From Streptomyces sp. WM6378 (GTDB lineage Bacteria; Actinomycetota; Actinomycetes; Streptomycetales; Streptomycetaceae), in NCBI RefSeq assembly GCF_001279695.1, contig NZ_LGDD01000081.1, forward strand, positions 53,880-117,879: a stretch of 64,000 nt of DNA, written 5' to 3'. This document shows positions 1 through 64,000 of the stretch, piece by piece. Position 1 is the first letter of the stretch; each line of letters opens with the position of its first letter. Made by a program: the position numbers and the translations under genes. Below the pieces are notes generated by a model, which made no database searches, had not been told where the DNA came from, and saw only the letters and a program-made list of their open reading frames with translations.

Positions 1-408
1 GTCGGCACCGCTACGTCGGCCGCCTCGATGCCGCAGGACTGCACTTCGACTCAAAGAAGGCAGCCACCAAGGCAGTTGCCGACCTCATGCCAGCCCTGCG
101 TAGTCACCTGGCTCAACAGAGCCTGACTCAGCCTGAATTCACCATGCTGCACCCTGGATGTCCGAGGATCATCGAGGATGCCGAGCGGGCGCTCGGCCTG
201 GGACCACAATCCCGATCCGCACGCGGACAAGTTGACCCGCCATGCCTGGGCCACGCTGCGCGAGCAGGGCAATCTCGGCGGTGTAGCGGTCATGGCCGTG
301 CTCTCCCGAACCCACGACGACCCACCGGCCGACGGCGCGCGCGGGCTGCTACTCGGCTTCGGCCCGGGCTTCGTCGCAGCAGCCGCCACGGCTACATGGC
401 TGGCGTGA
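1..408 (+). pseudogene. Type III polyketide synthase, C-terminal fragment, frameshifted
   Basis: The first 200 bases read in frame 3 as the C-terminal half of a chalcone/stilbene-synthase-type enzyme (YVGRLDAAGLHFDS, then LHPGCPRIIEDAERALGLG). Reading must shift near bases 200-215 to the frame of base 178, which continues TRHAWATLREQGNLGGVAVM and LLLGFGPGF to a TGA at 406-408. The catalytic His (in LHPG) and Asn (in GNLGG) of the Cys-His-Asn triad of this family are both present, on opposite sides of the frame break. The N-terminus with the catalytic Cys lies off the window. The enzymes condense malonyl-CoA onto an acyl starter; the LHFDS stretch recalls Streptomyces germicidin-type synthases, which is an inference. 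A sequencing error could also give the break. Confidence 0.8.
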
Positions 409-583
409 GGTTGTCTCCAGCTCACCGCGACGCCATGCCCCTCCTCAGCGAGGAAGCCTGGCCGGGCACCGAAAGGCCGCACACCCCGTCTCAATACCCG
501 TCCGATCGGTGAAGGTGTGTACTGCGGACCGAAGCACCACTCCTGTGGTGCGGTCGGCGGCGGCCCTGTTCGGTACTGCTAGC

Positions 584-1219
584 TCAGACGCCGGAGCGTC
601 TATGTGTCAAGGCTGAGGTCATGAAGCCGTCTTCGCGGGTTCCGCCGAGCTTGAGGTGCCGCTGGACCATCACCGTGGCGAAGGCTTCGGCCCTCCGCTC
701 GTGCGGGCTGTCGTAGTGGGAGCGGGCAAGGACCTTCCGCACAGCCTCAGGATCAAGATCAGGGAGCAGCTGGCGAACAGCCTCTGCCATAGTCACGGCC
801 TGCGAAGCCTCGTGCGAGTCCGGCTCCTCGTCCCACAGGTGGTACAGCTCGTGGAGAGTGGCATGAAGGCGGGTCAGCTCACTGGCGTTGGAGTCCACCA
901 CGATGAAGTCCACCCTCCTGCCACGGGCACAGAACCCCGACACCTTCGCGGGCAGAGGCTCCTCCGAAATCACGATCGGCCGGCCCCGCTTCTGAGCGAC
1001 CGTCGCGACCAGATCCTGCATGTCCTGCACTCCCGACAGGCCCAGATCCCGACGGATGAGCCTGGTGACTTTCCACGCCGACAGCTTGATGGCCAACTGG
1101 CTCTGGAACGCAGTGCACAGCGAACGCGCGAATCGGACGAACCGGGGGCCGCTGGAAGCTGCTGGCTGCACATGACAGCCGCCAACGGCCCCGTGCTGGC
1201 CTCCCGACGTCTCGCACAT
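584..1219 (-). CDS. ImmA/IrrE-like metallopeptidase
   Basis: The 211-residue protein has a zinc-peptidase motif HELYH at residues 123-127 inside LHATLHELYHLWDE, preceded by a beta-rich segment (RPIVISEEPLP, VDFIVVDS), the layout of ImmA/IrrE peptidases that cleave or control XRE-type repressors. The ATG at 1219 is used; only a weak GAGAG lies upstream. It is divergent from the XRE regulator at 1490, with about 270 bases between them, so the two probably share a control region. The substrate is unknown. Confidence 0.7.
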   Translation of the reverse strand: MCETSGGQHGAVGGCHVQPAASSGPRFVRFARSLCTAFQSQLAIKLSAWKVTRLIRRDLGLSGVQDMQDLVATVAQKRGRPIVISEEPLPAKVSGFCARGRRVDFIVVDSNASELTRLHATLHELYHLWDEEPDSHEASQAVTMAEAVRQLLPDLDPEAVRKVLARSHYDSPHERRAEAFATVMVQRHLKLGGTREDGFMTSALTHRRSGV

Positions 1220-1489
1220 TCTCTCAAGTCACCTGTCTCATTGCCGGGTTGGTGGCGGTCTGGCGAGCGCGGCGGCTTGAACGCCGAGTGGTGGTCCCCA
1301 ACCAGCTCACGGGATCCGGATGCCGCTACGCGACAGTCTGATCACGTTGCGCACAGGTGACCGTCCGATGCACACCCTAACCCAAGGATATGTGTCTCGA
1401 CCCATGGCATTTTCCGGGTGTCAAACCAAAGATCTGTGGCATCCTCCTCCTGGACGACAGACCCGCCCCGACTCTTCACAGGAGGCTTC

Positions 1490-1990
1490 ATGCCGCGCAG
1501 GGACAACGCCCCAGAAAGTGGGGAACTGTCCATGGATCAGGCTCTCAATCTGCTCTTCAAGGCCAGCACAGGGCCGTCGGGGAAGGAGTACACCAACAAG
1601 CAGGTAGCCGACGACATCAATGAGCGGGCAGGGCGTAAAGCCATCTCCGACGAGACCATCCGCAAATTGCGGCACGAGGGAAGCCCGAGTCCCTCACTTG
1701 ACAAGGTGAGCCTCCTGGCGGACTTCTTCCACGTACCCCTCGACTACTTCCGCACGGGAAAGATCCAGGAAGAGGTCATCGGGGAACTCAAGAAGAGGCT
1801 GCATCAGAAGGAGGAGGCGGAGCGACAGCGCAAGGCTCAGGAGGCTGAGCGGGAGCGGCCCGACGAGCACGTCCAGTTCCTCGCGCGGACGTTCGACGGG
1901 CTCACGCCCATGAGTCAGGGACAAGTCCTGGGCTTCATTAAGGGCCTGGAGGAGGCTCAGAAGGCCCGGGAGCAGCAGGATGGCGGGTGA
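1490..1990 (+). CDS. XRE-family helix-turn-helix regulator
   Basis: The 166-residue protein has an N-terminal HTH (about residues 15-85: YTNKQVADDINERAG, ISDETIRKLRHEG, then LLADFFHVPLDYF), followed by a charged coiled-coil-like helix (about 95-125). An upstream start at 1418 is in frame, but AGGAGG six bases before the ATG at 1490 decides the start. The gene is followed at once by a metallopeptidase and two membrane proteins on the same strand. Regulators of this kind act as repressors or activators cleaved or sensed by ImmA/IrrE partners; that pairing is inferred from position. Confidence 0.85.
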   Translation: MPRRDNAPESGELSMDQALNLLFKASTGPSGKEYTNKQVADDINERAGRKAISDETIRKLRHEGSPSPSLDKVSLLADFFHVPLDYFRTGKIQEEVIGELKKRLHQKEEAERQRKAQEAERERPDEHVQFLARTFDGLTPMSQGQVLGFIKGLEEAQKAREQQDGG

Positions 1991-2069
1991 GCGGACTGAA
2001 CCGCATGCGACTTCCCGCACCCTTCACCACTGCGTCCGTCCGCCCGTCACACGGGAGAGGAGTAATCCC

Positions 2070-2636
2070 ATGGCCGTGCTGCCCCCCACTTCGCGCCGTC
2101 GCGTTGCATCAGCGCTGAGCGAGTTCCGCATCCCCTATCCGCTCACCATAGACACCCTGTACCAGGCCATCCAGGAGCAGCGTGACCGGCCGTTGATCCT
2201 GCATCGCAGCCCCTTTCCGTCCCGCCTTGAGCAGCCGTGCGGGCTGTGGTGGCCGGATGAGGAGGGACGCGACAACGTGTGGGTCAACCCGATCGCCGTG
2301 GGAGTCCAGGCCGTCCAGTCCCTCGCGCACGAACTGGGGCACATGCTCCTTGAGCACCCGCCCTTGAAAGTCCGCCCTCCGGCGGCCGAGATGACACCAC
2401 CTCCGGAACCGGAAGAGGAGGAGTCCGGGTTCAAGTGGTTGAGTCCCGCATTCCTTGAGGGTTCCCTCCTCGGAGTCAGAACTCGCTCCCGAGTCAGCCG
2501 CCGCGATCCCACGTACGTCCTCCACGAAGAGGAAGCGGAAAATTTCGCCGGCCTTCTGCGCCGGCAGGCCATGGTGCAAAGCCGCGACGAGAAGCACGGC
2601 GACCCCATGCTCAACCGGCTGTACCGCAGCCTCTAG
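2070..2636 (+). CDS. ImmA/IrrE family metallopeptidase
   Basis: The 188-residue protein carries HELGH at residues 87-91 (SLAHELGHMLLEHPP), the zinc site of the ImmA/IrrE family, and a later acidic stretch (HEEEAENFAGLL) that could supply the third ligand. The start at 2070 is chosen over an in-frame ATG at 1980 because GAGAGGAG sits just upstream and the extra residues overlap the preceding gene. It lies 80 bases behind the XRE regulator and 15 bases before the membrane protein, so these genes are probably one transcript. The likely role is signal-dependent processing of the regulator. Confidence 0.8.
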   Translation: MAVLPPTSRRRVASALSEFRIPYPLTIDTLYQAIQEQRDRPLILHRSPFPSRLEQPCGLWWPDEEGRDNVWVNPIAVGVQAVQSLAHELGHMLLEHPPLKVRPPAAEMTPPPEPEEEESGFKWLSPAFLEGSLLGVRTRSRVSRRDPTYVLHEEEAENFAGLLRRQAMVQSRDEKHGDPMLNRLYRSL

Positions 2637-2651
2637 CGCAAGTGAATCCCT

Positions 2652-3893
2652 GTGATCCATGACTTCATAGCCCTGCTCATGGCCGTCCCCCTGTGGACGG
2701 CCGTCATATGGAGATCCAAAGGTCTCCTCAACACAAGAGGGCAGAGATCCCTCTGGTGCTGCTTCCTCTTCCTCGCGATCGGCGCCACCCTGCGGCTGGC
2801 CGCCATCGAAACGTGGGTCATCGACGTGACCGGCGTGGAGGAGGTCGTTTCCGTCAGCAAGCATGTCGCGATCATCATGGCGGGGTTGTTGATGCTGCGG
2901 TGGTGCGACGCCTCCGCACCGGACCCTGAACCGACCCCCATGTGGCGGAAGTTGGCCCATGACCGGCCGCGCAACATCCTCGCGGTCGTCGCGATTACGC
3001 TCGCCATCGCTACAGCTCCGCTGGCCTCCCCCTCCATCCTCGAAGGTGACCACCGTGTCTTCTTGGAGGCGCAGTACGGCCACGCGGGCGGAACGCTGTC
3101 TCTCGCGGCGTACATCGTGGTTTCGGGGGTCTCGATGTACATGTCCGGCTACCTGAGCACCATGGCGGCCCGGAAGGACGGCAAGCGCCTCCTCAAGATC
3201 TGCATGACGATCTTCACCACCGGCTGCTGGTCCGGCGCGGCTTACTTCACCTTCGTTGGCGTGTACTTGGCGTACGGACTCACCGGAGCATCCGCCCCGC
3301 TGTCCCTGTCACTGGTCCAAGTGATCGGGAACCTGCTCCAACTCGTGTGCATCGTGGCGCTGGCCGTGGGCTCTTCAGTTCGTGGGTTCGACAGCGTCAT
3401 GAACCTGCGCCGCTACCGGCGCTGGCTCATCCAACTGCGGCCTCTGTGGAAGGCCCTCGCCTCCGTACTCCCGGCTGACGCCATCGAGAAGGTGTTGGAC
3501 GAGAACACCTCACTGGCCCACGACCGCCGGAGCCTGCGCGGCCTGTACAACCGGCTCGACCAGCGCATCCTGGAGATCACTGATGGCGCCGTGCCGCTGG
3601 CCGCCTGGATTGAGGCCAAGCTGCCCGGGCGTGCACTGGCCGCCTCCAAGTCGGAAGGCCTCCGCGGTGATGACGCCCAGGCCGCAGCCGAGGCGTATGC
3701 CCTATGGATAGCGCGACGGCACTACGATCAGCGGCAAGACCCCAGTGAGACACCCTCCGAAGTCGCACCGCTGACCCTGTCCAACGATACGGAGGAGAGC
3801 GCTGCGTGGCTGGCCCGAGTCTCGTACCACTACAAGCAGAACGAACTGATGGCCGCCATTAAGAACCGCATCGACGCCGTGGAGCCGGCATGA
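2652..3893 (+). CDS. MAB_1171c-like multi-pass membrane protein
   Basis: The GTG-started 413-residue protein has about seven hydrophobic segments in its first 240 residues (for example IALLMAVPLWTAVIW, CCFLFLAIGATLRLAAI, LVQVIGNLLQLVCIVALAVG) and a soluble C-terminal domain of about 170 residues. This matches the actinobacterial family labelled MAB_1171c putative transporter, often found next to XRE and ImmA/IrrE genes. No transport motif is seen, so a sensory or regulatory membrane role is equally possible. It overlaps the next gene by four bases (ATGA). Confidence 0.7.
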   Translation: MIHDFIALLMAVPLWTAVIWRSKGLLNTRGQRSLWCCFLFLAIGATLRLAAIETWVIDVTGVEEVVSVSKHVAIIMAGLLMLRWCDASAPDPEPTPMWRKLAHDRPRNILAVVAITLAIATAPLASPSILEGDHRVFLEAQYGHAGGTLSLAAYIVVSGVSMYMSGYLSTMAARKDGKRLLKICMTIFTTGCWSGAAYFTFVGVYLAYGLTGASAPLSLSLVQVIGNLLQLVCIVALAVGSSVRGFDSVMNLRRYRRWLIQLRPLWKALASVLPADAIEKVLDENTSLAHDRRSLRGLYNRLDQRILEITDGAVPLAAWIEAKLPGRALAASKSEGLRGDDAQAAAEAYALWIARRHYDQRQDPSETPSEVAPLTLSNDTEESAAWLARVSYHYKQNELMAAIKNRIDAVEPA

Positions 3894-4477
3894 GTACCAC
3901 CACGGAGTCCCGCCGCGCCCGGCTGGTCACAGACGGCCTCAAGCCAGCCAACGTCCTCATCGTTGAATGCCTCGCTCTCGGCGCCGCCCAGGACAGCCCC
4001 TGGACCGGACTGGCGTGGGCGCTCCTCGGTCTGCTCTTCTCGGCCGTGATTCCGATGGCCTACATCAAACGGTCGATGCGCAAGGGCCTGGTCAGCGACC
4101 AGCACGTGGGCAACCGGGCAAGCCGCATGACCGTCCTGCCGGTCATCATGGCCTCCGTCGCGGTCTGCCTCGTCGCCATGTACGCCGGTGGTGCGCCGCA
4201 GCAGATGAAGGCTTTGGTCCTGTCGATGATGGCGACCCTCATCGTGATCCTGCCGATCACGGCGTTCTGGAAGATCAGTCTGCACACGGCGGTGAGTACG
4301 GGGGCCATCGTGGTCATCGCAATCGGCGTGACCTGGTGGGCCGTGCTTGCCCTGCCGCTGGTCGGGCTGATCGGCTGGTCCCGGGTGGAGATCAAGGATC
4401 ACACCCTCGGGCAGGTCATTGCCGGCACACTCGTCGGCTCTATCGTTGCCGGATCGGTCTTCGCGGCGTTCATCTGA
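3890..4477 (+). CDS. PAP2-like integral membrane protein
   Basis: The 195-residue protein has about five hydrophobic segments. Two pieces recall the PAP2 lipid phosphatase core: KISLHTAVSTG near residues 127-137 and GWSRVEIKDHTLGQVIAG near 162-179 (SR then His), but the canonical KxxxxxxRP and PSGH motifs are not intact, so activity is doubtful. The start overlaps the stop of the preceding membrane gene, showing translational coupling. It closes the XRE/IrrE operon, since a hairpin follows. Confidence 0.55.
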   Translation: MSTTTESRRARLVTDGLKPANVLIVECLALGAAQDSPWTGLAWALLGLLFSAVIPMAYIKRSMRKGLVSDQHVGNRASRMTVLPVIMASVAVCLVAMYAGGAPQQMKALVLSMMATLIVILPITAFWKISLHTAVSTGAIVVIAIGVTWWAVLALPLVGLIGWSRVEIKDHTLGQVIAGTLVGSIVAGSVFAAFI

Positions 4478-4494
4478 GCCGGCTCACCTACGAA

Positions 4495-4523
4495 GGGCCC
4501 CAACAACTCGCTCTGCTGGGGCT
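4495..4523 (+). terminator. Hairpin terminator after the PAP2-like gene
   Basis: GGCCCCAACA pairs imperfectly with TGCTGGGGCT around a short loop, 20 bases after the stop codon, followed by CTTCTGTATTTCC. It probably ends the 1490-4477 transcript and also faces the end of the minus-strand gene at 4658. Confidence 0.55.
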
Positions 4524-4657
4524 CTTCTGTATTTCCGTTCCGTCCCGTTCTAGGTCAGTCCGGAATCGGTCGTCATCCACCTGGCCGTCCCAATTCCGAG
4601 GAGCCATGACTGACTCGGCGTCTCGATGAGGTCCCGGCAGGGGAACGCGGCCTCTGG

Positions 4658-5566
4658 CTACCGGCCCCGTCGGCAGTACTCACGGGTCAAGACCCGCAAT
4701 GCGGCGGGAACCGAGGGGCTAGCGGAGTCACGCAGGACTGCCGGGCCCTTGGCGATCGCCGCATCCGCGGTGAGTATCTCCAGGGTGACAAAAGCCCGGA
4801 TGAACGCACGGTGCGCCGGCGGTACGAGGGTCGGCAGCGTCTTGCTGTCGAGCAGGTCCCGGCGGGCCTGGTTCAGCGCCTGCTGCAGCATCGTTCGTGT
4901 TCCCGGAGTGTCGCGCCCCTGCTCAAGGTCCTCGCGGGAGACGTCGTGCTCTTTGAGGGTCTGCTCGGGAAGCCCAAGTCGCCCCTCGTCCAAGTCCTCG
5001 GCGAGGTCGCACACGAAGTCGAGGCGCTGACTGCCGTCGATGTAGGACCGGCAGGAACGCCGGACTTGAGCCGCATCCGCGTCCGGCGACACGAGGAGGC
5101 CGGCTACGAGCATGAACGCCGGCAACGAGTAGGCGTCGACATAGTGCTGGTAGTCCGTCTCGTCTGTGAAGCCCACGAAGTCCCGGTCCATGGGAGCCCC
5201 GGCGAGGAACTCCTCGACGTGGGTCCGCAACTGTGGGTGGGCGGCGATGGTGTGGAGCACGGGACGGAGTACGGGATGTGAGCTCTCCCCAGTCGTCAGG
5301 CCACGGCGGACCTCCTCCTCCCACTCGGCATATGCGTCATCGGCAGGCGAGGGCATGGGAGTGGCGTCGAGCAGTGTGTCGGTGTGATGCATGAACGCGA
5401 CAGCAGCGATGACGTGCGGTACGAGAACTGGCGGCAGCAGCAGACGTATTGCCACGTATGTGTGCCGACGATAGCCAGCAACGAGGCCACGTTGCTGGGT
5501 GTAGTCGTGCCTCAACTGCGGGCTGTTGATGCCGGCGGTATCGAGGGTCTTGTTCCATGTGCGCAT
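4658..5566 (-). CDS. Squalene/phytoene synthase family protein
   Basis: The 302-residue protein has both aspartate-rich sites of head-to-head prenyl synthases: DTLLD at residues 63-67 (in FMHHTDTLLDATP) and DLAED at 187-191 followed by EGRLGLP. These bind Mg2+-diphosphate of farnesyl- or geranylgeranyl-diphosphate. The start at 5566 is chosen over 5629 because GGGAG precedes it. No carotenoid or hopanoid partners (desaturase, cyclase, HpnC/HpnE) are seen nearby, so the product is open; the gene is an orphan next to an RDD protein. Confidence 0.75.
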   Translation of the reverse strand: MRTWNKTLDTAGINSPQLRHDYTQQRGLVAGYRRHTYVAIRLLLPPVLVPHVIAAVAFMHHTDTLLDATPMPSPADDAYAEWEEEVRRGLTTGESSHPVLRPVLHTIAAHPQLRTHVEEFLAGAPMDRDFVGFTDETDYQHYVDAYSLPAFMLVAGLLVSPDADAAQVRRSCRSYIDGSQRLDFVCDLAEDLDEGRLGLPEQTLKEHDVSREDLEQGRDTPGTRTMLQQALNQARRDLLDSKTLPTLVPPAHRAFIRAFVTLEILTADAAIAKGPAVLRDSASPSVPAALRVLTREYCRRGR

Positions 5567-5625
5567 GCCGACGATCTCCCTGCGGGTGGATGGTTGAGCC
5601 CCGAGCCTAGTTCTCTCCCGTCGGC

Positions 5626-6069
5626 TCACCGGGAACGGATGATGCGCAGTCCGGCGAAATCCTGCGGCTCGGCCTCACTACCGCCCAAGATGAAGGCCAG
5701 CGGTAGCACCACGACTCCGAAGAGGAAACCTCCCAGCCACCGGGCCACGGCCTGGTGCACCCGGGGCCGGCCGCCGTCTGCGCGGCGGACGACGCGGGTG
5801 CCGACGAGCGCCTTTCCCACGCTTCTGTGCGCCAGGCAGACCATAACCACGTGGTTGAGGAAGGATGCGATGAGCGCGCCGACCGCGAAACCCGCCAGCA
5901 GTTCACTGCCCACGGCGCCGGAGGCGCCAAGGATTCCGCTCTCGCGTACCCCCACGTAGACGACTGCCGACACCAATCCGCAGCCCGAAAAGAACACTCC
6001 ATCTATCACGGCCGAGGCATAGCGGCGCCCCAGACCTGCCGTGTTGTCGACGTGCGCGACCGCGCTCAT
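5626..6069 (-). CDS. RDD family membrane protein
   Basis: The 147-residue protein has the RDD layout: GLGRRYASAVIDGVFFSG at the start (conserved Arg and Asp), a central hydrophobic helix (LLAGFAVGALIASFLNHVVMVCLA), RSVGKALVGTRVVRRADG, and a last helix. ATG at 6069 follows GGGGGG; the in-frame start at 6102 lacks support. RDD proteins have no firmly known role (ion transport has been suggested for some). It lies upstream of the prenyl synthase on the same strand. Confidence 0.8.
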   Translation of the reverse strand: MSAVAHVDNTAGLGRRYASAVIDGVFFSGCGLVSAVVYVGVRESGILGASGAVGSELLAGFAVGALIASFLNHVVMVCLAHRSVGKALVGTRVVRRADGGRPRVHQAVARWLGGFLFGVVVLPLAFILGGSEAEPQDFAGLRIIRSR

Positions 6070-6221
6070 GTTGTGTTCCCCCCTCAGTCCGTACTCCGCC
6101 ACACCGTACCCATCGCTGTCGATTGCTCGCCGGCAGGGGAGAGCCGTCGGCTCGCCTGCCGGCGAGCAATCGGTTCCTGAGTTGGTGCCTCAAGACTATG
6201 GAATGGACACGGAAGAGGGGG

Positions 6222-6848
6222 TTACCAGGCCGTGGGGGTGGTCAGCTCGGAGAAGGGCTGGCGGGGAGCCCGGGGAAGGCCGAACTGCCGACGGGCCTCG
6301 TGGACGGCGGCGAGTTGGTCTGCAGTAGCCGGTTCCCAGTCGAAGAGTTCCGTGGCTTGTTCTCGGGTGGCCAGAATGCGGGTGTAGGTGTGGCCGGTGG
6401 CCGGATCGGGCTGTGCGGGGCCGACGTTGGTGAGTGCTGCGGCGTAGCGCAGGTATCCGCGCTGCATGCCGGGACCGGTGACGTATCCCAGGAGTAGGGG
6501 GCTCCCGATACGGGCAACTGCCTCCGCTTCGGCTTCGCGACGCAGGGTAGAGGCGGGGTCGTCCTGGTCCTGCACCTCGGGGGCACCGCCGGGCAGGATG
6601 GCGACTCCGGTGTGGGGTTCGAGGAGGACGAGGACGCGCCCGTGGTGGCGATGCAAGCCGGGGCTGATCTCGGCGCGTGGCGCGGGAATCCCGATCCTGC
6701 GGCCTCTGACTTCGGCTCTGATCGCGGGAACGGTGCCGTTCCCGCTACTGGAACAGCACCGACACGTCGATCCACAGGAGCACGGCGAGCGCGGCGGCGA
6801 CGCCGAGCGCGGCGCAGCCCGGCACCAGCACCGGCGCGAGGTCGTCAC
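6222..6848 (-). CDS. Nudix-like hydrolase, start uncertain
   Basis: From about residue 68 the protein looks like a Nudix domain (GRVLVLLEPHTGVAILPGG, then E...STLRREAEAEA), with a degenerate Nudix box. The family hydrolyses nucleoside diphosphates linked to another group. The GTG at 6848 would add about 60 Cys/Ser/Arg-rich residues read out of frame over the preceding gene, which are unlikely to be real; a TTG at 6656 or an unrecognised start near 6740 is more plausible. It follows the DUF3592 gene on the same strand. Confidence 0.6.
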   Translation of the reverse strand: MTTSRRCWCRAAPRSASPPRSPCSCGSTCRCCSSSGNGTVPAIRAEVRGRRIGIPAPRAEISPGLHRHHGRVLVLLEPHTGVAILPGGAPEVQDQDDPASTLRREAEAEAVARIGSPLLLGYVTGPGMQRGYLRYAAALTNVGPAQPDPATGHTYTRILATREQATELFDWEPATADQLAAVHEARRQFGLPRAPRQPFSELTTPTAW

Positions 6849-7182
6849 GGCCTGCGACCGTGGCCGTACGCTGGGGGTCCGCCGGGTCGTAGTGGACGGT
6901 GGCGCGGTATCCGACTTGGGTGTACGGGGCCACGGCGTCCTCGGTGTAAGTGACGCGCTGGCCTTCCCCGGTCACGAACGCGAAAATGTGGTAGCGGGAC
7001 CCATCCATGTCGGTGGAGTTCGAGGCGATGTCCCGGACCTCGATGCACTCGGCCACGGCGGCCTTGCCGTGCACGACGACCCGACGCATCCGCAGGAGCC
7101 GCCGCACGAGATAGGCGAGCAGCGAGGCCAGGCCGATGGTCGGCAGCACCAGCAGTGCCACGATGGTCAGCGTCTCCGTCAT
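6745..7182 (-). CDS. DUF3592 membrane protein
   Basis: The 145-residue protein has an N-terminal helix (TIVALLVLPTIGLASLLAYLVRRLL), a central beta-rich extracytoplasmic-type domain (GKAAVAECIEVRDI, VTYTEDAVAPYTQVGYRATVHYDPADPQ) and a C-terminal helix (GCAALGVAAALAVLLWI), as in DUF3592. The VHYDPADP stretch is typical. The start at 7182 (MTETL) follows a modest AAAGG. Function unknown; the gene probably shares a transcript with the Nudix gene downstream. Confidence 0.75.
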   Translation of the reverse strand: MTETLTIVALLVLPTIGLASLLAYLVRRLLRMRRVVVHGKAAVAECIEVRDIASNSTDMDGSRYHIFAFVTGEGQRVTYTEDAVAPYTQVGYRATVHYDPADPQRTATVAGRDDLAPVLVPGCAALGVAAALAVLLWIDVSVLFQ

Positions 7183-7411
7183 GCGTCCGTACCTTTGACG
7201 ATCTTTGGGCCCTGGGTGAATGCAGAGCACGACGATGTTGGCCCGCCCAGGACCGTACGAGAGAGTAGAAGGATCTGGTCCGCTTCCCGGAAGGGCTCCC
7301 GCCAGGCTGTCCCCCCCCGCTCCCCGTAGAGAGCCCGCCCTGTATCCCGCCCATGTGCTGTACCCAGTTTGCCCGGTAGTACCGCAAGCACCTTGAGCGT
7401 GCTATTTGCCC

Positions 7412-8941
7412 TCACCCTGCAGTGATCCCAAGCCCGGTGGCCCGGAAGAAGCCGTGGGGGGAGCCGAGTTGGATGCCCTTCGCGACGAGGCCCTCAGGAT
7501 CGGTGAGGCCGCGGGCGGCAAGTTCACCGACGATGAGCGCGGCCACCTCACCGGGAGTGCTTTCGGTCGGCTTCTTGAACTCGGCCTTCCAGCGGCGTCC
7601 CGACTGTTCCCAGCCGAGCGCACTCATCTCGATCGCATCGTCGGCGAGGCCGCCTGTACGGCTGCCGATGCGGAGCAGGATGCCCTTGGTCGTGTCGAAG
7701 GCGAAGGAGAGGCCGCCGCTGATGCCGCTGCCGGCGATCGTGAAGGTCACCTTCTTGCCGGGTTGTTGGACGGGGAGCTGCTCGATCCACGTGCTCAGCA
7801 GTGTCTCCAAGGCTTCTTGAAGGTGCGGCAGGGTCAGCGCCAGTCGGCCTCCCGGCAGGTACTCCGCCGTGTCACCCGGCCCGGAGAGGACGAGTTGCCA
7901 GTTGTAGGGCAGCAGCGGGAAGTCGCTGGGGCCGCCCGGCCCCGCAGCCGGTCCTCCGTGCTCGAATGTCGACAGTTCCTGATCTTCGAGTTGTTCGGCG
8001 GGGCTGGTCTCGATCCAGACGTGCCGAAGGTCCGCCCGCAGGCGCAGGACCCGCGCCTCGGTGCCGGAGTTCCTCCAGCGGACATCTGGCCCGTTCGGAC
8101 CGCCACCGAGGAGGGTCGGTTCGCCGATGGCGCCGCAGACGGCCCGGAAGATCTCACCGAAGATGAACCGGCGTCGTTCCAGGTCCGGGGCGTCGGTGAA
8201 ACGGTACAGGTGCAGGCGGTTGTAGTTGTCACGCTGACCAGCAGGACCGAGGAAGACCACCTCGCCGTCCCTGTCGGCGGTCCGGACAAGGGCTCGGGCC
8301 TGTGCTTCGTCGAACTCGGCGGACCAGGTCGGCGTCTTGGTGATGCATTGTTCGATGGCCGAGCGGTCGCACATTCCGGTGGCGTCATCGTGCAGCAGGG
8401 GCACAAGAGCCGCGATTACAGGGGGGAAGTCCGATGGGAGATGTTGGGCCTGGTGCTCGACGGGCTGGACGGACACCCAGGCACGCCGCTGGTTGCTCTG
8501 CAGGAGCATGGTGCGCTCCTCGGACTGCCAGCGCAGACCAAAACCGTCGGCGGCCGCCAGCACGGGCGTGGGCCGGCCGATCCCCGAGAGTATTTCGGCT
8601 AGTTCCTGCAGGGCTGCTGCCCGTTCTGCCGGAGTTGCCTGGAAGCCGAACTCGATGAGCGGCAGTCGCGCGCGGCCGAAGTGCGGGCTCTTGGGGATTC
8701 GTGTGTCGAAGAACAGTTCCGGACCGAGGGAGGCGTGCAGTTCGGTGGGTTCCAGGCCGACGACGAGGAGGTCGGCGAACTCCCGCCGGATTTTCCAGTC
8801 CGGGTGCCCATCCACCAGGCGCTCCACGGCGTCGCGGGTCCAGCACCCGTTGGTGTCGTGCAATATCTGTGCGTGCCGCAGAGTGGATGCCCGGCTGGTC
8901 ACCCAGCCGACCGTGTTCGAGGTGTTCATACAGCGGATCAT
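7412..8941 (-). CDS. Hypothetical protein, about 509 residues
   Basis: I do not recognise this soluble protein. It has no signal peptide, membrane segment or clear catalytic motif. The N-terminal 25 residues include WTRDAVERLVDGHPDW after a His-rich turn; the middle has Trp/Arg-rich strands typical of actinomycete-specific uncharacterised families (LRADLRHVWIETSP). The start at 8941 is chosen because GGAGG lies eight bases upstream. It is transcribed toward the DUF3592 gene but separated by about 230 bases. Confidence 0.6.
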   Translation of the reverse strand: MIRCMNTSNTVGWVTSRASTLRHAQILHDTNGCWTRDAVERLVDGHPDWKIRREFADLLVVGLEPTELHASLGPELFFDTRIPKSPHFGRARLPLIEFGFQATPAERAAALQELAEILSGIGRPTPVLAAADGFGLRWQSEERTMLLQSNQRRAWVSVQPVEHQAQHLPSDFPPVIAALVPLLHDDATGMCDRSAIEQCITKTPTWSAEFDEAQARALVRTADRDGEVVFLGPAGQRDNYNRLHLYRFTDAPDLERRRFIFGEIFRAVCGAIGEPTLLGGGPNGPDVRWRNSGTEARVLRLRADLRHVWIETSPAEQLEDQELSTFEHGGPAAGPGGPSDFPLLPYNWQLVLSGPGDTAEYLPGGRLALTLPHLQEALETLLSTWIEQLPVQQPGKKVTFTIAGSGISGGLSFAFDTTKGILLRIGSRTGGLADDAIEMSALGWEQSGRRWKAEFKKPTESTPGEVAALIVGELAARGLTDPEGLVAKGIQLGSPHGFFRATGLGITAG

Positions 8942-9161
8942 GTCAGTCGCCTCCGACATCACACCGCCTACCTGGAAGCCTCCGACCGGCCGGTCAGCGC
9001 CGAGTGCGAGCCCTGGCACGACCTGATCACCGGCATCGCCGTTCCGCGCTGCCGTGCACGACGTCGCCGACCGCCTGCGGTCGATGCGCCCGCCGCGTAA
9101 CGCAATGCAGGCCCCGCTGGTCGCCCGAGGCGACGTCAGCAGGGCCTGTGTGTACGACAGG

Positions 9162-9497
9162 TCAGACCGCGGGAAGCGGGTCTGCGGTGCCCGGGTACGG
9201 GCCGTAGGTCTCGTCGCAGTCGCTCCTCCCTGCGAGCATGACCACCAGCCAGATGACGCCGATCAGCGGGGCGAAACTGAGCAGGCACCACCATCCCGAG
9301 CGGCTGGTGTCGTGGAGCCGACGGACGGTCACGGCCAGGTTCGGCAGAACTGTCGCGAGCGTGTAGATGAGCACGGGCGGATATGGCGCATGCAGATCCC
9401 AGCAAGTCGCTTGCGAGGAGGCGAAGTTGATGGTCGTCTGGCGACGAAGGCGGCGCGCTTCGAAGGCGCGCGATGCGACGACGTTGGGAGGCGTCAT
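9162..9497 (-). pseudogene. DUF805 membrane protein, N-terminally truncated
   Basis: From about base 9385 leftward the frame gives the C-terminal half of a DUF805 protein: LIYTLATVLPNLAVTVRRLHDTSRSGWW, then LLSFAPLIGVIWLVVML and YGPYPG. The usual first 60-70 residues, with the FxGRxxRxEYW segment and first helices, are missing; the upstream 35 residues do not resemble the family. I read it as a decayed copy. Confidence 0.6.
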
Positions 9498-9606
9498 GGG
9501 CGGCAGCCGCGGTGATCAGGACGGGCAGGTAGGCGGGGACTCATCGAGCCCGGGCGACCCCGGGAACCCGATGCCGGCCCCCGAGCCGGAGCCGGATGAT
9601 GACTGA
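9496..9606 (+). CDS. Acidic micro-ORF overlapping the methyltransferase gene
   Basis: A 36-residue ORF starts at an ATG behind GGGAGG (four-base spacing) and ends at TGA 9604-9606, ten bases inside the next gene (ATGATGACTGA), so the two are translationally coupled. The peptide is Gly/Ser-rich at first and ends PEPEPDDD. It has no homology I can name. Its place before a protein-isoaspartate-type methyltransferase makes it a possible substrate peptide, which is speculation. Confidence 0.4.
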   Translation: MGGSRGDQDGQVGGDSSSPGDPGNPMPAPEPEPDDD

Positions 9607-10531
9607 TGCCCCTGCGGAGGACCGGCTGGCAAGCCTGGCCGCGGAGTTGCGCGCCGAGTGCGCGGCCGAGATCGACTGCCGGACAGTGGGGCATTTCAAT
9701 CACCGGCCGTGGCTGCGGCAGACCTTCCTGAAGGTGCCGCGCGAGTACTTTGTACCGGACCAGGTGTGGTGGCCGACGCCGCGCGACGACGGACTCCACC
9801 ATGTGATCGACCGTCGTGAACGGCCCCGTGCCTGGCTCAAGGGGGTCTACCGGCCCCGCGCATCCCTGATCACGCAGGTCGCCGACGGCGCAGTGCTACC
9901 GGAGGACGGGCCCACGGACGCGCCGTTCACGAGCGCCGTGTCCTGCTCGGCAGTCGTCGTCGACATGCTGCACTACCTCGACCCCGGGCCCGACGACACC
10001 GCACTGGAGATCGGCACCGGTTCGGGCTACAGCACCGCGATCCTGGCGCACCGGGTCCGGCCCGAGAGCCTGGTGACGATCGAGATCGACGAGCAGCTCG
10101 CTGATCGCGCCCGCAAGGCGCTGGCCGGTCTTGGTCTTCACCCGACGGTCGTCGCCGGCGACGGCGAGGCTGGATATCCGGTCCGCGGGCCGTACACGCG
10201 GATCATCTCCACCGCGGCCGTCCAGGAGATCCCGCAGGCCTGGCTCGACCAGGCCGCGCCCGGCGCGATCGTGGTCGCCCCGCTTCACGGACCCTTCGGC
10301 CACGACGCTCTGCTCCGACTGGTCGCCGACGGGCAAGGCGGCGGCACCGGTCGGCTTGTCACCGGCGTCGCCTTCATGAAGATGCGCGGGCAGCGTGCCG
10401 ATCGGTCGTTCGCGGAACTGGGCTGGCCGACGGCCGACGGGCCCTGGCCCGCGTACGCCGATGCCGACTACCGCGTCACCGTTGGAGGCGGACGGCAACA
10501 GATTCAGATCCACCGAGCTAGCCGGACGTGA
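9596..10531 (+). CDS. PCMT-type (isoaspartate) methyltransferase
   Basis: The 311-residue protein has the SAM-binding motif LEIGTGSGYSTAIL near residues 137-150, an acidic post-motif (IEIDEQLADRARKAL) and an N-terminal PREYFVPDQVWW segment of the Pcm-like family, plus an extra C-terminal domain (about 240-311). In housekeeping enzymes it repairs isoaspartate; in actinomycete clusters such enzymes also modify ribosomal peptides. ATG at 9596 or 9599 is preceded by GGAGCCGG. The only partner is the overlapping micro-ORF. Confidence 0.75.
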   Translation: MMTDAPAEDRLASLAAELRAECAAEIDCRTVGHFNHRPWLRQTFLKVPREYFVPDQVWWPTPRDDGLHHVIDRRERPRAWLKGVYRPRASLITQVADGAVLPEDGPTDAPFTSAVSCSAVVVDMLHYLDPGPDDTALEIGTGSGYSTAILAHRVRPESLVTIEIDEQLADRARKALAGLGLHPTVVAGDGEAGYPVRGPYTRIISTAAVQEIPQAWLDQAAPGAIVVAPLHGPFGHDALLRLVADGQGGGTGRLVTGVAFMKMRGQRADRSFAELGWPTADGPWPAYADADYRVTVGGGRQQIQIHRASRT

Positions 10532-10571
10532 TGCGGCCCCCAGGTCGTAATCTGGGAGCCTTGCGTGAAGA

Positions 10572-10596
10572 CATCCCCGGCGTCGGCGGGGAGCAC
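10572..10596. repeat. Isolated CRISPR type I-E-like repeat
   Basis: On the minus strand this reads GTGCTCCCCGCCGACGCCGG then GGATG, close to the ends of type I-E repeats (GTGCTCCCCGC ... GGGGATG). A looser copy, CATCCCGGCCACCGGGGAG, starts 49 bases further on. There is no regular array and no cas gene in the window, so at most this is a relic; it may be chance. Confidence 0.2.
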
Positions 10597-10838
10597 GCGT
10601 TCATTGCTCATGAAGCGATTCATCCCGGCCACCGGGGAGAAGCGGCGCGTCAACCAACATGCCGGCAGGCCCCGTTGCATCGCAGTTGTTACCGACGAGG
10701 GGCCTCACAAAGGCCGCTGTTCGCGGGGCCGATCGCGTGAACAAGTAGGTCCGCGGCTCGCCCCGGTCGGATACCGTGGCCTCCCCGCAGGGCGCACGCA
10801 ACCGCTCTGGGTGAGTCCGGCGGGGTAGAGATACAGGG

Positions 10839-10873
10839 CGAGCCCCCAGTCACTTCATCTGACTGGGGGCTCG
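10839..10873 (-). terminator. Perfect 14-bp hairpin terminator
   Basis: CGAGCCCCCAGTCA pairs perfectly with TGACTGGGGGCTCG around a seven-base loop. It lies 16 bases beyond the end of the minus-strand DUF397 gene and can end that operon. Confidence 0.8.
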
Positions 10874-10889
10874 TCTACTGCGGGGTGGG

Positions 10890-11096
10890 TCAGACGGTGC
10901 TCGACGCGTAAGCGACGAACCGCTGCCACTGCTGGACAGAGACACTCAACATCGGCCCGGCGATGTTCTTCGAATCACGGACGTGAACGGCCTCAGGGCG
11001 AGTCGCCACCTCGACGCAGTCGCCTCCCTGGCTTCCGCTGTAGCTTGATTTGAACCACGCCAGGTCGCGCGTGGTGAGTGGTTCGGCCTTGCTCAT
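10890..11096 (-). CDS. DUF397 protein
   Basis: The 68-residue protein has the DUF397 signature: LAWFKSSYSGSQGGDCVEVA near residues 13-32, then VHVRDSKN. Such proteins sit beside DUF5753 XRE regulators in actinomycetes and are thought to form Scr1/Scr2-type toxin-antitoxin or regulatory pairs. It overlaps the upstream regulator gene by four bases. Confidence 0.9.
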   Translation of the reverse strand: MSKAEPLTTRDLAWFKSSYSGSQGGDCVEVATRPEAVHVRDSKNIAGPMLSVSVQQWQRFVAYASSTV

Positions 11097-11947
11097 AGCT
11101 CTCCCGCCATCTCTTCGGTCAGGTCCTTCAGGCGCTGCAACGAGTGCTCCGCGCTTAGGGCTTGGGTCCGAAGAATGCCATAGCGCTGCTCCATCTCACT
11201 CACCCGCTTCGGGTCAGCGATGAAGCGGCCGCCGCCCTGCCACTCGACGTATCCGAGGTTGGTGCCGTCGTCCGCTTCGAGGAGGGTCATCGATCCGTCG
11301 AACCCGGCGTGGCTGCCTCTGCGAGTCTCCAGCACCTGAATCGTCACGTTCCTCATGCCGGCGCATGCGACCAAGTGCTCGAGTTGCTCGCACATAGCCT
11401 TCTTGCCGCCGGTCGGTCGACGCAGGACCCACTCCTCAATTACGAAGCCCAGAGTGGGTGAGGGCTTCCTGGTCAGAAGTTCCTGTCGCTCGATTCGACC
11501 TGCGACAAGGCTCTCGACCTCATCCTCGTCCAGCGTCGGCACGTATGAACTCAGAACTTCCCTGGCGTACGCCTCGGTCTGCAGGAGCCCGCTGACTACC
11601 TGCGTCTCGTACTTATAGATCTTGCGCGCCGCCGCTTCGGTGAGTGCGTACTTCTCGAACCAGTCTGGGTGGTGGCGCTTGGCCATGTCCTCGACGATCG
11701 CGACGAGAACACCTTGGGCGTCCAGGGCGCTGTCGATCTTCTTCACGTACTTCAGCACAGGCTTGCGATTCCCGAGCTCGACTCCACGGATCTGGCTCTC
11801 GGAGTAGCCAGCCCGTTCGCCCAACTCGTTTTGGGTCAGCCCGCGCATTTCCCGTAGGGCCCGCTGCTGGCGGCCGAAGAGCTGCCAGGCCAGCGGCCTG
11901 TCACTGTCGCGAGTGTCGTAGTCGTCGTACCCGTCGTCCACGCTCAC
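11093..11947 (-). CDS. XRE regulator with DUF5753 domain
   Basis: The 284-residue protein has an HTH at about residues 28-85 (LREMRGLTQNELGERAGYSESQIRGVE, in two helices) and a DUF5753 domain from about 100 (ETQVVSGLLQTEAYAREVL, LTRKPSPTLGFVIEEWVLRR, then GSMTLLEADDG). It is coupled to the DUF397 gene. This family controls differentiation and secondary metabolism or acts as an antitoxin-like regulator. It is divergent from the genes starting at 12076. Confidence 0.9.
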   Translation of the reverse strand: MSVDDGYDDYDTRDSDRPLAWQLFGRQQRALREMRGLTQNELGERAGYSESQIRGVELGNRKPVLKYVKKIDSALDAQGVLVAIVEDMAKRHHPDWFEKYALTEAAARKIYKYETQVVSGLLQTEAYAREVLSSYVPTLDEDEVESLVAGRIERQELLTRKPSPTLGFVIEEWVLRRPTGGKKAMCEQLEHLVACAGMRNVTIQVLETRRGSHAGFDGSMTLLEADDGTNLGYVEWQGGGRFIADPKRVSEMEQRYGILRTQALSAEHSLQRLKDLTEEMAGEL

Positions 11948-12075
11948 ATCATGGCTCCCTTCTCCACATGAACTGACCGCACAGACCGGTCAAAAACTCG
12001 GCCCCACCGATCATTTCGCTTTGTAGCGCTCTGTGAACTGGCTAACACTATCGGCGCCGAGCCAGGGTGATACCC

Positions 12076-12555
12076 ATGACGAAGGAACCCGACGCGCCCC
12101 AACTCCCGCTCATGAAAACCGAGTTGACCGAACGTCAGATCGATATCTATCGGCCTGGGTGGGTTCCCGAGACAGGGCATGCCACGTGCAAGGCGGGGGT
12201 CTACTGGGACGCCATTCGCATCCCCGGCGAGCGCGGCCGCGAGGTCGCCGACGGCATGGAGAACGCGCTCGACGGAGCGTCCCCGGGCCCGGTGATCTGG
12301 AGCAACACCGGCCGCTACGTCCTGTGGTTCCTCGTTGCACGCGGCACTGCCCAACTGCACCGCTGGCCCCCGGGGGTCACCGTCTACACCCACGACAGCA
12401 GCGAACACATCAGCATTCCCGGAGCTGGTGGCCGTACGCACCCGGTGCAGTGGCTAGCGAGACCTACCCGGGAGCGCGAGTTCATCGACGTGAACCAGCT
12501 GCACAAACTGGTCTGCCAGCTCACCGGCTGGCCTAGCTCCGAGGGGGCGCAGTGA
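12076..12555 (+). CDS. Hypothetical protein
   Basis: I do not recognise this 159-residue soluble protein. It has a Trp-rich core (RPGWVPETGHATCKAGVYWD, SNTGRYVLWFLVARGTAQLHRW, TVYTHDSSEH). The start at 12076 follows AGGGTG; a GTG at 12067 is also in frame. It begins a run of genes with four-base overlaps (12555/12552, 12863/12860, 13540/13537), so it is the first gene of a tightly coupled operon divergent from the XRE gene. Confidence 0.65.
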   Translation: MTKEPDAPQLPLMKTELTERQIDIYRPGWVPETGHATCKAGVYWDAIRIPGERGREVADGMENALDGASPGPVIWSNTGRYVLWFLVARGTAQLHRWPPGVTVYTHDSSEHISIPGAGGRTHPVQWLARPTREREFIDVNQLHKLVCQLTGWPSSEGAQ

Positions 12556-12863
12556 CGGCCCTTCTCAGGTACGAGTCTCTCCCGCTCCTGACTCCCAGCC
12601 AGCGACACGAGGGCGCGGTCTACCTTGCCCGGCGGTTGAACGCCCTCGTCTATGCCGGAGGCCGCATCCGCGGGTGCCTCGACGTCGATCCGGCCATCCG
12701 GTCCCGTCTCGACGACTCGATCCGCCGCGGCCAGGAGGCCGGTGACAGCCTCGCGCGATGCGCCTACCGGCCCACCGGGCCGCAACTCACCGAAGTGTTG
12801 GAGGCTGCCGGGACGCTCGCGGACAGCATGAAGGCCGCCCAGCAGCCGAGGAGCGACCGGTGA
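12552..12863 (+). CDS. Small DUF6415-like protein
   Basis: The GTG-started 103-residue protein is helical and soluble (YLARRLNALVYAGGRIRGCL, DDSIRRGQEAGDSLARCAY, LEAAGTLADSMKAAQ). Its length, composition and setting recall the actinomycete DUF6415 family, but the match is only by impression. GTGA overlaps couple it to both neighbours. Confidence 0.55.
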   Translation: MTALLRYESLPLLTPSQRHEGAVYLARRLNALVYAGGRIRGCLDVDPAIRSRLDDSIRRGQEAGDSLARCAYRPTGPQLTEVLEAAGTLADSMKAAQQPRSDR

Positions 12864-13540
12864 CGACACTCATGACACAGCACCAGCCGATCGGTCCTCC
12901 CCGCGAATTCAGCCCCGCCACTACCGATTTGATGAAGCGGCTCGTGGCGGGTCTGAAGGCATACGAGACGCCGGCCGAATTTGCGGAGCGAGCTCGCATC
13001 ACCCGGCGCCGCCTCCACGAGGCGGTTCGCACCCTCGCCCTTGTTCCGTCGCCCAGCCCGGAGCTCGTCACAGCCCACTGGCGTGCCCGGCAGATGCTCC
13101 TGATGTACCCGGCTGACCGGAACCGGCCAAGGCCCAAATACGTGGCCGCGCTGTCCCAGCGCCTTACCGACCTCCTGGTCCACCGCGTCGCGGCCGCCGC
13201 GTACACGTGCACGCCTGAACTGCATGACCTGACGTACCTCCACCGCCGTCTCGTACGGGCAGGCGAGGAGCACGCGGGTTCCGTGCGCGTCATCCTCGAC
13301 GACCGCAGCCTGCACGAGTGGCCGCTGTCGCTCCGGCCTGGCTGGAAGCGGGTCCAACGCCTGGTCGAGGACCGGCAGATCGGCATGCTGCTCGTCGACT
13401 CAGCCGACGCGCTGGTCCCGCCAGAAGAGATACGCGATCCCGGCTGGGACCGCCAGAGGATCGAGGCGAGGCTGGCGAGTTGGGGCATACGCCTGGTCTG
13501 CCTCGCCGACGCCGACAAGGCGAAAGGCGGTGCGCAATGA
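12860..13540 (+). CDS. Hypothetical HTH-like protein
   Basis: The GTG-started 226-residue protein has an N-terminal helical part resembling a small HTH (YETPAEFAERARITRRRLHEAVRTL, in two helices) and a C-terminal part rich in beta strands (GSVRVILDDRSLHEWPL, IGMLLVDSADALVPPEEI, GIRLVCLADADK). The last part resembles a nucleotide-handling or receiver-like fold without clear motifs. The start overlaps the previous stop. Confidence 0.6.
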   Translation: MTTLMTQHQPIGPPREFSPATTDLMKRLVAGLKAYETPAEFAERARITRRRLHEAVRTLALVPSPSPELVTAHWRARQMLLMYPADRNRPRPKYVAALSQRLTDLLVHRVAAAAYTCTPELHDLTYLHRRLVRAGEEHAGSVRVILDDRSLHEWPLSLRPGWKRVQRLVEDRQIGMLLVDSADALVPPEEIRDPGWDRQRIEARLASWGIRLVCLADADKAKGGAQ

Positions 13541-13810
13541 CGCTCCTCGTCTTGCTCCACCAAGCTCCTCGGATCCACCATGCTCTACTCGCTCTGGGCC
13601 TACGGCGTACTGCCCGGCTACGGAGTCTGGCTCGTGTGCGCGGTACGGCGTGCACACCGCCGGAACGCCTCGCCTTGTTCCGCCCCGCGCAGCCCAGCGC
13701 CGGCAGCACTACCTCAAGGGTTGCGCAGGATTCCCGCTGCTGTGCCTGGGGCTGATCGCCTCGACCTTGATCTGGACCGGCCGCGTCCCCTGACCCCGTC
13801 TCCTCCATAG
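13537..13810 (+). pseudogene. Frameshifted small membrane protein
   Basis: An ATGA overlap at 13537 fits the coupled starts upstream, but no single frame gives a sensible protein. Frame 2 gives a membrane helix from 13580 (MLYSLWAYGVLPGYGVWLVC, then AVRRAHRRN), and frame 3 then gives a second helix (GFPLLCLGLIASTLIWTGRVP split over the frame) ending at 13793. I infer a two-helix membrane protein broken by at least one indel. Confidence 0.35.
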
Positions 13811-14098
13811 AGCGGTCGTCTCCCCGGCATCGCTGGCCCCCCGATGCGTGCCCGGGAGACGACCCGACGAGCCCATCGCCTCGTGGCCGTCAACGGGCGG
13901 CGCATGTGCGCGAGAGATGGGCGGCGGCTTCGCTCGCCCACTGCCCCGAACCGGCAGCAGCGGAGCCGCCCGGCCTTCGCCGACCCCGGAAGTCGGCGAA
14001 GGCCCGCCGCTCTTCCATTGCGGTGCGCGGCACGACTTCACTGCCCTGATTGCGACCTGCGCCGTTCTGCGCACCCGCCCCAACTCCTGGAGCTCGAC

Positions 14099-14221
14099 AT
14101 GACCTTCGCCCTTGGCCCCGGTCCCGTAAACCCCGCTGGCTCTGCCCTCGCGGAAGAACCGGCGCCCGAGACCCCCGCGCCCGACAGCGCCCCGACCCAG
14201 GACGACCAGCAGGACCAGTAA
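14099..14221 (+). CDS. Small Pro/Glu-rich ORF, 40 residues
   Basis: An ATG behind GGAG opens a 40-residue ORF: MTFALGPGPVNPAGSALAEE, then an acidic, proline-rich tail ending DDQQDQ. A strong hairpin follows at 14341. No family is recognised. It may be a peptide gene or a leader. Confidence 0.35.
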   Translation: MTFALGPGPVNPAGSALAEEPAPETPAPDSAPTQDDQQDQ

Positions 14222-14340
14222 GCCCGCCGCCCGGCACAGCGGGCACAGTCCCACACCACCCCAGATCTTCGTCTTCCCGCCGGTTGCCGGGGCCCGATGC
14301 CCGTGACGAGGCCCGGACGGGGAGACGGAGCCCCAGCCCC

Positions 14341-14394
14341 GGTGCAGCGCGGCCACCACACCATGCGGTCGTCCTTCGGCGGCCGCGCTGCACC
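14341..14394 (+). terminator. Hairpin with perfect 14-bp stem
   Basis: GGTGCAGCGCGGCC pairs perfectly with GGCCGCGCTGCACC across a 26-base loop. It lies between two micro-ORFs and probably ends the 12076-14221 transcript. Confidence 0.65.
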
Positions 14395-14438
14395 GGGCCC
14401 GAACTCTCGCTCTTTGGCCCCCGAGAAAGGGGAATCTG

Positions 14439-14618
14439 ATGAACAATCTCGTCTCGGCTGCCGCCCGGTCCTGTTACCGGCCCGCGACTGGACGACGGGT
14501 ACCGCTCGCCACGCGCGCCGCTGCTCAGCGCAACGGGAACATGCCCTCAGCCCTCGACCGCGTCACCGCAGTGGGTGACACTGCGCCGTCGGCCTCCGCA
14601 TTTCAGTCCGCGCTCTGA
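14439..14618 (+). CDS. Small ORF, 59 residues
   Basis: ATG at 14439 is preceded by AAAGGGGA. The peptide starts MNNLVSAAARSCYRP and is Ala/Arg-rich, ending SASAFQSAL. It has no signal peptide and no family I know. It sits between the 14341 hairpin and the 14714 gene, so it may be the first gene of the next transcript. Confidence 0.4.
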   Translation: MNNLVSAAARSCYRPATGRRVPLATRAAAQRNGNMPSALDRVTAVGDTAPSASAFQSAL

Positions 14619-14713
14619 CCCCGGCCCGTCCGTCCGGTGGCCGATGGCCGGGCACTGCCCGCTTGTACGACTCCGTCTGGGGAAGTGCGCGCGGCACCCG
14701 GCACGTCCCCGTG

Positions 14714-15517
14714 ATGGCTCAACTCGCGCGCGACGAGCTGGACCGGTTCGCCGCCCTTGCCTCCCGCCTTCGTCACTCATCGGAAAGCCACAGCCTCATG
14801 TCCGCTTCCCTGCTGCCCGGCTACGTCTCCGACGAGCTCAGGGCTGCCTGCTACGACCTCGACACGGCCCTGTGGGCCGCCGGCCTCTCGCCCGTCACGG
14901 ACATCGGCGCGAGCACACACGCTCAAGCGGTGACCGTCCGCGTCCAGCCGCCGCGTCTGCCCGGCACCACCCCGCAGCGGCAACTCGCTCAGATGAAGCG
15001 GCTGCTGCGCGGTCACCGGGTCGCTGTGCGGGTCGAGTTCTGCCCGGAACCGTATCCCCGGTTGAGCCTGCACTTCGACACTGCCGAAGCCGTGCGTCGC
15101 CTGACCACCGTCATCGCCGGCCACCTCTCAGGCCTCGACGCCGTCCGCTACCGCCTACGCCTCGCGGCCCGCTCCGTCGGCGTCAACTGGTACTCCCGCA
15201 TCCGGCCCCACGCCATCTGGCCCAGCGAACTGACCGCAGGTCAGACCTTCGCCCTCTACAGCACCCTGTTCCCTCAGCCCGACGACACAGAGTTCGAACC
15301 GGAGGACGACGAGGCGGTCGAGGAGATGCTGGAGGCGTTCACACGGGCACTCGCCGGCATCGGCGTGAGCCTCTCCATGTGGCGGAGCGCTTGTTGCCCG
15401 CACGACGTCGAGTTCCACGGGCTCAGCGAGGAAGCAGCATCCCGGCTCGCCGACGCGCTCACTCGGTGCGGCCGCGATCGTCGTGCCGCAACCCCGTCAC
15501 CCGAGGAGACGCCGTGA
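14714..15517 (+). CDS. Hypothetical protein
   Basis: A 267-residue soluble protein that I do not recognise. It has an N-terminal helix (LARDELDRFAALASRLR), a central beta-rich portion (AVTVRVQPPRLPG, HRVAVRVEFCPEPYPRLSLHF) and an acidic helical part (EPEDDEAVEEMLEAF). ATG 14714 is chosen; a TTG at 14663 is in frame but has no ribosome site. It overlaps the next gene by GTGA. Confidence 0.6.
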   Translation: MAQLARDELDRFAALASRLRHSSESHSLMSASLLPGYVSDELRAACYDLDTALWAAGLSPVTDIGASTHAQAVTVRVQPPRLPGTTPQRQLAQMKRLLRGHRVAVRVEFCPEPYPRLSLHFDTAEAVRRLTTVIAGHLSGLDAVRYRLRLAARSVGVNWYSRIRPHAIWPSELTAGQTFALYSTLFPQPDDTEFEPEDDEAVEEMLEAFTRALAGIGVSLSMWRSACCPHDVEFHGLSEEAASRLADALTRCGRDRRAATPSPEETP

Positions 15518-16170
15518 TCAAGGGAGCACCTCAGGCACTGGGCATGCGCCATATAGGCAGTGGCCTGGCCCATCTGCTGCACGCGGCCCAGGAATGTGAC
15601 CGCATAGAGGACCCGCTGCCGGGATGGATGTTCCGTCTCGCGTTGTGCGAGCGCATCGCCACCACGTACATCATCTCCGCGGGACGGTCCATACCTCCAC
15701 TCGCCCGCACTCGCGAGTACGCGGCGGAATTCCGCAAAGCGGGGTGGCCGGAGTATCAGGCCGAGCTGAAGGCATCCCTCGACCGGACTCTGCCGGTGCC
15801 CGGCCGGCAGGTCACGGTCCTGCTCGACGAGTTACTCCTGGCGCGTCACGTCGGCGGAGCGGCGGTCATGGCTGGGCAGGTCGGCCACCTGATCGACCAG
15901 GCCGAATCACGCGCTGCCAGCATCCTGGTCGTTCCGCCCACCTCCGATACACATGTTCCGGCTTCCACACTCGGCCATCTGCTCCTGCCAGGGGATCTCT
16001 CCCTATTCACGGAGGAAGACAGCGACTGCGTCTCCTACTCTGCCGGCCCGGACGCGAGCGCCGAGCGCAAGCAGCTCGTCGAGGCCCTGCTCGACGCGGC
16101 TCTCCCCCAGCCGCAGAGCCTCGACCAGCTTCGGGAAATCCGGGACAAGTTCTCCCGCAAGGCAACCTGA
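15514..16170 (+). CDS. DUF5753-like protein without the HTH
   Basis: The GTG-started 218-residue protein resembles the DUF5753 half of Scr1-type regulators (PPLARTREYAAEFRKAGWPEY, ITVLLDELLLARHVGGAAVM-like stretch, ASILVVPPTSDTHVPA, LLPGDLSLFTEED) but I see no N-terminal HTH. It is coupled to genes on both sides by overlaps. It may sense a ligand or pair with another regulator. Confidence 0.55.
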   Translation: MIKGAPQALGMRHIGSGLAHLLHAAQECDRIEDPLPGWMFRLALCERIATTYIISAGRSIPPLARTREYAAEFRKAGWPEYQAELKASLDRTLPVPGRQVTVLLDELLLARHVGGAAVMAGQVGHLIDQAESRAASILVVPPTSDTHVPASTLGHLLLPGDLSLFTEEDSDCVSYSAGPDASAERKQLVEALLDAALPQPQSLDQLREIRDKFSRKAT

Positions 16171-17057
16171 TGTGCAGAATCTGCACGCGGGATGCACGGT
16201 CTGAGTACGCCCCCTGGGGCCGTTCGTCCCGCCAGCCCTGCCCTGCCCGTGTCTACAACTGCCTGACCGGCGGAGTGGAGTCATACGAAGCCGACCGGGC
16301 GCTGGCCGAGAAGTTGATCGGCGCCGATGGCCTGCTCATCATGGCGACAGCGATCAATCAGGTCCACGCGCCGCTCGTCGTGCGCGCGCTCGCGCGCCGG
16401 GGCTTCAGCCAGTTCCTGGACCTGGGCTGTGGCTATCCCCCGTTGCTGGCCCGCGGGCGACGGCGCCACGACCCGCCGCTGATCAGCGAGGTGCTGGCCC
16501 CGTTCCAGACGGGCGCCGCGGTACTGCATGTGGACGTGGACCCCGTCGTCGCCGGGCAGGCGGAGTCGGTGATGGCGGGACCGTCCGGGAACCCGGGCGT
16601 CCTGTGTGCCGATCTCCTGCACATGGCCGAGCTCCTCGATCACCGTGATGTCGCAGGCCGCTTCGATTTGAGCCGCCCGATCGCGGTACTCCTCCACGAC
16701 GTCCTGCCGTGGGCCGGTGACGACCAGGGGGTCGCCGATGCCCTTGCGGTGCTCCGCGACTGGCTGCCGCCCGGCAGTGCCCTCTCGATCACGCACGCCA
16801 CCAGCGACCTCGACGACCCGACCGTCATGGCCCGGCTCACGGCCCTGTGGGCCGAAGAAGCAGCCGTGGCGTTCCGGCCGCGCCGAGGCACCGCAATCAC
16901 TGCCCTGCTCGGCGACTGGCCGCTCATGTCTCCCGGGCTCGTCCCGACCGCACGCTGGCACCCCGGCCACCCCAAGCACGCCCAGCCCGCCCTCGCCTCG
17001 CGTGCCTACGCGGCCGTGGCGATCAAGCCCGGCGCGTCGCCATCGAGCGCCGCATGA
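16170..17057 (+). CDS. S-adenosyl methyltransferase, DUF574 family
   Basis: The 295-residue protein shows the family start PARVYNCLTGGVESYEADRA near residues 25-44, a SAM-binding stretch FLDLGCGYP near 88-96, and VLHVDVDPVVAGQAESVM, PIAVLLHDVLPW. This is the large actinomycete SAM methyltransferase family (pfam DUF574/Methyltransf_19), often beside DUF397/XRE genes. The ATG overlaps the previous stop by one base. Substrate unknown. Confidence 0.85.
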   Translation: MCRICTRDARSEYAPWGRSSRQPCPARVYNCLTGGVESYEADRALAEKLIGADGLLIMATAINQVHAPLVVRALARRGFSQFLDLGCGYPPLLARGRRRHDPPLISEVLAPFQTGAAVLHVDVDPVVAGQAESVMAGPSGNPGVLCADLLHMAELLDHRDVAGRFDLSRPIAVLLHDVLPWAGDDQGVADALAVLRDWLPPGSALSITHATSDLDDPTVMARLTALWAEEAAVAFRPRRGTAITALLGDWPLMSPGLVPTARWHPGHPKHAQPALASRAYAAVAIKPGASPSSAA

Positions 17058-17167
17058 CCGCCCGCACCGGGAACTGGCTCTCCTGGAACCACGCGTCCGG
17101 ACTGCCCCCTCTGCCCGTACTCCGTGAGGATTCGATGAGCACGTTGGAAGACGCCGCCGTCGTGTAG
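17054..17167 (+). CDS. Small ORF, 37 residues, candidate peptide
   Basis: ATG overlaps the stop of the methyltransferase gene (ATGA). The peptide contains GNWLSWNHASGLPPLPVL and ends MSTLEDAAVV; the inner ATG at 17135 has its own GAGGA site and could give a ten-residue leader peptide. A hairpin follows at 17198. The Trp/Pro-rich core looks like a peptide substrate, but nothing proves this. Confidence 0.4.
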   Translation: MTARTGNWLSWNHASGLPPLPVLREDSMSTLEDAAVV

Positions 17168-17197
17168 CCCCAAGGCAGGGCTGCCCCCGGAGCCGAT

Positions 17198-17222
17198 CAC
17201 CGCCGGCCCCCGGCCGGCGGTG
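17198..17222 (+). terminator. 11-bp hairpin before the radical SAM operon
   Basis: CACCGCCGGCC pairs perfectly with GGCCGGCGGTG around three bases, 30 bases after the 37-residue ORF. It probably ends the upstream operon. If transcription runs through, it could attenuate the radical SAM operon. Confidence 0.65.
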
Positions 17223-17356
17223 TCGAGTTCGACCGCAACGCCGCGGCGCGCAGCCGCTGATGCTCCGCGAACCCTGTGTCCCAGGACTGAGAAGTCAGCG
17301 GCACTGCAGCACTCCTCATCAGCACGATCAACTCCCTATCCGGACGGAGATCCACC

Positions 17357-18373
17357 GTGACGAACCTCGGCATCCCTTTGGTGCCCGCGCAGACCGAACT
17401 CCAGGTCGGCGACGGCCTGACGTTCTCCACCAGCGGCCACCACTTCAACGCCCCCGACGCGCTCGACGTCGAAGCCCTCGCCGCCGCCTCCGTGGCTCCG
17501 CTGTCGGTGATCCTCCAAGTCACCAAGCGGTGCAACTTCGACTGCACCATGTGCTCCGAAGTCCTTCAGATGCCTGACCCCACCCTGAAGGACCTCGAAA
17601 CGATCGCCACGAACCTGACCGTCAAGAACAGCGACGGCGCCCTCCACCAGATGCGGGTGTTCCAGTCCGGAGGCGAACCCATGATGCGCAAGGACTTCGG
17701 CGACATCATCGACATGTACCACGAACACGGCTTCCTCCAGGCCGTACCGACCAACGCCACCTACGGCCTGGACCACGCCCGCCGGATCGCGGACAAGATC
17801 CTGTACGCCAACGTCGGCTTCGAGGGTCCGCGCGCCACGTTCCAGCGCATCCGCGGGGACTACGACCTGACCATGGCCGGCATTCGCGCGCTGAAGGACG
17901 AGGGCATCCCGATCTCGATGTCGACGGTCGTCACCCGCTCCCTGCTGTCCGCCCTGCCGTACATGGTGCAGATCGGCGACGTCCTGGAGGCGGGCAAAAT
18001 CAAGTTGATCATGCCGCTGCGCAAGGGCAACGCGCTGAAGATGCCAGAGCACGAGTTCATCACCAACGCCGAAGCCGAAGCGACCTTCCAGCGGCTGGTC
18101 GCCGAGCGGACCACCTACAACTGGTCCCCGGCCATCCGCCTGACGACCTGGACGCCCGCTAACGAGGGCCACATGATCGTGGTCGAGCCCAACGGCGTCG
18201 CCCGCGCCTGGCCCGTCTACGACGCCCCCGACCTATGGCTGCCGCTCGGCAACCTCCTGGAAGAGCCAGTCACCGCGATCTGGGAGCGCTACCCGTTCAA
18301 GGTCAACCACTTCAACAAGTACCTGGGCCGCACCATCTCCGCCACCCCGCACGGCCTGGCCCAGGTGAAGTGA
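17357..18373 (+). CDS. Radical SAM enzyme with SPASM-like tail
   Basis: The GTG-started 338-residue protein has the cluster motif C59-N-F-D-C63-T-M-C66 and GGEP at 105-108 that binds SAM. The TIM-barrel order follows (VPTNATYGLDHARRI, VGFEGPRATFQRIRGDYDL, ISMSTVVTRSLL). The C-terminus has the SPASM/twitch shape (IVVEPNGVARAWPVYDAPDL, PLGNLLEEPVTAIWERYPF) but the auxiliary-cluster cysteines are missing. GGAG precedes the start. It leads an operon with a nuclease-like, a kinase-like and a Nudix protein, hinting at a nucleotide or peptide substrate. Confidence 0.85.
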   Translation: MTNLGIPLVPAQTELQVGDGLTFSTSGHHFNAPDALDVEALAAASVAPLSVILQVTKRCNFDCTMCSEVLQMPDPTLKDLETIATNLTVKNSDGALHQMRVFQSGGEPMMRKDFGDIIDMYHEHGFLQAVPTNATYGLDHARRIADKILYANVGFEGPRATFQRIRGDYDLTMAGIRALKDEGIPISMSTVVTRSLLSALPYMVQIGDVLEAGKIKLIMPLRKGNALKMPEHEFITNAEAEATFQRLVAERTTYNWSPAIRLTTWTPANEGHMIVVEPNGVARAWPVYDAPDLWLPLGNLLEEPVTAIWERYPFKVNHFNKYLGRTISATPHGLAQVK

Positions 18374-18374
18374 C

Positions 18375-19136
18375 ATGCTCGAACTCACCAACCTGAACTG
18401 GCCAGTGACTCCGTACGGCAACACCGGCCAGATCATCCAGCGCCCCCGCCAACTGCTCACCGGCATTGCCACCCTGTGGGCCGACGACAACGGGCTCGTC
18501 CTGGCCGGCGCGGCCGCCGTCTTCCTCGACGTCCACCGCACCAAAGCAGTCCCGGTCACCAACGGTCTGTTCACCTTCGGCTACCGGGCCCTGGCCTGTC
18601 AGGGCCCCGAGGACTGCGAAGCGATCCGTCAGGCCCTCGATGTCCTGCTCGTCCAGGCCCGCCGGGACGCCCCGGCGCTCGCCTGGCACGCGGCCGACGA
18701 CGACCTGCACTGTCTGCGCGTCCTGAATCCGCCCAGCCCGGGCGCCATCGGTCTCGACGACGCCTGGAAGCAGCGGACTTCGCCAGGCAAGGGCATCGCC
18801 CGGTGCATCGACACCGCCAACGATCTCGGCCCAGCCGGTCTGCTCAGTGACACGGCTGCCACCCACGGCCTACCGCTCGGCCCCGCCCTCCTCCCACTCC
18901 AGAGCACGGACCACATCCAGCAGTGCTACGAGGAACTCGCCGCGGGAGAAGGCGCTCCGGCCGCGGCCCAGGGACTCGCGGCCGGAGCGCTCGCCCAGGC
19001 CCTCACCGTCGCACTCCTCGGCGGCCGCCACGCGGGTTTCCTCACCTGGGAGACACCGCCCAGCGTGTACGACGCGCTGGACGGCGTCGCCTGGAGCGAG
19101 TTACCTGTCCTGTTCCCCACCAACACCACGGCGTAG
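18375..19136 (+). CDS. Unknown protein in radical SAM operon
   Basis: A 253-residue soluble protein starting one base after the radical SAM stop. It has no recognised motif. The N-terminus (LNWPVTPYGNTGQIIQRPRQ, LLTGIATLWADDNGLVLAG) and an Ala-rich helical C-terminus are visible. The tight spacing points to joint function with the radical SAM enzyme, as a partner or second enzyme. Confidence 0.65.
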   Translation: MLELTNLNWPVTPYGNTGQIIQRPRQLLTGIATLWADDNGLVLAGAAAVFLDVHRTKAVPVTNGLFTFGYRALACQGPEDCEAIRQALDVLLVQARRDAPALAWHAADDDLHCLRVLNPPSPGAIGLDDAWKQRTSPGKGIARCIDTANDLGPAGLLSDTAATHGLPLGPALLPLQSTDHIQQCYEELAAGEGAPAAAQGLAAGALAQALTVALLGGRHAGFLTWETPPSVYDALDGVAWSELPVLFPTNTTA

Positions 19137-19200
19137 CCCAGTAGCGTCGCCCACCGGGTCCCGGACGGTCCGGGACCCGGCCACCTTGAGGAACAGGCGC

Positions 19201-20037
19201 GTGATCACCCTAAGCAGCATGTCCCGCCCCACACAGCCCCCGGCGCGCCGTAGCGGCAGCTCGCGGATCGCTTCGATCGACGTCGAATGGACCGACAAGC
19301 TTGTCAAAAACGGCAACCGGCCGTTCTGCTACTCGATCGTCTGGCTCGATCTGCCCACAGACGCCCCCGCCGACCTCACCGCAGCGGGCTTCGAGTGGAC
19401 CAGCGTCTACGTCGACGACCCCGGCGAGCAGGACGAACTCGTGGCCACCGCCGCAGCCACCCTGCGCACGGCCGCCGAGCACGCCGACCTCATCACCGGC
19501 CACCAGCTGTGCAGCGACCTCGCTGTCCTTGCCAACAAGGCCCCCCGCTCCCACCCTGCCCTCGACCAGGCCCGTGCGCAGTGGAAGCAGCGCAACCAGC
19601 CCGCGCCGGGGCCCGCTGTCCGTTACCTCGACACCCGCTACGACGCCGGACACCTCCTCGATGGCCACTCACGGCGCCTCGTGGACGTGTGCACCGAACT
19701 CGGACTTGATGTCACTCAGCCTGAACTGCTAAGCACCTCCATGCCGGCCTGGCACCGCAAGTGGATCGGCGAGCGCGCCACCGAAGGTCGTGAACGCATC
19801 AGCGTCCTGAACCTGCGCCACTCCCTGTCCACTGCTTACGTCGCCGCCCTCGCTGCCGGCCTCACGCCCCGCGGACAGCAGGTGAACGTCAACAAGATCC
19901 TCGCCACCGGCGCCAAGGGCGCCTGGGGCTGGCTCGAACACCCCACCTTCACCCAACTCCTGGAGGCACCGTGCCCATCCACGGCACTGCAGTCATCGGC
20001 TTCGAAGGCAGCCAAGCCGCGGGCAAAACGACGCTAA
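19201..20037 (+). CDS. DEDD-type 3'-5' exonuclease-like protein
   Basis: The GTG-started 278-residue protein has IASIDVEWT near residues 18-26 (the D-x-E pair of the DEDD superfamily), LITGHQLCSDLAVL near 96-109 (second acidic site) and a later conserved-looking RLVDVCTELGLD and RISVLNLRHSLSTAYVAAL. The match is partial, so enzyme or nucleotide-binding relative are both possible. GAGGA precedes the GTG; an ATG at 19219 is an alternative. Its C-terminus overlaps the next gene by 67 bases. Confidence 0.55.
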   Translation: MITLSSMSRPTQPPARRSGSSRIASIDVEWTDKLVKNGNRPFCYSIVWLDLPTDAPADLTAAGFEWTSVYVDDPGEQDELVATAAATLRTAAEHADLITGHQLCSDLAVLANKAPRSHPALDQARAQWKQRNQPAPGPAVRYLDTRYDAGHLLDGHSRRLVDVCTELGLDVTQPELLSTSMPAWHRKWIGERATEGRERISVLNLRHSLSTAYVAALAAGLTPRGQQVNVNKILATGAKGAWGWLEHPTFTQLLEAPCPSTALQSSASKAAKPRAKRR

Positions 20038-20585
20038 TACACGCCTTGACCAGCCACTTCCGGGAGCAGGGCATCCATGTCGCCTGCACCGGTGAGCCAG
20101 CCCGTACCAGCCCCTTCATGGAACAGATCGTGCTGCACGGAAAAGGCTCCTTCGACCTGGTCGCCGAAGTCGACCTGTTCGCCCAGCAGCTCAGCGTCCC
20201 GCTGCGCGCCGCCCGCCACCACCAGCTCCTCCTTGCCGACAAGAGCCCCGCCAACGTCCTCGCTCTGTCCCGCCTCCTACTCGACCAGGCCGACCCGCAG
20301 ACCGCGCCGGTCCTCGCCGCGATGGAAGCCTTCTGCCGAGCCTGGATGCCGCACACGTACGACGTGATCGTGTACTGCCGCGACCGCTTCAACCAGAAGG
20401 CCGGCGGCGACCGAATGCGGGAGAAAGTCCTCCACATCCAGGACGAAGCCGACCCGTACATCGCACAGGCCTGCCAGGACTCCGGTGTGCCAATCCTCGG
20501 CCTCCCCACCGGGATGACGACCGCCGAGCGTGTCCAATGGACAACAAAGCGGGTTAGCGAAATGGGACTCCTCGCGGCGCCCTGA
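19971..20585 (+). CDS. P-loop nucleotide kinase-like protein
   Basis: The 204-residue protein has a Walker A motif GSQAAGKT at residues 13-20, then GEPARTSPFMEQIVL, ADKSPANVLALSRLLL and YDVIVYCRDRF, the layout of thymidylate/deoxynucleoside kinases and NadR-like kinases. GTG follows GGAGG. It starts inside the preceding gene in another frame, so translation is coupled. Confidence 0.75.
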   Translation: MPIHGTAVIGFEGSQAAGKTTLIHALTSHFREQGIHVACTGEPARTSPFMEQIVLHGKGSFDLVAEVDLFAQQLSVPLRAARHHQLLLADKSPANVLALSRLLLDQADPQTAPVLAAMEAFCRAWMPHTYDVIVYCRDRFNQKAGGDRMREKVLHIQDEADPYIAQACQDSGVPILGLPTGMTTAERVQWTTKRVSEMGLLAAP

Positions 20586-20634
20586 GCCGCCGCGGCTACA
20601 GTCCCCGACGACGCCCACCCGTTGGAGGACTCCC

Positions 20635-21093
20635 TTGCCCGCCACCCCCATCAACGACGTTATGGTCATCCTGGAGCGCCGCAACGGCCAGACGCTGGAA
20701 ATCTGTCTCGCCGAACGGTCCAACACCGGCTACGCCGACGGCCAACTCAACCTCCCCTCCGGGAAGGTCGAAGCAGGCGAAGACATCTACGACGCGATCA
20801 TCCGCGAGACCAAAGAGGAGACAGACGTCGTCATCGACCGGGCAGCCCTGCGCCTGGTCCACGCGATGTACTTCCGCAACCCCGAGGGCGAGACCAGGGT
20901 GGGCTGGTTCTTCGCGACCTGCGAGTACACCGGCGAACCGGTGAACAACGAGCCGGCCAAGTGCGCGGGCCTCAGCTGGCACCGTCCGGACCAGCTCCCC
21001 GACAACACCGTCCGCTACAACGGTCTCGGGATCGCCCACTACCTCAAGGGTGAACCTCTCTCCGCGCACTGGTACGACAGCGGCACCGTTTAA
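20635..21093 (+). CDS. Nudix hydrolase
   Basis: The 152-residue protein has a complete Nudix box, G43-KVEAG-E49 then R57-E58-TK-E61-E62, which binds Mg2+ and hydrolyses nucleotide diphosphate bonds. It starts at TTG 20635 behind GGAGG. It closes the radical SAM operon; with the kinase it suggests nucleotide chemistry. Confidence 0.9.
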   Translation: MPATPINDVMVILERRNGQTLEICLAERSNTGYADGQLNLPSGKVEAGEDIYDAIIRETKEETDVVIDRAALRLVHAMYFRNPEGETRVGWFFATCEYTGEPVNNEPAKCAGLSWHRPDQLPDNTVRYNGLGIAHYLKGEPLSAHWYDSGTV

Positions 21094-21849
21094 GTCCCGT
21101 GAACCTGCCGGTTGGCGAGTCGACGCGCCCTCGGCGGGGGCCGTTTCGCAGCGGGACTACCTCCGCTGATGCCGGCACCGCAACCTGGGCAGCGGCGGCG
21201 ACAACGAACCGGGCGGCTCCGACAGCAGGGGCTCCGACGGCGGAGACGGCCATGGAGACGGCGGCGGAGAAGTCGGCGAGGACTAGGCGATCGCGTGGAC
21301 CCAGACCATCCGATCGCGCACGTCGCAGCGGAAGCCGGAGTACCTGCACCGCCCGGCCAAGCGGTACGCCCTATCAGCCGGGCTGCTCGATCCGGATACC
21401 CCCACTCCCGGATGGCAGCCGTCAGGCCGTAAATGCGCCTGCGCGATGGGATTTGGCCGAGCCAACCTCGACCTCCTCTGTAGACGAGTACTTCACAGTC
21501 CGGGATCTCGTCGATGCCACCCTTGGGGACCGCCAGATGCGCAATGTGCATTCGTGGCGCGCCCAGTTGCCCAGTCCCGGGCCTCGCTTCGCCAGCGACG
21601 AGCAGATTGTGGCTCGGATCGCATGGTCCGAACGCGAGCATGCGTATTCCAGGACGCTCTCTCTGGCTGATGCTGACAGGCCATCAGCGCTTCGGTCTGG
21701 CGATCTCCGCTCGCCTCGGCGCGGCAGCCAAACGCGCTGCGGATCGGATTCTGCAGCGTGGATGTAGGACTGCGTGCCGAGCGTCCAGTTGGGCTTCACG
21801 AGCCTCGCTCGTAAGCAGGTTCGCGTCATCGGCGCAACCGAGGTCACGT
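21094..21849. other. Gene-poor stretch with broken coding traces
   Basis: No intact gene is convincing in these 756 bases. On the plus strand about 21440-21700 gives protein-like text (DEYFTVRDLVDATLGDRQ, IVARIAWSEREHAYSRT) and a neighbouring frame continues LAISARLGAAAKRAADR, so a decayed plus-strand gene is possible. Lower GC than the surroundings supports decay or transfer. Confidence 0.4.
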
Positions 21850-22206
21850 CTAGGCCGGCTCCTCTGGCGCAACGTCTAGCGGGTCTTTCGGAGACTCACT
21901 GACGACTTGCGCATGCCACTCGGGCGGGACCGCGACAGCGGCCGGTTTACTCCGGTACGTCACTGCTACGTGCTCTCCCGCGTAGGCGCGGTTGAGAAGG
22001 TCGGATAGCTCGCGGACCGCGACCTGCGCGGTGATCGTGTCCGTCACCTTTCCTCCGGCCTGAGCGTGCCATCCGGCCGGCACCAGTACGGCGGCCGCGT
22101 GCCCGTGCCGGGTGACCACGTGATGGGCGCCCTTCAGGCGTACCCGGGTCAGGACTGGGCTCCATCCCGACCGGGTGTCGTCGGCGCTGCTGCTGGTCGT
22201 CTCCAT
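21850..22206 (-). CDS. Phd/YefM-like protein with internal duplication
   Basis: The 118-residue protein contains two similar halves: HHVVTRHGHAAAVLVPAGWH and HVAVTYRSKPAAVAVPPEWH, each followed by AQ. The second is preceded by AVRELSDLLNRAYAGE, as in Phd/YefM antitoxins that bind DNA and a toxin. No toxin gene is adjacent. ATG 22206 is chosen; the ORF opens at 22260. Confidence 0.6.
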   Translation of the reverse strand: METTSSSADDTRSGWSPVLTRVRLKGAHHVVTRHGHAAAVLVPAGWHAQAGGKVTDTITAQVAVRELSDLLNRAYAGEHVAVTYRSKPAAVAVPPEWHAQVVSESPKDPLDVAPEEPA

Positions 22207-22232
22207 GAGCCGGAAGTGTACGGACCTCCCGG

Positions 22233-22283
22233 ACTTCACGAACAACTCGCCACTTCCCAAACTTCCATAACTTCCCGAACTTC
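22233..22283. repeat. Three direct repeats, probable operator
   Basis: ACTTCCCAAACTTC (22252-22265) and ACTTCCCGAACTTC (22270-22283) are near-identical and 18 bases apart; ACTTCACGAACAAC at 22233 is a third, weaker copy 19 bases before. They lie just upstream of the Phd-like gene, which fits autoregulation by that protein. The spacing is nearly two helical turns. Confidence 0.6.
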
Positions 22284-22506
22284 AAGGTGTGCGGTACGGT
22301 CTTCCACGTCGGAGGGAAAGCCCCGGCCGCGCCACCTCCGCCTCGAACAGGCCGAATTCGCCATGCCCTCGAACCCATCAGGGCGGCCCACAGCACCGCC
22401 GCACGACGCGAGGAGGCGTACCCCTCCGCTCATCCGCCCCGCCCGGCGTCTTCAGCGCCGGCCGCGGGCGAGCCCGATCAACCTCACGAACCGAGGAGCT
22501 CCACCG

Positions 22507-23067
22507 ATGAACAGCACCAGCAAGCGCGTCACCCTCACGGCCGCCGCAGCCGCCGGAATGCTCGGACTGCTCTCCGCCACCGCGCAGGCCGAGACCACCG
22601 ACCCCGGCAAGCCGGTCCGCACCTATACCGAGGAGCGCACCAACCCGGTCACCGGCGAGAAGGAGACGGCGACGATCACGGAGTACCCGGACGTCATCAA
22701 GCGCGGCGACGGGGGCACCTCGGACAAGCCGACCCGCAGCTACACGACCGACACCAACCCGATCACCGGCCAGCGGGAGAAGACGACGGTCACGGAGTAC
22801 CCGGGCACCGCCAAGCGGCCGAGTGTCCCCTCCGGCACCGCGGCGCCCGCTTCGGGTACCGGCGGGCTCTTCCTCCGCGACGCCGACGGCTCCGTCAAGG
22901 GCCTCATGGGCGAGGGCGACCGCGCACGGATCATCGCCTGCCACCCCAGCAACCCGAACCTGGTCAAGGTCGAGCAGACCACCAGTGGACACAACGGCTG
23001 GGGCGCGTACATCGGCTACGTGACGATCGCGGCGACCGCGGACCCGAGCCGTATCGCCTGCGGCTGA
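22507..23067 (+). CDS. Secreted protein with two repeats
   Basis: A signal peptide is clear (KR, then LTAAAAAGMLGLLSATAQA). The mature part has two copies of an RxYTxxxTNPxTGxxE..TxTEYP unit (residues about 38-100) and a C-terminal domain with LMGEGDRARIIAC and GHNGWGAYIGYVTI, which resembles an SH3-like fold. GGAG precedes the ATG at 22507. Function unknown; probably cell-envelope related. Confidence 0.75.
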   Translation: MNSTSKRVTLTAAAAAGMLGLLSATAQAETTDPGKPVRTYTEERTNPVTGEKETATITEYPDVIKRGDGGTSDKPTRSYTTDTNPITGQREKTTVTEYPGTAKRPSVPSGTAAPASGTGGLFLRDADGSVKGLMGEGDRARIIACHPSNPNLVKVEQTTSGHNGWGAYIGYVTIAATADPSRIACG

Positions 23068-23136
23068 TCCCTCACGCCCAACCTCGTACCCGGCCCCATG
23101 ATCCCCCATCTCACGGACTGCAAAGAGGAGAGACCC

Positions 23137-23364
23137 GTGCCCGCTGGCATTGAACGCCTGGCCGAACTGGCCGAGCGCCGCACCAACCTCATCCGTCAAC
23201 TCCTGGCCTCGACAGAGAACTTGCCGGTGTTAAATCTCGGGCCAGGTCACGTGGACACCGATTTCGCCAGCACTCTCCTGACCCTTGTGGCCGAGGACGT
23301 CGCTGCACTCGAAGGAGTCCTGCTCGGCGGCCTCGCCGACCCTGAGCACCGTCACAGTCGCTGA
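23137..23364 (+). CDS. Small hypothetical protein, 75 residues
   Basis: GTG at 23137 follows GAGGAG. The protein is helical and soluble (IERLAELAERRTNLIRQLL, TDFASTLLTLVAEDVAALEG). It follows the secreted-protein gene on the same strand. No family recognised. Confidence 0.55.
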   Translation: MPAGIERLAELAERRTNLIRQLLASTENLPVLNLGPGHVDTDFASTLLTLVAEDVAALEGVLLGGLADPEHRHSR

Positions 23365-23586
23365 CCACCGATCGCCGGATCTCATCCGCCGACAGCTACG
23401 CGGGTAACGGGCGCGCTCCTCGACAAGGGGCGCCTTCACCCGCGCCCCCCAGTCCCGTGCACAAGCCCGACCCGGGCCCGCCATCCGGGCCTTCACCGCC
23501 GAACGGCCCTGACCCGGTGTCTTCAGCACCTGGCCAGGGCCTCGCCGACCGAGCCACAGACCACGAACCGGTAGGAGCCCATCAGC

Positions 23587-23748
23587 ATGGCCAACCGTAC
23601 CCGCGCCCGCGACTTCGAACGCCGCCTCCCACGCATCAACGCCACCGCGCAGCGTGCCGAAACCGCCCGCTCCGCTGCCACCCGCCTCAGCCAGGAGCAC
23701 GTGAGCACCTCCGACTCCCCCGTCACCTCCCTGACCGGGGCAGCCTGA
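23587..23748 (+). CDS. Small basic ORF, 53 residues
   Basis: ATG follows TAGGAG. The peptide is Arg-rich at first (MANRTRARDFERRLPRI) and ends Ser/Thr-rich. It overlaps the next ORF by one base (TGATG). Confidence 0.4.
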   Translation: MANRTRARDFERRLPRINATAQRAETARSAATRLSQEHVSTSDSPVTSLTGAA

Positions 23749-23921
23749 TGAACTACGGTCGCAGCAAGGACGACAGCTCCACCAGCTCCACGCAGGGCAC
23801 TTCCTCCTCGCCGAGCGGCTTCACCGCCGAGCAGAGGGCCAGTCAGCAGGCACTCCATGACCGACTGACCTGCAGCCGCCTGGAAGACCGCGACAAGGAC
23901 ACACCTCCCGGCAGTTTCTGA
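23748..23921 (+). CDS. Small Ser-rich ORF, 57 residues
   Basis: ATG overlaps the previous stop by one base. The peptide is Ser/Thr-rich at first, then QRASQQALHDRLTCSRLEDR, resembling small uncharacterised actinomycete plasmid proteins. No function known. Confidence 0.4.
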   Translation: MNYGRSKDDSSTSSTQGTSSSPSGFTAEQRASQQALHDRLTCSRLEDRDKDTPPGSF

Positions 23922-24054
23922 CCGCCGACAGCCCACCGAGGAACCCTCGTTGAACGCGTAGCCCGCCGTCCCGGACCCCGCCTGGGGCGGCGCTCTGCCT
24001 TCAAGCCCCGTGCGCCGTCCGGGCGTTCAGTCGCCGGTCGACTTCTGGGCGTGC

Positions 24055-25851
24055 CTACGGCCTGCTGGCCCGTTTGAACCGGGAGACCTCCACAGCCCAC
24101 TGCGCCACCGCTTCAAGATCTCCCCGCGGCCGCGGCCGGCCGACAGCAGCCGCTATCCGGGGGTAGGCCGGATGCATGTCGTGATCGGCCCCCGTAACCA
24201 GCGCGGACAGCAGGGGCGCAGCCCCCTCTCGGCTCCGGTCGACCTGGATGAGCACACCAGTTTGCTGGCTCCGGTCGAGGGTGGGCAGACCGGGCGGGAG
24301 TTGGGCGCGAATCTCCCGCCAGGTGAGCGTTGTTCCGGTCGCTGCTGCCTTCTGCAGGATGGTCTTGACCGCGGTGGCCAGCGGGTCGAGCTTCACGCGC
24401 GCGGGGCTCTCCCGTTTCCCGGCTGCCGGGGGCTTCGTGCGGGCACGGGGCTTAACCGCCGCGGTGCGCGCCGACCGCCGCTGTCGCGCCTTGCGACCCC
24501 AGCGGGCAACCCGGTCCCGCTCGCGACCCCTGAGTTTGGGGCCTGCGATGTTCGCCACCCGCGTCAGCTCCTCCACCAGCTGCGCCAGCTCATCGCAGTC
24601 CAGCAGGTCGCTCTCGCGATCGAGCCGCTCCAGCAGGGCACGGGCTCTTGCTGCCGACTCCTTTGCCCGGTTCGGCTTCCTGCTTTTGGAGGGCTCCGGC
24701 CTCTTCGGGGCTGGCGGAACCGGCTTGTAGTGCAGCTGCCTTCGTAAGGCCGCCTGGGCCGGGGACTGATCGGCATAGTCGTGCTCGCGCAGATAGGCAC
24801 GCGCCGCGGCCAGGATGCGGTGCTCCTCGGCGCTGGCCCCACGCCGGGTCAGTGAAGCGGCCTGCTGAATCCCGGAGCGGACATCCCACGCCCGCCGTTC
24901 ACGGACCGCAGTGTCCAAGTCCTTGAAGACGTGGCGCTGGTACTCCTCGTGGGTGGCTAGCCACTCCTTTGCTTCCTCCAGAGCCCTCTCGGCCTCGGCG
25001 CGCGCCGTGGGCGTCAGGTTGTCCAGGAAGGAGCTGCTGCCGTTGCAGAGCCTGCGCACGTGGTCCACCGTCCCCGTTCGCTGCGCCGCCTCCAGGCCGC
25101 GGACGAACGTGACCACACTCTCCGGCAGAGCACCTCGGCCGGAAGTCGGCCCGGGTACGGCCGGCCGGCCCCCAGCGGCGGAACGCTCCCGCAGGATGCG
25201 CGAGGCGGCAGGCGTGAGCAGGCCCTCGTCCGTCCACCCGCACTCGCTGAACGGGACCCACTCGGTGGGGTGAGCCAGGCTCTGGGTCCCGATCCAGACC
25301 CGGCGGGATGCGCCGTCGCTGTCGCACCGCACCCGGTAGACGTACGGGCAGCCGGCCAGCCTGCCCGGGTCCGGCACCACGCCGGGCCCGAGAACCACCG
25401 TCCGCAACGTGTCATCCCAGTCGGGCCGCACGGAGCCGTCCATATGGATACGCAAGGAGGTGCCGTCCTCCAGGTCCACATCGACCAGGGAACCGATCGG
25501 CGGAGGGAAGACGAAGCGCGCGCCGCGGCCGTGATCCAGCAGCGACCGTGACATCGCCGACTTCACGTACAGGTGGTCCGCGCTGGATTCGCCCACGGCC
25601 GGTCGGCGGCAGGTATTCGACATGCCGTCCGGTTGAGGGAAGTGCTGGAAGTGACACTGCCGATCGACGTAAAGCTTGGAAGCGAGCTGGGCGCCGCAGC
25701 CGCCCAACAGCACGCCGCACCAGAAGGTGTCCTGTTCGTGGGCGTGGCGGAAGGCGTCGAGCTCGATCGCCTCGGGTGGCAGGACGACAGGGACATCGGA
25801 GTGCTCATCGCCGATGACCGCCGTCTGCACCAGTCGCGTGTCCCGAACCAC
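24055..25851 (-). CDS. CoiA-like nuclease-family protein
   Basis: The N-terminal 150 residues resemble CoiA (competence nuclease-like) proteins: FWCGVLLGGCGAQLASKLYV, then CHFQHFPQPDG, a Cys pair and GESSADHLYVKSAM, and a strand VDVDLEDGTSLRIHMD. The C-terminal 400 residues are long charged helices with Arg/Lys-rich linkers. The ORF opens at 26352, but the first 167 residues look non-coding; GTG at 25851 behind GGGGG is preferred. These proteins are often accessory nucleases on mobile DNA. Function unproven. Confidence 0.6.
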   Translation of the reverse strand: MVRDTRLVQTAVIGDEHSDVPVVLPPEAIELDAFRHAHEQDTFWCGVLLGGCGAQLASKLYVDRQCHFQHFPQPDGMSNTCRRPAVGESSADHLYVKSAMSRSLLDHGRGARFVFPPPIGSLVDVDLEDGTSLRIHMDGSVRPDWDDTLRTVVLGPGVVPDPGRLAGCPYVYRVRCDSDGASRRVWIGTQSLAHPTEWVPFSECGWTDEGLLTPAASRILRERSAAGGRPAVPGPTSGRGALPESVVTFVRGLEAAQRTGTVDHVRRLCNGSSSFLDNLTPTARAEAERALEEAKEWLATHEEYQRHVFKDLDTAVRERRAWDVRSGIQQAASLTRRGASAEEHRILAAARAYLREHDYADQSPAQAALRRQLHYKPVPPAPKRPEPSKSRKPNRAKESAARARALLERLDRESDLLDCDELAQLVEELTRVANIAGPKLRGRERDRVARWGRKARQRRSARTAAVKPRARTKPPAAGKRESPARVKLDPLATAVKTILQKAAATGTTLTWREIRAQLPPGLPTLDRSQQTGVLIQVDRSREGAAPLLSALVTGADHDMHPAYPRIAAAVGRPRPRGDLEAVAQWAVEVSRFKRASRP

Positions 25852-26374
25852 GTCGCCCCCACTCTTCTCTGCAACAAACGATAGGTCGCTGGATTCATAC
25901 GCGCGGGTCCGATGCTCACCCTTAGCTGGAAGAAGCGGGCACGGCGCCGACGAAGATGTAGTCGCGGTGCAGGTGGCGCACATCGGCCCGGCCATCCTGA
26001 CCGGCTGCGAGTCCACCGTCCACCATGGGCCGGCCACGCCAGGGTGCGGACAGCCGTCGAGGAGCGGGGCCGCCAGGAGACGCGGGCGGGTGCCGCGTCC
26101 CGAAGCAGCCCGACCTGTTCTTCGTGGACGCGGCCGCCCGGGGTGAGGCAGCCGCCGTGCCGGGGGACTCGATGACGCACGTCCACCACGAAGTCCCGAA
26201 GCGCGCGAAGAAGAACGCCCTCGCGGCCAGACGCTGGATCCGGGCCATAGCGAACCTCCAGATTCGAAACGTCGGGACGTCTGGGTGTCCTGGTGGGTCC
26301 TACCCCTGCAGCCTCTGTCCACAGCCCCGCGCTCGTACGGTCCGGGTCTCAATCATGGAACGGAAGGGCCCGAC
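25852..26374. other. Intergenic stretch
   Basis: About 520 bases between the divergently oriented CoiA-like gene and the 26375 gene. Long open frames occur on both strands but their composition (Arg/Pro/Ser-rich) does not look coding. I see no repeats or RNA gene. Promoters for both neighbours should lie here. Confidence 0.4.
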
Positions 26375-26806
26375 ATGTCCGCAATAGCTTGGCTTCGACT
26401 GTCCGACGACCGGCTAGTTCGAGCCGATCGTGTGGTCTCCGTCGACCTGTGGGGGCCGGTCGCCGGCAACACCGGGCAGATCGAGGCCACGAAGGCGGTC
26501 GCCGGACATCCGGCACGGATCGTGGCGCAACTCGCCGGCCCCGGCACGCCCTGGGTCCACGTCGCGACCTGCGCTGCCGTGCGCGGAGGCGAGTTGATCA
26601 CCGGGCTGCTCAACGCGCTCGCCTCGGCCGCCGCGCGGCCCTCGGGCATCGCGTTCGTCTACGGGCTGCGCCATGGCGGGGAGCTGTCACGGTGGGCGTA
26701 CGGGGCGGCAATTCCGCTCACCGACCCCCGCGTTGCGCCGTTTCACGAGGTGCGCGATCCCGCCCCGGGGCGATGGCTGATGCGTCCGCTGCGGGGTGAA
26801 GCGTAG
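26375..26806 (+). CDS. Hypothetical protein, 143 residues
   Basis: ATG follows GGAAGGG. The protein starts MSAIAWLRLSDDRLVRADRV and has a beta-rich soluble core (ARIVAQLAGPGTPWVHVATC, SGIAFVYGLRHGGELSRW). I do not recognise the family. Confidence 0.6.
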   Translation: MSAIAWLRLSDDRLVRADRVVSVDLWGPVAGNTGQIEATKAVAGHPARIVAQLAGPGTPWVHVATCAAVRGGELITGLLNALASAAARPSGIAFVYGLRHGGELSRWAYGAAIPLTDPRVAPFHEVRDPAPGRWLMRPLRGEA

Positions 26807-26855
26807 GAGGGGTTCCTGAGCCCCGTGGCGGCGGGCGGGCGGCAGCTGCTGGTGG

Positions 26856-27419
26856 TCAGGAGCGGTCCTCGTGCCTCTCCTGGCTGTCGTCTGCCGCCTG
26901 GTGGAAGGGGCGTTCGCACGGCAGGGCCGGCCGCTGTGCGACCCATCCCGATTCGTATGCGGCGGGATCGTGGACGGTCCGCAGGTGTGTGAATCCGAGG
27001 CGCTCGTAGTAGCCGTGGAGGCGTGTGTTGGTGGTCCAGGCGTCGAGGCGCAGCCACTTCGCCCCGAGGCGGGTCGCCTGGTCTCCGCACCAGTTGAGAA
27101 TTCTTGCTCCCAGGTTCTCCCCGCTGCCCGGCCGCGCCAGGGTCAATTTGTGGACGTACAGGGCCGGTTCGTGTCGTTCGTCCTCGGTCCACAGGACGGG
27201 TTCGGCCTTCTGGTCGAGGGTGACGGTGGCCACGGGAGCGGACTGCGCTGCCGGGTGGAAGAGGTAGACCTCGCCGGCCGTCACGCTGTCGATGAGGAGT
27301 TCGGGCGGGTAGGGCGTGGACCACTGGTCGCTGCCCTGGGTGCGTAGCCAGTTGGCCGCGTCGGTGCGGAACTGGAGGAGCCGGGGAATGTCGGCCGGCA
27401 CGGCCCGGGCAACGATCAC
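26856..27419 (-). CDS. GNAT family N-acetyltransferase
   Basis: The 187-residue protein has the GNAT fold: N-terminal IVARAVPADIPRLLQFR, a central strand LYVHKLTLARPGSGENLGAR (acetyl-CoA site), and WLRLDAWTTNTRLHGYYERL, then GFTHLRTV. It overlaps the GntR gene by four bases (its start 27419, GntR stop 27416), so both are co-expressed. Substrate unknown. Confidence 0.85.
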   Translation of the reverse strand: MIVARAVPADIPRLLQFRTDAANWLRTQGSDQWSTPYPPELLIDSVTAGEVYLFHPAAQSAPVATVTLDQKAEPVLWTEDERHEPALYVHKLTLARPGSGENLGARILNWCGDQATRLGAKWLRLDAWTTNTRLHGYYERLGFTHLRTVHDPAAYESGWVAQRPALPCERPFHQAADDSQERHEDRS

Positions 27420-28222
27420 TCTCCGCCTCGCTCGGTAGTGCGGAACCGCTCGTACACGGTGATGTTGCGGTGGGCCGGCAGCGTGAAGAGGGTGACCTGT
27501 ACGGGCAGGTCGGCGGCGTCGTAGTTGGTGCTGACGATTTTGATGGCGGGCACGGAGTTGCCGGCCCCGAGGCCCAGGCGCAGGTTCTCGCCTTCGGTGG
27601 TCGTGTGGGGGTGGATCTCGTCGATGGACCGGACGATCTCGTGTCCGAGTTCAGTCAGGACGCGGTTGGTGCCGCGCTCCACGTTGTCCTGCAGCACCCA
27701 GTCGCTTCTCTCGACGATGCGCAGCGCCACGTAGGAGTCGTCGGTGTGGGCCGCGGCCCCGTCCACCATGTTGGTTCTGCGGCGCACGGCTACGTATTCG
27801 CCGTCCAGCAGGCCCAGGCGGCTGCGGACGAGTTCGTCTGCCGGCTCGCGCGTGATCTCGTCCATCCGGGCGTCGCCCTTGCGGTGCGCGGCGTCGAGGA
27901 GGGACGTGTAGATGTCGATGTTGGGCGCCTGCTCGTGGAACTCCGACTGCGGATAGAAGAGCAGCGGCTTCCAGTCGTGGACCCAGGCGCCCGAACCTTT
28001 GCGTGTCCGCACAATGCCCTCGGCCTTGAGTTTCTCCAGCACACGAACCAGCGACTGCCGGCTCAGCCCGTACTCGTCGCCGAGAACCTGGGCTGAGGGA
28101 AGCTTGTCCGGAGAGCCGTCGGGCTTGCGGAAGTCTCCGGCTTTGATGCGTTCGCGCAGCAGGATGACGACGTCGTCGACTGTCGTCTTCTCCTGCGGCT
28201 TCCGCGGGCGATTGCTACTCAT
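27416..28222 (-). CDS. GntR-family regulator (Kor-like)
   Basis: The 268-residue protein has a winged HTH (residues about 15-75: LPSAQVLGDEYGLSRQSLVR, VLEKLKAEGIVRTRKGSG) and a UTRA-type ligand domain. In Streptomyces conjugative elements, GntR regulators of this kind (KorSA, TraR) silence transfer genes. Three matching palindromes lie upstream, one 15 bases from its start, so it probably represses itself and the plus-strand transfer operon. Confidence 0.85.
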   Translation of the reverse strand: MSSNRPRKPQEKTTVDDVVILLRERIKAGDFRKPDGSPDKLPSAQVLGDEYGLSRQSLVRVLEKLKAEGIVRTRKGSGAWVHDWKPLLFYPQSEFHEQAPNIDIYTSLLDAAHRKGDARMDEITREPADELVRSRLGLLDGEYVAVRRRTNMVDGAAAHTDDSYVALRIVERSDWVLQDNVERGTNRVLTELGHEIVRSIDEIHPHTTTEGENLRLGLGAGNSVPAIKIVSTNYDAADLPVQVTLFTLPAHRNITVYERFRTTERGGE

Positions 28223-28236
28223 GGCCGCACCTTAGC

Positions 28237-28254
28237 AACCTGTCGCGACAGGTT
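28237..28254. promoter_or_regulatory. GntR operator 1
   Basis: AACCTGTCGCGACAGGTT is a perfect palindrome 15 bases upstream of the GntR start codon, placed for autorepression. Confidence 0.8.
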
Positions 28255-28334
28255 AGCAAGAGTCGCTTCGCGATGCACCCCCACCCGCCAAGACGCTGCC
28301 GCATCGGCAATGCAATGCCCCGCACCTTCAATTC

Positions 28335-28352
28335 AACCTGTCTTGACAGGTG
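28335..28352 (+). promoter_or_regulatory. GntR operator 2
   Basis: AACCTGTCTTGACAGGTG matches operator 1. It contains TTGACA and abuts a -35-like TTGACG, so binding would block that promoter. Confidence 0.8.
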
Positions 28353-28381
28353 TTGACGGGCCGCCAGCTGATCGCTACGGT
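28353..28381 (+). promoter_or_regulatory. Possible promoter of the spread operon
   Basis: TTGACG (28353-28358) and TACGGT (28376-28381) are 17 bases apart, directly after operator 2. It would drive the genes from 28762. Confidence 0.45.
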
Positions 28382-28396
28382 CGTGACCGGCACCAC

Positions 28397-28414
28397 AACC
28401 TGTCTTGACAGGTT
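28397..28414 (+). promoter_or_regulatory. GntR operator 3
   Basis: AACCTGTCTTGACAGGTT, a perfect match to the dyad apart from its central TT, lies 62 bases after operator 2. It also carries a TTGACA. Confidence 0.8.
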
Positions 28415-28595
28415 GGCGGGTCTACGGCGGTGCATACCTGGTCTAAGCAGCACAAGTTCGGCGCACTGCCAGACCCTGCTCAATACAGGCCCGCTCTTTG
28501 AGAACTGCACAGCGGACATAGGACTGAGCGCCCGCCAGCTACCCATCGGCACCGCCGAACAGCAATTGAGCGGGCGCGATTGACAGTCCAGACAA

Positions 28596-28684
28596 CCAAG
28601 GCCCGGCACACCATGCGTGTGCCGTGGCCTTGGCCGTCTGGCCAACACAACGGCCCTGACCGGGAGTTACTCCCGGCCAGGGCC
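28596..28684 (+). other. Structured leader with two strong hairpins
   Basis: Hairpin one (28596-28633) pairs CCAAGGCC-CGGCACAC with GTGTGCCG-TGGCCTTGG. Hairpin two (28652-28684) pairs GGCCCTGACCGGGAG with CTCCCGGCCAGGGCC. Both lie in the likely 5' leader between the GntR operators and the first gene at 28762, so they may attenuate transcription or stabilise RNA. Confidence 0.6.
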
Positions 28685-28761
28685 GCCCTCGGCCCCTCTG
28701 GGGAGTCGCCACTCCCGCCAGGGCCTCACCCGAACACCTCACTCACCGAGGAGTCCGAACT

Positions 28762-28950
28762 ATGTCCCAGATTAGTGATCGCCCCGCTCGCGCCACCGTC
28801 CAGTTAGGGGCGATGAGCTCCGCACACTCCAAGGTCATCGCCGCCGCGGTGGACACCGATACGCGTGCCCGCGCCGCCGAGGTCGCGGGGGCGTACCTGT
28901 CCAGCCTGACTCTGGCTTCCAAGACGGCGGCCGCGAAGGGGGTCCTCTGA
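28762..28950 (+). CDS. Small protein, 62 residues
   Basis: ATG follows GAGGAG. The peptide (MSQISDRPARATVQLGAMSS, later TRARAAEVAGAYLSSLTLAS) is helical and soluble. It overlaps the next start by one base. It is the first gene after the GntR control region. Confidence 0.6.
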   Translation: MSQISDRPARATVQLGAMSSAHSKVIAAAVDTDTRARAAEVAGAYLSSLTLASKTAAAKGVL

Positions 28951-29468
28951 TGTCCGTGCCCGTTCCCTTCGAGCCCGTACACCCGAGTCTGATCGAGTTT
29001 GCAGGCATGGCTCGCAGCCGCCTCGGCAACCTGAGTCCGGCCGAACGCCGGGTGAAGGCGGCCGAGGCTGCGCGCGACGTGCTGCGCCGCGTGATTAAGC
29101 TCGACCTGTCGAACATGACGGAGGTCCAACTCGTCCTGGAGCTCATGGAGATGAGGGGCGTGCTGGCCAGCTGGCTGACCGTCATGGTCCCGGCCGCCGT
29201 CCCTCCTTCTCGGCCCGAGCTCGGTGGACTCGCCGACGACGACCTGGTCGCCAGCCTCTTTGACATGATCAGCGACGTGGCGCCGTTGGAGGCCGACGTG
29301 GCTGTCCACATCGGGCGCCCGTTGCCCAACCCGCTGATCGACTCGCTGGCCAGGGCAATCAACGCGCCGGGCCTGCACGACGCCGGTGAGTACCTGGAAG
29401 CCCGTGGGCACTGCGGGACTTCCACCGTGCACATCACCGCCATGGCCTCCACCGGAGGTACGCGGTGA
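28950..29468 (+). CDS. Hypothetical protein, 172 residues
   Basis: I do not recognise this soluble helical protein (LGNLSPAERRVKAAEAARDV, LSNMTEVQLVLELMEMRGVL). It is coupled to genes on both sides by overlaps and belongs to the probable spread operon. Confidence 0.65.
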   Translation: MSVPVPFEPVHPSLIEFAGMARSRLGNLSPAERRVKAAEAARDVLRRVIKLDLSNMTEVQLVLELMEMRGVLASWLTVMVPAAVPPSRPELGGLADDDLVASLFDMISDVAPLEADVAVHIGRPLPNPLIDSLARAINAPGLHDAGEYLEARGHCGTSTVHITAMASTGGTR

Positions 29469-29644
29469 CGCAGACCACGCCCCCGGCCACGCAGCCCCGC
29501 GAGAATCAGATCCTGGCCGAGCCCGCCACGGTCGACCGGTGCCAGCAGGACTACGACCGCGGCGCCGCCGACCGAGCGACCGCCTTTAAGCAGATGCGCC
29601 GGGCGGAGCGCCTGATGCCTCGTGACCACAACGCTTCCCCCTGA
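29465..29644 (+). CDS. Small ORF, 59 residues
   Basis: GTG overlaps the previous stop (GTGA). The peptide starts MTQTTPPATQPRENQ and contains QQDYDRGAADRATAFKQMRR. It has no recognised family; the coupled start supports expression. Confidence 0.5.
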   Translation: MTQTTPPATQPRENQILAEPATVDRCQQDYDRGAADRATAFKQMRRAERLMPRDHNASP

Positions 29645-29726
29645 CCCTGCTCCGACCGCCGCCGCCAGGGCGCGGACGGCGCCCTCAGGGGCAGCCAGAG
29701 CGCGGGCGCGTGTCCCTTTAGTACAT

Positions 29727-29760
29727 CGCGGGGGACGGCAGAACCCCGTTGTCCCCCGCG
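29727..29760 (+). terminator. Hairpin before the DUF2637 gene
   Basis: CGCGGGGGAC pairs perfectly with GTCCCCCGCG over a 14-base loop, 40 bases before the DUF2637 start. It may end or attenuate the upstream transcript. Confidence 0.6.
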
Positions 29761-29799
29761 TCTTCGCCCCTCGGAGCCGCCTCGCACAGGAGAAGTACG

Positions 29800-31443
29800 G
29801 TGACCACCTCCAGCACCAGCACCCCCTCTACGACGTCCTCGCCGGCCTCGGCCGACGAGGAGAGCCGACCGCCGCTCAACAAGGCGCAGCGCGTGATCGT
29901 CGGTGTCGTGGTCGGCGGCGCGGTGGTGATCGCCGGGATCGGGTTCGCCGGCTCGTATGCCGCGGTCCGCGACCTTGCGATCCGCAAGGGCTTCGGCACC
30001 TTTGCTCACGTGTTCCCGCTCGGAGTCGACTCGGGGATCCTCGTCCTGCTCTCTCTGGATCTGCTGCTGACCTGGCTACGGATGCCGTTTCCCATGCTGC
30101 GGCAGACCGCTTGGCTGCTCACCGGCGCAACCATCGCGTTCAACGGTGCCGCGGCCTGGCCCGACCCTCTGGGGGTCGGCATGCACGCGGTGATCCCGGT
30201 CTTGTTCGTCGTGACGGTCGAAGCCGCCCGGCACGCGGTCGGGCGGCTGGCGAATATCACCGCCGGCCGTCATATCGAGCCGGTCCGGCTGATCCGGTGG
30301 CTGCTCTCGCCGCTTCCCACGTTCAAGCTGTGGCGGCGGATGAAGCTGTGGGAGCTGCGCTCCTACGAGAGGGTCATCACGCTCGAGCAGGAGCGCCTGG
30401 TCTACCAAGCCCGCCTGCGGAGCCGGTTCGGTCGCGCCTGGCGCCGCAAGGCCCCGGTCGAGGCCCGGCTGCCGCTGCAACTCGCCCGCTACGGCGTCCC
30501 GCTCAGTGCCGGCCGCGACCTGGTGTCGGCCCCTTCGCCGTCGTTGGAGAGGAGCCCGCTGGAGACCCACATCGCCGACGCGCTCGCGATCACCTCCGCC
30601 GCGGACGTCCTGCCGGACGTTCCCAGCATGAACGTTTCCGTCCAGGCCGTGAACGCGAGTGCCGGCGCCGATGTGAACTCCGGCGACGGAGAGGCGCCGA
30701 CGCAGTGGACGGCAACCGTGAACTCGGCGGCCGAGCGTGAACGGGACACCGTGAATCCGGGCGCCGGCCCGAGCGTGAACCCGCCGATTCACACGCCGGC
30801 CGATGCCCCCGTGAACGGTTCACGGCACGGCAGTTCACGGCTGCCCGTGAACCAGTCCGCGAGCGGGGCCGATTCACGCATGAAACCGTTCAAGCCCGCC
30901 GTGAACGGCATCACCGTGAACCGCGTGAACTCCGTGAATCCGCTGCTCACAGGCACCGTGAACGAGTTCACGCCGATCGTGAAGCCCCGTGAATTCACGC
31001 GTGAAGCCGAGACCGTGAATCGACTGGCCTGGAGCGTGAAGCATCCGGGCCAGGTGTGCGTGAACCGCTCGGCCGACCGTGAATCGGGCACCGTGAACGA
31101 CACGTTGGACACCGTGAACCCGGCACCGGACAAGGCCGTGAACAAGCCCCCCGGCGATCGTGAAGACGAGCGCGTGAACGACGGCGGCGTGAATTCACGC
31201 CGCGCCCCTCGCGTGCACGCCGCGAAGGCGCCCGCGCCGACCTCGGTTCACGCCGCCGTTGGTGCCCCAAGCCCGGAGGAGGCGGAGCGGGCCAAGGCTG
31301 CGGCCGAGTGGGTCGCCGCGAAGAAGGCGGACCCGAGTTTGACGCAGAAGGCCTTCGTGAAGGGCCTCGGCCGCTCGCAGGGCTGGATGTCCAAGGCGCT
31401 CAAGGAGGCGGAGCAGAAGGCCAAGGCCGCGGCCGATGACTGA
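29800..31443 (+). CDS. DUF2637 membrane protein with Val-Asn-rich tail
   Basis: The GTG-started 547-residue protein has four hydrophobic segments (residues about 30-150: [58 protein letters not shown]) typical of DUF2637, found in Streptomyces plasmid spread loci. Residues 284-484 are low-complexity, dominated by Val-Asn pairs that come from a repeated DNA motif. The C-terminus (about 490-540) resembles a small HTH ([20 protein letters not shown]). AGGAG precedes the GTG. Probably membrane-bound and tied to conjugation or plasmid spread. Confidence 0.8.
30649..31251. repeat. Array of 34 GTGAA/TTCAC motifs inside a gene
   Basis: By direct count there are 26 GTGAA and 8 TTCAC copies in 603 bases, mostly within CCGTGAAC or CGTGAAT. 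They fall in several reading registers (gtg-aac as Val-Asn, cgt-gaa as Arg-Glu, ttc-acg as Phe-Thr, tca-cgg as Ser-Arg), so DNA, not peptide, is conserved. Inverted pairs occur at spacings 0, 3 and 4 (GTGAATTCAC at 30989 and 31189; GTGAACGGTTCAC at 30811). It looks like a protein-binding array. Confidence 0.85.
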
Positions 31444-32743
31444 GCCCGTCAGCGAGGACCTTCCCCGCGTGCCGGACCTGGGTCCGAGGCCCTCGCCCGG
31501 CCCCGACAGGTCCCACGCCCGACGCACGGCGGGACCGCTGAGCTGCGAAAGCACCGACCACGACGAGAAGTTCATACGCATGCTGATCCACCTCGCCCTT
31601 GCGGGAGAGCGGATCACTGGAGCCTCCGAGGAGGGAGGAATCGTGACCACTGCCGACGAGAAGATCGACCCCTTCCACGTGCCGCTGCCGGATGAGGTGC
31701 CGGTGCAGGAACACACCCAGCCGCGCCCCGGGGCACCTGCTTCGGGCGACGGCAAGGCGACGGCAAAGCGTCCGATCGCACCCCCTGCAGCCGGAGCGGT
31801 AGATGCCCCTGTAGATGCTGTAGATGCCCAGGTCAGCGCCCCGGAAGGGGTCCCGCCCACCCCTCGGGGGAGCGGAGTGAACAGGACAGCCGCGCAGGGG
31901 TCGAGTGCATCGTCCACCGCTCCCGCGGGCAAGCCGGATTGGTGGCGCATCGCCCGGAACGCCCCGAAGCCCGCCGCCTCGCCGAAGGCCGCTCCGCGCG
32001 ATGCCAAGCCTGCCTGGTGGGACCCCCTCTATCGCGACCAGGACGCGGACCTCGACACCAACTCGGGCCACATCCTCACCGTCCCCGCCGATGGTGGGCC
32101 GGTATTGATCCAAGTGCAGAAGAGCAACGAGCCTGATGCGCCTGGCCCTCATGGCGAGGAAGCCGACGAGGCCGTCGCACGCCCGCGGCTCTTCACCGTC
32201 GAGAAGCCGCGGCCGACGCTCCAGTCTCGGCCGCAGTATGCAACCCGGTGGCGGCCCAGCAGATTCTGGCGCGTCATCACCTTCAACGGCACCGCTGCGG
32301 CGGCCGGATCCGTCCTCGGCCTGAACGCATACCTGTCGCAGTTTCCGCCTGCCGCCATGACCGCTGCCGGCGGCCTGCTCGGGGCGGGCATGGCCCTCGC
32401 CGGGGCATTCGCCGCGTGGAAGGCCGCGGGCAGTGAACTGCTCGCTCCGTTCGTGCCGTTCGGTGTATGGGGCCGCCTTGGCGTGGTGTTCATCGCCGCC
32501 GAGGTTGGCCGCCGCCTCGGTCAGACGCTCCTGCCGTACACCTCCGACACGATGGCGCGCTCCGTCGGGCTGAACCAGACCGACGTTTCCCTGCTCGTCG
32601 TCGGTCTCACCATGTGCGGCGCCTCGGGCTGGCTGGTGTGGCGCACGCGCCACGGCGGATTGCTCAAGCGCTGGCTGTCACGCATTCCGCTGGCCACTTC
32701 CCTGCTCGTCTGCGCGCTGTACTACAACGGCCCCGTCATCTGA
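31436..32743 (+). CDS. Spread-type membrane protein
   Basis: The 435-residue protein has a long disordered acidic/proline-rich N-terminus (to about 240) and a C-terminal block of four hydrophobic segments (TFNGTAAAAGSVLGL, MTAAGGLLGAGMALAGAFAA, LGVVFIAAEVGRRLG, VSLLVVGLTMCGASGWLVW). It overlaps the DUF2637 gene by eight bases. Position and topology match SpdB-like plasmid spread proteins, though sequence identity cannot be judged here. Confidence 0.65.
   Translation: MTEPVSEDLPRVPDLGPRPSPGPDRSHARRTAGPLSCESTDHDEKFIRMLIHLALAGERITGASEEGGIVTTADEKIDPFHVPLPDEVPVQEHTQPRPGAPASGDGKATAKRPIAPPAAGAVDAPVDAVDAQVSAPEGVPPTPRGSGVNRTAAQGSSASSTAPAGKPDWWRIARNAPKPAASPKAAPRDAKPAWWDPLYRDQDADLDTNSGHILTVPADGGPVLIQVQKSNEPDAPGPHGEEADEAVARPRLFTVEKPRPTLQSRPQYATRWRPSRFWRVITFNGTAAAAGSVLGLNAYLSQFPPAAMTAAGGLLGAGMALAGAFAAWKAAGSELLAPFVPFGVWGRLGVVFIAAEVGRRLGQTLLPYTSDTMARSVGLNQTDVSLLVVGLTMCGASGWLVWRTRHGGLLKRWLSRIPLATSLLVCALYYNGPVI
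31799..31828. repeat. Triple GTAGATGC repeat
   Basis: GTAGATGC occurs at 31799, 31811 and 31820, coding Val-Asp-Ala each time. The same heptamer recurs in both orientations at 34265-34303, so this is likely a DNA motif. Confidence 0.6.
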
Positions 32744-32757
32744 AAGGCACTCCACCC

Positions 32758-33237
32758 GTGACCCCCATGAACACCGTGCTCGCCGCGGCCGCGCCTGACT
32801 CCGGCGCCAGCTTCACCCAGGGCCTGGGAGCGGTCGGGCTCTCGTCCCTCGCGTGCGCCGGTTTCTTCCTCTTGATCATCGCCATCCGCAACAAGTCGAA
32901 GATCACCAGGAAGTACTTCGACGACCGCCGTCAGCTCGCCGGGCTCGCAGCGGTGACTGGTGTGCTGTTTATGATCGCCGGGGGGACCTGGAGGAGTCTG
33001 GCCGAGGGAGTCCACAGCACCGCGGCCTCGACCCTCACCGATCCGAACTTCGCCTCCGGAGCCTCGCCGGCGGGCATCGCCTTGATCCTTTTCATCCTGT
33101 CCTTCCTGCCGGAATGGCAGCGTCGTCTTCCCCCCGCGTTCTTCGGCCTGAGCCTTGGCGTCGCGTGCGGCGTCGCTGGCGCGTTCTGGGGGATCCTCTT
33201 CAAGGTGACCGGCACGTTCCTTGAGAAGCTCGCATGA
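32758..33237 (+). CDS. Small multi-pass membrane protein
   Basis: The GTG-started 159-residue protein has four hydrophobic segments (LSSLACAGFFLLIIAI, LAGLAAVTGVLFMIAGG, GIALILFILSFLP, LGVACGVAGAFWGILF). AAAGG precedes it, and its stop overlaps the next ATG. It belongs to the spread operon. Confidence 0.65.
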   Translation: MTPMNTVLAAAAPDSGASFTQGLGAVGLSSLACAGFFLLIIAIRNKSKITRKYFDDRRQLAGLAAVTGVLFMIAGGTWRSLAEGVHSTAASTLTDPNFASGASPAGIALILFILSFLPEWQRRLPPAFFGLSLGVACGVAGAFWGILFKVTGTFLEKLA

Positions 33238-34247
33238 AGGAGTTGCTCAGGGAGATCAGCATCCCGTTCCAGGACGGCAGGCAGGCACCGCGGCTGTTGC
33301 TGCTCCCACTGCTGACCGGGTCACGCCTCATCGCATCGTTCCTGCTGCGCAGGGTGGGCCGAGTCGTCAAGCTCGGCTGGACGGCGGCCATGAATCTCGA
33401 CGCCCCGCCGGCGAAGACCGCCCCGGCCGAACAGAAGCAGGGTGACGAGTCCGCCGGTGATGGCTCCGCGGGCACGCCGGGGCCGAGCACCGTCAAGGTC
33501 TCCAAGAAGGCGGCGCGGGTTGCCACCGACGATGCGATCGAGCGGGTCGGCCTGGGCTGCCTGATCATCCTGTTCGCCGGCGTCGTCGTGGCGGGGCTCA
33601 TCTGGCTGTTCATGTGGCTCGCCTGGCCGTACATCGCCCCGTACGTGCCGATGGGCGGCGCCGTCCTCGGGGTGGTGTGGGTAATCGCCGCATGGATGAT
33701 CGCTCCCCCACTGCAGGAGACCACCACCCAAAACGATCATGAAAAATCTACGGGGGAGCACACCCAGGAATCCGACCAGGACCTCGCCCGCCGGCTCGTC
33801 CGGTTCATCGTGGCTGCCGTCCTGGACGCTGCACCCAAACACATGGGCGTTCACATCGCCGAGCTCCTCGAGCGGCTTCAGACTGAGGCCAAGGGCTTCG
33901 GCGACTGGGATCAGGCCCAGCTCCGGGAGTGGTGCACTGCAGCCGGGATCCCCGTCAGCAAGAACGTCCGTGCCAAAGGGAAGGGGCCCACCTGGGGAGT
34001 CCGGGCCGACGAGCTGCAGGCGGCGTTCGGCACCTCTCTGGAGGAGGCCCTGAAGGCCCTCACCCGACCCGTCCTCCCAACCCCGTCCGAGGGGCCCCCG
34101 GCCACCCCCGTCCAGGCCGAAGAAGGGGGCCCCGCAGCACCCCTCACCGCACCCCCCGCCGAGGCCCCCGTGCCGGCCGGGCTCATCACCCCCGTCCAGC
34201 CCCACCTCCAGGCTGTACCCGACCCCTCCCCTGGAGCCGTCGCCTGA
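33234..34247 (+). CDS. Membrane protein, spread operon
   Basis: The 337-residue protein has two central hydrophobic segments (GCLIILFAGVVVAGLIWLFM, GAVLGVVWVIAAWMI), a cytoplasmic domain (about 180-270: LARRLVRFIVAAVLDAAPKH, WDQAQLREWCTAAGIPVSKN) resembling a small winged-helix domain, and a proline-rich tail. ATGA overlap with the previous gene. Role inferred from context as conjugation or spread. Confidence 0.65.
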   Translation: MKELLREISIPFQDGRQAPRLLLLPLLTGSRLIASFLLRRVGRVVKLGWTAAMNLDAPPAKTAPAEQKQGDESAGDGSAGTPGPSTVKVSKKAARVATDDAIERVGLGCLIILFAGVVVAGLIWLFMWLAWPYIAPYVPMGGAVLGVVWVIAAWMIAPPLQETTTQNDHEKSTGEHTQESDQDLARRLVRFIVAAVLDAAPKHMGVHIAELLERLQTEAKGFGDWDQAQLREWCTAAGIPVSKNVRAKGKGPTWGVRADELQAAFGTSLEEALKALTRPVLPTPSEGPPATPVQAEEGGPAAPLTAPPAEAPVPAGLITPVQPHLQAVPDPSPGAVA

Positions 34248-34264
34248 TCCGCCCCTGTGGGGGC

Positions 34265-34310
34265 GTAGATGCCATCTACACCCCCATCTACCAGGGCATC
34301 TACCGCTCAT
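34265..34310. repeat. GTAGATG/CATCTAC cluster, intergenic
   Basis: GTAGATGCC (34265) is followed by CATCTAC at 34273, 34285 and 34297, with a partial copy at 34308. Just beyond, CCGTCGAC occurs three times (to 34357). The cluster lies between the last spread gene and the 34485 gene, a place where a clt-like transfer site or operator would fit. Confidence 0.6.
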
Positions 34311-34484
34311 CTCACCGCCGTCGACGGGCCGTCGACACCTCTGTCTACGCCCGTCGACATCGTGTTCGGGGGCCGACCCTCCGGCGCTTTCGCCGCCGAA
34401 GGCGAGAAAAAGGCCCTGTCCGTCCGCGGGAGTTGTCTTCGCCTCTACGATCCGGATGACCACCGTTCGGATCAGGAGGCGGCC

Positions 34485-34748
34485 GTGCCGTTCACGTACA
34501 ACTGCCCGCGCTGCGGCACGGCGTCCCGGCCCTACTCCTTTCGCGCAGGCGCAGAAGGCCACGGTGTGCGTCACCGACGCCGACGTCACGACGGTGACTA
34601 CCCCGTGGGGGAATGCATCCAGCGCATCGCCTGGATCAGCCCGTTCGCCCGCGCTGCTGCCTGGCGGCCGTCCATGGGCGACGCCGTCGCCGCGGCAGTC
34701 GTCGGCCTGCTCGTCCTCTGGAGTGTCTGGCGCGCGTTCACGAACTGA
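34485..34748 (+). CDS. Small zinc-ribbon membrane protein
   Basis: GTG follows AGGAGG. The 87-residue protein starts MPFTYNCPRCGTASRPYSF with a CxxC, and ends with a hydrophobic helix (AVAAAVVGLLVLWSVW). A second Cys (GECIQRI) may complete a site. The stop lies in the terminator stem. Confidence 0.65.
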   Translation: MPFTYNCPRCGTASRPYSFRAGAEGHGVRHRRRRHDGDYPVGECIQRIAWISPFARAAAWRPSMGDAVAAAVVGLLVLWSVWRAFTN

Positions 34749-34800
34749 CCCCAGAGCGCCACTTCACGCAAGATGTGTCGCTCTGGGGTCAGTTCGTTTT
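34741..34800 (+). terminator. Strong intrinsic terminator
   Basis: CGAACTGACCCCAGAGCG pairs perfectly (18 bp) with CGCTCTGGGGTCAGTTCG, followed by TTTT. It closes the spread operon. Confidence 0.9.
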
Positions 34801-34937
34801 GCGGTCTGGGACCCTCGTCCGCCCGCTACGCGGAATTGGGCGCCGGGTGCGTTGCCGGGTTGGGTCTCAGACGTCAGGGCTCGCCGTCTTCTTCGCCGAC
34901 GGCACTGGTGGTCAATCGGGTGGCGGCCTCGCCCCGC

Positions 34938-35135
34938 TCAGGGCGCCAGCGGGAGGTTGCCCCGCACGGCCCCCGGTAGCGGGTAGGCGCCGGCACGAGC
35001 CTTGATGATCTCGTGGGCAATCTCCCGATCGGCCTCGGGATCAGCCTTCGCGACGAGCGCGCCGCAGCCGCCGCCGACGAGGCGATACGGCAGGGGCGTA
35101 ATGATCTCGATTCCCTCGCAAAGCTGCCCGCGCAA
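34938..35135 (-). CDS. Possible small hypothetical protein
   Basis: A 65-residue frame (IEIITPLPYRLVGGGCGALV, ADREIAHEIIKARAGAYPLP) looks protein-like, but its start would be a TTG behind a weak AGGGG and the frame stays open upstream without a start. It may be the tail of a decayed gene. The stretch 34801-35253 holds nothing else I can support. Confidence 0.3.
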   Translation of the reverse strand: MRGQLCEGIEIITPLPYRLVGGGCGALVAKADPEADREIAHEIIKARAGAYPLPGAVRGNLPLAP

Positions 35136-35253
35136 GCGTTTCGGTTCCCCTCGCGGTGATGTGGCGGCGGGTCGGGCGGTGTCCGCGGCGCTGCATGGGC
35201 CGCTGGCCTCGCAGTTTCTTGTATCAGCCGGTCCGACAGCAGCGTGGTGCGGT

Positions 35254-36156
35254 TCAGTTCTTGGTCAGCGCGGGGCGGGTGTTCATCTCCAGGGCGGCCA
35301 TGGCTTCCTTGGGGACGGGGATGACGCTCTCGATCAGGGTCAGTGCGCGGCGCAGGGCGATCTGGCGCTGGGGGGCGTAGCCGCGCTCGTCGAGGGCGAC
35401 AGCCAGGGCGGCTTGGGCCTGTTCGATGTTGCGGCGTTCGGCGGGCGGGAGGTATCGGGCGCCGGTCGTTCGGGCGTGGTGGTCGGCGCTCTTGAAGGCA
35501 GCTTCGAGGGCGGTGACGGTCTTGCGGTAGGTGTCGAGGGTTTCGGGGGCGGTGGAGATGCGGGCATCGCGCGCGGCGTCGAGGGCGTCGATGAGGCGGG
35601 CGGTCTGGGTGACGTTCACGTCGGCAAGGGCCAGTCGGTGGAGGTTGTCCAGGAGGTTCATTTCGAAGTCGCCGTATGCCTCCCGCACCGCGTCGTGCCG
35701 GGTCTCCAACTCGGCTCGCCTCTGGGAGAGTTCGCCGTCATGCCGCGACTGCGCTTGCGTACGCTCGCGTCGGCGGCGCAGCACTGCGGCGAGAGCGCTG
35801 GCGATGAGCAGGAGCGCGATGAGTGCCGCGATGGTGCCGGCGACGATCGCGATCGTCCCCCACGACGTGCTGTCAGTGTGCCCCGTTTCGTCCGGCGTGG
35901 TCGTGCCGTGGTCCACAGGGGCGGGGTCGGCGTCGAAGTTCTTGGCGACGGTTGCCCGCAGCCTGGCCGCCAGCTCCATGGGGAGGCTCGGGTTGAACAC
36001 CAGGGTCAGCAGTGTCATGGCCCCGATCAGGGCCGTGCACATACGGGGCCAGTCCTTGGCTATCCAGAACCGGAGCATCTGGACACCTAGGAGTAGGCAC
36101 GCGATGTTGCCGACGAGGGTGAGTATCCAGGTTGCGGTCGTGGACGTGGCTGCCAT
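35254..36156 (-). CDS. Membrane protein with coiled-coil domain
   Basis: The 300-residue protein has N-terminal hydrophobic segments (WILTLVGNIACLLLGVQML, MCTALIGAMTLLTLVF), a further one near 105-125 (IAIVAGTIAALIALLLIASA), then a charged helical domain (QSRHDGELSQRRAELETRHD). ATG follows AAAGG. It could be a conjugation-apparatus membrane component; no family is recognised. Confidence 0.6.
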   Translation of the reverse strand: MAATSTTATWILTLVGNIACLLLGVQMLRFWIAKDWPRMCTALIGAMTLLTLVFNPSLPMELAARLRATVAKNFDADPAPVDHGTTTPDETGHTDSTSWGTIAIVAGTIAALIALLLIASALAAVLRRRRERTQAQSRHDGELSQRRAELETRHDAVREAYGDFEMNLLDNLHRLALADVNVTQTARLIDALDAARDARISTAPETLDTYRKTVTALEAAFKSADHHARTTGARYLPPAERRNIEQAQAALAVALDERGYAPQRQIALRRALTLIESVIPVPKEAMAALEMNTRPALTKN

Positions 36157-36334
36157 GGGCCGGGCCTTTCACGGGATGCCTGCCGCAGGGCGAGCGCGTG
36201 ATGCGGGCCCACGGCGTCCTGGTAAAGAGCAGGACACGATCACGGTGTGCAAGGGCGCCTGTGGACAGAGCCCGGGGCCGACGCCCTCCCCTGTGGACCG
36301 CGGCCGCCGCATGGCCGTGGCGTCGCGGGCTGGA

Positions 36335-36880
36335 TCAGATGCGGTCGCCGATCTTGATTTTGCGCCACGTCGTCTCGGTGACTTCCTTCCAGTTGGAGCG
36401 CTTGCCCTTGACGATCTGAACCTTCCAGACCTCCGGGTGCGTGTTCACCCCGGTCTGCACGCGCCCGAGGTACTGGCGGTCGCAGACCCGGCGGGAGCTG
36501 GACTTGCCCCCGCTCGTGCTGCCGTTGGATCCGCTCGAGTTGCCCTTGTCCAGCTTGTTCGGAGTGCCGGGCTTCACCTTCGAGCCGCCCCCTCCGCCCC
36601 CGCTGGTGGTCGAGCGTCCGCCGGTTGAGGGCCGGCTTATGCCAGTGAGGGCCAGCGCGTTGGTGGTGACGTCGCGGCAGTTCGTCTCGCGGTAGCGGTC
36701 TTCGTAGACCGGTGTGGAGGGCCGCGCCTCGTTGTGGTCCTTCTTCTTCACGGTGCCGTGCTCCAGCGGCGGGGGCTTGGGCGTGCTGGAGGTGCAGGCC
36801 GTCAGCAGGATTACGGCGGAGACAGCGGTGGCGGTGATCGCGACCGGGCGAGTGGCGGGGAACATCGGGTCGGGGCTCAC
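36335..36880 (-). CDS. Probable lipoprotein
   Basis: The 181-residue protein has a lipobox (VSAVILLTAC, Cys near residue 29), a Ser/Gly-rich linker and a C-terminal domain with CDRQYLGRVQTGVNTHPEVW. Two Cys pairs (NCRD and VCDR) may form a disulfide outside the cell. GTG 36880 or ATG 36865 can start it. Confidence 0.6.
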   Translation of the reverse strand: MSPDPMFPATRPVAITATAVSAVILLTACTSSTPKPPPLEHGTVKKKDHNEARPSTPVYEDRYRETNCRDVTTNALALTGISRPSTGGRSTTSGGGGGGSKVKPGTPNKLDKGNSSGSNGSTSGGKSSSRRVCDRQYLGRVQTGVNTHPEVWKVQIVKGKRSNWKEVTETTWRKIKIGDRI

Positions 36881-37129
36881 TTTCTGCTGCGGGGAGAGGA
36901 GTTGGTGGGCGCGGGCGGCGAGACGACTGTCCGCCAGGTGGCCTGTGGACAGCGCCCCAGCCGAGGGCGTAGGTCGCTGGTGCCGTCCATGAACGTCTCG
37001 GCGTACGCAGTCGGGGCCGGCGTTCAGTTGCTGGTGTCAGTGGAACGGCAGCGCAGGGGCGGGCTCGAGTGGTTCCCCATGTGCCCGATGTGTGCCGCGG
37101 CGATACCTTCCACTGCCTTGAGCAGGGAG

Positions 37130-38047
37130 TCAGGGGTGCGGGAGGTGCTGACGGGGGAGGCCGAGCCAGGTAAGCCTGTTCCCGCACCGGGTACTGCCGT
37201 CCAGCGCGGTCGGGGTCTCGGACACGGCGGAGGTATAGAGCTGGGTGCCACAGTGTCCGCATGCGCTGTGCAGGTGCGGGAGCTCGGCGTCCTCGCCTCC
37301 GCCCAGGTGTTCCAGGTAGGCCATCACATAGGCCAGGTCCTGGGGGGCCTGGGCGATGAATTCGGCGGAGGCCCGGGAGACGGCCAGATCTGCGGTGGGG
37401 TCTTCGCTGTCGCCGGGTTCGTGGTTAACCGAGACTTCGGCTACCCGCAGGCCTTCGGCGTCCATGATGTGGAAGTCGGTGTGCGTGGCGGCGGGGTCGT
37501 CGTCCGCGACGAGTGCGCCATGGCGGTCCCATGCGTACGGGTCGATGTACCAGGGGTTGCGGGCGGCGGCGGTGAGACGGTCGCGGATCTCGGCCATCCG
37601 CGGCATGTTCTGGATTTCGGGGGGAAGGGCGACGGCCTGGGCCAGGTCGAGCCGGTAGGCGATCGTTCCGTCAGGGGCGGTGTCGCTCTGGCACAGGGGC
37701 ATCCAGATGTCGCGGTTGTAGTCGTTCAATTGGTGAGCCCAGCCGTTCACATCGCCCGCGCCGTAGCCTGCGGCGGGAATCGAGAGGCGGCGTGCCTCGC
37801 CGGTGGTGGTCCAGTACGTGCCGTCGGCTTCGACCGTACCGAGAGGGAGGAGGATCAGGCGCAGGTGGGCGGCATCGAATGGTGCGTCCGGGTCGGGGTG
37901 GTGGTCGGTGAGGATGTCGCGGACGGCTGCAGCGATGTGCGCACACGCGATGCGGGCCAGGCGCTCCTCGGCGCGCTTGATGCGTTCGTGGGCCTCGTCG
38001 AGGGCAACGGTCAGGCTGCTGTCGTCGACGGTGTATGGGGTGGTCAC
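37130..38047 (-). CDS. Hypothetical protein, 305 residues
   Basis: A soluble protein starting at GTG behind GGGAG. It has a helical start (LDEAHERIKRAEERLARIAC), a central beta-rich part and a C-terminal CGHCG with later RCGNRL, a likely zinc site. I do not recognise the family. A very long plus-strand open frame (36734-38197) is its shadow. Confidence 0.6.
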   Translation of the reverse strand: MTTPYTVDDSSLTVALDEAHERIKRAEERLARIACAHIAAAVRDILTDHHPDPDAPFDAAHLRLILLPLGTVEADGTYWTTTGEARRLSIPAAGYGAGDVNGWAHQLNDYNRDIWMPLCQSDTAPDGTIAYRLDLAQAVALPPEIQNMPRMAEIRDRLTAAARNPWYIDPYAWDRHGALVADDDPAATHTDFHIMDAEGLRVAEVSVNHEPGDSEDPTADLAVSRASAEFIAQAPQDLAYVMAYLEHLGGGEDAELPHLHSACGHCGTQLYTSAVSETPTALDGSTRCGNRLTWLGLPRQHLPHP

Positions 38048-38296
38048 GGGACTCCCTCTTGCTGGGTATCGGGTTTCGGGAGCCAGGGCTGCGGCGCTGT
38101 CCCGCAGCCCGGCGGATGCGCTCAGGTCAGGAAGTGGAAGACGATGCCGAGCGAGCTGTCGCCCTGGATCGGCTCGCCGAGAAGCGGCAGCCCGTAGGCG
38201 TAGCCCACGTTGTGCTCGGCGCGGTGACTCCGTTCAAGGCCAGCGGGCGGAGGGCGACCCGCTCGTCAGGTGACTGGCCGGTCGGTGCGCGGGTGT

Positions 38297-38656
38297 TCAG
38301 TGATGGAGAGTGTGAATCTCCTGGATCACCGAGGGGCCGTCGCTGCCGCGGACGATGCGGTGGACCAGAAGGTCACCGCGGTGGAGGGCGAGGTGGCGGG
38401 CCTTGTCCTCGATGGCGGCGAGTTTGCTGCCGGAGGGGCGGAGGGCTCCGCAAGTGCACTGGAAGCCGAACCCATTGCGGCCGCCGAGGGCGGCACAGTC
38501 CGGGTTGAGCGGCCGTCCCTGGTGGTGGCGGTGCTCCGCCTCTCCACTGAGGGGGCATGGCGAGTGGTCCGTAGTGTGCAGGCCCACGACGTCGGCTGTG
38601 AAGACGTGGTCGTTGGTGCTGTGCGCGTCCTTGGTGTTCGCGGCGTGCGTGGCCAC
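38297..38656 (-). CDS. Small hypothetical protein, His/Cys-containing
   Basis: GTG follows AAGGGG. The 119-residue protein has HRHHQGRPLNPDC and FQCTCGALRPSG, perhaps a metal site. It is divergent from the gene at 38840; operator pair 1 lies between, 65 bases from this start. Confidence 0.55.
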   Translation of the reverse strand: MATHAANTKDAHSTNDHVFTADVVGLHTTDHSPCPLSGEAEHRHHQGRPLNPDCAALGGRNGFGFQCTCGALRPSGSKLAAIEDKARHLALHRGDLLVHRIVRGSDGPSVIQEIHTLHH

Positions 38657-38720
38657 CGTTGCCCCTTGTCGTAGTTGGGTACCGCCGAGCGGTGCTTTCG
38701 GTGTCGAACCATCAACCCGT

Positions 38721-38773
38721 TGACGCTATTAACTTTACCAACAATGGATTTATGTGTCAATCTAATAGGGTCA
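38721..38773. promoter_or_regulatory. Shared AT-rich inverted-repeat operator, site 1
   Basis: TGACGCTATTAACTTTACC (38721-38739) and, reversed, TGACCCTATTAGATTGACA (38755-38773) are separated by 15 bases. It is midway between divergent genes at 38656 and 38840. Confidence 0.75.
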
Positions 38774-38839
38774 TTGCGATGAGTGGGCCGCACCGCAACA
38801 GCCCACGCATCACCGGAAGTTCGACAGCCTGGAGGCCCA

Positions 38840-39235
38840 TTGACCCGCCCGCTCGGCCATCATCAGCTCACCGCTCTCAGCGCACTCGCCCGCCTCAACA
38901 GCGGCACCTGGAGCCCCGACTGCGCCTGGCGGCTGCACTCCGTCGCGTACACGGCCCGCGTGCTGAACACGCTCGTGGAGCGGGAGTATGCGACCCGGTC
39001 GAGCGCGACCGGCCGCTACGCGATCACCGAGCAGGGCCTGAACAAGCTGGGCTGGTTCACCTGCGGGAACTGCACCCGGCTGACCCGCTCCCCGGTCTTC
39101 GAGCAGCCCTGCACCTCCGAGCGGCAGGTGCGGTGCTCCTGGTGCGTCGCCCCCGAGCAGGCTCCGCCCGCCAGGGAATCCGGCCTCGGCGGAACTCGGG
39201 TTCCCGTCACGCCGGTCCGCAAGGTGACGGCCTGA
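38840..39235 (+). CDS. Winged-helix-like protein with zinc ribbon
   Basis: TTG at 38840 follows GGAGG (four bases). The 131-residue protein has a winged-helix-like N-terminus (LTALSALARLNSGTW, YTARVLNTLVEREYATRSSA, YAITEQGLNKL) and a zinc-ribbon C-terminus (FTCGNCTRL, VRCSWC). It could be a DNA-binding regulator of the shared operators, or of its own promoter. Confidence 0.6.
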   Translation: MTRPLGHHQLTALSALARLNSGTWSPDCAWRLHSVAYTARVLNTLVEREYATRSSATGRYAITEQGLNKLGWFTCGNCTRLTRSPVFEQPCTSERQVRCSWCVAPEQAPPARESGLGGTRVPVTPVRKVTA

Positions 39236-39291
39236 TGGCCGCCGCCCCGGCGAGTTCCGCCGTTGCGCACCGCACGAGGAGGTGCTCACCT

Positions 39292-39822
39292 ATGGACTGG
39301 ATCCGGATCCCGGCCGCGCCGGAGGACTCCTCGCGTACGGAGCGGCGGGTGATGTGGACGGTGTCGGTCTATCGCCGGTCGGGCGACACCGAGGTCCACG
39401 AGTACACCAGCCACCGCCTCGACTCCCCCGGTCTGGCTCGGGAGCATGCGCGGCTCGCGCGGGAGCGTCCCTGGGTGTCGCGGGTCGCGCTGACCGAGCA
39501 TGTCCGTGAGGTGTCCCGGCGCGCGATCGGCGAGGAGGGCCTGCCGGTCCGCAGTCTGCCGCCCCGGCGGGTGCCGGACCGGCCGGGCGGGCGCCTGGTC
39601 GCGCATTTCTATGAGATCGAGGGCCTGGAGGGCGCCGGGGAGCTGAGCGCCGACGACGTCCGCTGCCACCTGTACTGGCTGCGCGAGGCGGCAGCCTCAA
39701 CGCGGCCACCCGAAGGCGCCGGGGCCAAGAACGCGAGCGCCACTCTGTGGGAGGTCGTGGTGGTCGACATCGACCGGCTGACGACGGAAGACGCGCTGCC
39801 CCACACCCTGAGTGACCCTTAA
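39292..39822 (+). CDS. Hypothetical protein, 176 residues
   Basis: ATG follows AGGAGG. A soluble, Arg-rich protein (MDWIRIPAAPEDSSRTERRV, GRLVAHFYEIEGLEG, LWEVVVVDIDRLTTED). No family recognised. Its 3' end overlaps operator pair 2. Confidence 0.6.
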   Translation: MDWIRIPAAPEDSSRTERRVMWTVSVYRRSGDTEVHEYTSHRLDSPGLAREHARLARERPWVSRVALTEHVREVSRRAIGEEGLPVRSLPPRRVPDRPGGRLVAHFYEIEGLEGAGELSADDVRCHLYWLREAAASTRPPEGAGAKNASATLWEVVVVDIDRLTTEDALPHTLSDP

Positions 39823-39865
39823 AATTTGACATATTGCCAATGTATTCCTTACTTTAAATGGGTCG
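39813..39865 (+). promoter_or_regulatory. Shared AT-rich inverted-repeat operator, site 2
   Basis: TGACCCTTAAAATTTGACA (39813-39831) and, reversed, CGACCCATTTAAAGTAAGG (39847-39865), 15 bases apart, upstream of the 40017/39858 gene. Confidence 0.7.
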
Positions 39866-40643
39866 CCGATGGCGTGATCCGCCCGCCGAGGGACGGCCGC
39901 ACAGCCGCCGAGCGACGCCAACTGCACTTTCTAGCCTGCTAGTTCCGGGGCCACTCGACCTTTCCGAGCTGGTTGCTAGTCCGGCCGCCCCGGCCCTGCT
40001 ATCTCTGGAGGAGACCCTGCCCCCGTCTGCCCACGCCCGGCCCGCCGCCCATCCGTACACGCCGATCGCCCGCGCCCAGCGATGGGACATCCGTCTCGCC
40101 CGTACGCTCTTGGCCGAGCGCACCGACCTGCCCGACCTGGACACCGGCGAGTCCTCATCGACCGGCTACGGCGTCAGCGCCGACTTCTGGCGCGTCCAGA
40201 TCATCTGGATACAGAACGGCAGCCTCACCCTGCCGAGGGCCGGCACGGCCGCGCGCCGCAGGTGGGACGCGGCCCTCGACGCCATCGAAGTCGCCCTTGG
40301 CTCCGGGGAGTTCACCGCTCTGGCTCGCAACCGATACTGCGTGTCTGCGGCTGCGGTGGTTCCTGACGAGCCGCAGTGCACCGCGCGGCTGAGCCGCGTC
40401 GGCCCGCTCGGAGCCTTCCGCAGCGAGGTGACCTTCGACGGGTACGCGGCCCAGACCGCGTCCGGCGCGCTGGTCCTCGCCTCGCACGGCGCCTCTCCGA
40501 CGTCGACGCTGATCGTCACCGACGCGGCGGGCGCCGAGGTGGGGCGCGGCTGCGACAGCCACCAGCACGCGATCGAGTCGCTGGCCCACCACTACGGCCT
40601 ACCCATGCCGCTCGCCCTGATCGACGAAGGGCGCCGCCAGTGA
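39858..40643 (+). CDS. Hypothetical protein; start probably further in
   Basis: The open frame begins with ATG at 39858, but that lies inside operator 2. GGAGGAGACC precedes a CTG at 40017, which is the more likely start (208 residues: PPSAHARPAAHPYTPIARAQ onward). The protein has WDAALDAIEVALGSGEFTAL and a beta-rich end (ALVLASHGASPTSTLIVTD). Function unknown. It overlaps the next start by GTGA. Confidence 0.55.
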   Translation: MGRRWRDPPAEGRPHSRRATPTALSSLLVPGPLDLSELVASPAAPALLSLEETLPPSAHARPAAHPYTPIARAQRWDIRLARTLLAERTDLPDLDTGESSSTGYGVSADFWRVQIIWIQNGSLTLPRAGTAARRRWDAALDAIEVALGSGEFTALARNRYCVSAAAVVPDEPQCTARLSRVGPLGAFRSEVTFDGYAAQTASGALVLASHGASPTSTLIVTDAAGAEVGRGCDSHQHAIESLAHHYGLPMPLALIDEGRRQ

Positions 40644-41359
40644 ACCACCCCTCCTCAACCTCCCGTTCGCGGCCCGCGGCGGCCCGAGCCAGCCAACTCA
40701 GCGCGTCCCAGCGCGCGGGTCTTCATGCCGCCGCCGTGCACGGCGAGGGACACATTCCAGCGTGCCTGCCCGCCAACGAGGCCCGTCAGCTCGCCGAGCT
40801 GGGCCTCGTCCAGGCGCTCAGCACGGGCCTGGACACCCGGTTCGGTCCGCTGACACGCGCGCCGTCCTACAGGATCACCCGAGCCGGCCGCAGCCGGGCC
40901 CAGCGCGCGCCTCGGCCCCAAGTCCTGCTCGTGCCCTGCTCGATGGGCAAGGCCGAGGTGCCTGCCGCCCCGGCAGGCGAGATGTACGTGGGTCCCTACC
41001 ACGTCGCGGCCCGCAAGGCCGCGGCTGCGGCGGCCGAGGCTGCGGACGGCTCAGCGCAGGTCCTGACGTTGTCCGCGAAGTTCGGGCTGCTGCGCGACGA
41101 AGACCCGATCCTGCACTACGACCTGCGCGCGGGCCAGAACGGCACGGTGTCCCCTCACGTGCTGGCCCGCCAGGCCCACTTCCTCGGTGTGAGCGCCGCG
41201 CGGGTGACGGTCTTCGCCGGCAGGTCTTACGCGGACCTCGCCGCCGCGATCTGGCCCACGCTGGAACACCCGCTCCGTGGCCTGGGGATCGGCCAGCACC
41301 TGGCTTTCTTCGCCGACCTGTACCGGCCCTCCCGCCGCACCGTCCTCCAACGCCCGTAG
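40640..41359 (+). CDS. DUF6884-like protein
   Basis: The GTG-started 239-residue protein has an N-terminal winged-helix-like part and a C-terminal domain with VLLVPCSMGKAE, YVGPYHVAARKAA and VLTLSAKFGLL, resembling DUF6884/YaaA-type domains whose role is unclear. Coupled to the previous gene. Confidence 0.65.
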   Translation: MNHPSSTSRSRPAAARASQLSASQRAGLHAAAVHGEGHIPACLPANEARQLAELGLVQALSTGLDTRFGPLTRAPSYRITRAGRSRAQRAPRPQVLLVPCSMGKAEVPAAPAGEMYVGPYHVAARKAAAAAAEAADGSAQVLTLSAKFGLLRDEDPILHYDLRAGQNGTVSPHVLARQAHFLGVSAARVTVFAGRSYADLAAAIWPTLEHPLRGLGIGQHLAFFADLYRPSRRTVLQRP

Positions 41360-41453
41360 GTGCCGCCGGGCGGCCGGGCTCTGTCCACAGGCCGCTCCGC
41401 GCAACGTGTCCTGATCAACTCCACGGCCCCACGGCCCGACGACAGGAATGCTC

Positions 41454-42185
41454 ATGTTCAAGAAGCTCTTCCCCGGTTCCTCCTCCACCGCCGCCTCCCC
41501 GGCCGCTGCGCCGGCCCGTTCGACGATGGAGGGGCTGACCAACAAGGCCGCGCACAGCTTGCGGAAGTTCGGGCTGGCCGGGCAGCGGGCGGCGGTCTAT
41601 CTCGTCCTGGACCGCTCGGGGTCCATGCGCCCGTACTACAGCGACGGCACCGTCCAGTACCTCGCCGAGCGGATTCTGGGCCTGGCGCGGAACCTGGATT
41701 CCGACGGCTCAGTGCCGGTGACGTTCTTCTCCACCGACGTTGACTGCGAGTTCACGGTCAGCGTGGACGACTACGCCGGCCGGATCGAGGACGCCCACCA
41801 GCGCCTCGGGCACATGGGCCGCACCAATTACGCGACGGCCATCCGGGCCGTCCTGGAGCAGCACCGCCAGTCCGGGGAGACCCTGCCCGCGCTGATCGTC
41901 TTCCAGACCGACGGCAATCCGGACGACCGGGCCGATGTGATCGCCCTCCTGCGCGAGATCGTCGGAGAGGGCGAGGGTGAGGGGATCGAGGCGTTCATCG
42001 CCTTCGTCGCCTTCGGCAAGAAGGTCGACTTCCTGCATACCCTCGACGACCTCGGGCTCAAGGACGACCGCGTCTCGCGGTTCCAGGCCGACGAGCCCGA
42101 GCACATCACCGACGAGGAGCTCTACGACGGCATCACCCACGAGTTCGTCCCCTGGCTCATCGCCCGCCAGCCGGTCCGGCACTGA
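41454..42185 (+). CDS. vWA domain protein (TerF-like)
   Basis: The 243-residue protein has a MIDAS motif DRSGSM at residues 53-58, then TFFSTDVDCEFTVSVDDY, MGRTNYATAIRAVL and LIVFQTDGNPDDRADV, as in TerF/TerY-type von Willebrand A proteins linked to stress and phage or plasmid functions. ATG 41454 is preferred (AGGA six bases upstream) over 41448. Confidence 0.8.
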   Translation: MFKKLFPGSSSTAASPAAAPARSTMEGLTNKAAHSLRKFGLAGQRAAVYLVLDRSGSMRPYYSDGTVQYLAERILGLARNLDSDGSVPVTFFSTDVDCEFTVSVDDYAGRIEDAHQRLGHMGRTNYATAIRAVLEQHRQSGETLPALIVFQTDGNPDDRADVIALLREIVGEGEGEGIEAFIAFVAFGKKVDFLHTLDDLGLKDDRVSRFQADEPEHITDEELYDGITHEFVPWLIARQPVRH

Positions 42186-42293
42186 TCCTCGCCGGGAACG
42201 CCGGCCGCCGTCGCGCGGCCGGCCCGCCGGACCCTCCTTCTCAGCGAAGCGCGCGGCCGTCGTCCGCGCCCGATCGATGAACTGGACACACCG

Positions 42294-42677
42294 ATGAGCA
42301 ACTCGACACTCCACGCGTCCTACAGCAGCGCCTCCCGGGCTGCCGGCGCACTAGCCGCAGCCCTGCAGGTGCTGGTCGCCCGGACCGGTGCGGACCCGGA
42401 CCTGGCGCGGGCGCTGGCTCGGATCGACACCACAGAGATGAAGGGCGTCCTGGACGCCGCCGCTCTGCAGGCCGCGCTCGCCGAGGCGCAGGCGGAACGC
42501 GACATCACCGCGGCGCTCGCCGAGCGATGCCTGCGGCGCGAGGCCACCGGGGCCGCGCTGGGCACCCCGTGCGCGTGCACGCACTCGGCCGCCACCCACG
42601 CCCCCCGCCTGACCAAGGGCGGGCGACTGCCCTGCCGGCACACCGGCTGCGGCTGCGACGACCTCACCTTCCGCTGA
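42294..42677 (+). CDS. Hypothetical protein with Cys/His-rich tail
   Basis: The 127-residue protein is helical at first (QAALAEAQAERDITAALAER), ending CACTHSAATHAP...RLPCRHTGCGCDD, a probable zinc-binding tail (spaced Cys and His). No family recognised. Confidence 0.6.
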   Translation: MSNSTLHASYSSASRAAGALAAALQVLVARTGADPDLARALARIDTTEMKGVLDAAALQAALAEAQAERDITAALAERCLRREATGAALGTPCACTHSAATHAPRLTKGGRLPCRHTGCGCDDLTFR

Positions 42678-42809
42678 CCTCGCGACCGGACCTAAGACCT
42701 CGCTCCCCGCCCCCCGAACGCTTCAGCTCATCCGCTCTTTGGCCCTGGGATTCCGGTCCCGGGGCTTTCGGCGCTCCCGCAGCGTTGCATCGCCGCACCG
42801 TCCAGCAGC

Positions 42810-42861
42810 CGACCCTGAAAACTTGCCGTACCATCGGCCGTAAATTTACTTTTTAGCGACA
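42810..42861 (+). promoter_or_regulatory. Shared AT-rich inverted-repeat operator, site 3
   Basis: CGACCCTGAAAACTTGCCG (42810-42828) and, reversed, TGTCGCTAAAAAGTAAATT (42843-42861). The right half ends 10 bases before the ATG of the 42872 gene and abuts its ribosome site, so binding should repress it. Confidence 0.65.
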
Positions 42862-42871
42862 AGGAGCCGAG

Positions 42872-43573
42872 ATGGCCCGCAAAGACGACCTGCTCAACCT
42901 GAGCGAGATTGCGCGGCTGGCCGGCGTGGGCCGGACAGCCGCACAGAAGTGGCACACGTCCCGCAAGACTGGCGGGGAGCCGCCACTGCGCATGGTCGCC
43001 CAGGCCATGGAGGTCAGTGTGCCGGAGGCGGACGACGCTGCGCCGCGCTACCCCCGCAAGGTGGTCGTCGCCTTCCTCAAGGCCGTCGGCTACATGAACG
43101 CGGACGAGAGCCTCATGTACCGGCGACCGGGGAAGGGCAAGTGGACGCCGGCCAGCCCGACCATCGACCCCCGCCGCGTGAAGCAGCCGGCCCCGGACTC
43201 CGACGAGAAGCCACTCAAGGTGGATCCGCAGACCGGAGGCCGCTACCGGTACTACGTGCCGCATGCCTGGCAGGTGGCGGGCTTCGGCTCCGAGAACAGC
43301 TTCACCAGCTCCAAGACCCACGGCCGCGCACCCGAACCCGACGGGATCGACGAGCTCGAGCGCCCCTACTGGTTCGCGGAGACCCTGGAAGCGTGGAAGG
43401 ACGGAGCTGCGGACCGGAAAGCTGAGCGATACGCCAGCCGCACCATCCCGCCGGATGGCTACACACCCGCCGGCGAGCCCTATCGAGTCCTGCCCGGGAC
43501 CAACTACTACGCCCGGCAGGCTGCCAAGGAAGCCGGACAAGGCAGCGAGGAACAGCCCTCCAGAGAGGAGTAA
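42872..43573 (+). CDS. HTH-domain protein, candidate regulator
   Basis: The 233-residue protein starts with a MerR/AlpA-like HTH (LLNLSEIARLAGVGRTAAQK, then WHTSRKTGGEPP), followed by a polar C-terminus with no domain I know. AAGGAG precedes the ATG. Because operator 3 touches its ribosome site, it may be autoregulated and is one candidate binder of the shared motif. Confidence 0.65.
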   Translation: MARKDDLLNLSEIARLAGVGRTAAQKWHTSRKTGGEPPLRMVAQAMEVSVPEADDAAPRYPRKVVVAFLKAVGYMNADESLMYRRPGKGKWTPASPTIDPRRVKQPAPDSDEKPLKVDPQTGGRYRYYVPHAWQVAGFGSENSFTSSKTHGRAPEPDGIDELERPYWFAETLEAWKDGAADRKAERYASRTIPPDGYTPAGEPYRVLPGTNYYARQAAKEAGQGSEEQPSREE

Positions 43574-43582
43574 AAGAGCCCC

Positions 43583-43628
43583 TGACCTGCCATTTTCTAA
43601 TGTACCTGTGGTAAAATTAATAGCGTCA
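43583..43628 (+). promoter_or_regulatory. Shared AT-rich inverted-repeat operator, site 4
   Basis: Reversed right half TGACGCTATTAATTTTACC (43610-43628) differs from site 1 by one base. The left half (from 43583, TGACCTGCCATTTTCTAATG) is weaker and closer. It lies 97 bases before the 43725 gene. Confidence 0.65.
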
Positions 43629-43724
43629 GAGGGAGTCGGCTCCGGCCCACGGTGCGCCTTCGCGCCCCGTCCTGGACCCCGACGAGCCGGCCCCTGAATC
43701 CACCGAGGTGCTCCCGGAGGGCTC

Positions 43725-44699
43725 TTGACGGACACCACGACGCACCCACAGGAAACCCCCAGTCCCACCGCACGCCCGCCCCACCCGCAGTTCCCGTTCG
43801 GCCCCGCAGTCAAGACCCGGCTCCCGGGACGCATCGCGCTGATGGGGCCCAGCGGATCGGGCAAGACGTACACCGCGCTGGAGATGGCCTCCGCACTCGG
43901 CTCCACCACCGCGGTCATCGAGGCGGTCCACGGGCACGCCTCCAAGTACGCCGACCGGTTCAATTTCGACGTCTGCCCGCCCCTGACGTACTGCTCGCCG
44001 GAGGCGCTCATCGCGGCCCTGGCCGAATGCGCGGCCCAGGGCTACGCAACGGTGATCGTCGACCCGTACACGCTGTTCTGGTCCGGCCACGGCGGCGTCC
44101 TCGAACAGGTCGATGACGCCGCCAAGCGCGGCTCCAGCGGTAACAAGTCCGGCTGGAACGAGGTCCGCCCGCGTCAACGCCGCATGTGGGACGCCCTGTT
44201 CGCCTACCCCGGCCACGTCATCGCGACGCTGCGCTCGAAGACCGAGTACCACCTGGAGGCCGACGAGCAGGGTCACCACACGATGCGCCGGTTCGGCGGC
44301 AAGCCCGAGCAACGCGACGGCGCCGAGTACGAGTTCAACTTCGTCGGCGCGATGGACGACAACACGCTCGTCGTACTCAAGGCGCTCTCCGCGGACCTGT
44401 CCGGCGCGGTCGTCTCCAAGCCCGGGGCCGAGTTCGCCGCCCGCGTACGGGACTGGCTGGAGGACGGCGAGCCGCCCACCCCGCCGGTGCCGGTCACGGA
44501 ACTGATCGCGCAGGCATGCCATCCCGAGGTGACCCATGCCGCACTCGGCCAGCTGCGGGACACCGTTCGCGCCCGGTTCCTGGAAGACGTCCTGATCACC
44601 GACGACGACGGCGTGACCCTCGTCCGCCTGGACGACTACATCACCCGGCGCGGCCGTTCTCTGCAGGCCACCGCTGTGCAGGACGCCCACGTCTCATGA
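43725..44699 (+). CDS. Phage-type AAA/RecA-like ATPase
   Basis: TTG at 43725 follows GGAGG. The 324-residue protein has Walker A GPSGSGKT (41-48), a Walker B-like YATVIVDPYTLFW, and NEVRPRQRRMWDAL. It resembles phage nucleotide-binding (AAA_24/Sak4-like) ATPases that help recombination. No recombinase partner is adjacent. Confidence 0.75.
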   Translation: MTDTTTHPQETPSPTARPPHPQFPFGPAVKTRLPGRIALMGPSGSGKTYTALEMASALGSTTAVIEAVHGHASKYADRFNFDVCPPLTYCSPEALIAALAECAAQGYATVIVDPYTLFWSGHGGVLEQVDDAAKRGSSGNKSGWNEVRPRQRRMWDALFAYPGHVIATLRSKTEYHLEADEQGHHTMRRFGGKPEQRDGAEYEFNFVGAMDDNTLVVLKALSADLSGAVVSKPGAEFAARVRDWLEDGEPPTPPVPVTELIAQACHPEVTHAALGQLRDTVRARFLEDVLITDDDGVTLVRLDDYITRRGRSLQATAVQDAHVS

Positions 44700-44841
44700 C
44701 GCCGGCGTGGCGGCCGCACCTGCGGCCGCCACGGCGTCGGCGCCAACCATCGCTGCTCTCCATCCACTTCACCGCTGGAGGTCCCGTGCGCACCACCTGG
44801 CTAGGCCGCATACCGACGCGACCCCGACCTCTGGAGCACCC

Positions 44842-45381
44842 TTGCCCCTTTCCACGCGCACCCCACTCGTCTCCCGCGCCGCCGCCGCGCTCCACGATCA
44901 CACCGCGCGCGCTCTGATCTTCCTGGCCGACCACGCGGCCCGCCGCTCCCGCGTCCCCAACCCGGTGGCCGCGACCCGCCTCGTGCTCGTCCACATCGCC
45001 GACCAGAACAAGTCCGGCGCCGACGTGCACATGGAGATCACCTCGGGCCTGGAGAACCTCGGCTTCACCTGGCCCGCCGGATGGTGCACCGGCTGCAATG
45101 TCGCACTCACCGATGACCAGGTCGAGGACGGCGGCCTGTGCGCCGCGTGCGCCCCTTGGTTCTGCGCTTGCGCGTTCGAGAACCCCGGCACCGAGGAGCA
45201 GTGCGGCGGCTGCCACCTCACCCGCAGCGGACTGGGCGAGACCATGCCCCCGTGCACCTGCGGGTGCGACACCTCCTTCGGGGAGTTCGGCGACTACGAC
45301 ACCGAATCATCCGTCTCCCGCCAGCACTTCATCGACACCGGGCTCTTCCTGCGGCCCGGCGAGACCCTCGACGCCGGCTGA
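44842..45381 (+). CDS. Cys-rich zinc protein, TTG start
   Basis: The frame opens at 44707, but TTG at 44842 after GGAG is the likely start (179 residues). The protein has a helical part (LIFLADHAARRSRVPNPVAA) and a Cys-rich C-terminus (CTGCNVAL, CAACAPWFCAC, CTCGCD), probably several zinc knuckles. An overlapping 43-residue frame (GTG 44786) has a better-placed GGAGG. Confidence 0.55.
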   Translation: MPLSTRTPLVSRAAAALHDHTARALIFLADHAARRSRVPNPVAATRLVLVHIADQNKSGADVHMEITSGLENLGFTWPAGWCTGCNVALTDDQVEDGGLCAACAPWFCACAFENPGTEEQCGGCHLTRSGLGETMPPCTCGCDTSFGEFGDYDTESSVSRQHFIDTGLFLRPGETLDAG

Positions 45382-45477
45382 CCGGCCCTCCTCGCAAGGG
45401 CGCCCTCCCTTGCGGGCAACTCCCAGACCGCGACGCCCCCAGCGGCTCCATCCCCCTGGAGATCACCACACCATCAA

Positions 45478-45530
45478 TGACCCTTTTAGCTTGCCCAATA
45501 AGCAATCTCGAAGTAAAATTAGAAGGGTCA
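45478..45530 (+). promoter_or_regulatory. Shared AT-rich inverted-repeat operator, site 5
   Basis: TGACCCTTTTAGCTTGCCC (45478-45496) and, reversed, TGACCCTTCTAATTTTACT (45512-45530), exactly 15 bases apart, upstream of the 45594 gene. Confidence 0.75.
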
Positions 45531-45593
45531 GAAGGTGGTGGCTCCGGCTGCTGCTCGTACGCGACCCCAGGGAGGACACCCATTTCCGACACC

Positions 45594-46037
45594 GTGATCG
45601 AGAAGGCACTCCGGGCAGCGAACGAGCAGCAGGAGGAGGTCGTCCGCGAGGTCTTCCGCGCGGCCGGCCTGCTCTGGCAGTGCAAGGGCCGCGACTGCCT
45701 CTTCGACAACACCGCCGCACAGGAACTGTGCGAGGGGTGCGGCCGCCAGCGCAACGGCCGGCGCATCGCCGACCGTGTTCCCCCCTCCTCGCACCCGGAC
45801 GACTTCGCCGCCCTGCGCCCCCTGCTGCAGGCGTACTTCACCGGCCAGGGCACGCCGATGCCGGACGCGGTGACGTTCGAGAAGGACTTCGACAACGACT
45901 GGGTCAGCTACGGCGCGACCCTCCACTACGGCCCGCGCACCGAACTCCACGACTTCGACGGCGCCGTGGAGGAAGCCCTCGACGCGCTCGACCGCGCCGA
46001 GCCCGGCGAAGACCTGCGCGTCGCCCTGTACCGCTGA
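45594..46037 (+). CDS. Small zinc-ribbon protein; possible ATT start
   Basis: The protein has QCKGRDCLFDNTAAQELCEGCG (Cys spaced for a zinc site, quoted in pieces: QCKGRDC, LCEGCG) and an acidic C-terminus. GTG 45594 is given as start, but GGAGG lies 18 bases before it and six bases before an in-frame ATT at 45582. No family recognised. Confidence 0.6.
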   Translation: MIEKALRAANEQQEEVVREVFRAAGLLWQCKGRDCLFDNTAAQELCEGCGRQRNGRRIADRVPPSSHPDDFAALRPLLQAYFTGQGTPMPDAVTFEKDFDNDWVSYGATLHYGPRTELHDFDGAVEEALDALDRAEPGEDLRVALYR

Positions 46038-46053
46038 CCACCGGAGATCCGAG

Positions 46054-46842
46054 ATGCCTGTTTCCCTGGCCACTGACCCCAACACCCCGGGACCGACCGC
46101 CCGTCAGCGCACCTGGCTCTTCGCGGCTCTGCGCGCCGATGACGGCCTGATGCCGCTGGGCGTGCCCCACCGGTCGCTGGACCTGATGCGCGAGCGCGGC
46201 TGGCTCCAGTTCGCCCCGGCCACCGATGACGACCCCCTGCAGGCCCGCCACGTGCTCACCGCAGCCGGCCGCTTCGCGTTGCTCAGTGTCGGCAAGGCCG
46301 ACGCCTTGCTCAGCGTCCTGACCTCCGCCGAGCCCGGCCGCATCGAAAGGCCCGTGCAGCGGCAGATCCTCACCTCACTGCTACGTGAGGGCCTGGTGCG
46401 CCGCCTGTCTCGGCGCGGCGAACAGGGCGAGGGCCAGGTGCAGTTCACCTACATCACCAACCTGGGCCGCCGCCTGGTCGGCCTTCCCGAAGTCGACGAC
46501 ACCCCGGCCAGCGACTACCTGGTCGCCGCGTTCGCCGCGAAGGGCATCACCGTCGCGGTGGAGAGCGACAGCTGCGGCGACACCCGCGTCGTCTACCGGC
46601 TCGGGGACATGGAGGCGCGCTTCTTCCGGAAAGTCTGGAACCCCGGCCACGACACCTACAGCGCCCGGCACCCGTCCTGGATGCACGACATGCCGTGGAC
46701 CGCCCTGATCACCTACTCCGGCGACGGGGCCGTCGAGAAGCACCTGCCCAACGGCCTCGGCATCAAGGAGGAGAGCGCCCGCATGGCGGCCGCCCTCGCC
46801 GACTGGCTCGCCGACCGGGACGACGCGGCCTTCGCCGCCTGA
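46054..46842 (+). CDS. Hypothetical protein, 262 residues
   Basis: The protein has two winged-helix-like stretches (LFAALRADDGLMPLGVPHRS, QILTSLLREGLVRRLSRRGE) and a C-terminal part (GKVW-like turn, WTALITYSGDGAVEKHLPNG). CGGAG precedes the ATG. It may bind DNA. No family recognised. Confidence 0.6.
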   Translation: MPVSLATDPNTPGPTARQRTWLFAALRADDGLMPLGVPHRSLDLMRERGWLQFAPATDDDPLQARHVLTAAGRFALLSVGKADALLSVLTSAEPGRIERPVQRQILTSLLREGLVRRLSRRGEQGEGQVQFTYITNLGRRLVGLPEVDDTPASDYLVAAFAAKGITVAVESDSCGDTRVVYRLGDMEARFFRKVWNPGHDTYSARHPSWMHDMPWTALITYSGDGAVEKHLPNGLGIKEESARMAAALADWLADRDDAAFAA

Positions 46843-46882
46843 CGCCCACCACCCACTTCACCCCGGGGGGGGACCTGCCGCC

Positions 46883-48163
46883 ATGAACCTGACCGCCCGT
46901 CTGCATCTGCTCAACCTGATCCGCCTCTCGGCCAGCGCCGATGGCACCCGCCGCTCCGCCGAACGCGCCGCGCACCGCGCCCAGTTGCGCCGCAAGGAAG
47001 CGGCCGCCGCACGCCGCCGGCACCGCTATGTGGTGCGCACCGCCTCCAGCTGTGACCTCGACGACGCGGTGAAGGCCCTTGCCGACGCCGAGAACGCGTA
47101 TGCGGCACGCGCCGCGCAGGTCGAGACGGCCGGTGTCCGGTGGCGCCGCGCCTTTGCGGCGAGCGAGCGGGCCAATGCGCGGCTGGGTGAGGAACTCGCC
47201 CGCACCCGGATGCTGACCAGCGCGGGAGGCGCCGGCCGCAAGGGCGCCCGGCTCGCGGCCGAGATCTCCCTGCTGGCGGAACTCGCGGCCATGCCCGAGG
47301 AGTTGATCCGTGCAGCCTCGGCGCTTCTGGTGCAGAGTTCCGCTGGCAAGGACAGCGTCGTGGCGCTGGACCGCGTAGTGCGGTGGGCGAAGGCCGCCGG
47401 CTGCCTCCACAAGCTCGTGGTCGTCCATGCCGATATCGGTCAGGACGAGGAATGGCCCGGGGTCCGTGATCTTGCCCGGCAGCAGGCCGAGCGGTACGGG
47501 CTGCGGTTCGTCGTGGTCAAGGCGCCCGTCGGCTTCCTCGGCATGGTCGAGAAGCGCGGCATGTGGCCGGACGCGCAGAACCGGCTGTGCACCTCCACCC
47601 TGAAGCGGGACGAGGCCGCCAAGTTCTTCACGCAGATCGTCGAGGAGCTCGGGCTCGAGGAGCAGGCGCTGCTCGTCAACTGCCTGGGCATCCGGGCCGA
47701 CGAGTCCCCCTCGCGGCGCCGCAAGTCCGAGCTGGCCATCGACCACCGGGCCAGCAACGGCCGCCGCCTCGTCCTGACATGGCATCCGGTGTTCCGCCTC
47801 TCCGAGCGGGAGATCTGGCAGGAGATCGTGGACAACGCGCTCGACTACCACCCGGTGTACGACACCCTCATCCCCCGCCTGAGCTGCATCTTCTGCATCC
47901 TCGCGCCGTTCGACGTCCTGGCGCGCGCCGTCCGGCTGTGCTGGGTGCTGGGCCTGGAGACCCCGAAGACGTACGTCGACCTCGAGGACCGGCTCGGACA
48001 CCGCTTCAAGAACAAGTTCAGCCTCGCCGACGTCGTCGCCGAGGCTTCCCGCCTGGAGGCCGCCGAGGGCCCGATCACCTGGCGCCGGGGCGACGCGATC
48101 CGCCACCACCTCGGCGAAGAAGCAGCGACCGCCTACCTGCAGCGCCTGGTCCTCGCAGCCTGA
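46883..48163 (+). CDS. PAPS reductase-like PP-loop protein
   Basis: The 426-residue protein has a coiled-coil N-terminus (about 30-140), PP-loop SSAGKDS at 152-158, HADIGQDEEWPGVRDLARQQ, NRLCTSTLKRD and a SCIFC motif near 345, the features of phage/mobile-element phosphoadenosine-phosphosulfate reductase family proteins (also DndC-like). Cys residues could hold an FeS cluster or zinc. Substrate unknown; other Dnd genes are absent. Confidence 0.75.
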   Translation: MNLTARLHLLNLIRLSASADGTRRSAERAAHRAQLRRKEAAAARRRHRYVVRTASSCDLDDAVKALADAENAYAARAAQVETAGVRWRRAFAASERANARLGEELARTRMLTSAGGAGRKGARLAAEISLLAELAAMPEELIRAASALLVQSSAGKDSVVALDRVVRWAKAAGCLHKLVVVHADIGQDEEWPGVRDLARQQAERYGLRFVVVKAPVGFLGMVEKRGMWPDAQNRLCTSTLKRDEAAKFFTQIVEELGLEEQALLVNCLGIRADESPSRRRKSELAIDHRASNGRRLVLTWHPVFRLSEREIWQEIVDNALDYHPVYDTLIPRLSCIFCILAPFDVLARAVRLCWVLGLETPKTYVDLEDRLGHRFKNKFSLADVVAEASRLEAAEGPITWRRGDAIRHHLGEEAATAYLQRLVLAA

Positions 48164-48197
48164 CCCAGACCCCCACCACTGAAAGGTCGAGCCCCGT

Positions 48198-48350
48198 GAC
48201 GATCACGAGCCGAGTGCCTGCCGGCATTGCGGCATCCCCCGCCTTGAGCACATGCAGCGGTGGACCACGGACGCCGGATGGCACAAGTGGACCCTGCCCA
48301 CCCAGGCGCAGATCAAGGCCCGTATGCGCGCCCGCGCCGCACACCGCTGA
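48198..48350 (+). pseudogene. Small zinc-knuckle protein, start frameshifted
   Basis: The frame DDHEPSACRHCGIPRLEHMQ, then RWTTDAGWHKWTLPTQAQIK, ending at TGA 48348-48350, looks like small phage/plasmid proteins with a CxxC. No start codon lies in frame before 48252, but a GTG (48196) with AAAGG is one base out of frame. A one-base indel near the start is the likely explanation. Confidence 0.45.
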
Positions 48351-48387
48351 CGCACCGCCCCTACCCCCCTTTCGAAAGGCCAGCCCC

Positions 48388-48831
48388 TTGCTCGTGTCCC
48401 CCTCTCCCACCGGTCCTGCCCCGCTCGTCGCCACCATGGACTTGGACGCCGAGCTCGGCCGGCTCCTGGACAGCCTGACCGCCGCGCAGCTGTACGACAT
48501 CGAGATCGCCTGCGTGCAGCGGCAGAGCGCGCACTACGGCCGCCAGCTGGTCACCGCGCTGCGCCACCGCACCCGTGAGGTGGTCGCGGCCCGGGAGACC
48601 GGCTCACGCTGGCCGGTGGTCGGCGTCGTCTTCGGCACGTGTGAGTGGGACAACGGCTGGTTCTGGGAGACCAGCGGTCAGGTCCGTCACCTCGACGGCA
48701 CGCGCAGCATCGTCGACCTGGACTTCGACGAGGTGAGCGGGCTCCTGGCCGACCTGTCCGGCACCGAGCGCCTGTGCGGCGGCGAACGCCTGCGCGTCGA
48801 CCTGCTCACCGGCGACGTCACCACCTCGTGA
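48388..48831 (+). CDS. Hypothetical protein, about 147 residues
   Basis: The frame is open from 47563, but homologous-looking sequence starts at about TTG 48388 (AAAGG upstream) or GTG 48394. Features: MDLDAELGRLLDSLTAAQLY, ETGSRWPVVGVVFGTCEWDN, GWFWETSGQV. It overlaps the next start by GTGA. No family recognised. Confidence 0.55.
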   Translation: MLVSPSPTGPAPLVATMDLDAELGRLLDSLTAAQLYDIEIACVQRQSAHYGRQLVTALRHRTREVVAARETGSRWPVVGVVFGTCEWDNGWFWETSGQVRHLDGTRSIVDLDFDEVSGLLADLSGTERLCGGERLRVDLLTGDVTTS

Positions 48832-49154
48832 ACAGCCGCACGGTCGCGGTGCCCGGCCCGCGCCCGTCGCCCCCCGGGCGGCGGCGCGTTGGGCGCGGCC
48901 GCACCACCACGGTCGTCTACGACTCCGCGCACCTACGGGTGCGCCTGAACAATGACCACGTCCTGTGGTTCGTCCGCGACGTCGCCGGAGCCCTCGGGTT
49001 CCGGCCGCCGCTGACGTCAGGCTCCGACGTCCCGCAGGTCCTGGTGACCACCGCCGGGCTGGACGCTGTGATGGCGGCCGCCGGCTTCTGCGCGCCCCGC
49101 GCCTTCACCACCTGGGCTGCCGGCATCGAGCGCCAACTGCCCCGCCAGCGCTGA
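48828..49154 (+). CDS. Bro-N-like small protein
   Basis: The GTG-started 108-residue protein has RLNNDHVLWFVRDVAGALGF and LVTTAGLDAVMAAAGFCAPR, then FTTWAAGIERQLPRQR, matching the ends of Bro-N/phage antirepressor domains (W-F-ARDV.., seaGLY..., W...LP.R), but the middle is shortened. It may be a divergent Bro-N protein. Coupled to the previous gene. Confidence 0.6.
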   Translation: MNSRTVAVPGPRPSPPGRRRVGRGRTTTVVYDSAHLRVRLNNDHVLWFVRDVAGALGFRPPLTSGSDVPQVLVTTAGLDAVMAAAGFCAPRAFTTWAAGIERQLPRQR

Positions 49155-49279
49155 CCGGACGCCCCGCCCCGGCCGGCCCTCCCCGTCTCGCCGACGCCGC
49201 TGAGCTGCTCGACTCCCTGCGCTTGCTGGGCCTGCAGTCGGCGCCCCGTCCCGCGGCACCGCCCTCCCCCACCCCGTAA
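49151..49279 (+). CDS. Possible small ORF with CTG start
   Basis: A 42-residue frame begins with CTG overlapping the Bro-N stop (CTGA) and includes RLADAAELLDSLRLLGLQ. It may be a coupled micro-ORF or no gene. Confidence 0.25.
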   Translation: MTGRPAPAGPPRLADAAELLDSLRLLGLQSAPRPAAPPSPTP

Positions 49280-49288
49280 AGGAACATC

Positions 49289-49818
49289 GTGTCCTCCGCT
49301 CCTCCCACCCTGTTCCCCCTGCCTGCGCCCCGTGGCTCCGCATCCCGGCCGGACAAGCCGATGACGGTGCTGTCGTACGGGCTCGGCGCCGACTCGACAG
49401 CGATTCTGCTCAAGTACCTTGATCACCCCGTGCGCTGCTGCGCCAGCACCCGGACCTCGCCGCCGAGGCACTGATGATGGAGTACGCGTCGATGGCGCTG
49501 AACGAGCCCATGTCGTTGTACGGGACGCGGTCGCTGTACCAGCAGCTCGCCGAGGACGAGCGCAACGACGCGGTGCTCACCGCGTTCGAGGCACGGCTGG
49601 ATGAGGCGCCGTTCTCCCTTTACGAGGTTCGTCGCCTGTACCTGCCCGGCCGGACGAAGGACTGCCGCCACCACCACGGGGACCGGTGCACTCGCCCGTT
49701 CTGGTGGTGCCGCACCGAGCGGACTGCCTCCTGTCGCCGTGAACACGCGGCGTTTGCGACCGTCGCCCCCCCTCTGCACCAGCACCGAGCTGCCCCCTCG
49801 GTGTGCCGACCTCGATAG
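49289..49818 (+). pseudogene. PP-loop (PAPS reductase-like) gene with internal deletion
   Basis: The first frame gives MTVLSYGLGADSTAILLKYL (a PP-loop N-terminus) and stops after 61 residues. From about 49430 another frame gives LRQHPDLAAEALMMEYASMA, EPMSLYGTRSLYQQL and APFSLYEVRRLYLPGR, the C-terminal half of such a protein. The central part is missing and the frame changes, so the gene is a deletion relic. Confidence 0.7.
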
Positions 49819-49861
49819 CGGCTGCCGCGGCAACCCGGTCAAGGGTGCGGCGTGGCGGTCG

Positions 49862-50221
49862 GTGCGCACGGTGTGGGAAGGCCCGCGCCTGGAGGCGGAG
49901 TTCACCTTGATGCGCTGGGGACGTGAGACCGGCGTCCAACTGCGTCACGGCGAGCGCTCGATGATCAAGCGCCGGCATTACCTGAACCGCGGCGAGGGCT
50001 ACCCCACGGCGGAGGCGTACCTGGTGGCTGCACCGACCGGCGCCGACAACAAGAACCGGAACTCCTTCGACCGCAAATGGACGGAGATCACGGGCCTGAT
50101 CGGGACTCGGTGGGAGCCCGTGCGGCCGCTCGTGAACCATCCGGTCAGGCGCGGCTCGCGCGTCGTGCCGGTCATCCGGCCCTCGGGCGTGGCACACGTG
50201 CCCGCCCTGGCCTCCGCCTGA
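49862..50221 (+). CDS. Hypothetical protein, 119 residues
   Basis: From GTG 49862 the frame reads RTVWEGPRLEAEFTLMRWGR, YLNRGEGYPTAEAYLVAAPT, GADNKNRNSFDRKWTEITGL. It looks coding, but I do not recognise it and no ribosome site is seen; the frame is open further upstream into the PP-loop relic. It may be a fragment. Confidence 0.4.
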   Translation: MRTVWEGPRLEAEFTLMRWGRETGVQLRHGERSMIKRRHYLNRGEGYPTAEAYLVAAPTGADNKNRNSFDRKWTEITGLIGTRWEPVRPLVNHPVRRGSRVVPVIRPSGVAHVPALASA

Positions 50222-50244
50222 GAACAGCAATGGAGGACACCATC

Positions 50245-50769
50245 ATGGGCGTGGCCGCGCAGACGGTGGCGTGGTGTACGGCCCGGGACCACCCGTACGT
50301 CACCTACAACCCTTGTGTGAAACGCAGTTACTGCCGGTGCGGAAGCCGACAGGCCGACGGGGAGCTGCCGGTGGACTGGACGGCCAAGCACGAGCTGTTC
50401 CACGCCCATTCGCCGGGCGGTGCCTGCCGGTGTTATCGCGTGGTGACCGCGTGCAGTGCGCTCCCGCTCCTGCCGCGGTGCAGTCCTGGCGCACGGAGCC
50501 GCGCAGTCCTTCGGGATGGACCTGGCCGAGCTCGAGGTCGAGGTGTACGAGCAGGTCGGCGGCCATCACGGCGCCGACGCATGGACCGATGGGACATGCC
50601 GTCGTCCATCCGGGAGTTGGTCGGCTTCGAGGGGATGGTGTGGCTGGCGGCCTGTGAACAGAGCCAGCCCGGGGCGGCGGGGCACTGCGCTGGGCGGAGC
50701 CAGCCGCTGCCCGCCGCGCGCGGCGGGCCGGGCGGGGCGCTGCGTTCAGGCCGGGGACGAGGCGAGTAA
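50245..50769 (+). CDS. Cys-rich protein running into a relic
   Basis: ATG follows GGAGG. The first 68 residues look real (MGVAAQTVAWCTARDHPYVT, YCRCGSRQADGELPVDWTAK, HELFHAHSPGGACRCYRV), with Cys pairs for zinc. The remaining frame passes antisense through a duplicate gene relic and is Arg/Gly-rich, so the original stop is probably lost. Confidence 0.45.
   Translation: MGVAAQTVAWCTARDHPYVTYNPCVKRSYCRCGSRQADGELPVDWTAKHELFHAHSPGGACRCYRVVTACSALPLLPRCSPGARSRAVLRDGPGRARGRGVRAGRRPSRRRRMDRWDMPSSIRELVGFEGMVWLAACEQSQPGAAGHCAGRSQPLPAARGGPGGALRSGRGRGE
50453..50586 (-). pseudogene. Duplicate fragment of the 52036 gene
   Basis: On the minus strand this reads VMAADLLVHLDLELGQVHPE, then GLRGSVRQDCTA, matching VMAADLLLHLDLDLDQVHVE and GLRGYVRQEYTA of the intact gene at 52036-52629, with about 14 residues missing between. 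DNA identity is high around 50530-50580. It is a truncated copy. Confidence 0.75.
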
Positions 50770-51783
50770 CGCCTGCCCGGCAGCTGAACGGCCCGGCCGG
50801 ACTGGCGTGAAACTCAGCGCGGCGCTCCACTGCGGCTGGTACTGCTCCTTGTAGCCGGTCTGCCCGTTGGTCTCCGCCGTGCGGCCGAGGTCCAGACCAG
50901 TGAATCCCTGGCGGGTCAGGTCGTCGATGAGCCGGCGCAGCAGGAGGTGTCCGGGAGCCAGACGGGCGGCGCCGGGGTCCATGGCGGGTCTGAGGGACCA
51001 GCACATCGTGCCGCGGAAGAGGCAGAGCTGGGCGGCGACGAGCGCACCGTCGATGGTGAGGGTGGCGATGAAGGCGGTGGTGTCGGTGAGGTCGCTCAGC
51101 ACGGCTCCCCAGTCGGGCGGTGACGACCTGGGCCGAGGATCCGGTGTCCAGCGGGCGGCGTGCAGCCGCTCCAGTTCCGGTTGCAGTTGAAGGAGTTCGT
51201 CGGTGGTACGGGTGCGGGCGTAGCTGATCGAGTGGCCGGTGCGGGCCCGTCGTTCCCGCTTGGCGTGCTGGCGCCGCAGGTTGGCGGGCAGGGCCTCCCA
51301 GTCCAGTGGAAGCGGCACGAGAGCTGTGCGCGTGCGGGTTGCTTGCCAGGTGCGTCGGCCGTCGAGAGCGCGGCCGAGCACCGAGTGGGCGGGGACGTCG
51401 GCCAGTTCGGCGTGCTTCCTGTGCTGGAGGAGCTGGTCGAGACCGTCAGCGAGGGCCTGCGCGATGTGCGGGTGTCGGGCGCCGGGGCCGACAAGGTCGT
51501 TGTACTCGGCGTACGGCGTGAGGGCGGAGATCACGTCGGTGGCTCCGGTGCGGTGCCGGGCGAGCGGGAGGGCGGCGCAGATGCCTCCTTCGTCGGTGAC
51601 GGTCATGACGACGGGGCTGCTGGAGGAGGGCAGTTGGCGCAGCCAGGCGGTCACCCACTGCGGCGACTGGTAGGCGCTCGCACACGGGTCGGCTTCGTAA
51701 AGGGTGGGCCACCACCGGCTGATCCATGTGGCGGCCGCATCGTTCTCGAGGATGCGGACGTGGGGGTTCTGGGGAATGGGCAT
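50746..51783 (-). CDS. GNAT/FemAB-type acyltransferase
   Basis: The 345-residue protein looks like the Acetyltransf_6/FemAB-like family: YQSPQWVTAWLRQL near the start, and C-terminal AFIATLTIDGALVAAQLCLF, APGHLLLRRLIDDLTRQGFT, LDLGRTAETNGQTGYKEQY (split). Such enzymes transfer acyl or aminoacyl groups to sugars or peptides. ATG 51783 follows AGGAG; the frame is open to 51933. Substrate unknown. Confidence 0.75.
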   Translation of the reverse strand: MPIPQNPHVRILENDAAATWISRWWPTLYEADPCASAYQSPQWVTAWLRQLPSSSSPVVMTVTDEGGICAALPLARHRTGATDVISALTPYAEYNDLVGPGARHPHIAQALADGLDQLLQHRKHAELADVPAHSVLGRALDGRRTWQATRTRTALVPLPLDWEALPANLRRQHAKRERRARTGHSISYARTRTTDELLQLQPELERLHAARWTPDPRPRSSPPDWGAVLSDLTDTTAFIATLTIDGALVAAQLCLFRGTMCWSLRPAMDPGAARLAPGHLLLRRLIDDLTRQGFTGLDLGRTAETNGQTGYKEQYQPQWSAALSFTPVRPGRSAAGQALLASSPA

Positions 51784-52035
51784 TGGGATTGCTCTCCTCT
51801 TCGCGGGGTTCGCCGCAGCGTGGAGGAGAGCGCCTGTGGATGGAGGCCGGCGGGATACATCGGGGGGGCGCTGGGCCGGGCGGATCGAGGCCCGGTCGAT
51901 TGACGACGCCGCGAGGCACGAGGTGTTCACCATCAGCCCGTCGGTGCTCCGTGCCGGTGCAACCTTCCCCGGTGACCGTGCCGGTGCCGTGTGGGTTCCG
52001 TGGTCCCGGGTGACCAGTCTGGAAGGTGGGCGGCA

Positions 52036-52629
52036 TCAGGCCTGTCGGCCGCGGGCGGCGCACTCCCACTCCTGCCAGGCGGTGTACTCCTGACGTACGT
52101 AGCCGCGCAGGCCCTCGGGTGACTGCCATTGGGGCAAGTCGGCGCCCAGCGCCCCTTCGACGTGGACCTGGTCGAGGTCGAGGTCGAGGTGCAGGAGCAG
52201 GTCGGCGGCCATCACGGCGGCGTCCGCAGCGTCCGCGGCCTGCTGGGAGGTGATGAGCCGGCCGCGGGCGGCGACGGCCATCGCGTGGGCGGCCCGGTCG
52301 AGGTAGGCGGCCTGGCGCAGGTAGAAGAGTCGGTAGCCGCCGGGGTGGACGGCCGGCCCCTGGCCGTTGCGAGCGGCGTGGGCGCGCAGGTTGATGCCCT
52401 CGGCCCACATCGCGAGGGTCAGTTCCTCCTCTGCGAGGGCGGGCGCTGTGCCGTACGCCTGGTCGTAGTCGGGCGCCAGGACCTGCGGCAGCGCACTGGG
52501 GCGCCAATGGTGGCCGCACAGCAGACAGGCGAGTGCCGGGGTCGTCGACGGGTCGTTCGGGATGGGGTGTTGGGTCTCGACTTCGTTGCTCGGACAGGCG
52601 GGGCAGTGGATCACGAGGTGGTCGGGCAT
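52036..52629 (-). CDS. Zinc-ribbon protein
   Basis: ATG follows GAAAGG. The 197-residue protein has IHCPACPSNEVETQHP and LACLLCGHHWRP (two CxxC, a zinc ribbon) and helical remainder (LYLRQAAYLDRAAHAMAVAA-like stretch, LLLHLDLDLDQVHVEG). A truncated copy lies at 50453-50586. Function unknown. Confidence 0.7.
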   Translation of the reverse strand: MPDHLVIHCPACPSNEVETQHPIPNDPSTTPALACLLCGHHWRPSALPQVLAPDYDQAYGTAPALAEEELTLAMWAEGINLRAHAARNGQGPAVHPGGYRLFYLRQAAYLDRAAHAMAVAARGRLITSQQAADAADAAVMAADLLLHLDLDLDQVHVEGALGADLPQWQSPEGLRGYVRQEYTAWQEWECAARGRQA

Positions 52630-52698
52630 CAGGGGCCTTTCGCCGTTGCGGATGGTGGGCTGCTGTCGGCTCTGTGGCGGGCCCGGGAGCGGTTCATG

Positions 52699-52736
52699 AC
52701 GGCGGCCCCGGTCACTGATGTGGTCGGGGCCGCCGT
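52699..52736 (-). terminator. Hairpin after the MFS gene
   Basis: ACGGCGGCCCCG pairs perfectly with CGGGGCCGCCGT over a 14-base loop, 28 bases past the MFS stop on the minus strand. Confidence 0.75.
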
Positions 52737-52763
52737 AGTCGTGTCGTGGGCTGCTCATCGTGC

Positions 52764-54080
52764 TTAGCCGGAGGACGGGGCAAGCGCCGTCGTCTCCCTT
52801 TCCTTCGGCACGGGCTGCGCGGGTTCCTGTTCGGAGGTGTCGGCCGTCGGCGTTGGTGTCGCGCGCGGGGCGGCGGGGGTGCGCAGACTACGGGCGAGGG
52901 GATAGCAGGCGGCGACGGCGAACGCGGCGCTGGCCGCGAGGAGGACCGCAACCAGGGGGCGGCCGCCGGCATCGAGGGCGACAGCGATGCCGAGGGGCGG
53001 CAGAGAGGCGAGCGCGGTGGCTCCGCTCACGACAGCCTGATAGCGGCCGGTGGCGCCGGGCGGCGCGGCGGTGGAGATGTAGGCGCCGACGGCGACGCTG
53101 AAGCAGATCTCCCCGGGGGTCAAGACGATCGCGGCGATCGCGTAGCCGAGAACGGTGTGCTGGAAGGCGCCAACGGTGATGCCGAGTCCGAGGATGGCGG
53201 AGCCGGTGGCGAGCACGGGCACGAACGGAAATCTGACAGTGTCGCCGCTGCCGACGAGCAGGCGCATGAGCGGCGGCGTCAGGACCAGGACGGCGAGTGT
53301 GTTGGCGACCATGGTCCAGCCGTAAGCCGTCGCGGGCAAAGAATCGTTGGTCATCAGCAGCGGGAGGACCGAGACGAGCCCCCAGGCGCAGATCATTGAG
53401 CAGACGGCGACCACGGTGATCCAGCGCAGGGTGGGATCGCTCAGGACCTGCCGGTAGCTGACCACTGGTTGGTCGGTGGCTGCGGGCTTGGGTGCCAGGG
53501 TCCGGCGGGCGATGAGCGCGAAGGCCAGGCATACGACGGCGTTGACGACGAACAGGGCCCGGTAGCCGTGATGCTGGGCCAGGTAGCCGCCGGCACCACC
53601 GCAGATGGAGATGCCGATATTGGCTGCGAAATACAGCCATGCCTGGGCGCGGGTCCGGCCGGCCTCGGTGGGGATCGTCTCGTTGATGGTGGCTGATACG
53701 GCCGGCCGGTGGGCCTCCATGGTCAGCCCCAGGCAGAGGGCGACCATCAGCAGGGCGGGCAGGGACGTGGCGACTGTGAGCGCGAGGCACGCGACGGCGG
53801 AAAGGATCATCAGGGCGATGAGGGCGGTCCGTTGGCCGAGCCGGTCGGTCAGTGCGCCGGCCGAGACCTGGCCCAGGCACCAGCCGATGCCGAACGCTGT
53901 CAGTGCGGCGCCGGCCGCGGTGGTGCCGTGGTGGGTTCCGTCTGCCACGTAGTAGCCGAGGAAGTCCCAGCTGAAGCCCCCGGCCTTCACGGCGAGGGAG
54001 CTGATGACCAGGATCCAGACGGCGGATCGTGCTGTTTCTACGGACGGTACGGCAGTGGTCGCGGGTGTGTGCGTGGCCAT
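52764..54080 (-). CDS. MFS transporter
   Basis: The 438-residue protein has 12 hydrophobic segments and MFS signatures: GWCLGQVSAGALTDRLGQRT (loop 2-3), EAGRTRAQAWLYFAANIGIS, GGYLAQHHGYRALFVVNAVV. It probably exports a small molecule. GGGAG precedes the ATG. A 16-codon leader and a strong hairpin lie upstream, suggesting attenuation control. Confidence 0.85.
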   Translation of the reverse strand: MATHTPATTAVPSVETARSAVWILVISSLAVKAGGFSWDFLGYYVADGTHHGTTAAGAALTAFGIGWCLGQVSAGALTDRLGQRTALIALMILSAVACLALTVATSLPALLMVALCLGLTMEAHRPAVSATINETIPTEAGRTRAQAWLYFAANIGISICGGAGGYLAQHHGYRALFVVNAVVCLAFALIARRTLAPKPAATDQPVVSYRQVLSDPTLRWITVVAVCSMICAWGLVSVLPLLMTNDSLPATAYGWTMVANTLAVLVLTPPLMRLLVGSGDTVRFPFVPVLATGSAILGLGITVGAFQHTVLGYAIAAIVLTPGEICFSVAVGAYISTAAPPGATGRYQAVVSGATALASLPPLGIAVALDAGGRPLVAVLLAASAAFAVAACYPLARSLRTPAAPRATPTPTADTSEQEPAQPVPKERETTALAPSSG

Positions 54081-54134
54081 GCAGCGTCTCCCTGCAGGCC
54101 CGGCCTGCGGTCGTCATGAACAGGAGCGGACAGC

Positions 54135-54170
54135 CCGAAGGCGGCCGAACCAGGGGCCGGCCGCCTTCGG
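54135..54170 (-). promoter_or_regulatory. Attenuator-like hairpin before the MFS gene
   Basis: CCGAAGGCGGCCG pairs perfectly (13 bp) with CGGCCGCCTTCGG around a ten-base loop. It lies 17 bases after the leader ORF and 54 bases before the MFS start. There is no T-run, as is common in Streptomyces. Confidence 0.65.
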
Positions 54171-54187
54171 AGTGGTGCTGGTGTGCC

Positions 54188-54238
54188 TTAGCGCACTGAG
54201 CGGACGCAACGGACGGAGCTCTTGCGGTAGGGGCGCAT
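54188..54238 (-). CDS. 16-residue leader peptide MRPYRKSSVRCVRSVR
   Basis: ATG follows GAGGAG at ideal spacing. The ORF has 16 codons with five Arg and one Lys, and stops just before the attenuator hairpin. This is the layout of ribosome-mediated attenuation of resistance and export genes. Confidence 0.6.
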   Translation of the reverse strand: MRPYRKSSVRCVRSVR

Positions 54239-54328
54239 GGGTGTCTCCTCTCTGGTGGTGCCGACCCCCGAGGTCCGGGGATAGGGCGAACGTATGACCA
54301 GTCCAAAAGCGCAGAGGCCGTTGCGGTC

Positions 54329-54368
54329 CACCCCGGACATGGTTGAAAGGCAGAGCATGTCCGGGGTG
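54329..54368 (-). terminator. Hairpin after the 54413 gene
   Basis: CACCCCGGACATG pairs perfectly with CATGTCCGGGGTG over 14 bases, downstream of the minus-strand HTH gene; it separates that gene from the MFS transcript. Confidence 0.75.
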
Positions 54369-54412
54369 CACCGCTTCGCCGGCACCCCGCAAGATCGGCT
54401 ACTCAGCCTTCG

Positions 54413-55654
54413 TCACTCCAGGGCCGGGACGGTGCCCGCGGGCGTGATCGCGGCGCCGGATAGGCCGGCGCGGAGCAGCTGGGCGGTGTCCTGGCGGGGG
54501 TAGTGGAAGCGGAGTTCGGCCTGCTCGGCGATGGCGGTGACGCTCCGCTCGGCCACGTCGGGGTGATGCAGGCTGAGCCACCCAAGGACCTCCTCGGCGG
54601 CTCCCGAACAGGCCTGCCCGGTGGCGAGGTTGGCGAGGACGGCCTGGGTGACGAGCTCGGCGAGTGCGGGGGCGGGGACGTCGTCGTGCAGCTGCTCGGC
54701 TGCGAGGTAGGCGAGGTCCGCGGCGACGTCGTTGACGGCGTCGCGGGTGCGGTGGCGCAGCACCCACCGGGCACGCCGTTCGGGGTCATGCCACAGCGCC
54801 GCGAAGAGGGCCGGGGTGAGGCGTCGGCGGATCTGCTCGGCGCCCTGCGGCAGGGCCTGACGGGCGTGATGAGCCGGCCAGCGGGTGGCGGCAGGGCGGC
54901 GCCGGTGAGCGGCCCAGTTCTCGGCTACGGCACCGGACCACATGGGCCGACCGCCGACGATCGCCTGGGGCTCGGGGACGGAGCCCTGGCCGCGGCTGAT
55001 GTAGGCGCGCAGCGCCGAAGGGCTGATAGAAGCAATCTTGGCCAGCGCGGGGGTGCCGAGCAGCCGGTCGCCGGCCAGTTCTGGGGCGGTGAGGCCGACC
55101 ACGCAGCGTTCCAGTGGCAGTCGCCCGTCCGTGGGGGTGCGTTGTGTGGCCCAGAGCGCCAGATCGTGCAGCCACTGTGCTGTGTCTGGGGCGGTGTCCT
55201 CGCGGAGGTCGGTCACCTGGTGCAGGCGTCCACGGGCGGCGTCGGCCAGCGGATCGTCGAGGAGACGGGCGGCGGTGATGGTGGAGGCGGCGGGCACGGG
55301 CTGTTGCTCGAAGCGGCCCGTGGTCTCGTCGCAGAGCTGGGGCGGGCGGAACCAGCGGGTGCCGTCCCACCAGTAGCCGCCGGCCCGGGCCACCAGCGGC
55401 CGCTCTGTTTGCCACTCCCACGGTCCGCTGCCATCGGGGCCGGCCTCGTACAGCAGGACGATCCGGCCAAGGTGCCGGTCGCTGTGGACGATCCACACGA
55501 AGCCGGCGCGGGATGGGTCCCTGGTCCAGGCCGGTCGGGCTGCAAGAGCCGTCTCGAGCGCAGGGGCGCCCAGGTGAGTGTCGTCGGCGAACGGCAAACC
55601 GGGGATGGGGTGATCGGTGCTGGCGCCGTTCGCCAGCAGCCGGTGTACGGCCAT
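54413..55654 (-). CDS. Hypothetical HTH-containing protein
   Basis: The 413-residue protein has an N-terminal part with WIVHSDRHLGRIVLLYEAGP and GYWWDGTRWFRPP (Trp-rich strands), a central HTH-like segment (LAKIASISPSALRAYISRGQ, then PEPQAIVGGRPMW, as in AlpA-like domains) and a helical C-terminus. ATG 55654 is chosen; the frame is open to 56011 over the IclR gene. Possibly DNA-binding. Confidence 0.65.
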   Translation of the reverse strand: MAVHRLLANGASTDHPIPGLPFADDTHLGAPALETALAARPAWTRDPSRAGFVWIVHSDRHLGRIVLLYEAGPDGSGPWEWQTERPLVARAGGYWWDGTRWFRPPQLCDETTGRFEQQPVPAASTITAARLLDDPLADAARGRLHQVTDLREDTAPDTAQWLHDLALWATQRTPTDGRLPLERCVVGLTAPELAGDRLLGTPALAKIASISPSALRAYISRGQGSVPEPQAIVGGRPMWSGAVAENWAAHRRRPAATRWPAHHARQALPQGAEQIRRRLTPALFAALWHDPERRARWVLRHRTRDAVNDVAADLAYLAAEQLHDDVPAPALAELVTQAVLANLATGQACSGAAEEVLGWLSLHHPDVAERSVTAIAEQAELRFHYPRQDTAQLLRAGLSGAAITPAGTVPALE

Positions 55655-55688
55655 GGTGATGGTGTCCTTGGAGGTCGAAGGCACGGGG

Positions 55689-56537
55689 TCAGGCGGCTCG
55701 GCGGGCAGGCGCGGGACGAGGCTCGCGGCTGGCGGAGAACATCGAGGACCGGCTTGCGGCCCGGCGCAGCAGAACCGCGAACTCCTGTGCGCACAGCGGA
55801 TCGTGGAACAGGGAGTCGGCCCCGGTGAGGCTGAGGACGGCGACCAGGTGCTGCCCGCGCAGGACGGGCGTGGCCATGGTGCAGATGCCGGGGCAGCGGT
55901 GCATCGCGATCCGGGTGGAGCGGATGGTGTCCTGAGTGGTGGGCGGCAGGGAGAGGGCCCGGTCGTCGGCGTCAGTGGCGAGTTCGGCGGGAACGTACGC
56001 GAGGGCCGCACGTCCGGCGGCCGTTGCCCGCGGGTCGCCGTCCATCTGCGCGGCCGCGGTGCGCAGATGAGGGCTGGAACACGCCAGGTCGACCAGGGTG
56101 AGGTGCAGGCCGCGGCCGGGCCGGAAGTGCGGCTCGTGCCAGGCCACGGCGAGCCCAGTCTCCTCTCGCAGGTGCTCGACGATGCGGTGTACCGCAGCCG
56201 TGGTCTCCGTGGTGTTCACCGGGGCGAGTGGCACAGCGTCGCGGGTGATGCGGTAGGTGCCGCGGCGGACGCCGTGTTCGACGAGGTCCTCCGAGGCCGC
56301 GGCCTTGAGGAGCTTGGAGGCGTGCGAGGGCTGCAGATGGGCGGCGCGAGCGATGTCGGCGAGCTGGTGTTCGTCATGGGCTCCCAGACGCAGGAGTGCG
56401 TGCAGGACGCGGAAGCCGCGGCCGGCGGACTGTGGCGGCTGACGCCCCTCGCTCACGGCAGCGAGGACCGACGGCACGGCGGGCGCAGACCGGCAGGCGG
56501 ACGAGGAGGGGCTGGGCGGGACATCGATGCTGGACAT
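55689..56537 (-). CDS. IclR-type transcriptional regulator
   Basis: The 282-residue protein has a winged HTH (residues about 40-95: RVLHALLRLGAHDEHQLADI, ARAAHLQPSHASKLLKAAA, LVEHGVRRGTYRIT) and an IclR/GAF-like effector domain (LREETGLAVAWHEP, ATAAGRAALAYVPAEL, MATPVLRGQHLVAVLSLTGA). GGAGG precedes the ATG. It may control the adjacent MFS or TrpA genes. Confidence 0.8.
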   Translation of the reverse strand: MSSIDVPPSPSSSACRSAPAVPSVLAAVSEGRQPPQSAGRGFRVLHALLRLGAHDEHQLADIARAAHLQPSHASKLLKAAASEDLVEHGVRRGTYRITRDAVPLAPVNTTETTAAVHRIVEHLREETGLAVAWHEPHFRPGRGLHLTLVDLACSSPHLRTAAAQMDGDPRATAAGRAALAYVPAELATDADDRALSLPPTTQDTIRSTRIAMHRCPGICTMATPVLRGQHLVAVLSLTGADSLFHDPLCAQEFAVLLRRAASRSSMFSASREPRPAPARRAA

Positions 56538-56630
56538 GCAACCTCCAGGTCGGTGTGGGCGGTCGGGCCTCCGACGTCGAAAAGCTGGGGGAAGAGGGGG
56601 CCGGGCAGCAGGGCCCGGCTCCAGGCGTCG

Positions 56631-56990
56631 TCATTGGCGATGGTCAGGGGCGATAGGGGCGCCGCCGAGGGCGGAAGGCCGGCGGTTCGGCCGGCGCCGG
56701 GACAGCGACCTCGTCGGCGTCGGCGTCGTCGCTGTCCGCCGCTGTGCTGAGGAATCGCGGCTCGACGAACAGGTGTTGAGCCCGCCACTCCGGGTGCGGG
56801 GACAGGGGTGCGGGCCGGAGCCGGCGCACGGCCCCTTCGGTCCGGCGCGGCGGGATGCGGCGCTGGTTGTACACGGCTTCTCCTGTTGCTTTCGGGTCGG
56901 GCCGGGGCGACGCCCCTTGCTGGCCTCGGTGGGCGGTGACTGACCGGGACACATGGCCAGGAACGCGTCATAGCAGTCTTCCCCGGCCAT
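56631..56990 (-). CDS. Overlapping small ORF, start well supported
   Basis: ATG behind GGAGG opens a frame MAGEDCYDAFLAMCPGQSPP that looks real for about 30 residues and then becomes Arg/Ser-rich. It covers the 56644 ORF in another frame. Either it is a short protein that lost its stop, or only a leader is translated. Confidence 0.3.
   Translation of the reverse strand: MAGEDCYDAFLAMCPGQSPPTEASKGRRPGPTRKQQEKPCTTSAASRRAGPKGPCAGSGPHPCPRTRSGGLNTCSSSRDSSAQRRTATTPTPTRSLSRRRPNRRPSALGGAPIAPDHRQ
56644..56874 (-). CDS. Small hypothetical protein, 76 residues
   Basis: GTG follows AGGAG. The protein is Arg/Pro-rich (MYNQRRIPPRRTEGAVRRLR, then PHPEWRAQHLFVEPRFLSTA) with an acidic middle. No family. It lies upstream of the IclR gene on the same strand. 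Confidence 0.45.
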   Translation of the reverse strand: MYNQRRIPPRRTEGAVRRLRPAPLSPHPEWRAQHLFVEPRFLSTAADSDDADADEVAVPAPAEPPAFRPRRRPYRP

Positions 56991-57176
56991 CTGCTCCTCC
57001 GTCAGCACCGGGAAGTGGCAGGTTCCCTGATCCCTCGACCGCTGTGGAATGGAGCGGCTCGCTGTCCAGGGCGAACCAGGCAGGTCGTCAGGGCCTCGCA
57101 ACGTGTGCGCAGGTTCAAATCGGCGGAATCCCCTTTTGATTCGGGCCGGGGGCGCGGTTGCCGCACCCGTTGATGC

Positions 57177-58013
57177 TCACGCAGGGAGTGCTCGTGAGGA
57201 ACCGGCCCGGTGCAGGGCGCGGGCGAAGGCCCTGACCTGTTCCATGGCACCGTCGAGCGCGCCGGCTGCAGTCTCGTGAAGAAGGGGACGGATCAGCGGC
57301 GAGCCAACCACTACCGCGTCGACGTACGGAGCAACGAGGGCGGCGAGGCGCGGGGTGGAGATACCGATCCCCCCGACCACGGGCAGCGAGGTGGTCGTGC
57401 GCAGCCGTGTGGTGAACGCGTCCAGCGCGGGAAGATCCAGCTCGCCCTGGTAGCCGGTGGCCGCGGGGGCGGCCGGCGCGTAGACCCAGCCGGATGCGGC
57501 CTTGGCGATGGCATCCAGTTGGTCGCTGTCGGCGCTGCGCGGGGCGAACTGCGGTGTGTGGATGCCGGCGGCGCGGGCCGCTGTGATCCACTCCCCTGCC
57601 TCCGTGACGGGAAGGTCGGGAATCATCGCGCCGGCGGCGCCGGACCGGGCCAGGTCCTGGGCGAACCGCTCGACCCCGTAGTCGAGGACGGGGGCCCAGT
57701 AGGTCATCGCCACCACAGGGGCGCCTGTGCTGGAGGCAGCGAGGCGGATGGTGGAGAAGACGTGCGCCATGCGGGCGCCCTGGCCCAGGGCCTGCGCGTA
57801 GGCCTGCGTGATGTCCGGGCCGTCCAGGGTCGGCATGCTGTGCGGGACGCCGACCTCAAGGAAATCGGCCCCGTGGCGGACGAAGGAGCGCAGAGTCTCA
57901 ATCCCGGCCGTCCAGTTGGGGAAGCCGGCGGGCAAGAACGCGCCGAGGGCCGGGCGTTGACGGTGGGCCAGCAATGTTGTCAGCCCGATGGCGGCAGGGG
58001 TCAGTGCGGTCAT
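57177..58013 (-). CDS. trpA: Tryptophan synthase alpha chain, orphan
   Basis: The 278-residue protein has the TrpA layout: GAFLPAGFPNW, FLEVGVPHSMPTLDGPDI with the catalytic Glu (E53) and Asp (D64), DLPVTEAGEWITAARAAGI, ATGYQG and VVGGIGISTPRLAAL. It cleaves indole-3-glycerol phosphate to indole. No trpB or other trp genes are here; such orphans can supply indole or derive from a specialised pathway. GAAAGG precedes the ATG. Confidence 0.9.
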   Translation of the reverse strand: MTALTPAAIGLTTLLAHRQRPALGAFLPAGFPNWTAGIETLRSFVRHGADFLEVGVPHSMPTLDGPDITQAYAQALGQGARMAHVFSTIRLAASSTGAPVVAMTYWAPVLDYGVERFAQDLARSGAAGAMIPDLPVTEAGEWITAARAAGIHTPQFAPRSADSDQLDAIAKAASGWVYAPAAPAATGYQGELDLPALDAFTTRLRTTTSLPVVGGIGISTPRLAALVAPYVDAVVVGSPLIRPLLHETAAGALDGAMEQVRAFARALHRAGSSRALPA

Positions 58014-58141
58014 GACAGGGCGCCTTTCGCAGGGCGTGGTGCGGTGGGGCTCGGGGGCTGGAGGTGGGCAGCCACGTACGCACAGAGGGAAGGGGGCCGA
58101 GCCCCGGCCGCCGTCTCACGACGGCCGGGGAGGCGCCGGAG

Positions 58142-58477
58142 CTAGCCGGCGAGGTGGAAGTTGATCATGTCCTCGCGGATCCAGCCGGTGGTGCCGGCCT
58201 TGAGTCCGCCCTTGGACCGCGTGATGAGCTTGGCCTTGTACCAGGCCCCGCTCTTGCAGTAGAGCCCCAGTTGATCCTTGTCGTAGACCAGGCCCTTGCT
58301 CGCATACGAGGTCGAAGGTCCGGTGCGGAAGTTGATGCCGTTGCCGGCGACTTCGGCGCCCTGGTCGTAGCTGGAGCAGTCGCCGCCGGCGGCAGACGCT
58401 GCGGGCGCCAGGACGGCGGCACCGCCTGCCAGCAGTGACACGGTCAGGGCGACCGTGGTGAATCGCTTCAGAGTCAT
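58142..58477 (-). CDS. Secreted SH3-like protein
   Basis: A signal peptide is clear (LKRFTTVALTVSLLAGGAAV, then LAPAASA). The mature 80 residues look like a bacterial SH3 domain (GNGINFRTGPSTSYASKGLV, LGLYCKSGAWYKAKLI) with two Cys for a disulfide. Short and exported; likely wall-binding. Confidence 0.8.
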   Translation of the reverse strand: MTLKRFTTVALTVSLLAGGAAVLAPAASAAGGDCSSYDQGAEVAGNGINFRTGPSTSYASKGLVYDKDQLGLYCKSGAWYKAKLITRSKGGLKAGTTGWIREDMINFHLAG

Positions 58478-58582
58478 GTGGTTGGTCCCTTCAGCAGGTG
58501 GGTGGGTGTCCCAGGTGATCCGCAGGAGCGCGGGCCACCGGTTGCCGGGTCACGGCGTGGTGTCCCGGGGAGGGTGGTGCCG

Positions 58583-59320
58583 TCAGCCCTGGTCGGTGGT
58601 GCGGCGGTTGGCCCGGCGCTTGCCGTAGCCGACAGCACCCGCGGCCGCGAGACCGGCGGCGATAAGTCCGCCTGCGGTGAGGGCCAGGGCCGTGGTCCCG
58701 TCCGCTCCCGTGTGCGCGAGGCTCGCGGCGGGCGTGACGGTGTCGCTGGCGCTGACCTGCTCGGCTGCCCCGCCCTTGGGTGAACTGTCCGAGCTGCCCG
58801 CCTTCCCTGCCCCACCCTTGTTGCCCGAGGTCGGGTCAGGTGACGGCTGAGTAGTCGGATCGGTGCCCGGATTGGTCGGATCCGTGGTGGGCGGCTTCGT
58901 GGGGCCCGTGGTGGGCGGCTTCGTGGGGTCTGTAGTGGGAGGGGTCGTCGGGTCTGGGGTGGGTGGAGTCGTCGGGTCTGTGGTGGGTGGGGTCGTCGGA
59001 TCCGTCGTCGGCGGCTTCGTCGGGTCAGTCCCCGGCTCCGTCGGATCGGTCGTCGGCGGCTTCGTCGGGTCAGTGGTGGGCGGCTTCGTCGGGTGGGTAC
59101 CCGGTTCCCCCGTCGGGCCAGGAGCCGGCGTTCCGGCGGCATGCACCGAGACCTCCGTCTTCAAGGCGATCGACGCTTCATCTGCCGTCGAAGCCGACAC
59201 CTTCGATGATGGTGAGTCGGTGAGGGCGAGCGCCGCCGGTGCAGCCAGCGCCCCTGACGCGGCAACGATCGCGGCGGTTGCCACGACGTGCCGCAGAACG
59301 CGTGTACGAGTCATACGCAT
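58583..59320 (-). CDS. LAxTG sortase substrate with PTTDPT repeats
   Basis: The 245-residue protein has a signal peptide (VVATAAIVAASGALAAPAAL), a stretch of PTTDPTKPP-type repeats (wall-spanning), and a C-terminal LAHTG motif with a hydrophobic helix and KRRANRR tail, the class E sortase signal of Streptomyces. ATG 59320 is chosen (GGAGG 12 bases upstream). No sortase gene is adjacent. Confidence 0.8.
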   Translation of the reverse strand: MRMTRTRVLRHVVATAAIVAASGALAAPAALALTDSPSSKVSASTADEASIALKTEVSVHAAGTPAPGPTGEPGTHPTKPPTTDPTKPPTTDPTEPGTDPTKPPTTDPTTPPTTDPTTPPTPDPTTPPTTDPTKPPTTGPTKPPTTDPTNPGTDPTTQPSPDPTSGNKGGAGKAGSSDSSPKGGAAEQVSASDTVTPAASLAHTGADGTTALALTAGGLIAAGLAAAGAVGYGKRRANRRTTDQG

Positions 59321-59614
59321 GAGTGAGATCAGCCTCCACTGGTCCACGGCAGGCTCGACCGTCAGCGCACGCTGCGCCGCGGCGAAGTACCTGCTGTGAA
59401 CTGATCTTGGAAGCGATGGCCTGTGGATAGAGTCCGGCGATTTCCGAACCTGCCCGTCGCAGATGCCGGGCGTGGCACCGTAGTTGGCCAGTCACAGCGG
59501 TGGGCATCACGTCCGTGGCTGGTGTTGGCATAACCCAGGCTGGCGCTCCACCACGGGTGACAGCATGACGCCCGGCACACCCGCACAGGGCGGGGCAGAA
59601 TTGGAGAGCAGCAC

Positions 59615-60982
59615 ATGCTCGATCTGGATGATCGCGTCAATCGCGTGTACAACCCCGACGTGCGTCCCCTGGTGCAGGAGGCACACCGCTGCTATTCCTC
59701 AGGCTCGGCGCGCGGAGCCATCGTCCTGGCCTGGACAGCGGTCTGTGCGGACCTGATCACGAAGGCTCAGACCCTCAAGGAAGACGGGGAAGCCGCTGCG
59801 GCCGACCTTGTCGCGACCGTGGAGAAGGCCCAGGGGAGCAAGGAGGAAGAAGCAATCCCGCTCATGCTCAGCGTCGAACGGACTCTGCTCGACACCGCGG
59901 AGACACTCGAACTCATCGACCACACCCAGAAGAAGCAACTGGAGAGGCTGCGCGACGACCGGAACATGTGCGCGCACCCCTCGCTTCGCCCGCTGGGCGA
60001 GCCGTACGAGCCGACCATGGAGTACGCGCGCGCACATCTCGCCGCCGCGCTGGAGGCCGTCCTCATACACCCGCCGAGCCAGGGCCGGAAGATCGTCAAG
60101 AGCTTCGCGGCCCACGTGGCCGACCCGGCCTATGCGTTCGACGCCGCCTATCTCGCCTACGCGTTCTTCGACCGGGTGAGGCCCTCCGCCCGAGTGAAAG
60201 TAGTGGAGTTCGCGGCGAAGTTCGCCATCCTGGAGATCGACGCTCCGGAGCTCAGCATCACGCCGGAACGCTACGCCGACCGGATGGCTGCGTGTCTGCG
60301 CTGCTTCGCCGCACGGGATGCGGCCCTGGCGAAGTCCGCTGTGGCCAAGCAGATGGCGCGCCTGGAGAGGGCCGACCCTGGGGTGCAACTGCGTGCTCTG
60401 GCGCGGCTCGGCGATCTCCCTGCTTTCTGGGCGTCGATGGCCGCTCCCATGCGCGCCTTGTTCAACACCCGCATTGAGTCGATCGGCGACACACAGCCTC
60501 CGGGCCGGATGAGCGATGAGAACGTCAACGTCCTTGCGTTGGTGGCCCATCCCGAGATCCGCGAGGGCCTGCCGGCGCTCGTCACCGCCTTCGAGGCGCT
60601 GAGCGCTGCCCGCACTGTGCGCGTCATCGCGGCCCGCCCCGACCCGTACTTCGTCCCCTTCCTTCCTGAGCTGCTGGAGCAGGCGGGTTCATTCGACACC
60701 GGCGAGTTCAGGGCGGCCAATGCGGTCCTCCCCTGCGCGACCTTCTTCGATCTCGAACAGCTGCGGGCGGTTCTCAGGCAGTGGCAGGACAACGATCAGT
60801 GCTGGGGACGGGCGATGCCGTCGTACCTGATCGAGTTGTACGAGCTGACCGCCCACCTCGGTCCGGCGCGCGACACGGTGTGGCGGGACTTCCTGACTGA
60901 ACTGCTTCCGTACGACGACGTCTACGAGACTCTCTCCAGCGGCATGGGACTCACCGTCCACAGGCCCGACGAGGTCTCGTAG
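59615..60982 (+). CDS. HEPN-domain protein
   Basis: The first 150 residues form a HEPN-like helical domain: VRPLVQEAHRCYSSGSARGA, then LERLRDDRNMCAHPS with the R-x4-H motif R116-NMCA-H121 used by HEPN ribonucleases. The remaining 300 residues are helical repeats. GGAG precedes the ATG. HEPN nucleases act in toxin-antitoxin and phage defence; no antitoxin is adjacent, so this may be a single-gene system or a regulator. Confidence 0.7.
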   Translation: MLDLDDRVNRVYNPDVRPLVQEAHRCYSSGSARGAIVLAWTAVCADLITKAQTLKEDGEAAAADLVATVEKAQGSKEEEAIPLMLSVERTLLDTAETLELIDHTQKKQLERLRDDRNMCAHPSLRPLGEPYEPTMEYARAHLAAALEAVLIHPPSQGRKIVKSFAAHVADPAYAFDAAYLAYAFFDRVRPSARVKVVEFAAKFAILEIDAPELSITPERYADRMAACLRCFAARDAALAKSAVAKQMARLERADPGVQLRALARLGDLPAFWASMAAPMRALFNTRIESIGDTQPPGRMSDENVNVLALVAHPEIREGLPALVTAFEALSAARTVRVIAARPDPYFVPFLPELLEQAGSFDTGEFRAANAVLPCATFFDLEQLRAVLRQWQDNDQCWGRAMPSYLIELYELTAHLGPARDTVWRDFLTELLPYDDVYETLSSGMGLTVHRPDEVS

Positions 60983-61178
60983 ATATCATCCGCCGCGGCT
61001 GCCGATTCCTGCGTTCGTCCCAGGGAGCACGGACCTGCGGTGATTCCGCAAACGGGGCAAGCATGAAGGGGAGATGGCCGACAAGCAGGTCTGGAGCTGG
61101 GTGGCGGACGGGCGGGAAGTACCGCGAGCGTGCCGAGAAGCGGCGGCGGTAACACCTACAGGGGCCAAGGTGCGGCTA

Positions 61179-61922
61179 CTACAGGCGCAGCACAGTTCCC
61201 TTCCGGGCGGCCGGGCCCCCGGCCTGGGGTCCCTGCTCCGTACCGGTGGCGCCCTCTGCCGTGCCCGAGTGTGCGGGGCCAGCCTGCGTCAGTCGGTCCA
61301 GCGCGGCATCGAGCCTCCCGTTGATCTCCTTGGTGTGATCAACTCCGTCAGAGGTGACGAGCCGGATGGGGTCCTTTGCCGCGAGGGCGGCGCGCTTTGC
61401 GCCGCTGCGCCGCTCGGTTTCGTACACCATCTGCATCGTGGCCTTGGCGAAGAGGACCTCGATGACGAAGCGCCGTTTGTCGTCGACACCCGTTGTGATC
61501 TCCACCCCCTCCCGGTCAGCCAGAGCCTGCTTCAAGCCAGATACTTGCTGATGAATCTCCAGGGGGAGGCGGGTGCCGTCCGGGATCGGCGCCAGCGCGG
61601 GAAGGGCTGCAGAGCTGCCTTGCTCCGGGTGGTCGGTCCCTTCCGACAGTTCTGCGAACAGCGTGGCGTACTCGCCCCAGGAGCCCACCGGCGGTCGCTT
61701 CTCACCGTCCTGGAACAGCTGAGAGGAGGACCGCTTCCAGCCTCGGCTGCTCTTGCGGTAGATCGTCTCCACCCGCAGTCGGCTATGACCGTGGCTGATG
61801 CGGATGACTCCCGTGCCGTCATGCGACATCTCGGCATCGGTGCCTGTGTGTTCGCCCAGCCAGTCGGCCTCCTTCTGAGCTGCCGGAGGGATATACCCCG
61901 TGGTTGAAGGGTGAGTTGCCAC
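61179..61922 (-). CDS. Hypothetical protein, 247 residues
   Basis: A soluble protein that I do not recognise. It has RLRVETIYRKSSRGWKRSSS and RRFVIEVLFAKATMQMVYET (beta-strand-like), and a Gly/Ala-rich tail. It converges with the HEPN gene. Confidence 0.55.
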   Translation of the reverse strand: MATHPSTTGYIPPAAQKEADWLGEHTGTDAEMSHDGTGVIRISHGHSRLRVETIYRKSSRGWKRSSSQLFQDGEKRPPVGSWGEYATLFAELSEGTDHPEQGSSAALPALAPIPDGTRLPLEIHQQVSGLKQALADREGVEITTGVDDKRRFVIEVLFAKATMQMVYETERRSGAKRAALAAKDPIRLVTSDGVDHTKEINGRLDAALDRLTQAGPAHSGTAEGATGTEQGPQAGGPAARKGTVLRL

Positions 61923-62039
61923 GTGCCCGCCTTCCGCGTCGAACGATGATCTGACTTCAGCCTATGGAGCGAAGGTGGATGGCGGACCGGGTTCAGCCAA
62001 CTGCCGCCCACGGATTCTTTTGTGCGCCGGTGGCAGGGG

Positions 62040-63224
62040 CTATCCGCCCCGGGGGAAGAAGGGCGGTGTCCAGCCCACGTAGTGGGCACCCCACTTGCTT
62101 TCGAACAGTTCGGCGGGGACGACATCGATGTAGCCGACTCTCAGGATGTCGTTGGAGGCGACCTTTCCGTCGCCGACGTAGACGGCGATGTGTCCGGCCC
62201 TGTGGCCGGTGGTCCAGTACATGAGAGCGCCGGGAGGTGGGTGGCGGTCGCCGTCGTGCCGCATGTCCTTGGGCACGACCTGGTAGTGGTCGATTGCGTA
62301 GTCGACGCCGGAGAAACTCCACCCGTAGACGATCGCGGTGAAGGCCAGGCAGCGCTGGTACCAGCCGGCGCTGGAGCCAAGGCCGGAGTGGGTTTTTGCC
62401 CAGGCGATAGCGTCATTTACCGAGCGGGGGTTGGTGAGCTGCCAGGTCTGGCTGCCGTCGGTGAATGTCCCGCCTGCTCCGCCCGCTGCACCACCGGGAG
62501 CGGCGGGGGTGGCGCCGCAGTTGCTGTTCTCGCTCGTCACTTGCTTGCTGTCGTCGCCGGCGCCGGCCGGGGCGGTGGCCGACCCGCTCTGTTCGAGATC
62601 GATGCCGGCGTCCTTGGCGAGCTTGCGCATCTCCGTCTCGTGACCGCTGTACAGGCCCGGGAACCCGCTCTTCTGGACCTTCTGGGCGGCGGTTCCCAGC
62701 GGCAGTCTCTCCCAGCCCAGGATGCTGATCAGGCCCGGGTTGCCGCCACGGCCGAGGAAGAACGATTCGGCGGCGAAGCTGGGTGTCATGATCTGCTGTT
62801 GGGTGCCCCAGTTCATGGAGGGCCGCTGCTGGAAGAGCCCCAGAGAGTCGCGGTCGCCGTGGTCGAGGTTCTGCATCGTGCTTTCCTGCATCGCGGTCAT
62901 GAGCGCGATGAGGGTGGCTCGGCCGGGCAGCTTTGCCTTCCTGGCCGCGGTGTCGATGATCTTGGCGTACTGGATCTGCTGCTGGTGGAGGCTGCCGGTG
63001 GCCTGCCCGCCGGAGGTGTCGGAGATGGCCGAGGCGTCGCCTGTGCCAGGGCCGGAGTCCTCGCAGTCGGAGGCGTCTGCCGTTCCGGCGGGGAAGAACG
63101 CTCCGAGCAGCAGCAGCCCGACGACGAAGACGACCAGGGCGATGGCGCCGAACTTGAGCTGGGCGCCTTTCTTGACGACGCCGGCGGCTTTGACCGCGCC
63201 GCGCATGAGTTCCCGCTCGTCCAC
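62040..63224 (-). CDS. Lytic transglycosylase/NlpC-type cell-wall hydrolase
   Basis: The GTG-started 394-residue protein has an N-terminal membrane anchor (FGAIALVVFVVGLLLLGAFF), a lysozyme-like part (TLIALMTAMQESTMQNL, SLGLFQQRPSMNWGT) and a C-terminal NlpC/P60-like domain (RCLAFTAIVYGWSF with Cys, GHIAVYVGDGKVASN with His). Such proteins open the wall for Gram-positive conjugation (TcpG/TrsG-like). Two bases separate it from the TcpC-like gene upstream, so they are co-transcribed. Confidence 0.8.
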   Translation of the reverse strand: MDERELMRGAVKAAGVVKKGAQLKFGAIALVVFVVGLLLLGAFFPAGTADASDCEDSGPGTGDASAISDTSGGQATGSLHQQQIQYAKIIDTAARKAKLPGRATLIALMTAMQESTMQNLDHGDRDSLGLFQQRPSMNWGTQQQIMTPSFAAESFFLGRGGNPGLISILGWERLPLGTAAQKVQKSGFPGLYSGHETEMRKLAKDAGIDLEQSGSATAPAGAGDDSKQVTSENSNCGATPAAPGGAAGGAGGTFTDGSQTWQLTNPRSVNDAIAWAKTHSGLGSSAGWYQRCLAFTAIVYGWSFSGVDYAIDHYQVVPKDMRHDGDRHPPPGALMYWTTGHRAGHIAVYVGDGKVASNDILRVGYIDVVPAELFESKWGAHYVGWTPPFFPRGG

Positions 63225-63226
63225 GG

Positions 63227-63970
63227 CTACCCCTTCAGCCCGAGGACGCGGGTGACCATCCAGCGGGAGACGGCGTCGGCGCGCGCGACTTCGATGGTCA
63301 GGTGGCGGGTGTAGGTGTAGGGGTCGGTGGCTTTGACGTCGAGGGTGACGTCGGCCTGCAGGTACACGCGGACCGAGGTGTCGGGTGCGGGCCGGTTGGA
63401 AGTGGGCTGCCCGATGCTGACCTTGGTGGGGGTGGCTTCGGTGGCCTGCGCGGCCACCAATTCGTTGAAGTCCCGGTCGTCGTGCTGTTCGAGGTTCTCC
63501 ACCAGCGGGGTGGAGGCGTAGGGGGCGGCGCGTTCGACGGCTGCCCGGTGACTGCCGTCCTGGAGCGGGCGGCGGGTGGTGTAGGCGGTGACGAACGCGG
63601 TGGCGATCGCCTCGGGGGTGTCGGCGACCGTGGGCGTGCTGGCCGAGGGGGTGGGTGAGGGGCTGTCCGGGGCGGCGGGTGCCTGGACGGTCGGGGACGT
63701 CTTGGCCTCGGGGGGGGTGCTGTGGTGGTCCGGCCACAGCAGGGCGGCGCCGGTGACAGCCGCGGCCAGGATCAGCGCGATGACCGGGACGACGATGGGG
63801 GTGGGGGTCTTCTTGCGTTCCTGGCGGATCCACTGGGTGCGCTCGTCGCGGCGGGCGGAGCGCCAGTGCCGTTTGGCCTTGCGGCGCTTACGGCCGCGCA
63901 ACTCCCCTATTTCGGGCGGCAGTTCCTCCTTGCGGAGCAGTTCGCGCCATTCGGCGGCACTCTGCGGCAC
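63227..63970 (-). CDS. TcpC-like conjugation protein
   Basis: The 247-residue protein has a basic N-terminus, a membrane helix (IVVPVIALILAAAVTGAALL), a proline-rich linker and a C-terminal NTF2-like domain (TPEAIATAFVTAYTTRRPLQ, RHLTIEVARADAVSRWMVTR), as in TcpC/conjugative transposon proteins. The frame is open to the window edge, so the start may lie outside. Confidence 0.75.
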   Translation of the reverse strand: MPQSAAEWRELLRKEELPPEIGELRGRKRRKAKRHWRSARRDERTQWIRQERKKTPTPIVVPVIALILAAAVTGAALLWPDHHSTPPEAKTSPTVQAPAAPDSPSPTPSASTPTVADTPEAIATAFVTAYTTRRPLQDGSHRAAVERAAPYASTPLVENLEQHDDRDFNELVAAQATEATPTKVSIGQPTSNRPAPDTSVRVYLQADVTLDVKATDPYTYTRHLTIEVARADAVSRWMVTRVLGLKG

Positions 63971-64000
63971 CGGCGCCCGGCTGGGGGTGCGGCGGGGCGA

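Follow-up and report, generated by a model that had tools for sequence, protein, structure and literature searches.

What are the AT-rich inverted repeats that precede gene starts in a plasmid-borne stretch of Streptomyces sp. WM6378 DNA, and which protein reads them? In a preliminary description, the stretch analyzed here (64 kb, hereafter the window) had been credited with five operons under one operator made of inverted half-sites, usually with a 15-base spacer. Inverted pairs were confirmed at four of the five positions (Table 1), with 19-nt arms and the expected 15 nt between them, except at 42810, where the spacer is 14 nt. At the fifth position, 43583, only the right half of the described pair qualifies as a half-site; as reported, it differs by one base from the left half of the first pair (38721-38739), 4.9 kb away. 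That first pair indeed lies between divergent genes. The consensus of the preliminary description, with up to three mismatches, gave 4 half-sites in the 64 kb, while none appeared in 100 dinucleotide shuffles, and Rfam yielded no match in the window at the gathering score.

Table 1. Half-sites, neighboring genes and candidate reader proteins; positions refer to the window unless another replicon is named.
Feature	Position	Strand	Remarks
Facing pair, 19-15-19	38721..38773	between divergent genes	-35/-10 read by eye from the logo; minus-strand promoter candidate TTGACA-N17-TAAAGT; plus-strand candidate, weaker, TTTACC-N17-TCAATC
Facing pair	39813..39865	+	left half strong, right degenerate; candidate TTGACA-N17-TTACTT
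Pair before protein A gene	42810..42861	+	14-nt spacer; weak right half; candidate TTGCCG-N17-TTACTT
Single half-site, AAA ATPase promoter	43610..43628	-	covers -10/+1 region; TAAAAT inside; without true left half
Facing pair	45478..45530	+	TTGCCC (45491-45496)-N17-TAAAAT (45514-45519)
119-aa protein, divergent target of site 38721	38297..38656	-	
131-aa protein, target of site 38721	38840..39235	+	nothing clear in Pfam (best E 0.043)
Target of site 39813	40110..40643	+	uncertain start; the frame is open from an ATG at 39858 too
Protein A (233 aa), putative operator binder	42872..43573	+	
AAA_24 P-loop ATPase, phage-type family	43725..44699	+	PF13479, E 3.5e-17; phrog_1366 (function unknown), E 1.3e-65
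147-aa protein with Cys pairs, target of site 45478	45594..46037	+	Pfam: no match
Protein B, multi-winged-helix	W01 283378-284364; own plasmid, C211 67619-69040		

The window is part of a plasmid of about 300 kb, represented by three contigs (C81, C211 and C222), in which a weight-matrix scan detected 41 half-sites, 7 of them within the window, against 0 in the reversed sequence. The array is a plasmid-wide set at promoters, and not the set of five operons initially proposed. In the 9.5-Mb genome, all 21 matches with 0-1 mismatch fall on the three plasmid contigs; with exactly two mismatches 2 of 11 lie on other contigs, and with three allowed the background dominates (65 matches in total versus 50 for the reversed pattern). 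A second pattern, composed of -35 plus -10, gave 16 matches, all on the plasmid contigs, and 0 in the reversed control. Among 392 Streptomyces genomes searched for the promoter pattern with at most one mismatch, more than one match was found only in G000 (10), G284 (17) and G028 (6), of which G284, the strain of plasmid W04 with identical site sequences, was not counted as a separate case; seven further genomes had one match each.

The same design is shared by the Streptomyces linear plasmids W01-W04, among them W03 of NBC_01601, which, scanned whole, harbor 45, 35, 49 and 37 half-sites, respectively (terminal repeats counted twice, as on the own plasmid), while reversed-sequence controls of the own plasmid and W01-W04 gave 0, 0, 0, 2 and 0. 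The motif, whose lack of conservation in related elements would have refuted the preliminary description, is conserved on related plasmids. Its core triplet is specific to the plasmid type (CCT, GCT, GCG or TCG), and the box read at the AAA ATPase promoter alone predicted the arrays of pFRL3 (53 sites, control 0), pFRL6 (45 sites, control 0) and genome G256 (43 sites, control 5). The box spelling is plasmid-specific, a point absent from the preliminary description. Dyads of CP117712 have the same geometry (51-53 bp), the array of pKP058 retains the -10-side element only, and those of W05 and W06 are noisy, with 31-43 matches versus 6-8 in the reversed control. A de novo k-mer test placed the own plasmid (18.3) barely above a plasmid without protein A (16.4).

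The half-site reads TGAC-NNN-TWWAA-N-TTGAC, with the -35 hexamer (TTGAC) at its 3' end; the -10 is placed 17 bp past the -35, inside the facing half-site wherever a facing copy exists, and the logo of 92 single sites displays TTGAC, 17 bp and TAMATT. The preliminary description had located the repeats at gene starts and named a frequent occurrence away from promoters as an outcome that would speak against it; this did not occur, as of the 207 half-sites detected on five plasmids only 2 lie inside predicted genes, which take up 67-76% of the sequence. The offset within each of the 43 facing pairs is 33-35 bp, and of the 121 half-sites without a facing partner 114 are oriented toward the next gene. 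The site at 39813 has an orthologous site in W01 (203028). The position of the boxes, which fits repression, varies with the promoter, over the -35, over both -35 and -10, or over -10/+1, and in pFRL6, pFRL3 and CP117712 the dyads surround the entire core promoter. Each predicted site serves as a promoter-operator, the core promoter being contained within the repeat, which the preliminary description did not note.

This architecture bears on two other readings of the sites. Recognition of an extended -35 by a plasmid-encoded sigma factor would fit the long conserved -35 side, the conserved -10 and the bases after it; it is nonetheless extremely improbable, because neither the -35 nor the -10 is unusual, sigma recognition would not call for facing copies over the -10, and Sigma70 region 2 (PF04542) was detected in only one of W01-W07 (W05), being absent from W01-W04, W06 and W07, so that this candidate was rejected. 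It is very unlikely that the dyads are single-strand promoters of the Frpo type, folding as hairpins on the entering DNA: the dyad shape and a gene content resembling a leading region speak for it, whereas the facing partner is missing at 121 of the 207 half-sites and, when the five window sites were folded as single strands, z was about -2 (to -2.1) for two of them and -1.4, -0.3 and -0.2 for the others.

As for the protein that reads the boxes, the preliminary description had pointed to the products of the genes at 42872 and 38840; the former (protein A) is plausible, while nothing marks the latter as a binder. Two MerR/excisionase-like winged helices are predicted in protein A, at about residues 6-90 and 105-189. 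Searches of Pfam, NCBIfam and PDB sequences assigned it to no confident family, Foldseek against PDB gave no match at E 0.001, and tblastn against 50,697 phage records gave none at E 0.01; the PHROGs match was phrog_597, 'DNA binding protein' (E 0.0014). By tblastn, protein A is encoded on 11 of 72,556 plasmid records, namely W01-W07, pFRL6, pFRL3, pKP058 and CP117712, and box arrays occur on all of W01-W07. All replicons in which a box array was found encode protein A, except G028, where the best hit was partial (E 0.0017); the AAA gene, too, is missing from this fragmented draft, which comprises about 1,300 contigs. An A2 profile search of the 392 genomes returned matches at E <= 0.001 in 71, with values better than 1e-30 in G000, G284 and G256 only; the remaining matches, partial, often stop-broken and from 5e-6 upward (7 candidates per genome scored), were set aside. 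The search of genome contigs for related loci yielded one locus. Conversely, the promoter pattern had 0 matches on the protein A-less S. canus plasmid, pSV2 and NBC_01244, and no box was found at the AAA promoter of two plasmids without protein A. The pair at 42810 ends 10 nt ahead of the protein A start codon and is conserved there in W01-W04 and W07, while the protein A promoter of W06 has no clear box. The one-sided layout at the AAA ATPase promoter also recurs at its orthologs in W01-W04, W07, pFRL6, G256 and pFRL3.

Other plasmid-encoded proteins were considered as readers, above all protein B, which is present on all of W01-W07, on the own plasmid and on a G028 contig beside sites, and which carries an Lsr2-type C-terminal domain in some relatives. 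However, protein B also occurs on the box-less NBC_01244, was not found on the box-bearing pFRL3, pFRL6 and CP117712, and has a box-like site at its own promoter in three cases (own plasmid, W01, W02), W03 and W04 showing none; it was rejected as a necessary reader, and a reading of the boxes by this or another such protein appears quite unlikely. WhiB proteins, encoded on each of the 9 plasmids checked, pFRL3 and pFRL6 among them, neither follow the box spelling nor drop out as readers. A GntR protein was dismissed as a shared reader, its own/W01 copy being 24-25% identical to the W02 and W03 copies. The HTH protein at 54931 of W01, beside a 708-aa protein, resembles what we take to be a terminal-protein pair.

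The sites, their placement, conservation and plasmid-specific spelling, and their co-occurrence with protein A, all read from the sequence, suggest, with a probability of roughly 55%, that protein A represses establishment-type genes across the whole plasmid and that the sites are the promoter-operators of its regulon. We infer that protein A would bind the half-sites through its two winged-helix domains and block RNA polymerase, repressing its own gene, the adjacent AAA ATPase gene and about 30 more plasmid promoters, which may place much of the plasmid under the simultaneous control of a single protein. In a resident cell the regulon would be kept low, and on entry into a cell without protein A its genes would fire; this likely use is suggested because the targets resemble establishment (leading-region) genes and because no site accompanies the transfer and partition genes of W01, the relative with the best annotation. 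Almost all of the targeted genes encode hypothetical proteins. Each plasmid type would have drifted to its own spelling jointly with its own protein A; since spelling and protein A share a phylogeny, their changing together is weak evidence that the two are in contact. Counting against the model are the G028 array with no protein A found, the reduced array of pKP058, the noise in W05 and W06, the W06 protein A promoter and the narrow k-mer margin; another plasmid protein may bind instead.

Protein A could instead act on the same regulon as an activator that contacts RNA polymerase at the -35, the facing half-site serving the opposite promoter or feedback. Single half-sites adjoin the -35 in one orientation, like class II activator sites, and MerR-like folds, such as that predicted for protein A, often belong to activators. 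Yet MerR activators bind inside the -35/-10 spacer, whereas here the conserved boxes sit on either side of a 17-bp spacer, with no lengthened spacer containing an internal operator. Further points against activation are the sole half-site of the AAA promoter, placed on -10/+1, the enclosure of the whole core promoter by the dyads of pFRL6, pFRL3 and CP117712, and the similar promoters of NBC_01244, which has neither box nor protein A. We consider activation unlikely, though conceivable at single sites.

If repression by protein A is correct, some thirty promoters of linear plasmids of very large size are governed by one small protein whose box spelling is legible from sequence, many genes of unknown function acquire a common role, a handle is gained on the start-up of these plasmids in a new host and on their sorting into groups by box, and it can be tested whether phage-type immunity-group logic also operates in plasmids. 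By analogy with phages, it is possible, though doubtful, that the spellings define plasmid immunity groups, each with its own protein A silencing the establishment regulon. A plasmid entering a cell with a resident of its own group would then be silenced and one of another group would fire its entire regulon, so that protein A-box identity would determine which Streptomyces linear plasmids can share a cell and which exclude each other.

A close parallel is offered by cluster A mycobacteriophages (L5, TipsytheTRex), in which one repressor acts on operators and stoperators at more than 20 asymmetric sites (PMC9283540, PMC6550527). Superinfection immunity in these phages follows repressor-site identity. 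Common to both systems are an element-encoded repressor (here a candidate) with two DNA-binding domains per chain (here predicted), asymmetric sites oriented with transcription, and a genome-specific spelling that tracks the repressor. In contrast to the phages, the element here is a plasmid, many sites form facing pairs, nearly all lie at promoters, and single sites carry -35/-10 before genes, whereas stoperators are mostly off promoters; protein A had no tblastn match among the phage records at E 0.01. RP4 KorA and KorB are likewise plasmid-encoded repressors acting at many plasmid promoters. The repressor network of RP4 is linked with zygotic induction (PMC7314908), comparable to the release in a new cell proposed here; the operators and, as far as tested, the protein are different, and the targets comprise arm genes together with the AAA locus instead of the transfer and partition genes of W01. 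Leading-region genes carry repeated Frpo/ssi promoters (PMC11541004); a shared trait is the repetition of promoters before genes of the establishment type (DUF932, RNA ligase and methylase, with ArdA and SSB on NBC_01244), with hairpins there and, as proposed, box-controlled double-strand promoters here. SpdA2 of pIJ101 is, like candidate protein A, a Streptomyces plasmid DNA-binding protein with a short conserved target, but its sps is described as a 12-bp palindrome in or beside spdA in 1-3 copies (PMC4170104), whereas the boxes occur at promoters plasmid-wide. Compared with BldC and the MerR/excisionase winged-helix superfamily, protein A had Z values all below 8 and no sequence match above the curated cut-off. 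A description of the protein A/box regulon was not found in the literature searched, subscription papers being mostly outside its scope. Plasmid-wide or phage-wide repressor regulons are a known kind, to which the proposed protein A/box regulon would belong.

The preliminary description placed inverted pairs of an AT-rich operator at five places in the window (G000:C81:53880-117879; G+C 69%), at 38721, 39813, 42810, 43583 and 45478. Four of these were confirmed as facing pairs of a 19-nt half-site (box), with spacers of 15 nt in three and 14 nt in one, and the fifth proved to be a single half-site: the AAA ATPase promoter has the second half alone, and the supposed left half at 43583 is no half-site, the conservation there across plasmids belonging to a separate CTGACCTGC/CTGAGCTGC stretch. 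This stretch recurs outside the half-site, upstream of the -10 of orthologous AAA promoters, on plasmids encoding protein A, the candidate operator-binding protein. The motif is also dense on contigs C211 and C222 of the same genome, and all 21 matches of a genome scan (0-1 mismatch) fell on C81, C211 or C222. Because these contigs (300,653 bases in total) have orthologues in common with the linear 312-kb replicon NZ_CP108096.1 (W01), they probably form one plasmid. An iterated weight matrix (cut-off 14 bits, reversed sequence as control) detected 41 half-sites on this plasmid, seven of them inside the window, and 45, 35, 49 and 37 on the related protein A plasmids W01, W02, W03 and W04, respectively (terminal repeats are counted twice: one site on W01, six on W03), with two control matches on W03 and none on the other four. 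A looser pattern matched 9, 5 and 27 times on W05, W06 and W07 (reversed controls 3, 0 and 0).

Among the 207 half-sites of our plasmid and W01-W04, 121 are single and 86 stand in facing pairs, offset by 33-35 bp in 43 of 43. Two lie inside genes predicted with a simple codon-usage finder, such genes occupying 67-76% of the sequence. The next downstream gene has the same orientation for 114 of the 121 single half-sites, and the distances to its start bunch at about 75-102 nt. For the 92 single half-sites that have a gene no more than 130 nt away, the logo gives TGACSCNTWWAA-N-TTGAC and, 17 bp on, GGGTAMATTAGTGA; by sequence, these are a predicted -35 and its -10, the latter covered by the second half-site in facing pairs. 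The W01 genes 3' of boxes encode DUF932, RNA ligase, HU, WGR, XerD-like, protein A, AAA and many hypothetical proteins; the weight-matrix scan found no sites between 69 and 190 kb or 209 and 272 kb of W01, and its site-free stretches carry annotated dnaE, lexA, biosynthetic-type, FtsK-like, conjugal transfer and ParA genes.

The combined -35/-10 pattern gave 16 matches in our genome, all on C81, C211 and C222 (control 0). Across 392 Streptomyces genomes (at most one mismatch), ten had matches: G284, the strain that carries W04, 17, our genome 10, G028 six, and seven others one each. The bases 3' of TGAC are CCT on our plasmid and W01, mostly GCT on W02, GCG on W03 and W04, TCG on W07 and ACA in G028, which has the different spelling TGACACATAAAACTTGAC 13 times, spread over three small contigs. 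The W05 and W06 spelling resembles AA plus a variable base, from noisy matrices (43 matches versus 8 in the reversed control and 31 versus 6, in about 60 kb each).

The first patterns matched once on pFRL6 and not at all on pFRL3 and G256, all protein A carriers. Their AAA promoters hold a half-site at the same position in other spellings (TGACGCTTAAGAGTATACC, TGACTCTTAAGACTATACC), and a new pattern derived from these (at most three mismatches, reversed control) found 53 sites on pFRL3 and 45 on pFRL6 (controls 0 each) and 43 in G256 (control 5). In CP117712, GTCTATTAAGACT repeats found by de novo counting resolve into 51-53 bp dyads around TTGC-N-GTACAG cores. Regular-expression strand matches, which count each dyad on both strands and in CP117712 mostly twice per strand, numbered 36 on pFRL6 (75 kb read), 18 on pFRL3 (20 kb read) and 12 in CP117712. 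On the protein A plasmid pKP058 (AP028456.1), the de novo repeat TGTAACTTATT occurs at 15 places, 14 of them preceded by TTGC-N17; these TTGC-N17-TGTAACTTATTA promoters form an array from which the left box is missing. Taking these results together, of the 13 replicons encoding protein A, 12 have boxes (ours, W01-W07, pFRL6, pFRL3, G256 and CP117712), and pKP058, the thirteenth, has a half-way form. G028 is the opposite exception, with boxes present and protein A searched for and not found.

Among replicons without protein A, the whole records of the S. canus plasmid NZ_CP108710.1, pSV2 and NBC_01244 (NZ_CP108490.1) gave no pattern matches, nor did NBC_00842 and NBC_01238, whose AAA genes, judged by eye, have no box 5' of them. 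In a de novo 9-mer count, array words ranked top in nine of nine protein A replicons read; for pSV2 and for the S. canus plasmid, of which 300 of 388 kb were read, the top words were not array-like, although the scores of our plasmid and S. canus were nearly alike (18.3 versus 16.4).

In the circular MobF plasmid NBC_01244, a 93-nt unit made up of TTGAC-N17-TAGAAT/TAGATT and a leader occurs nine times, 5' of genes in an ArdA/SSB/DUF932 region. This block resembles a leading region, with the MobF relaxase nearby. A GCAAR leader hairpin is common to these units and many box-controlled genes, occurring in 34 of 99 leaders (50 mononucleotide shuffles: mean 2.9, maximum 8); a GCAAG/GCAAA loop on a varying stem is followed by CACCACGAAC and a Shine-Dalgarno sequence. 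The hairpin possibly provides RNA-level control. Since NBC_01244 has the promoter/leader units and the same hairpin with neither box nor protein A, we read promoter and leader as the probably older element, the box having later been overlaid on the -35 in protein A plasmids, an order that favours a repressor.

Features of the window and of related replicons
Feature	Location	Remarks
Protein A	window 42872-43573	candidate operator-binding protein
AAA ATPase gene	window 43725-44699	
CTGACCTGC/CTGAGCTGC stretch	window 43582-43592	also in orthologous AAA promoters
Protein A of W07	L007 7374-8633	internally doubled
Protein A of W03	L003 15354-16220	additional HTH-like part at N-terminus
Protein A of W04	L004 14749-15600	additional HTH-like part at N-terminus
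Protein B	W01 283378-284364; own plasmid C211 67619-69040	several predicted HTH stretches; precomputed Lsr2-type domain PF23359 in two relatives
Hairpin leaders	3' of boxes (W01, W03, W04, own plasmid); NBC_01244 (L198) 6500-18100	
PAPS-reductase-family protein	window 46883-48163	PF01507, E 1.9e-13; conserved on W01-W04
TerF-like vWA protein	window 41448-42185	PF10138, E 4.9e-40; DUF6884 protein adjoins
tRNA-Arg (ccg) gene	window 13945-14023	on plasmid contig

Sites with a common promoter layout and a plasmid-specific spelling co-occur with protein A. Protein A would bind the box and repress the genes it controls, which would fire in a recipient lacking protein A. Searches covering mainly open-access papers found no description of such a system. 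A replicon-wide repressor regulon is of an already known kind; what appears new is the operator, together with the family of the candidate protein and the spelling particular to each plasmid among Streptomyces linear plasmids. The idea of a two-domain protein on an asymmetric site is modelled on the TipsytheTRex repressor (PMC9283540), that of a genome-specific site spelling tracking its repressor on cluster A phages (PMC6550527), and that of release in the recipient on RP4 (PMC7314908).
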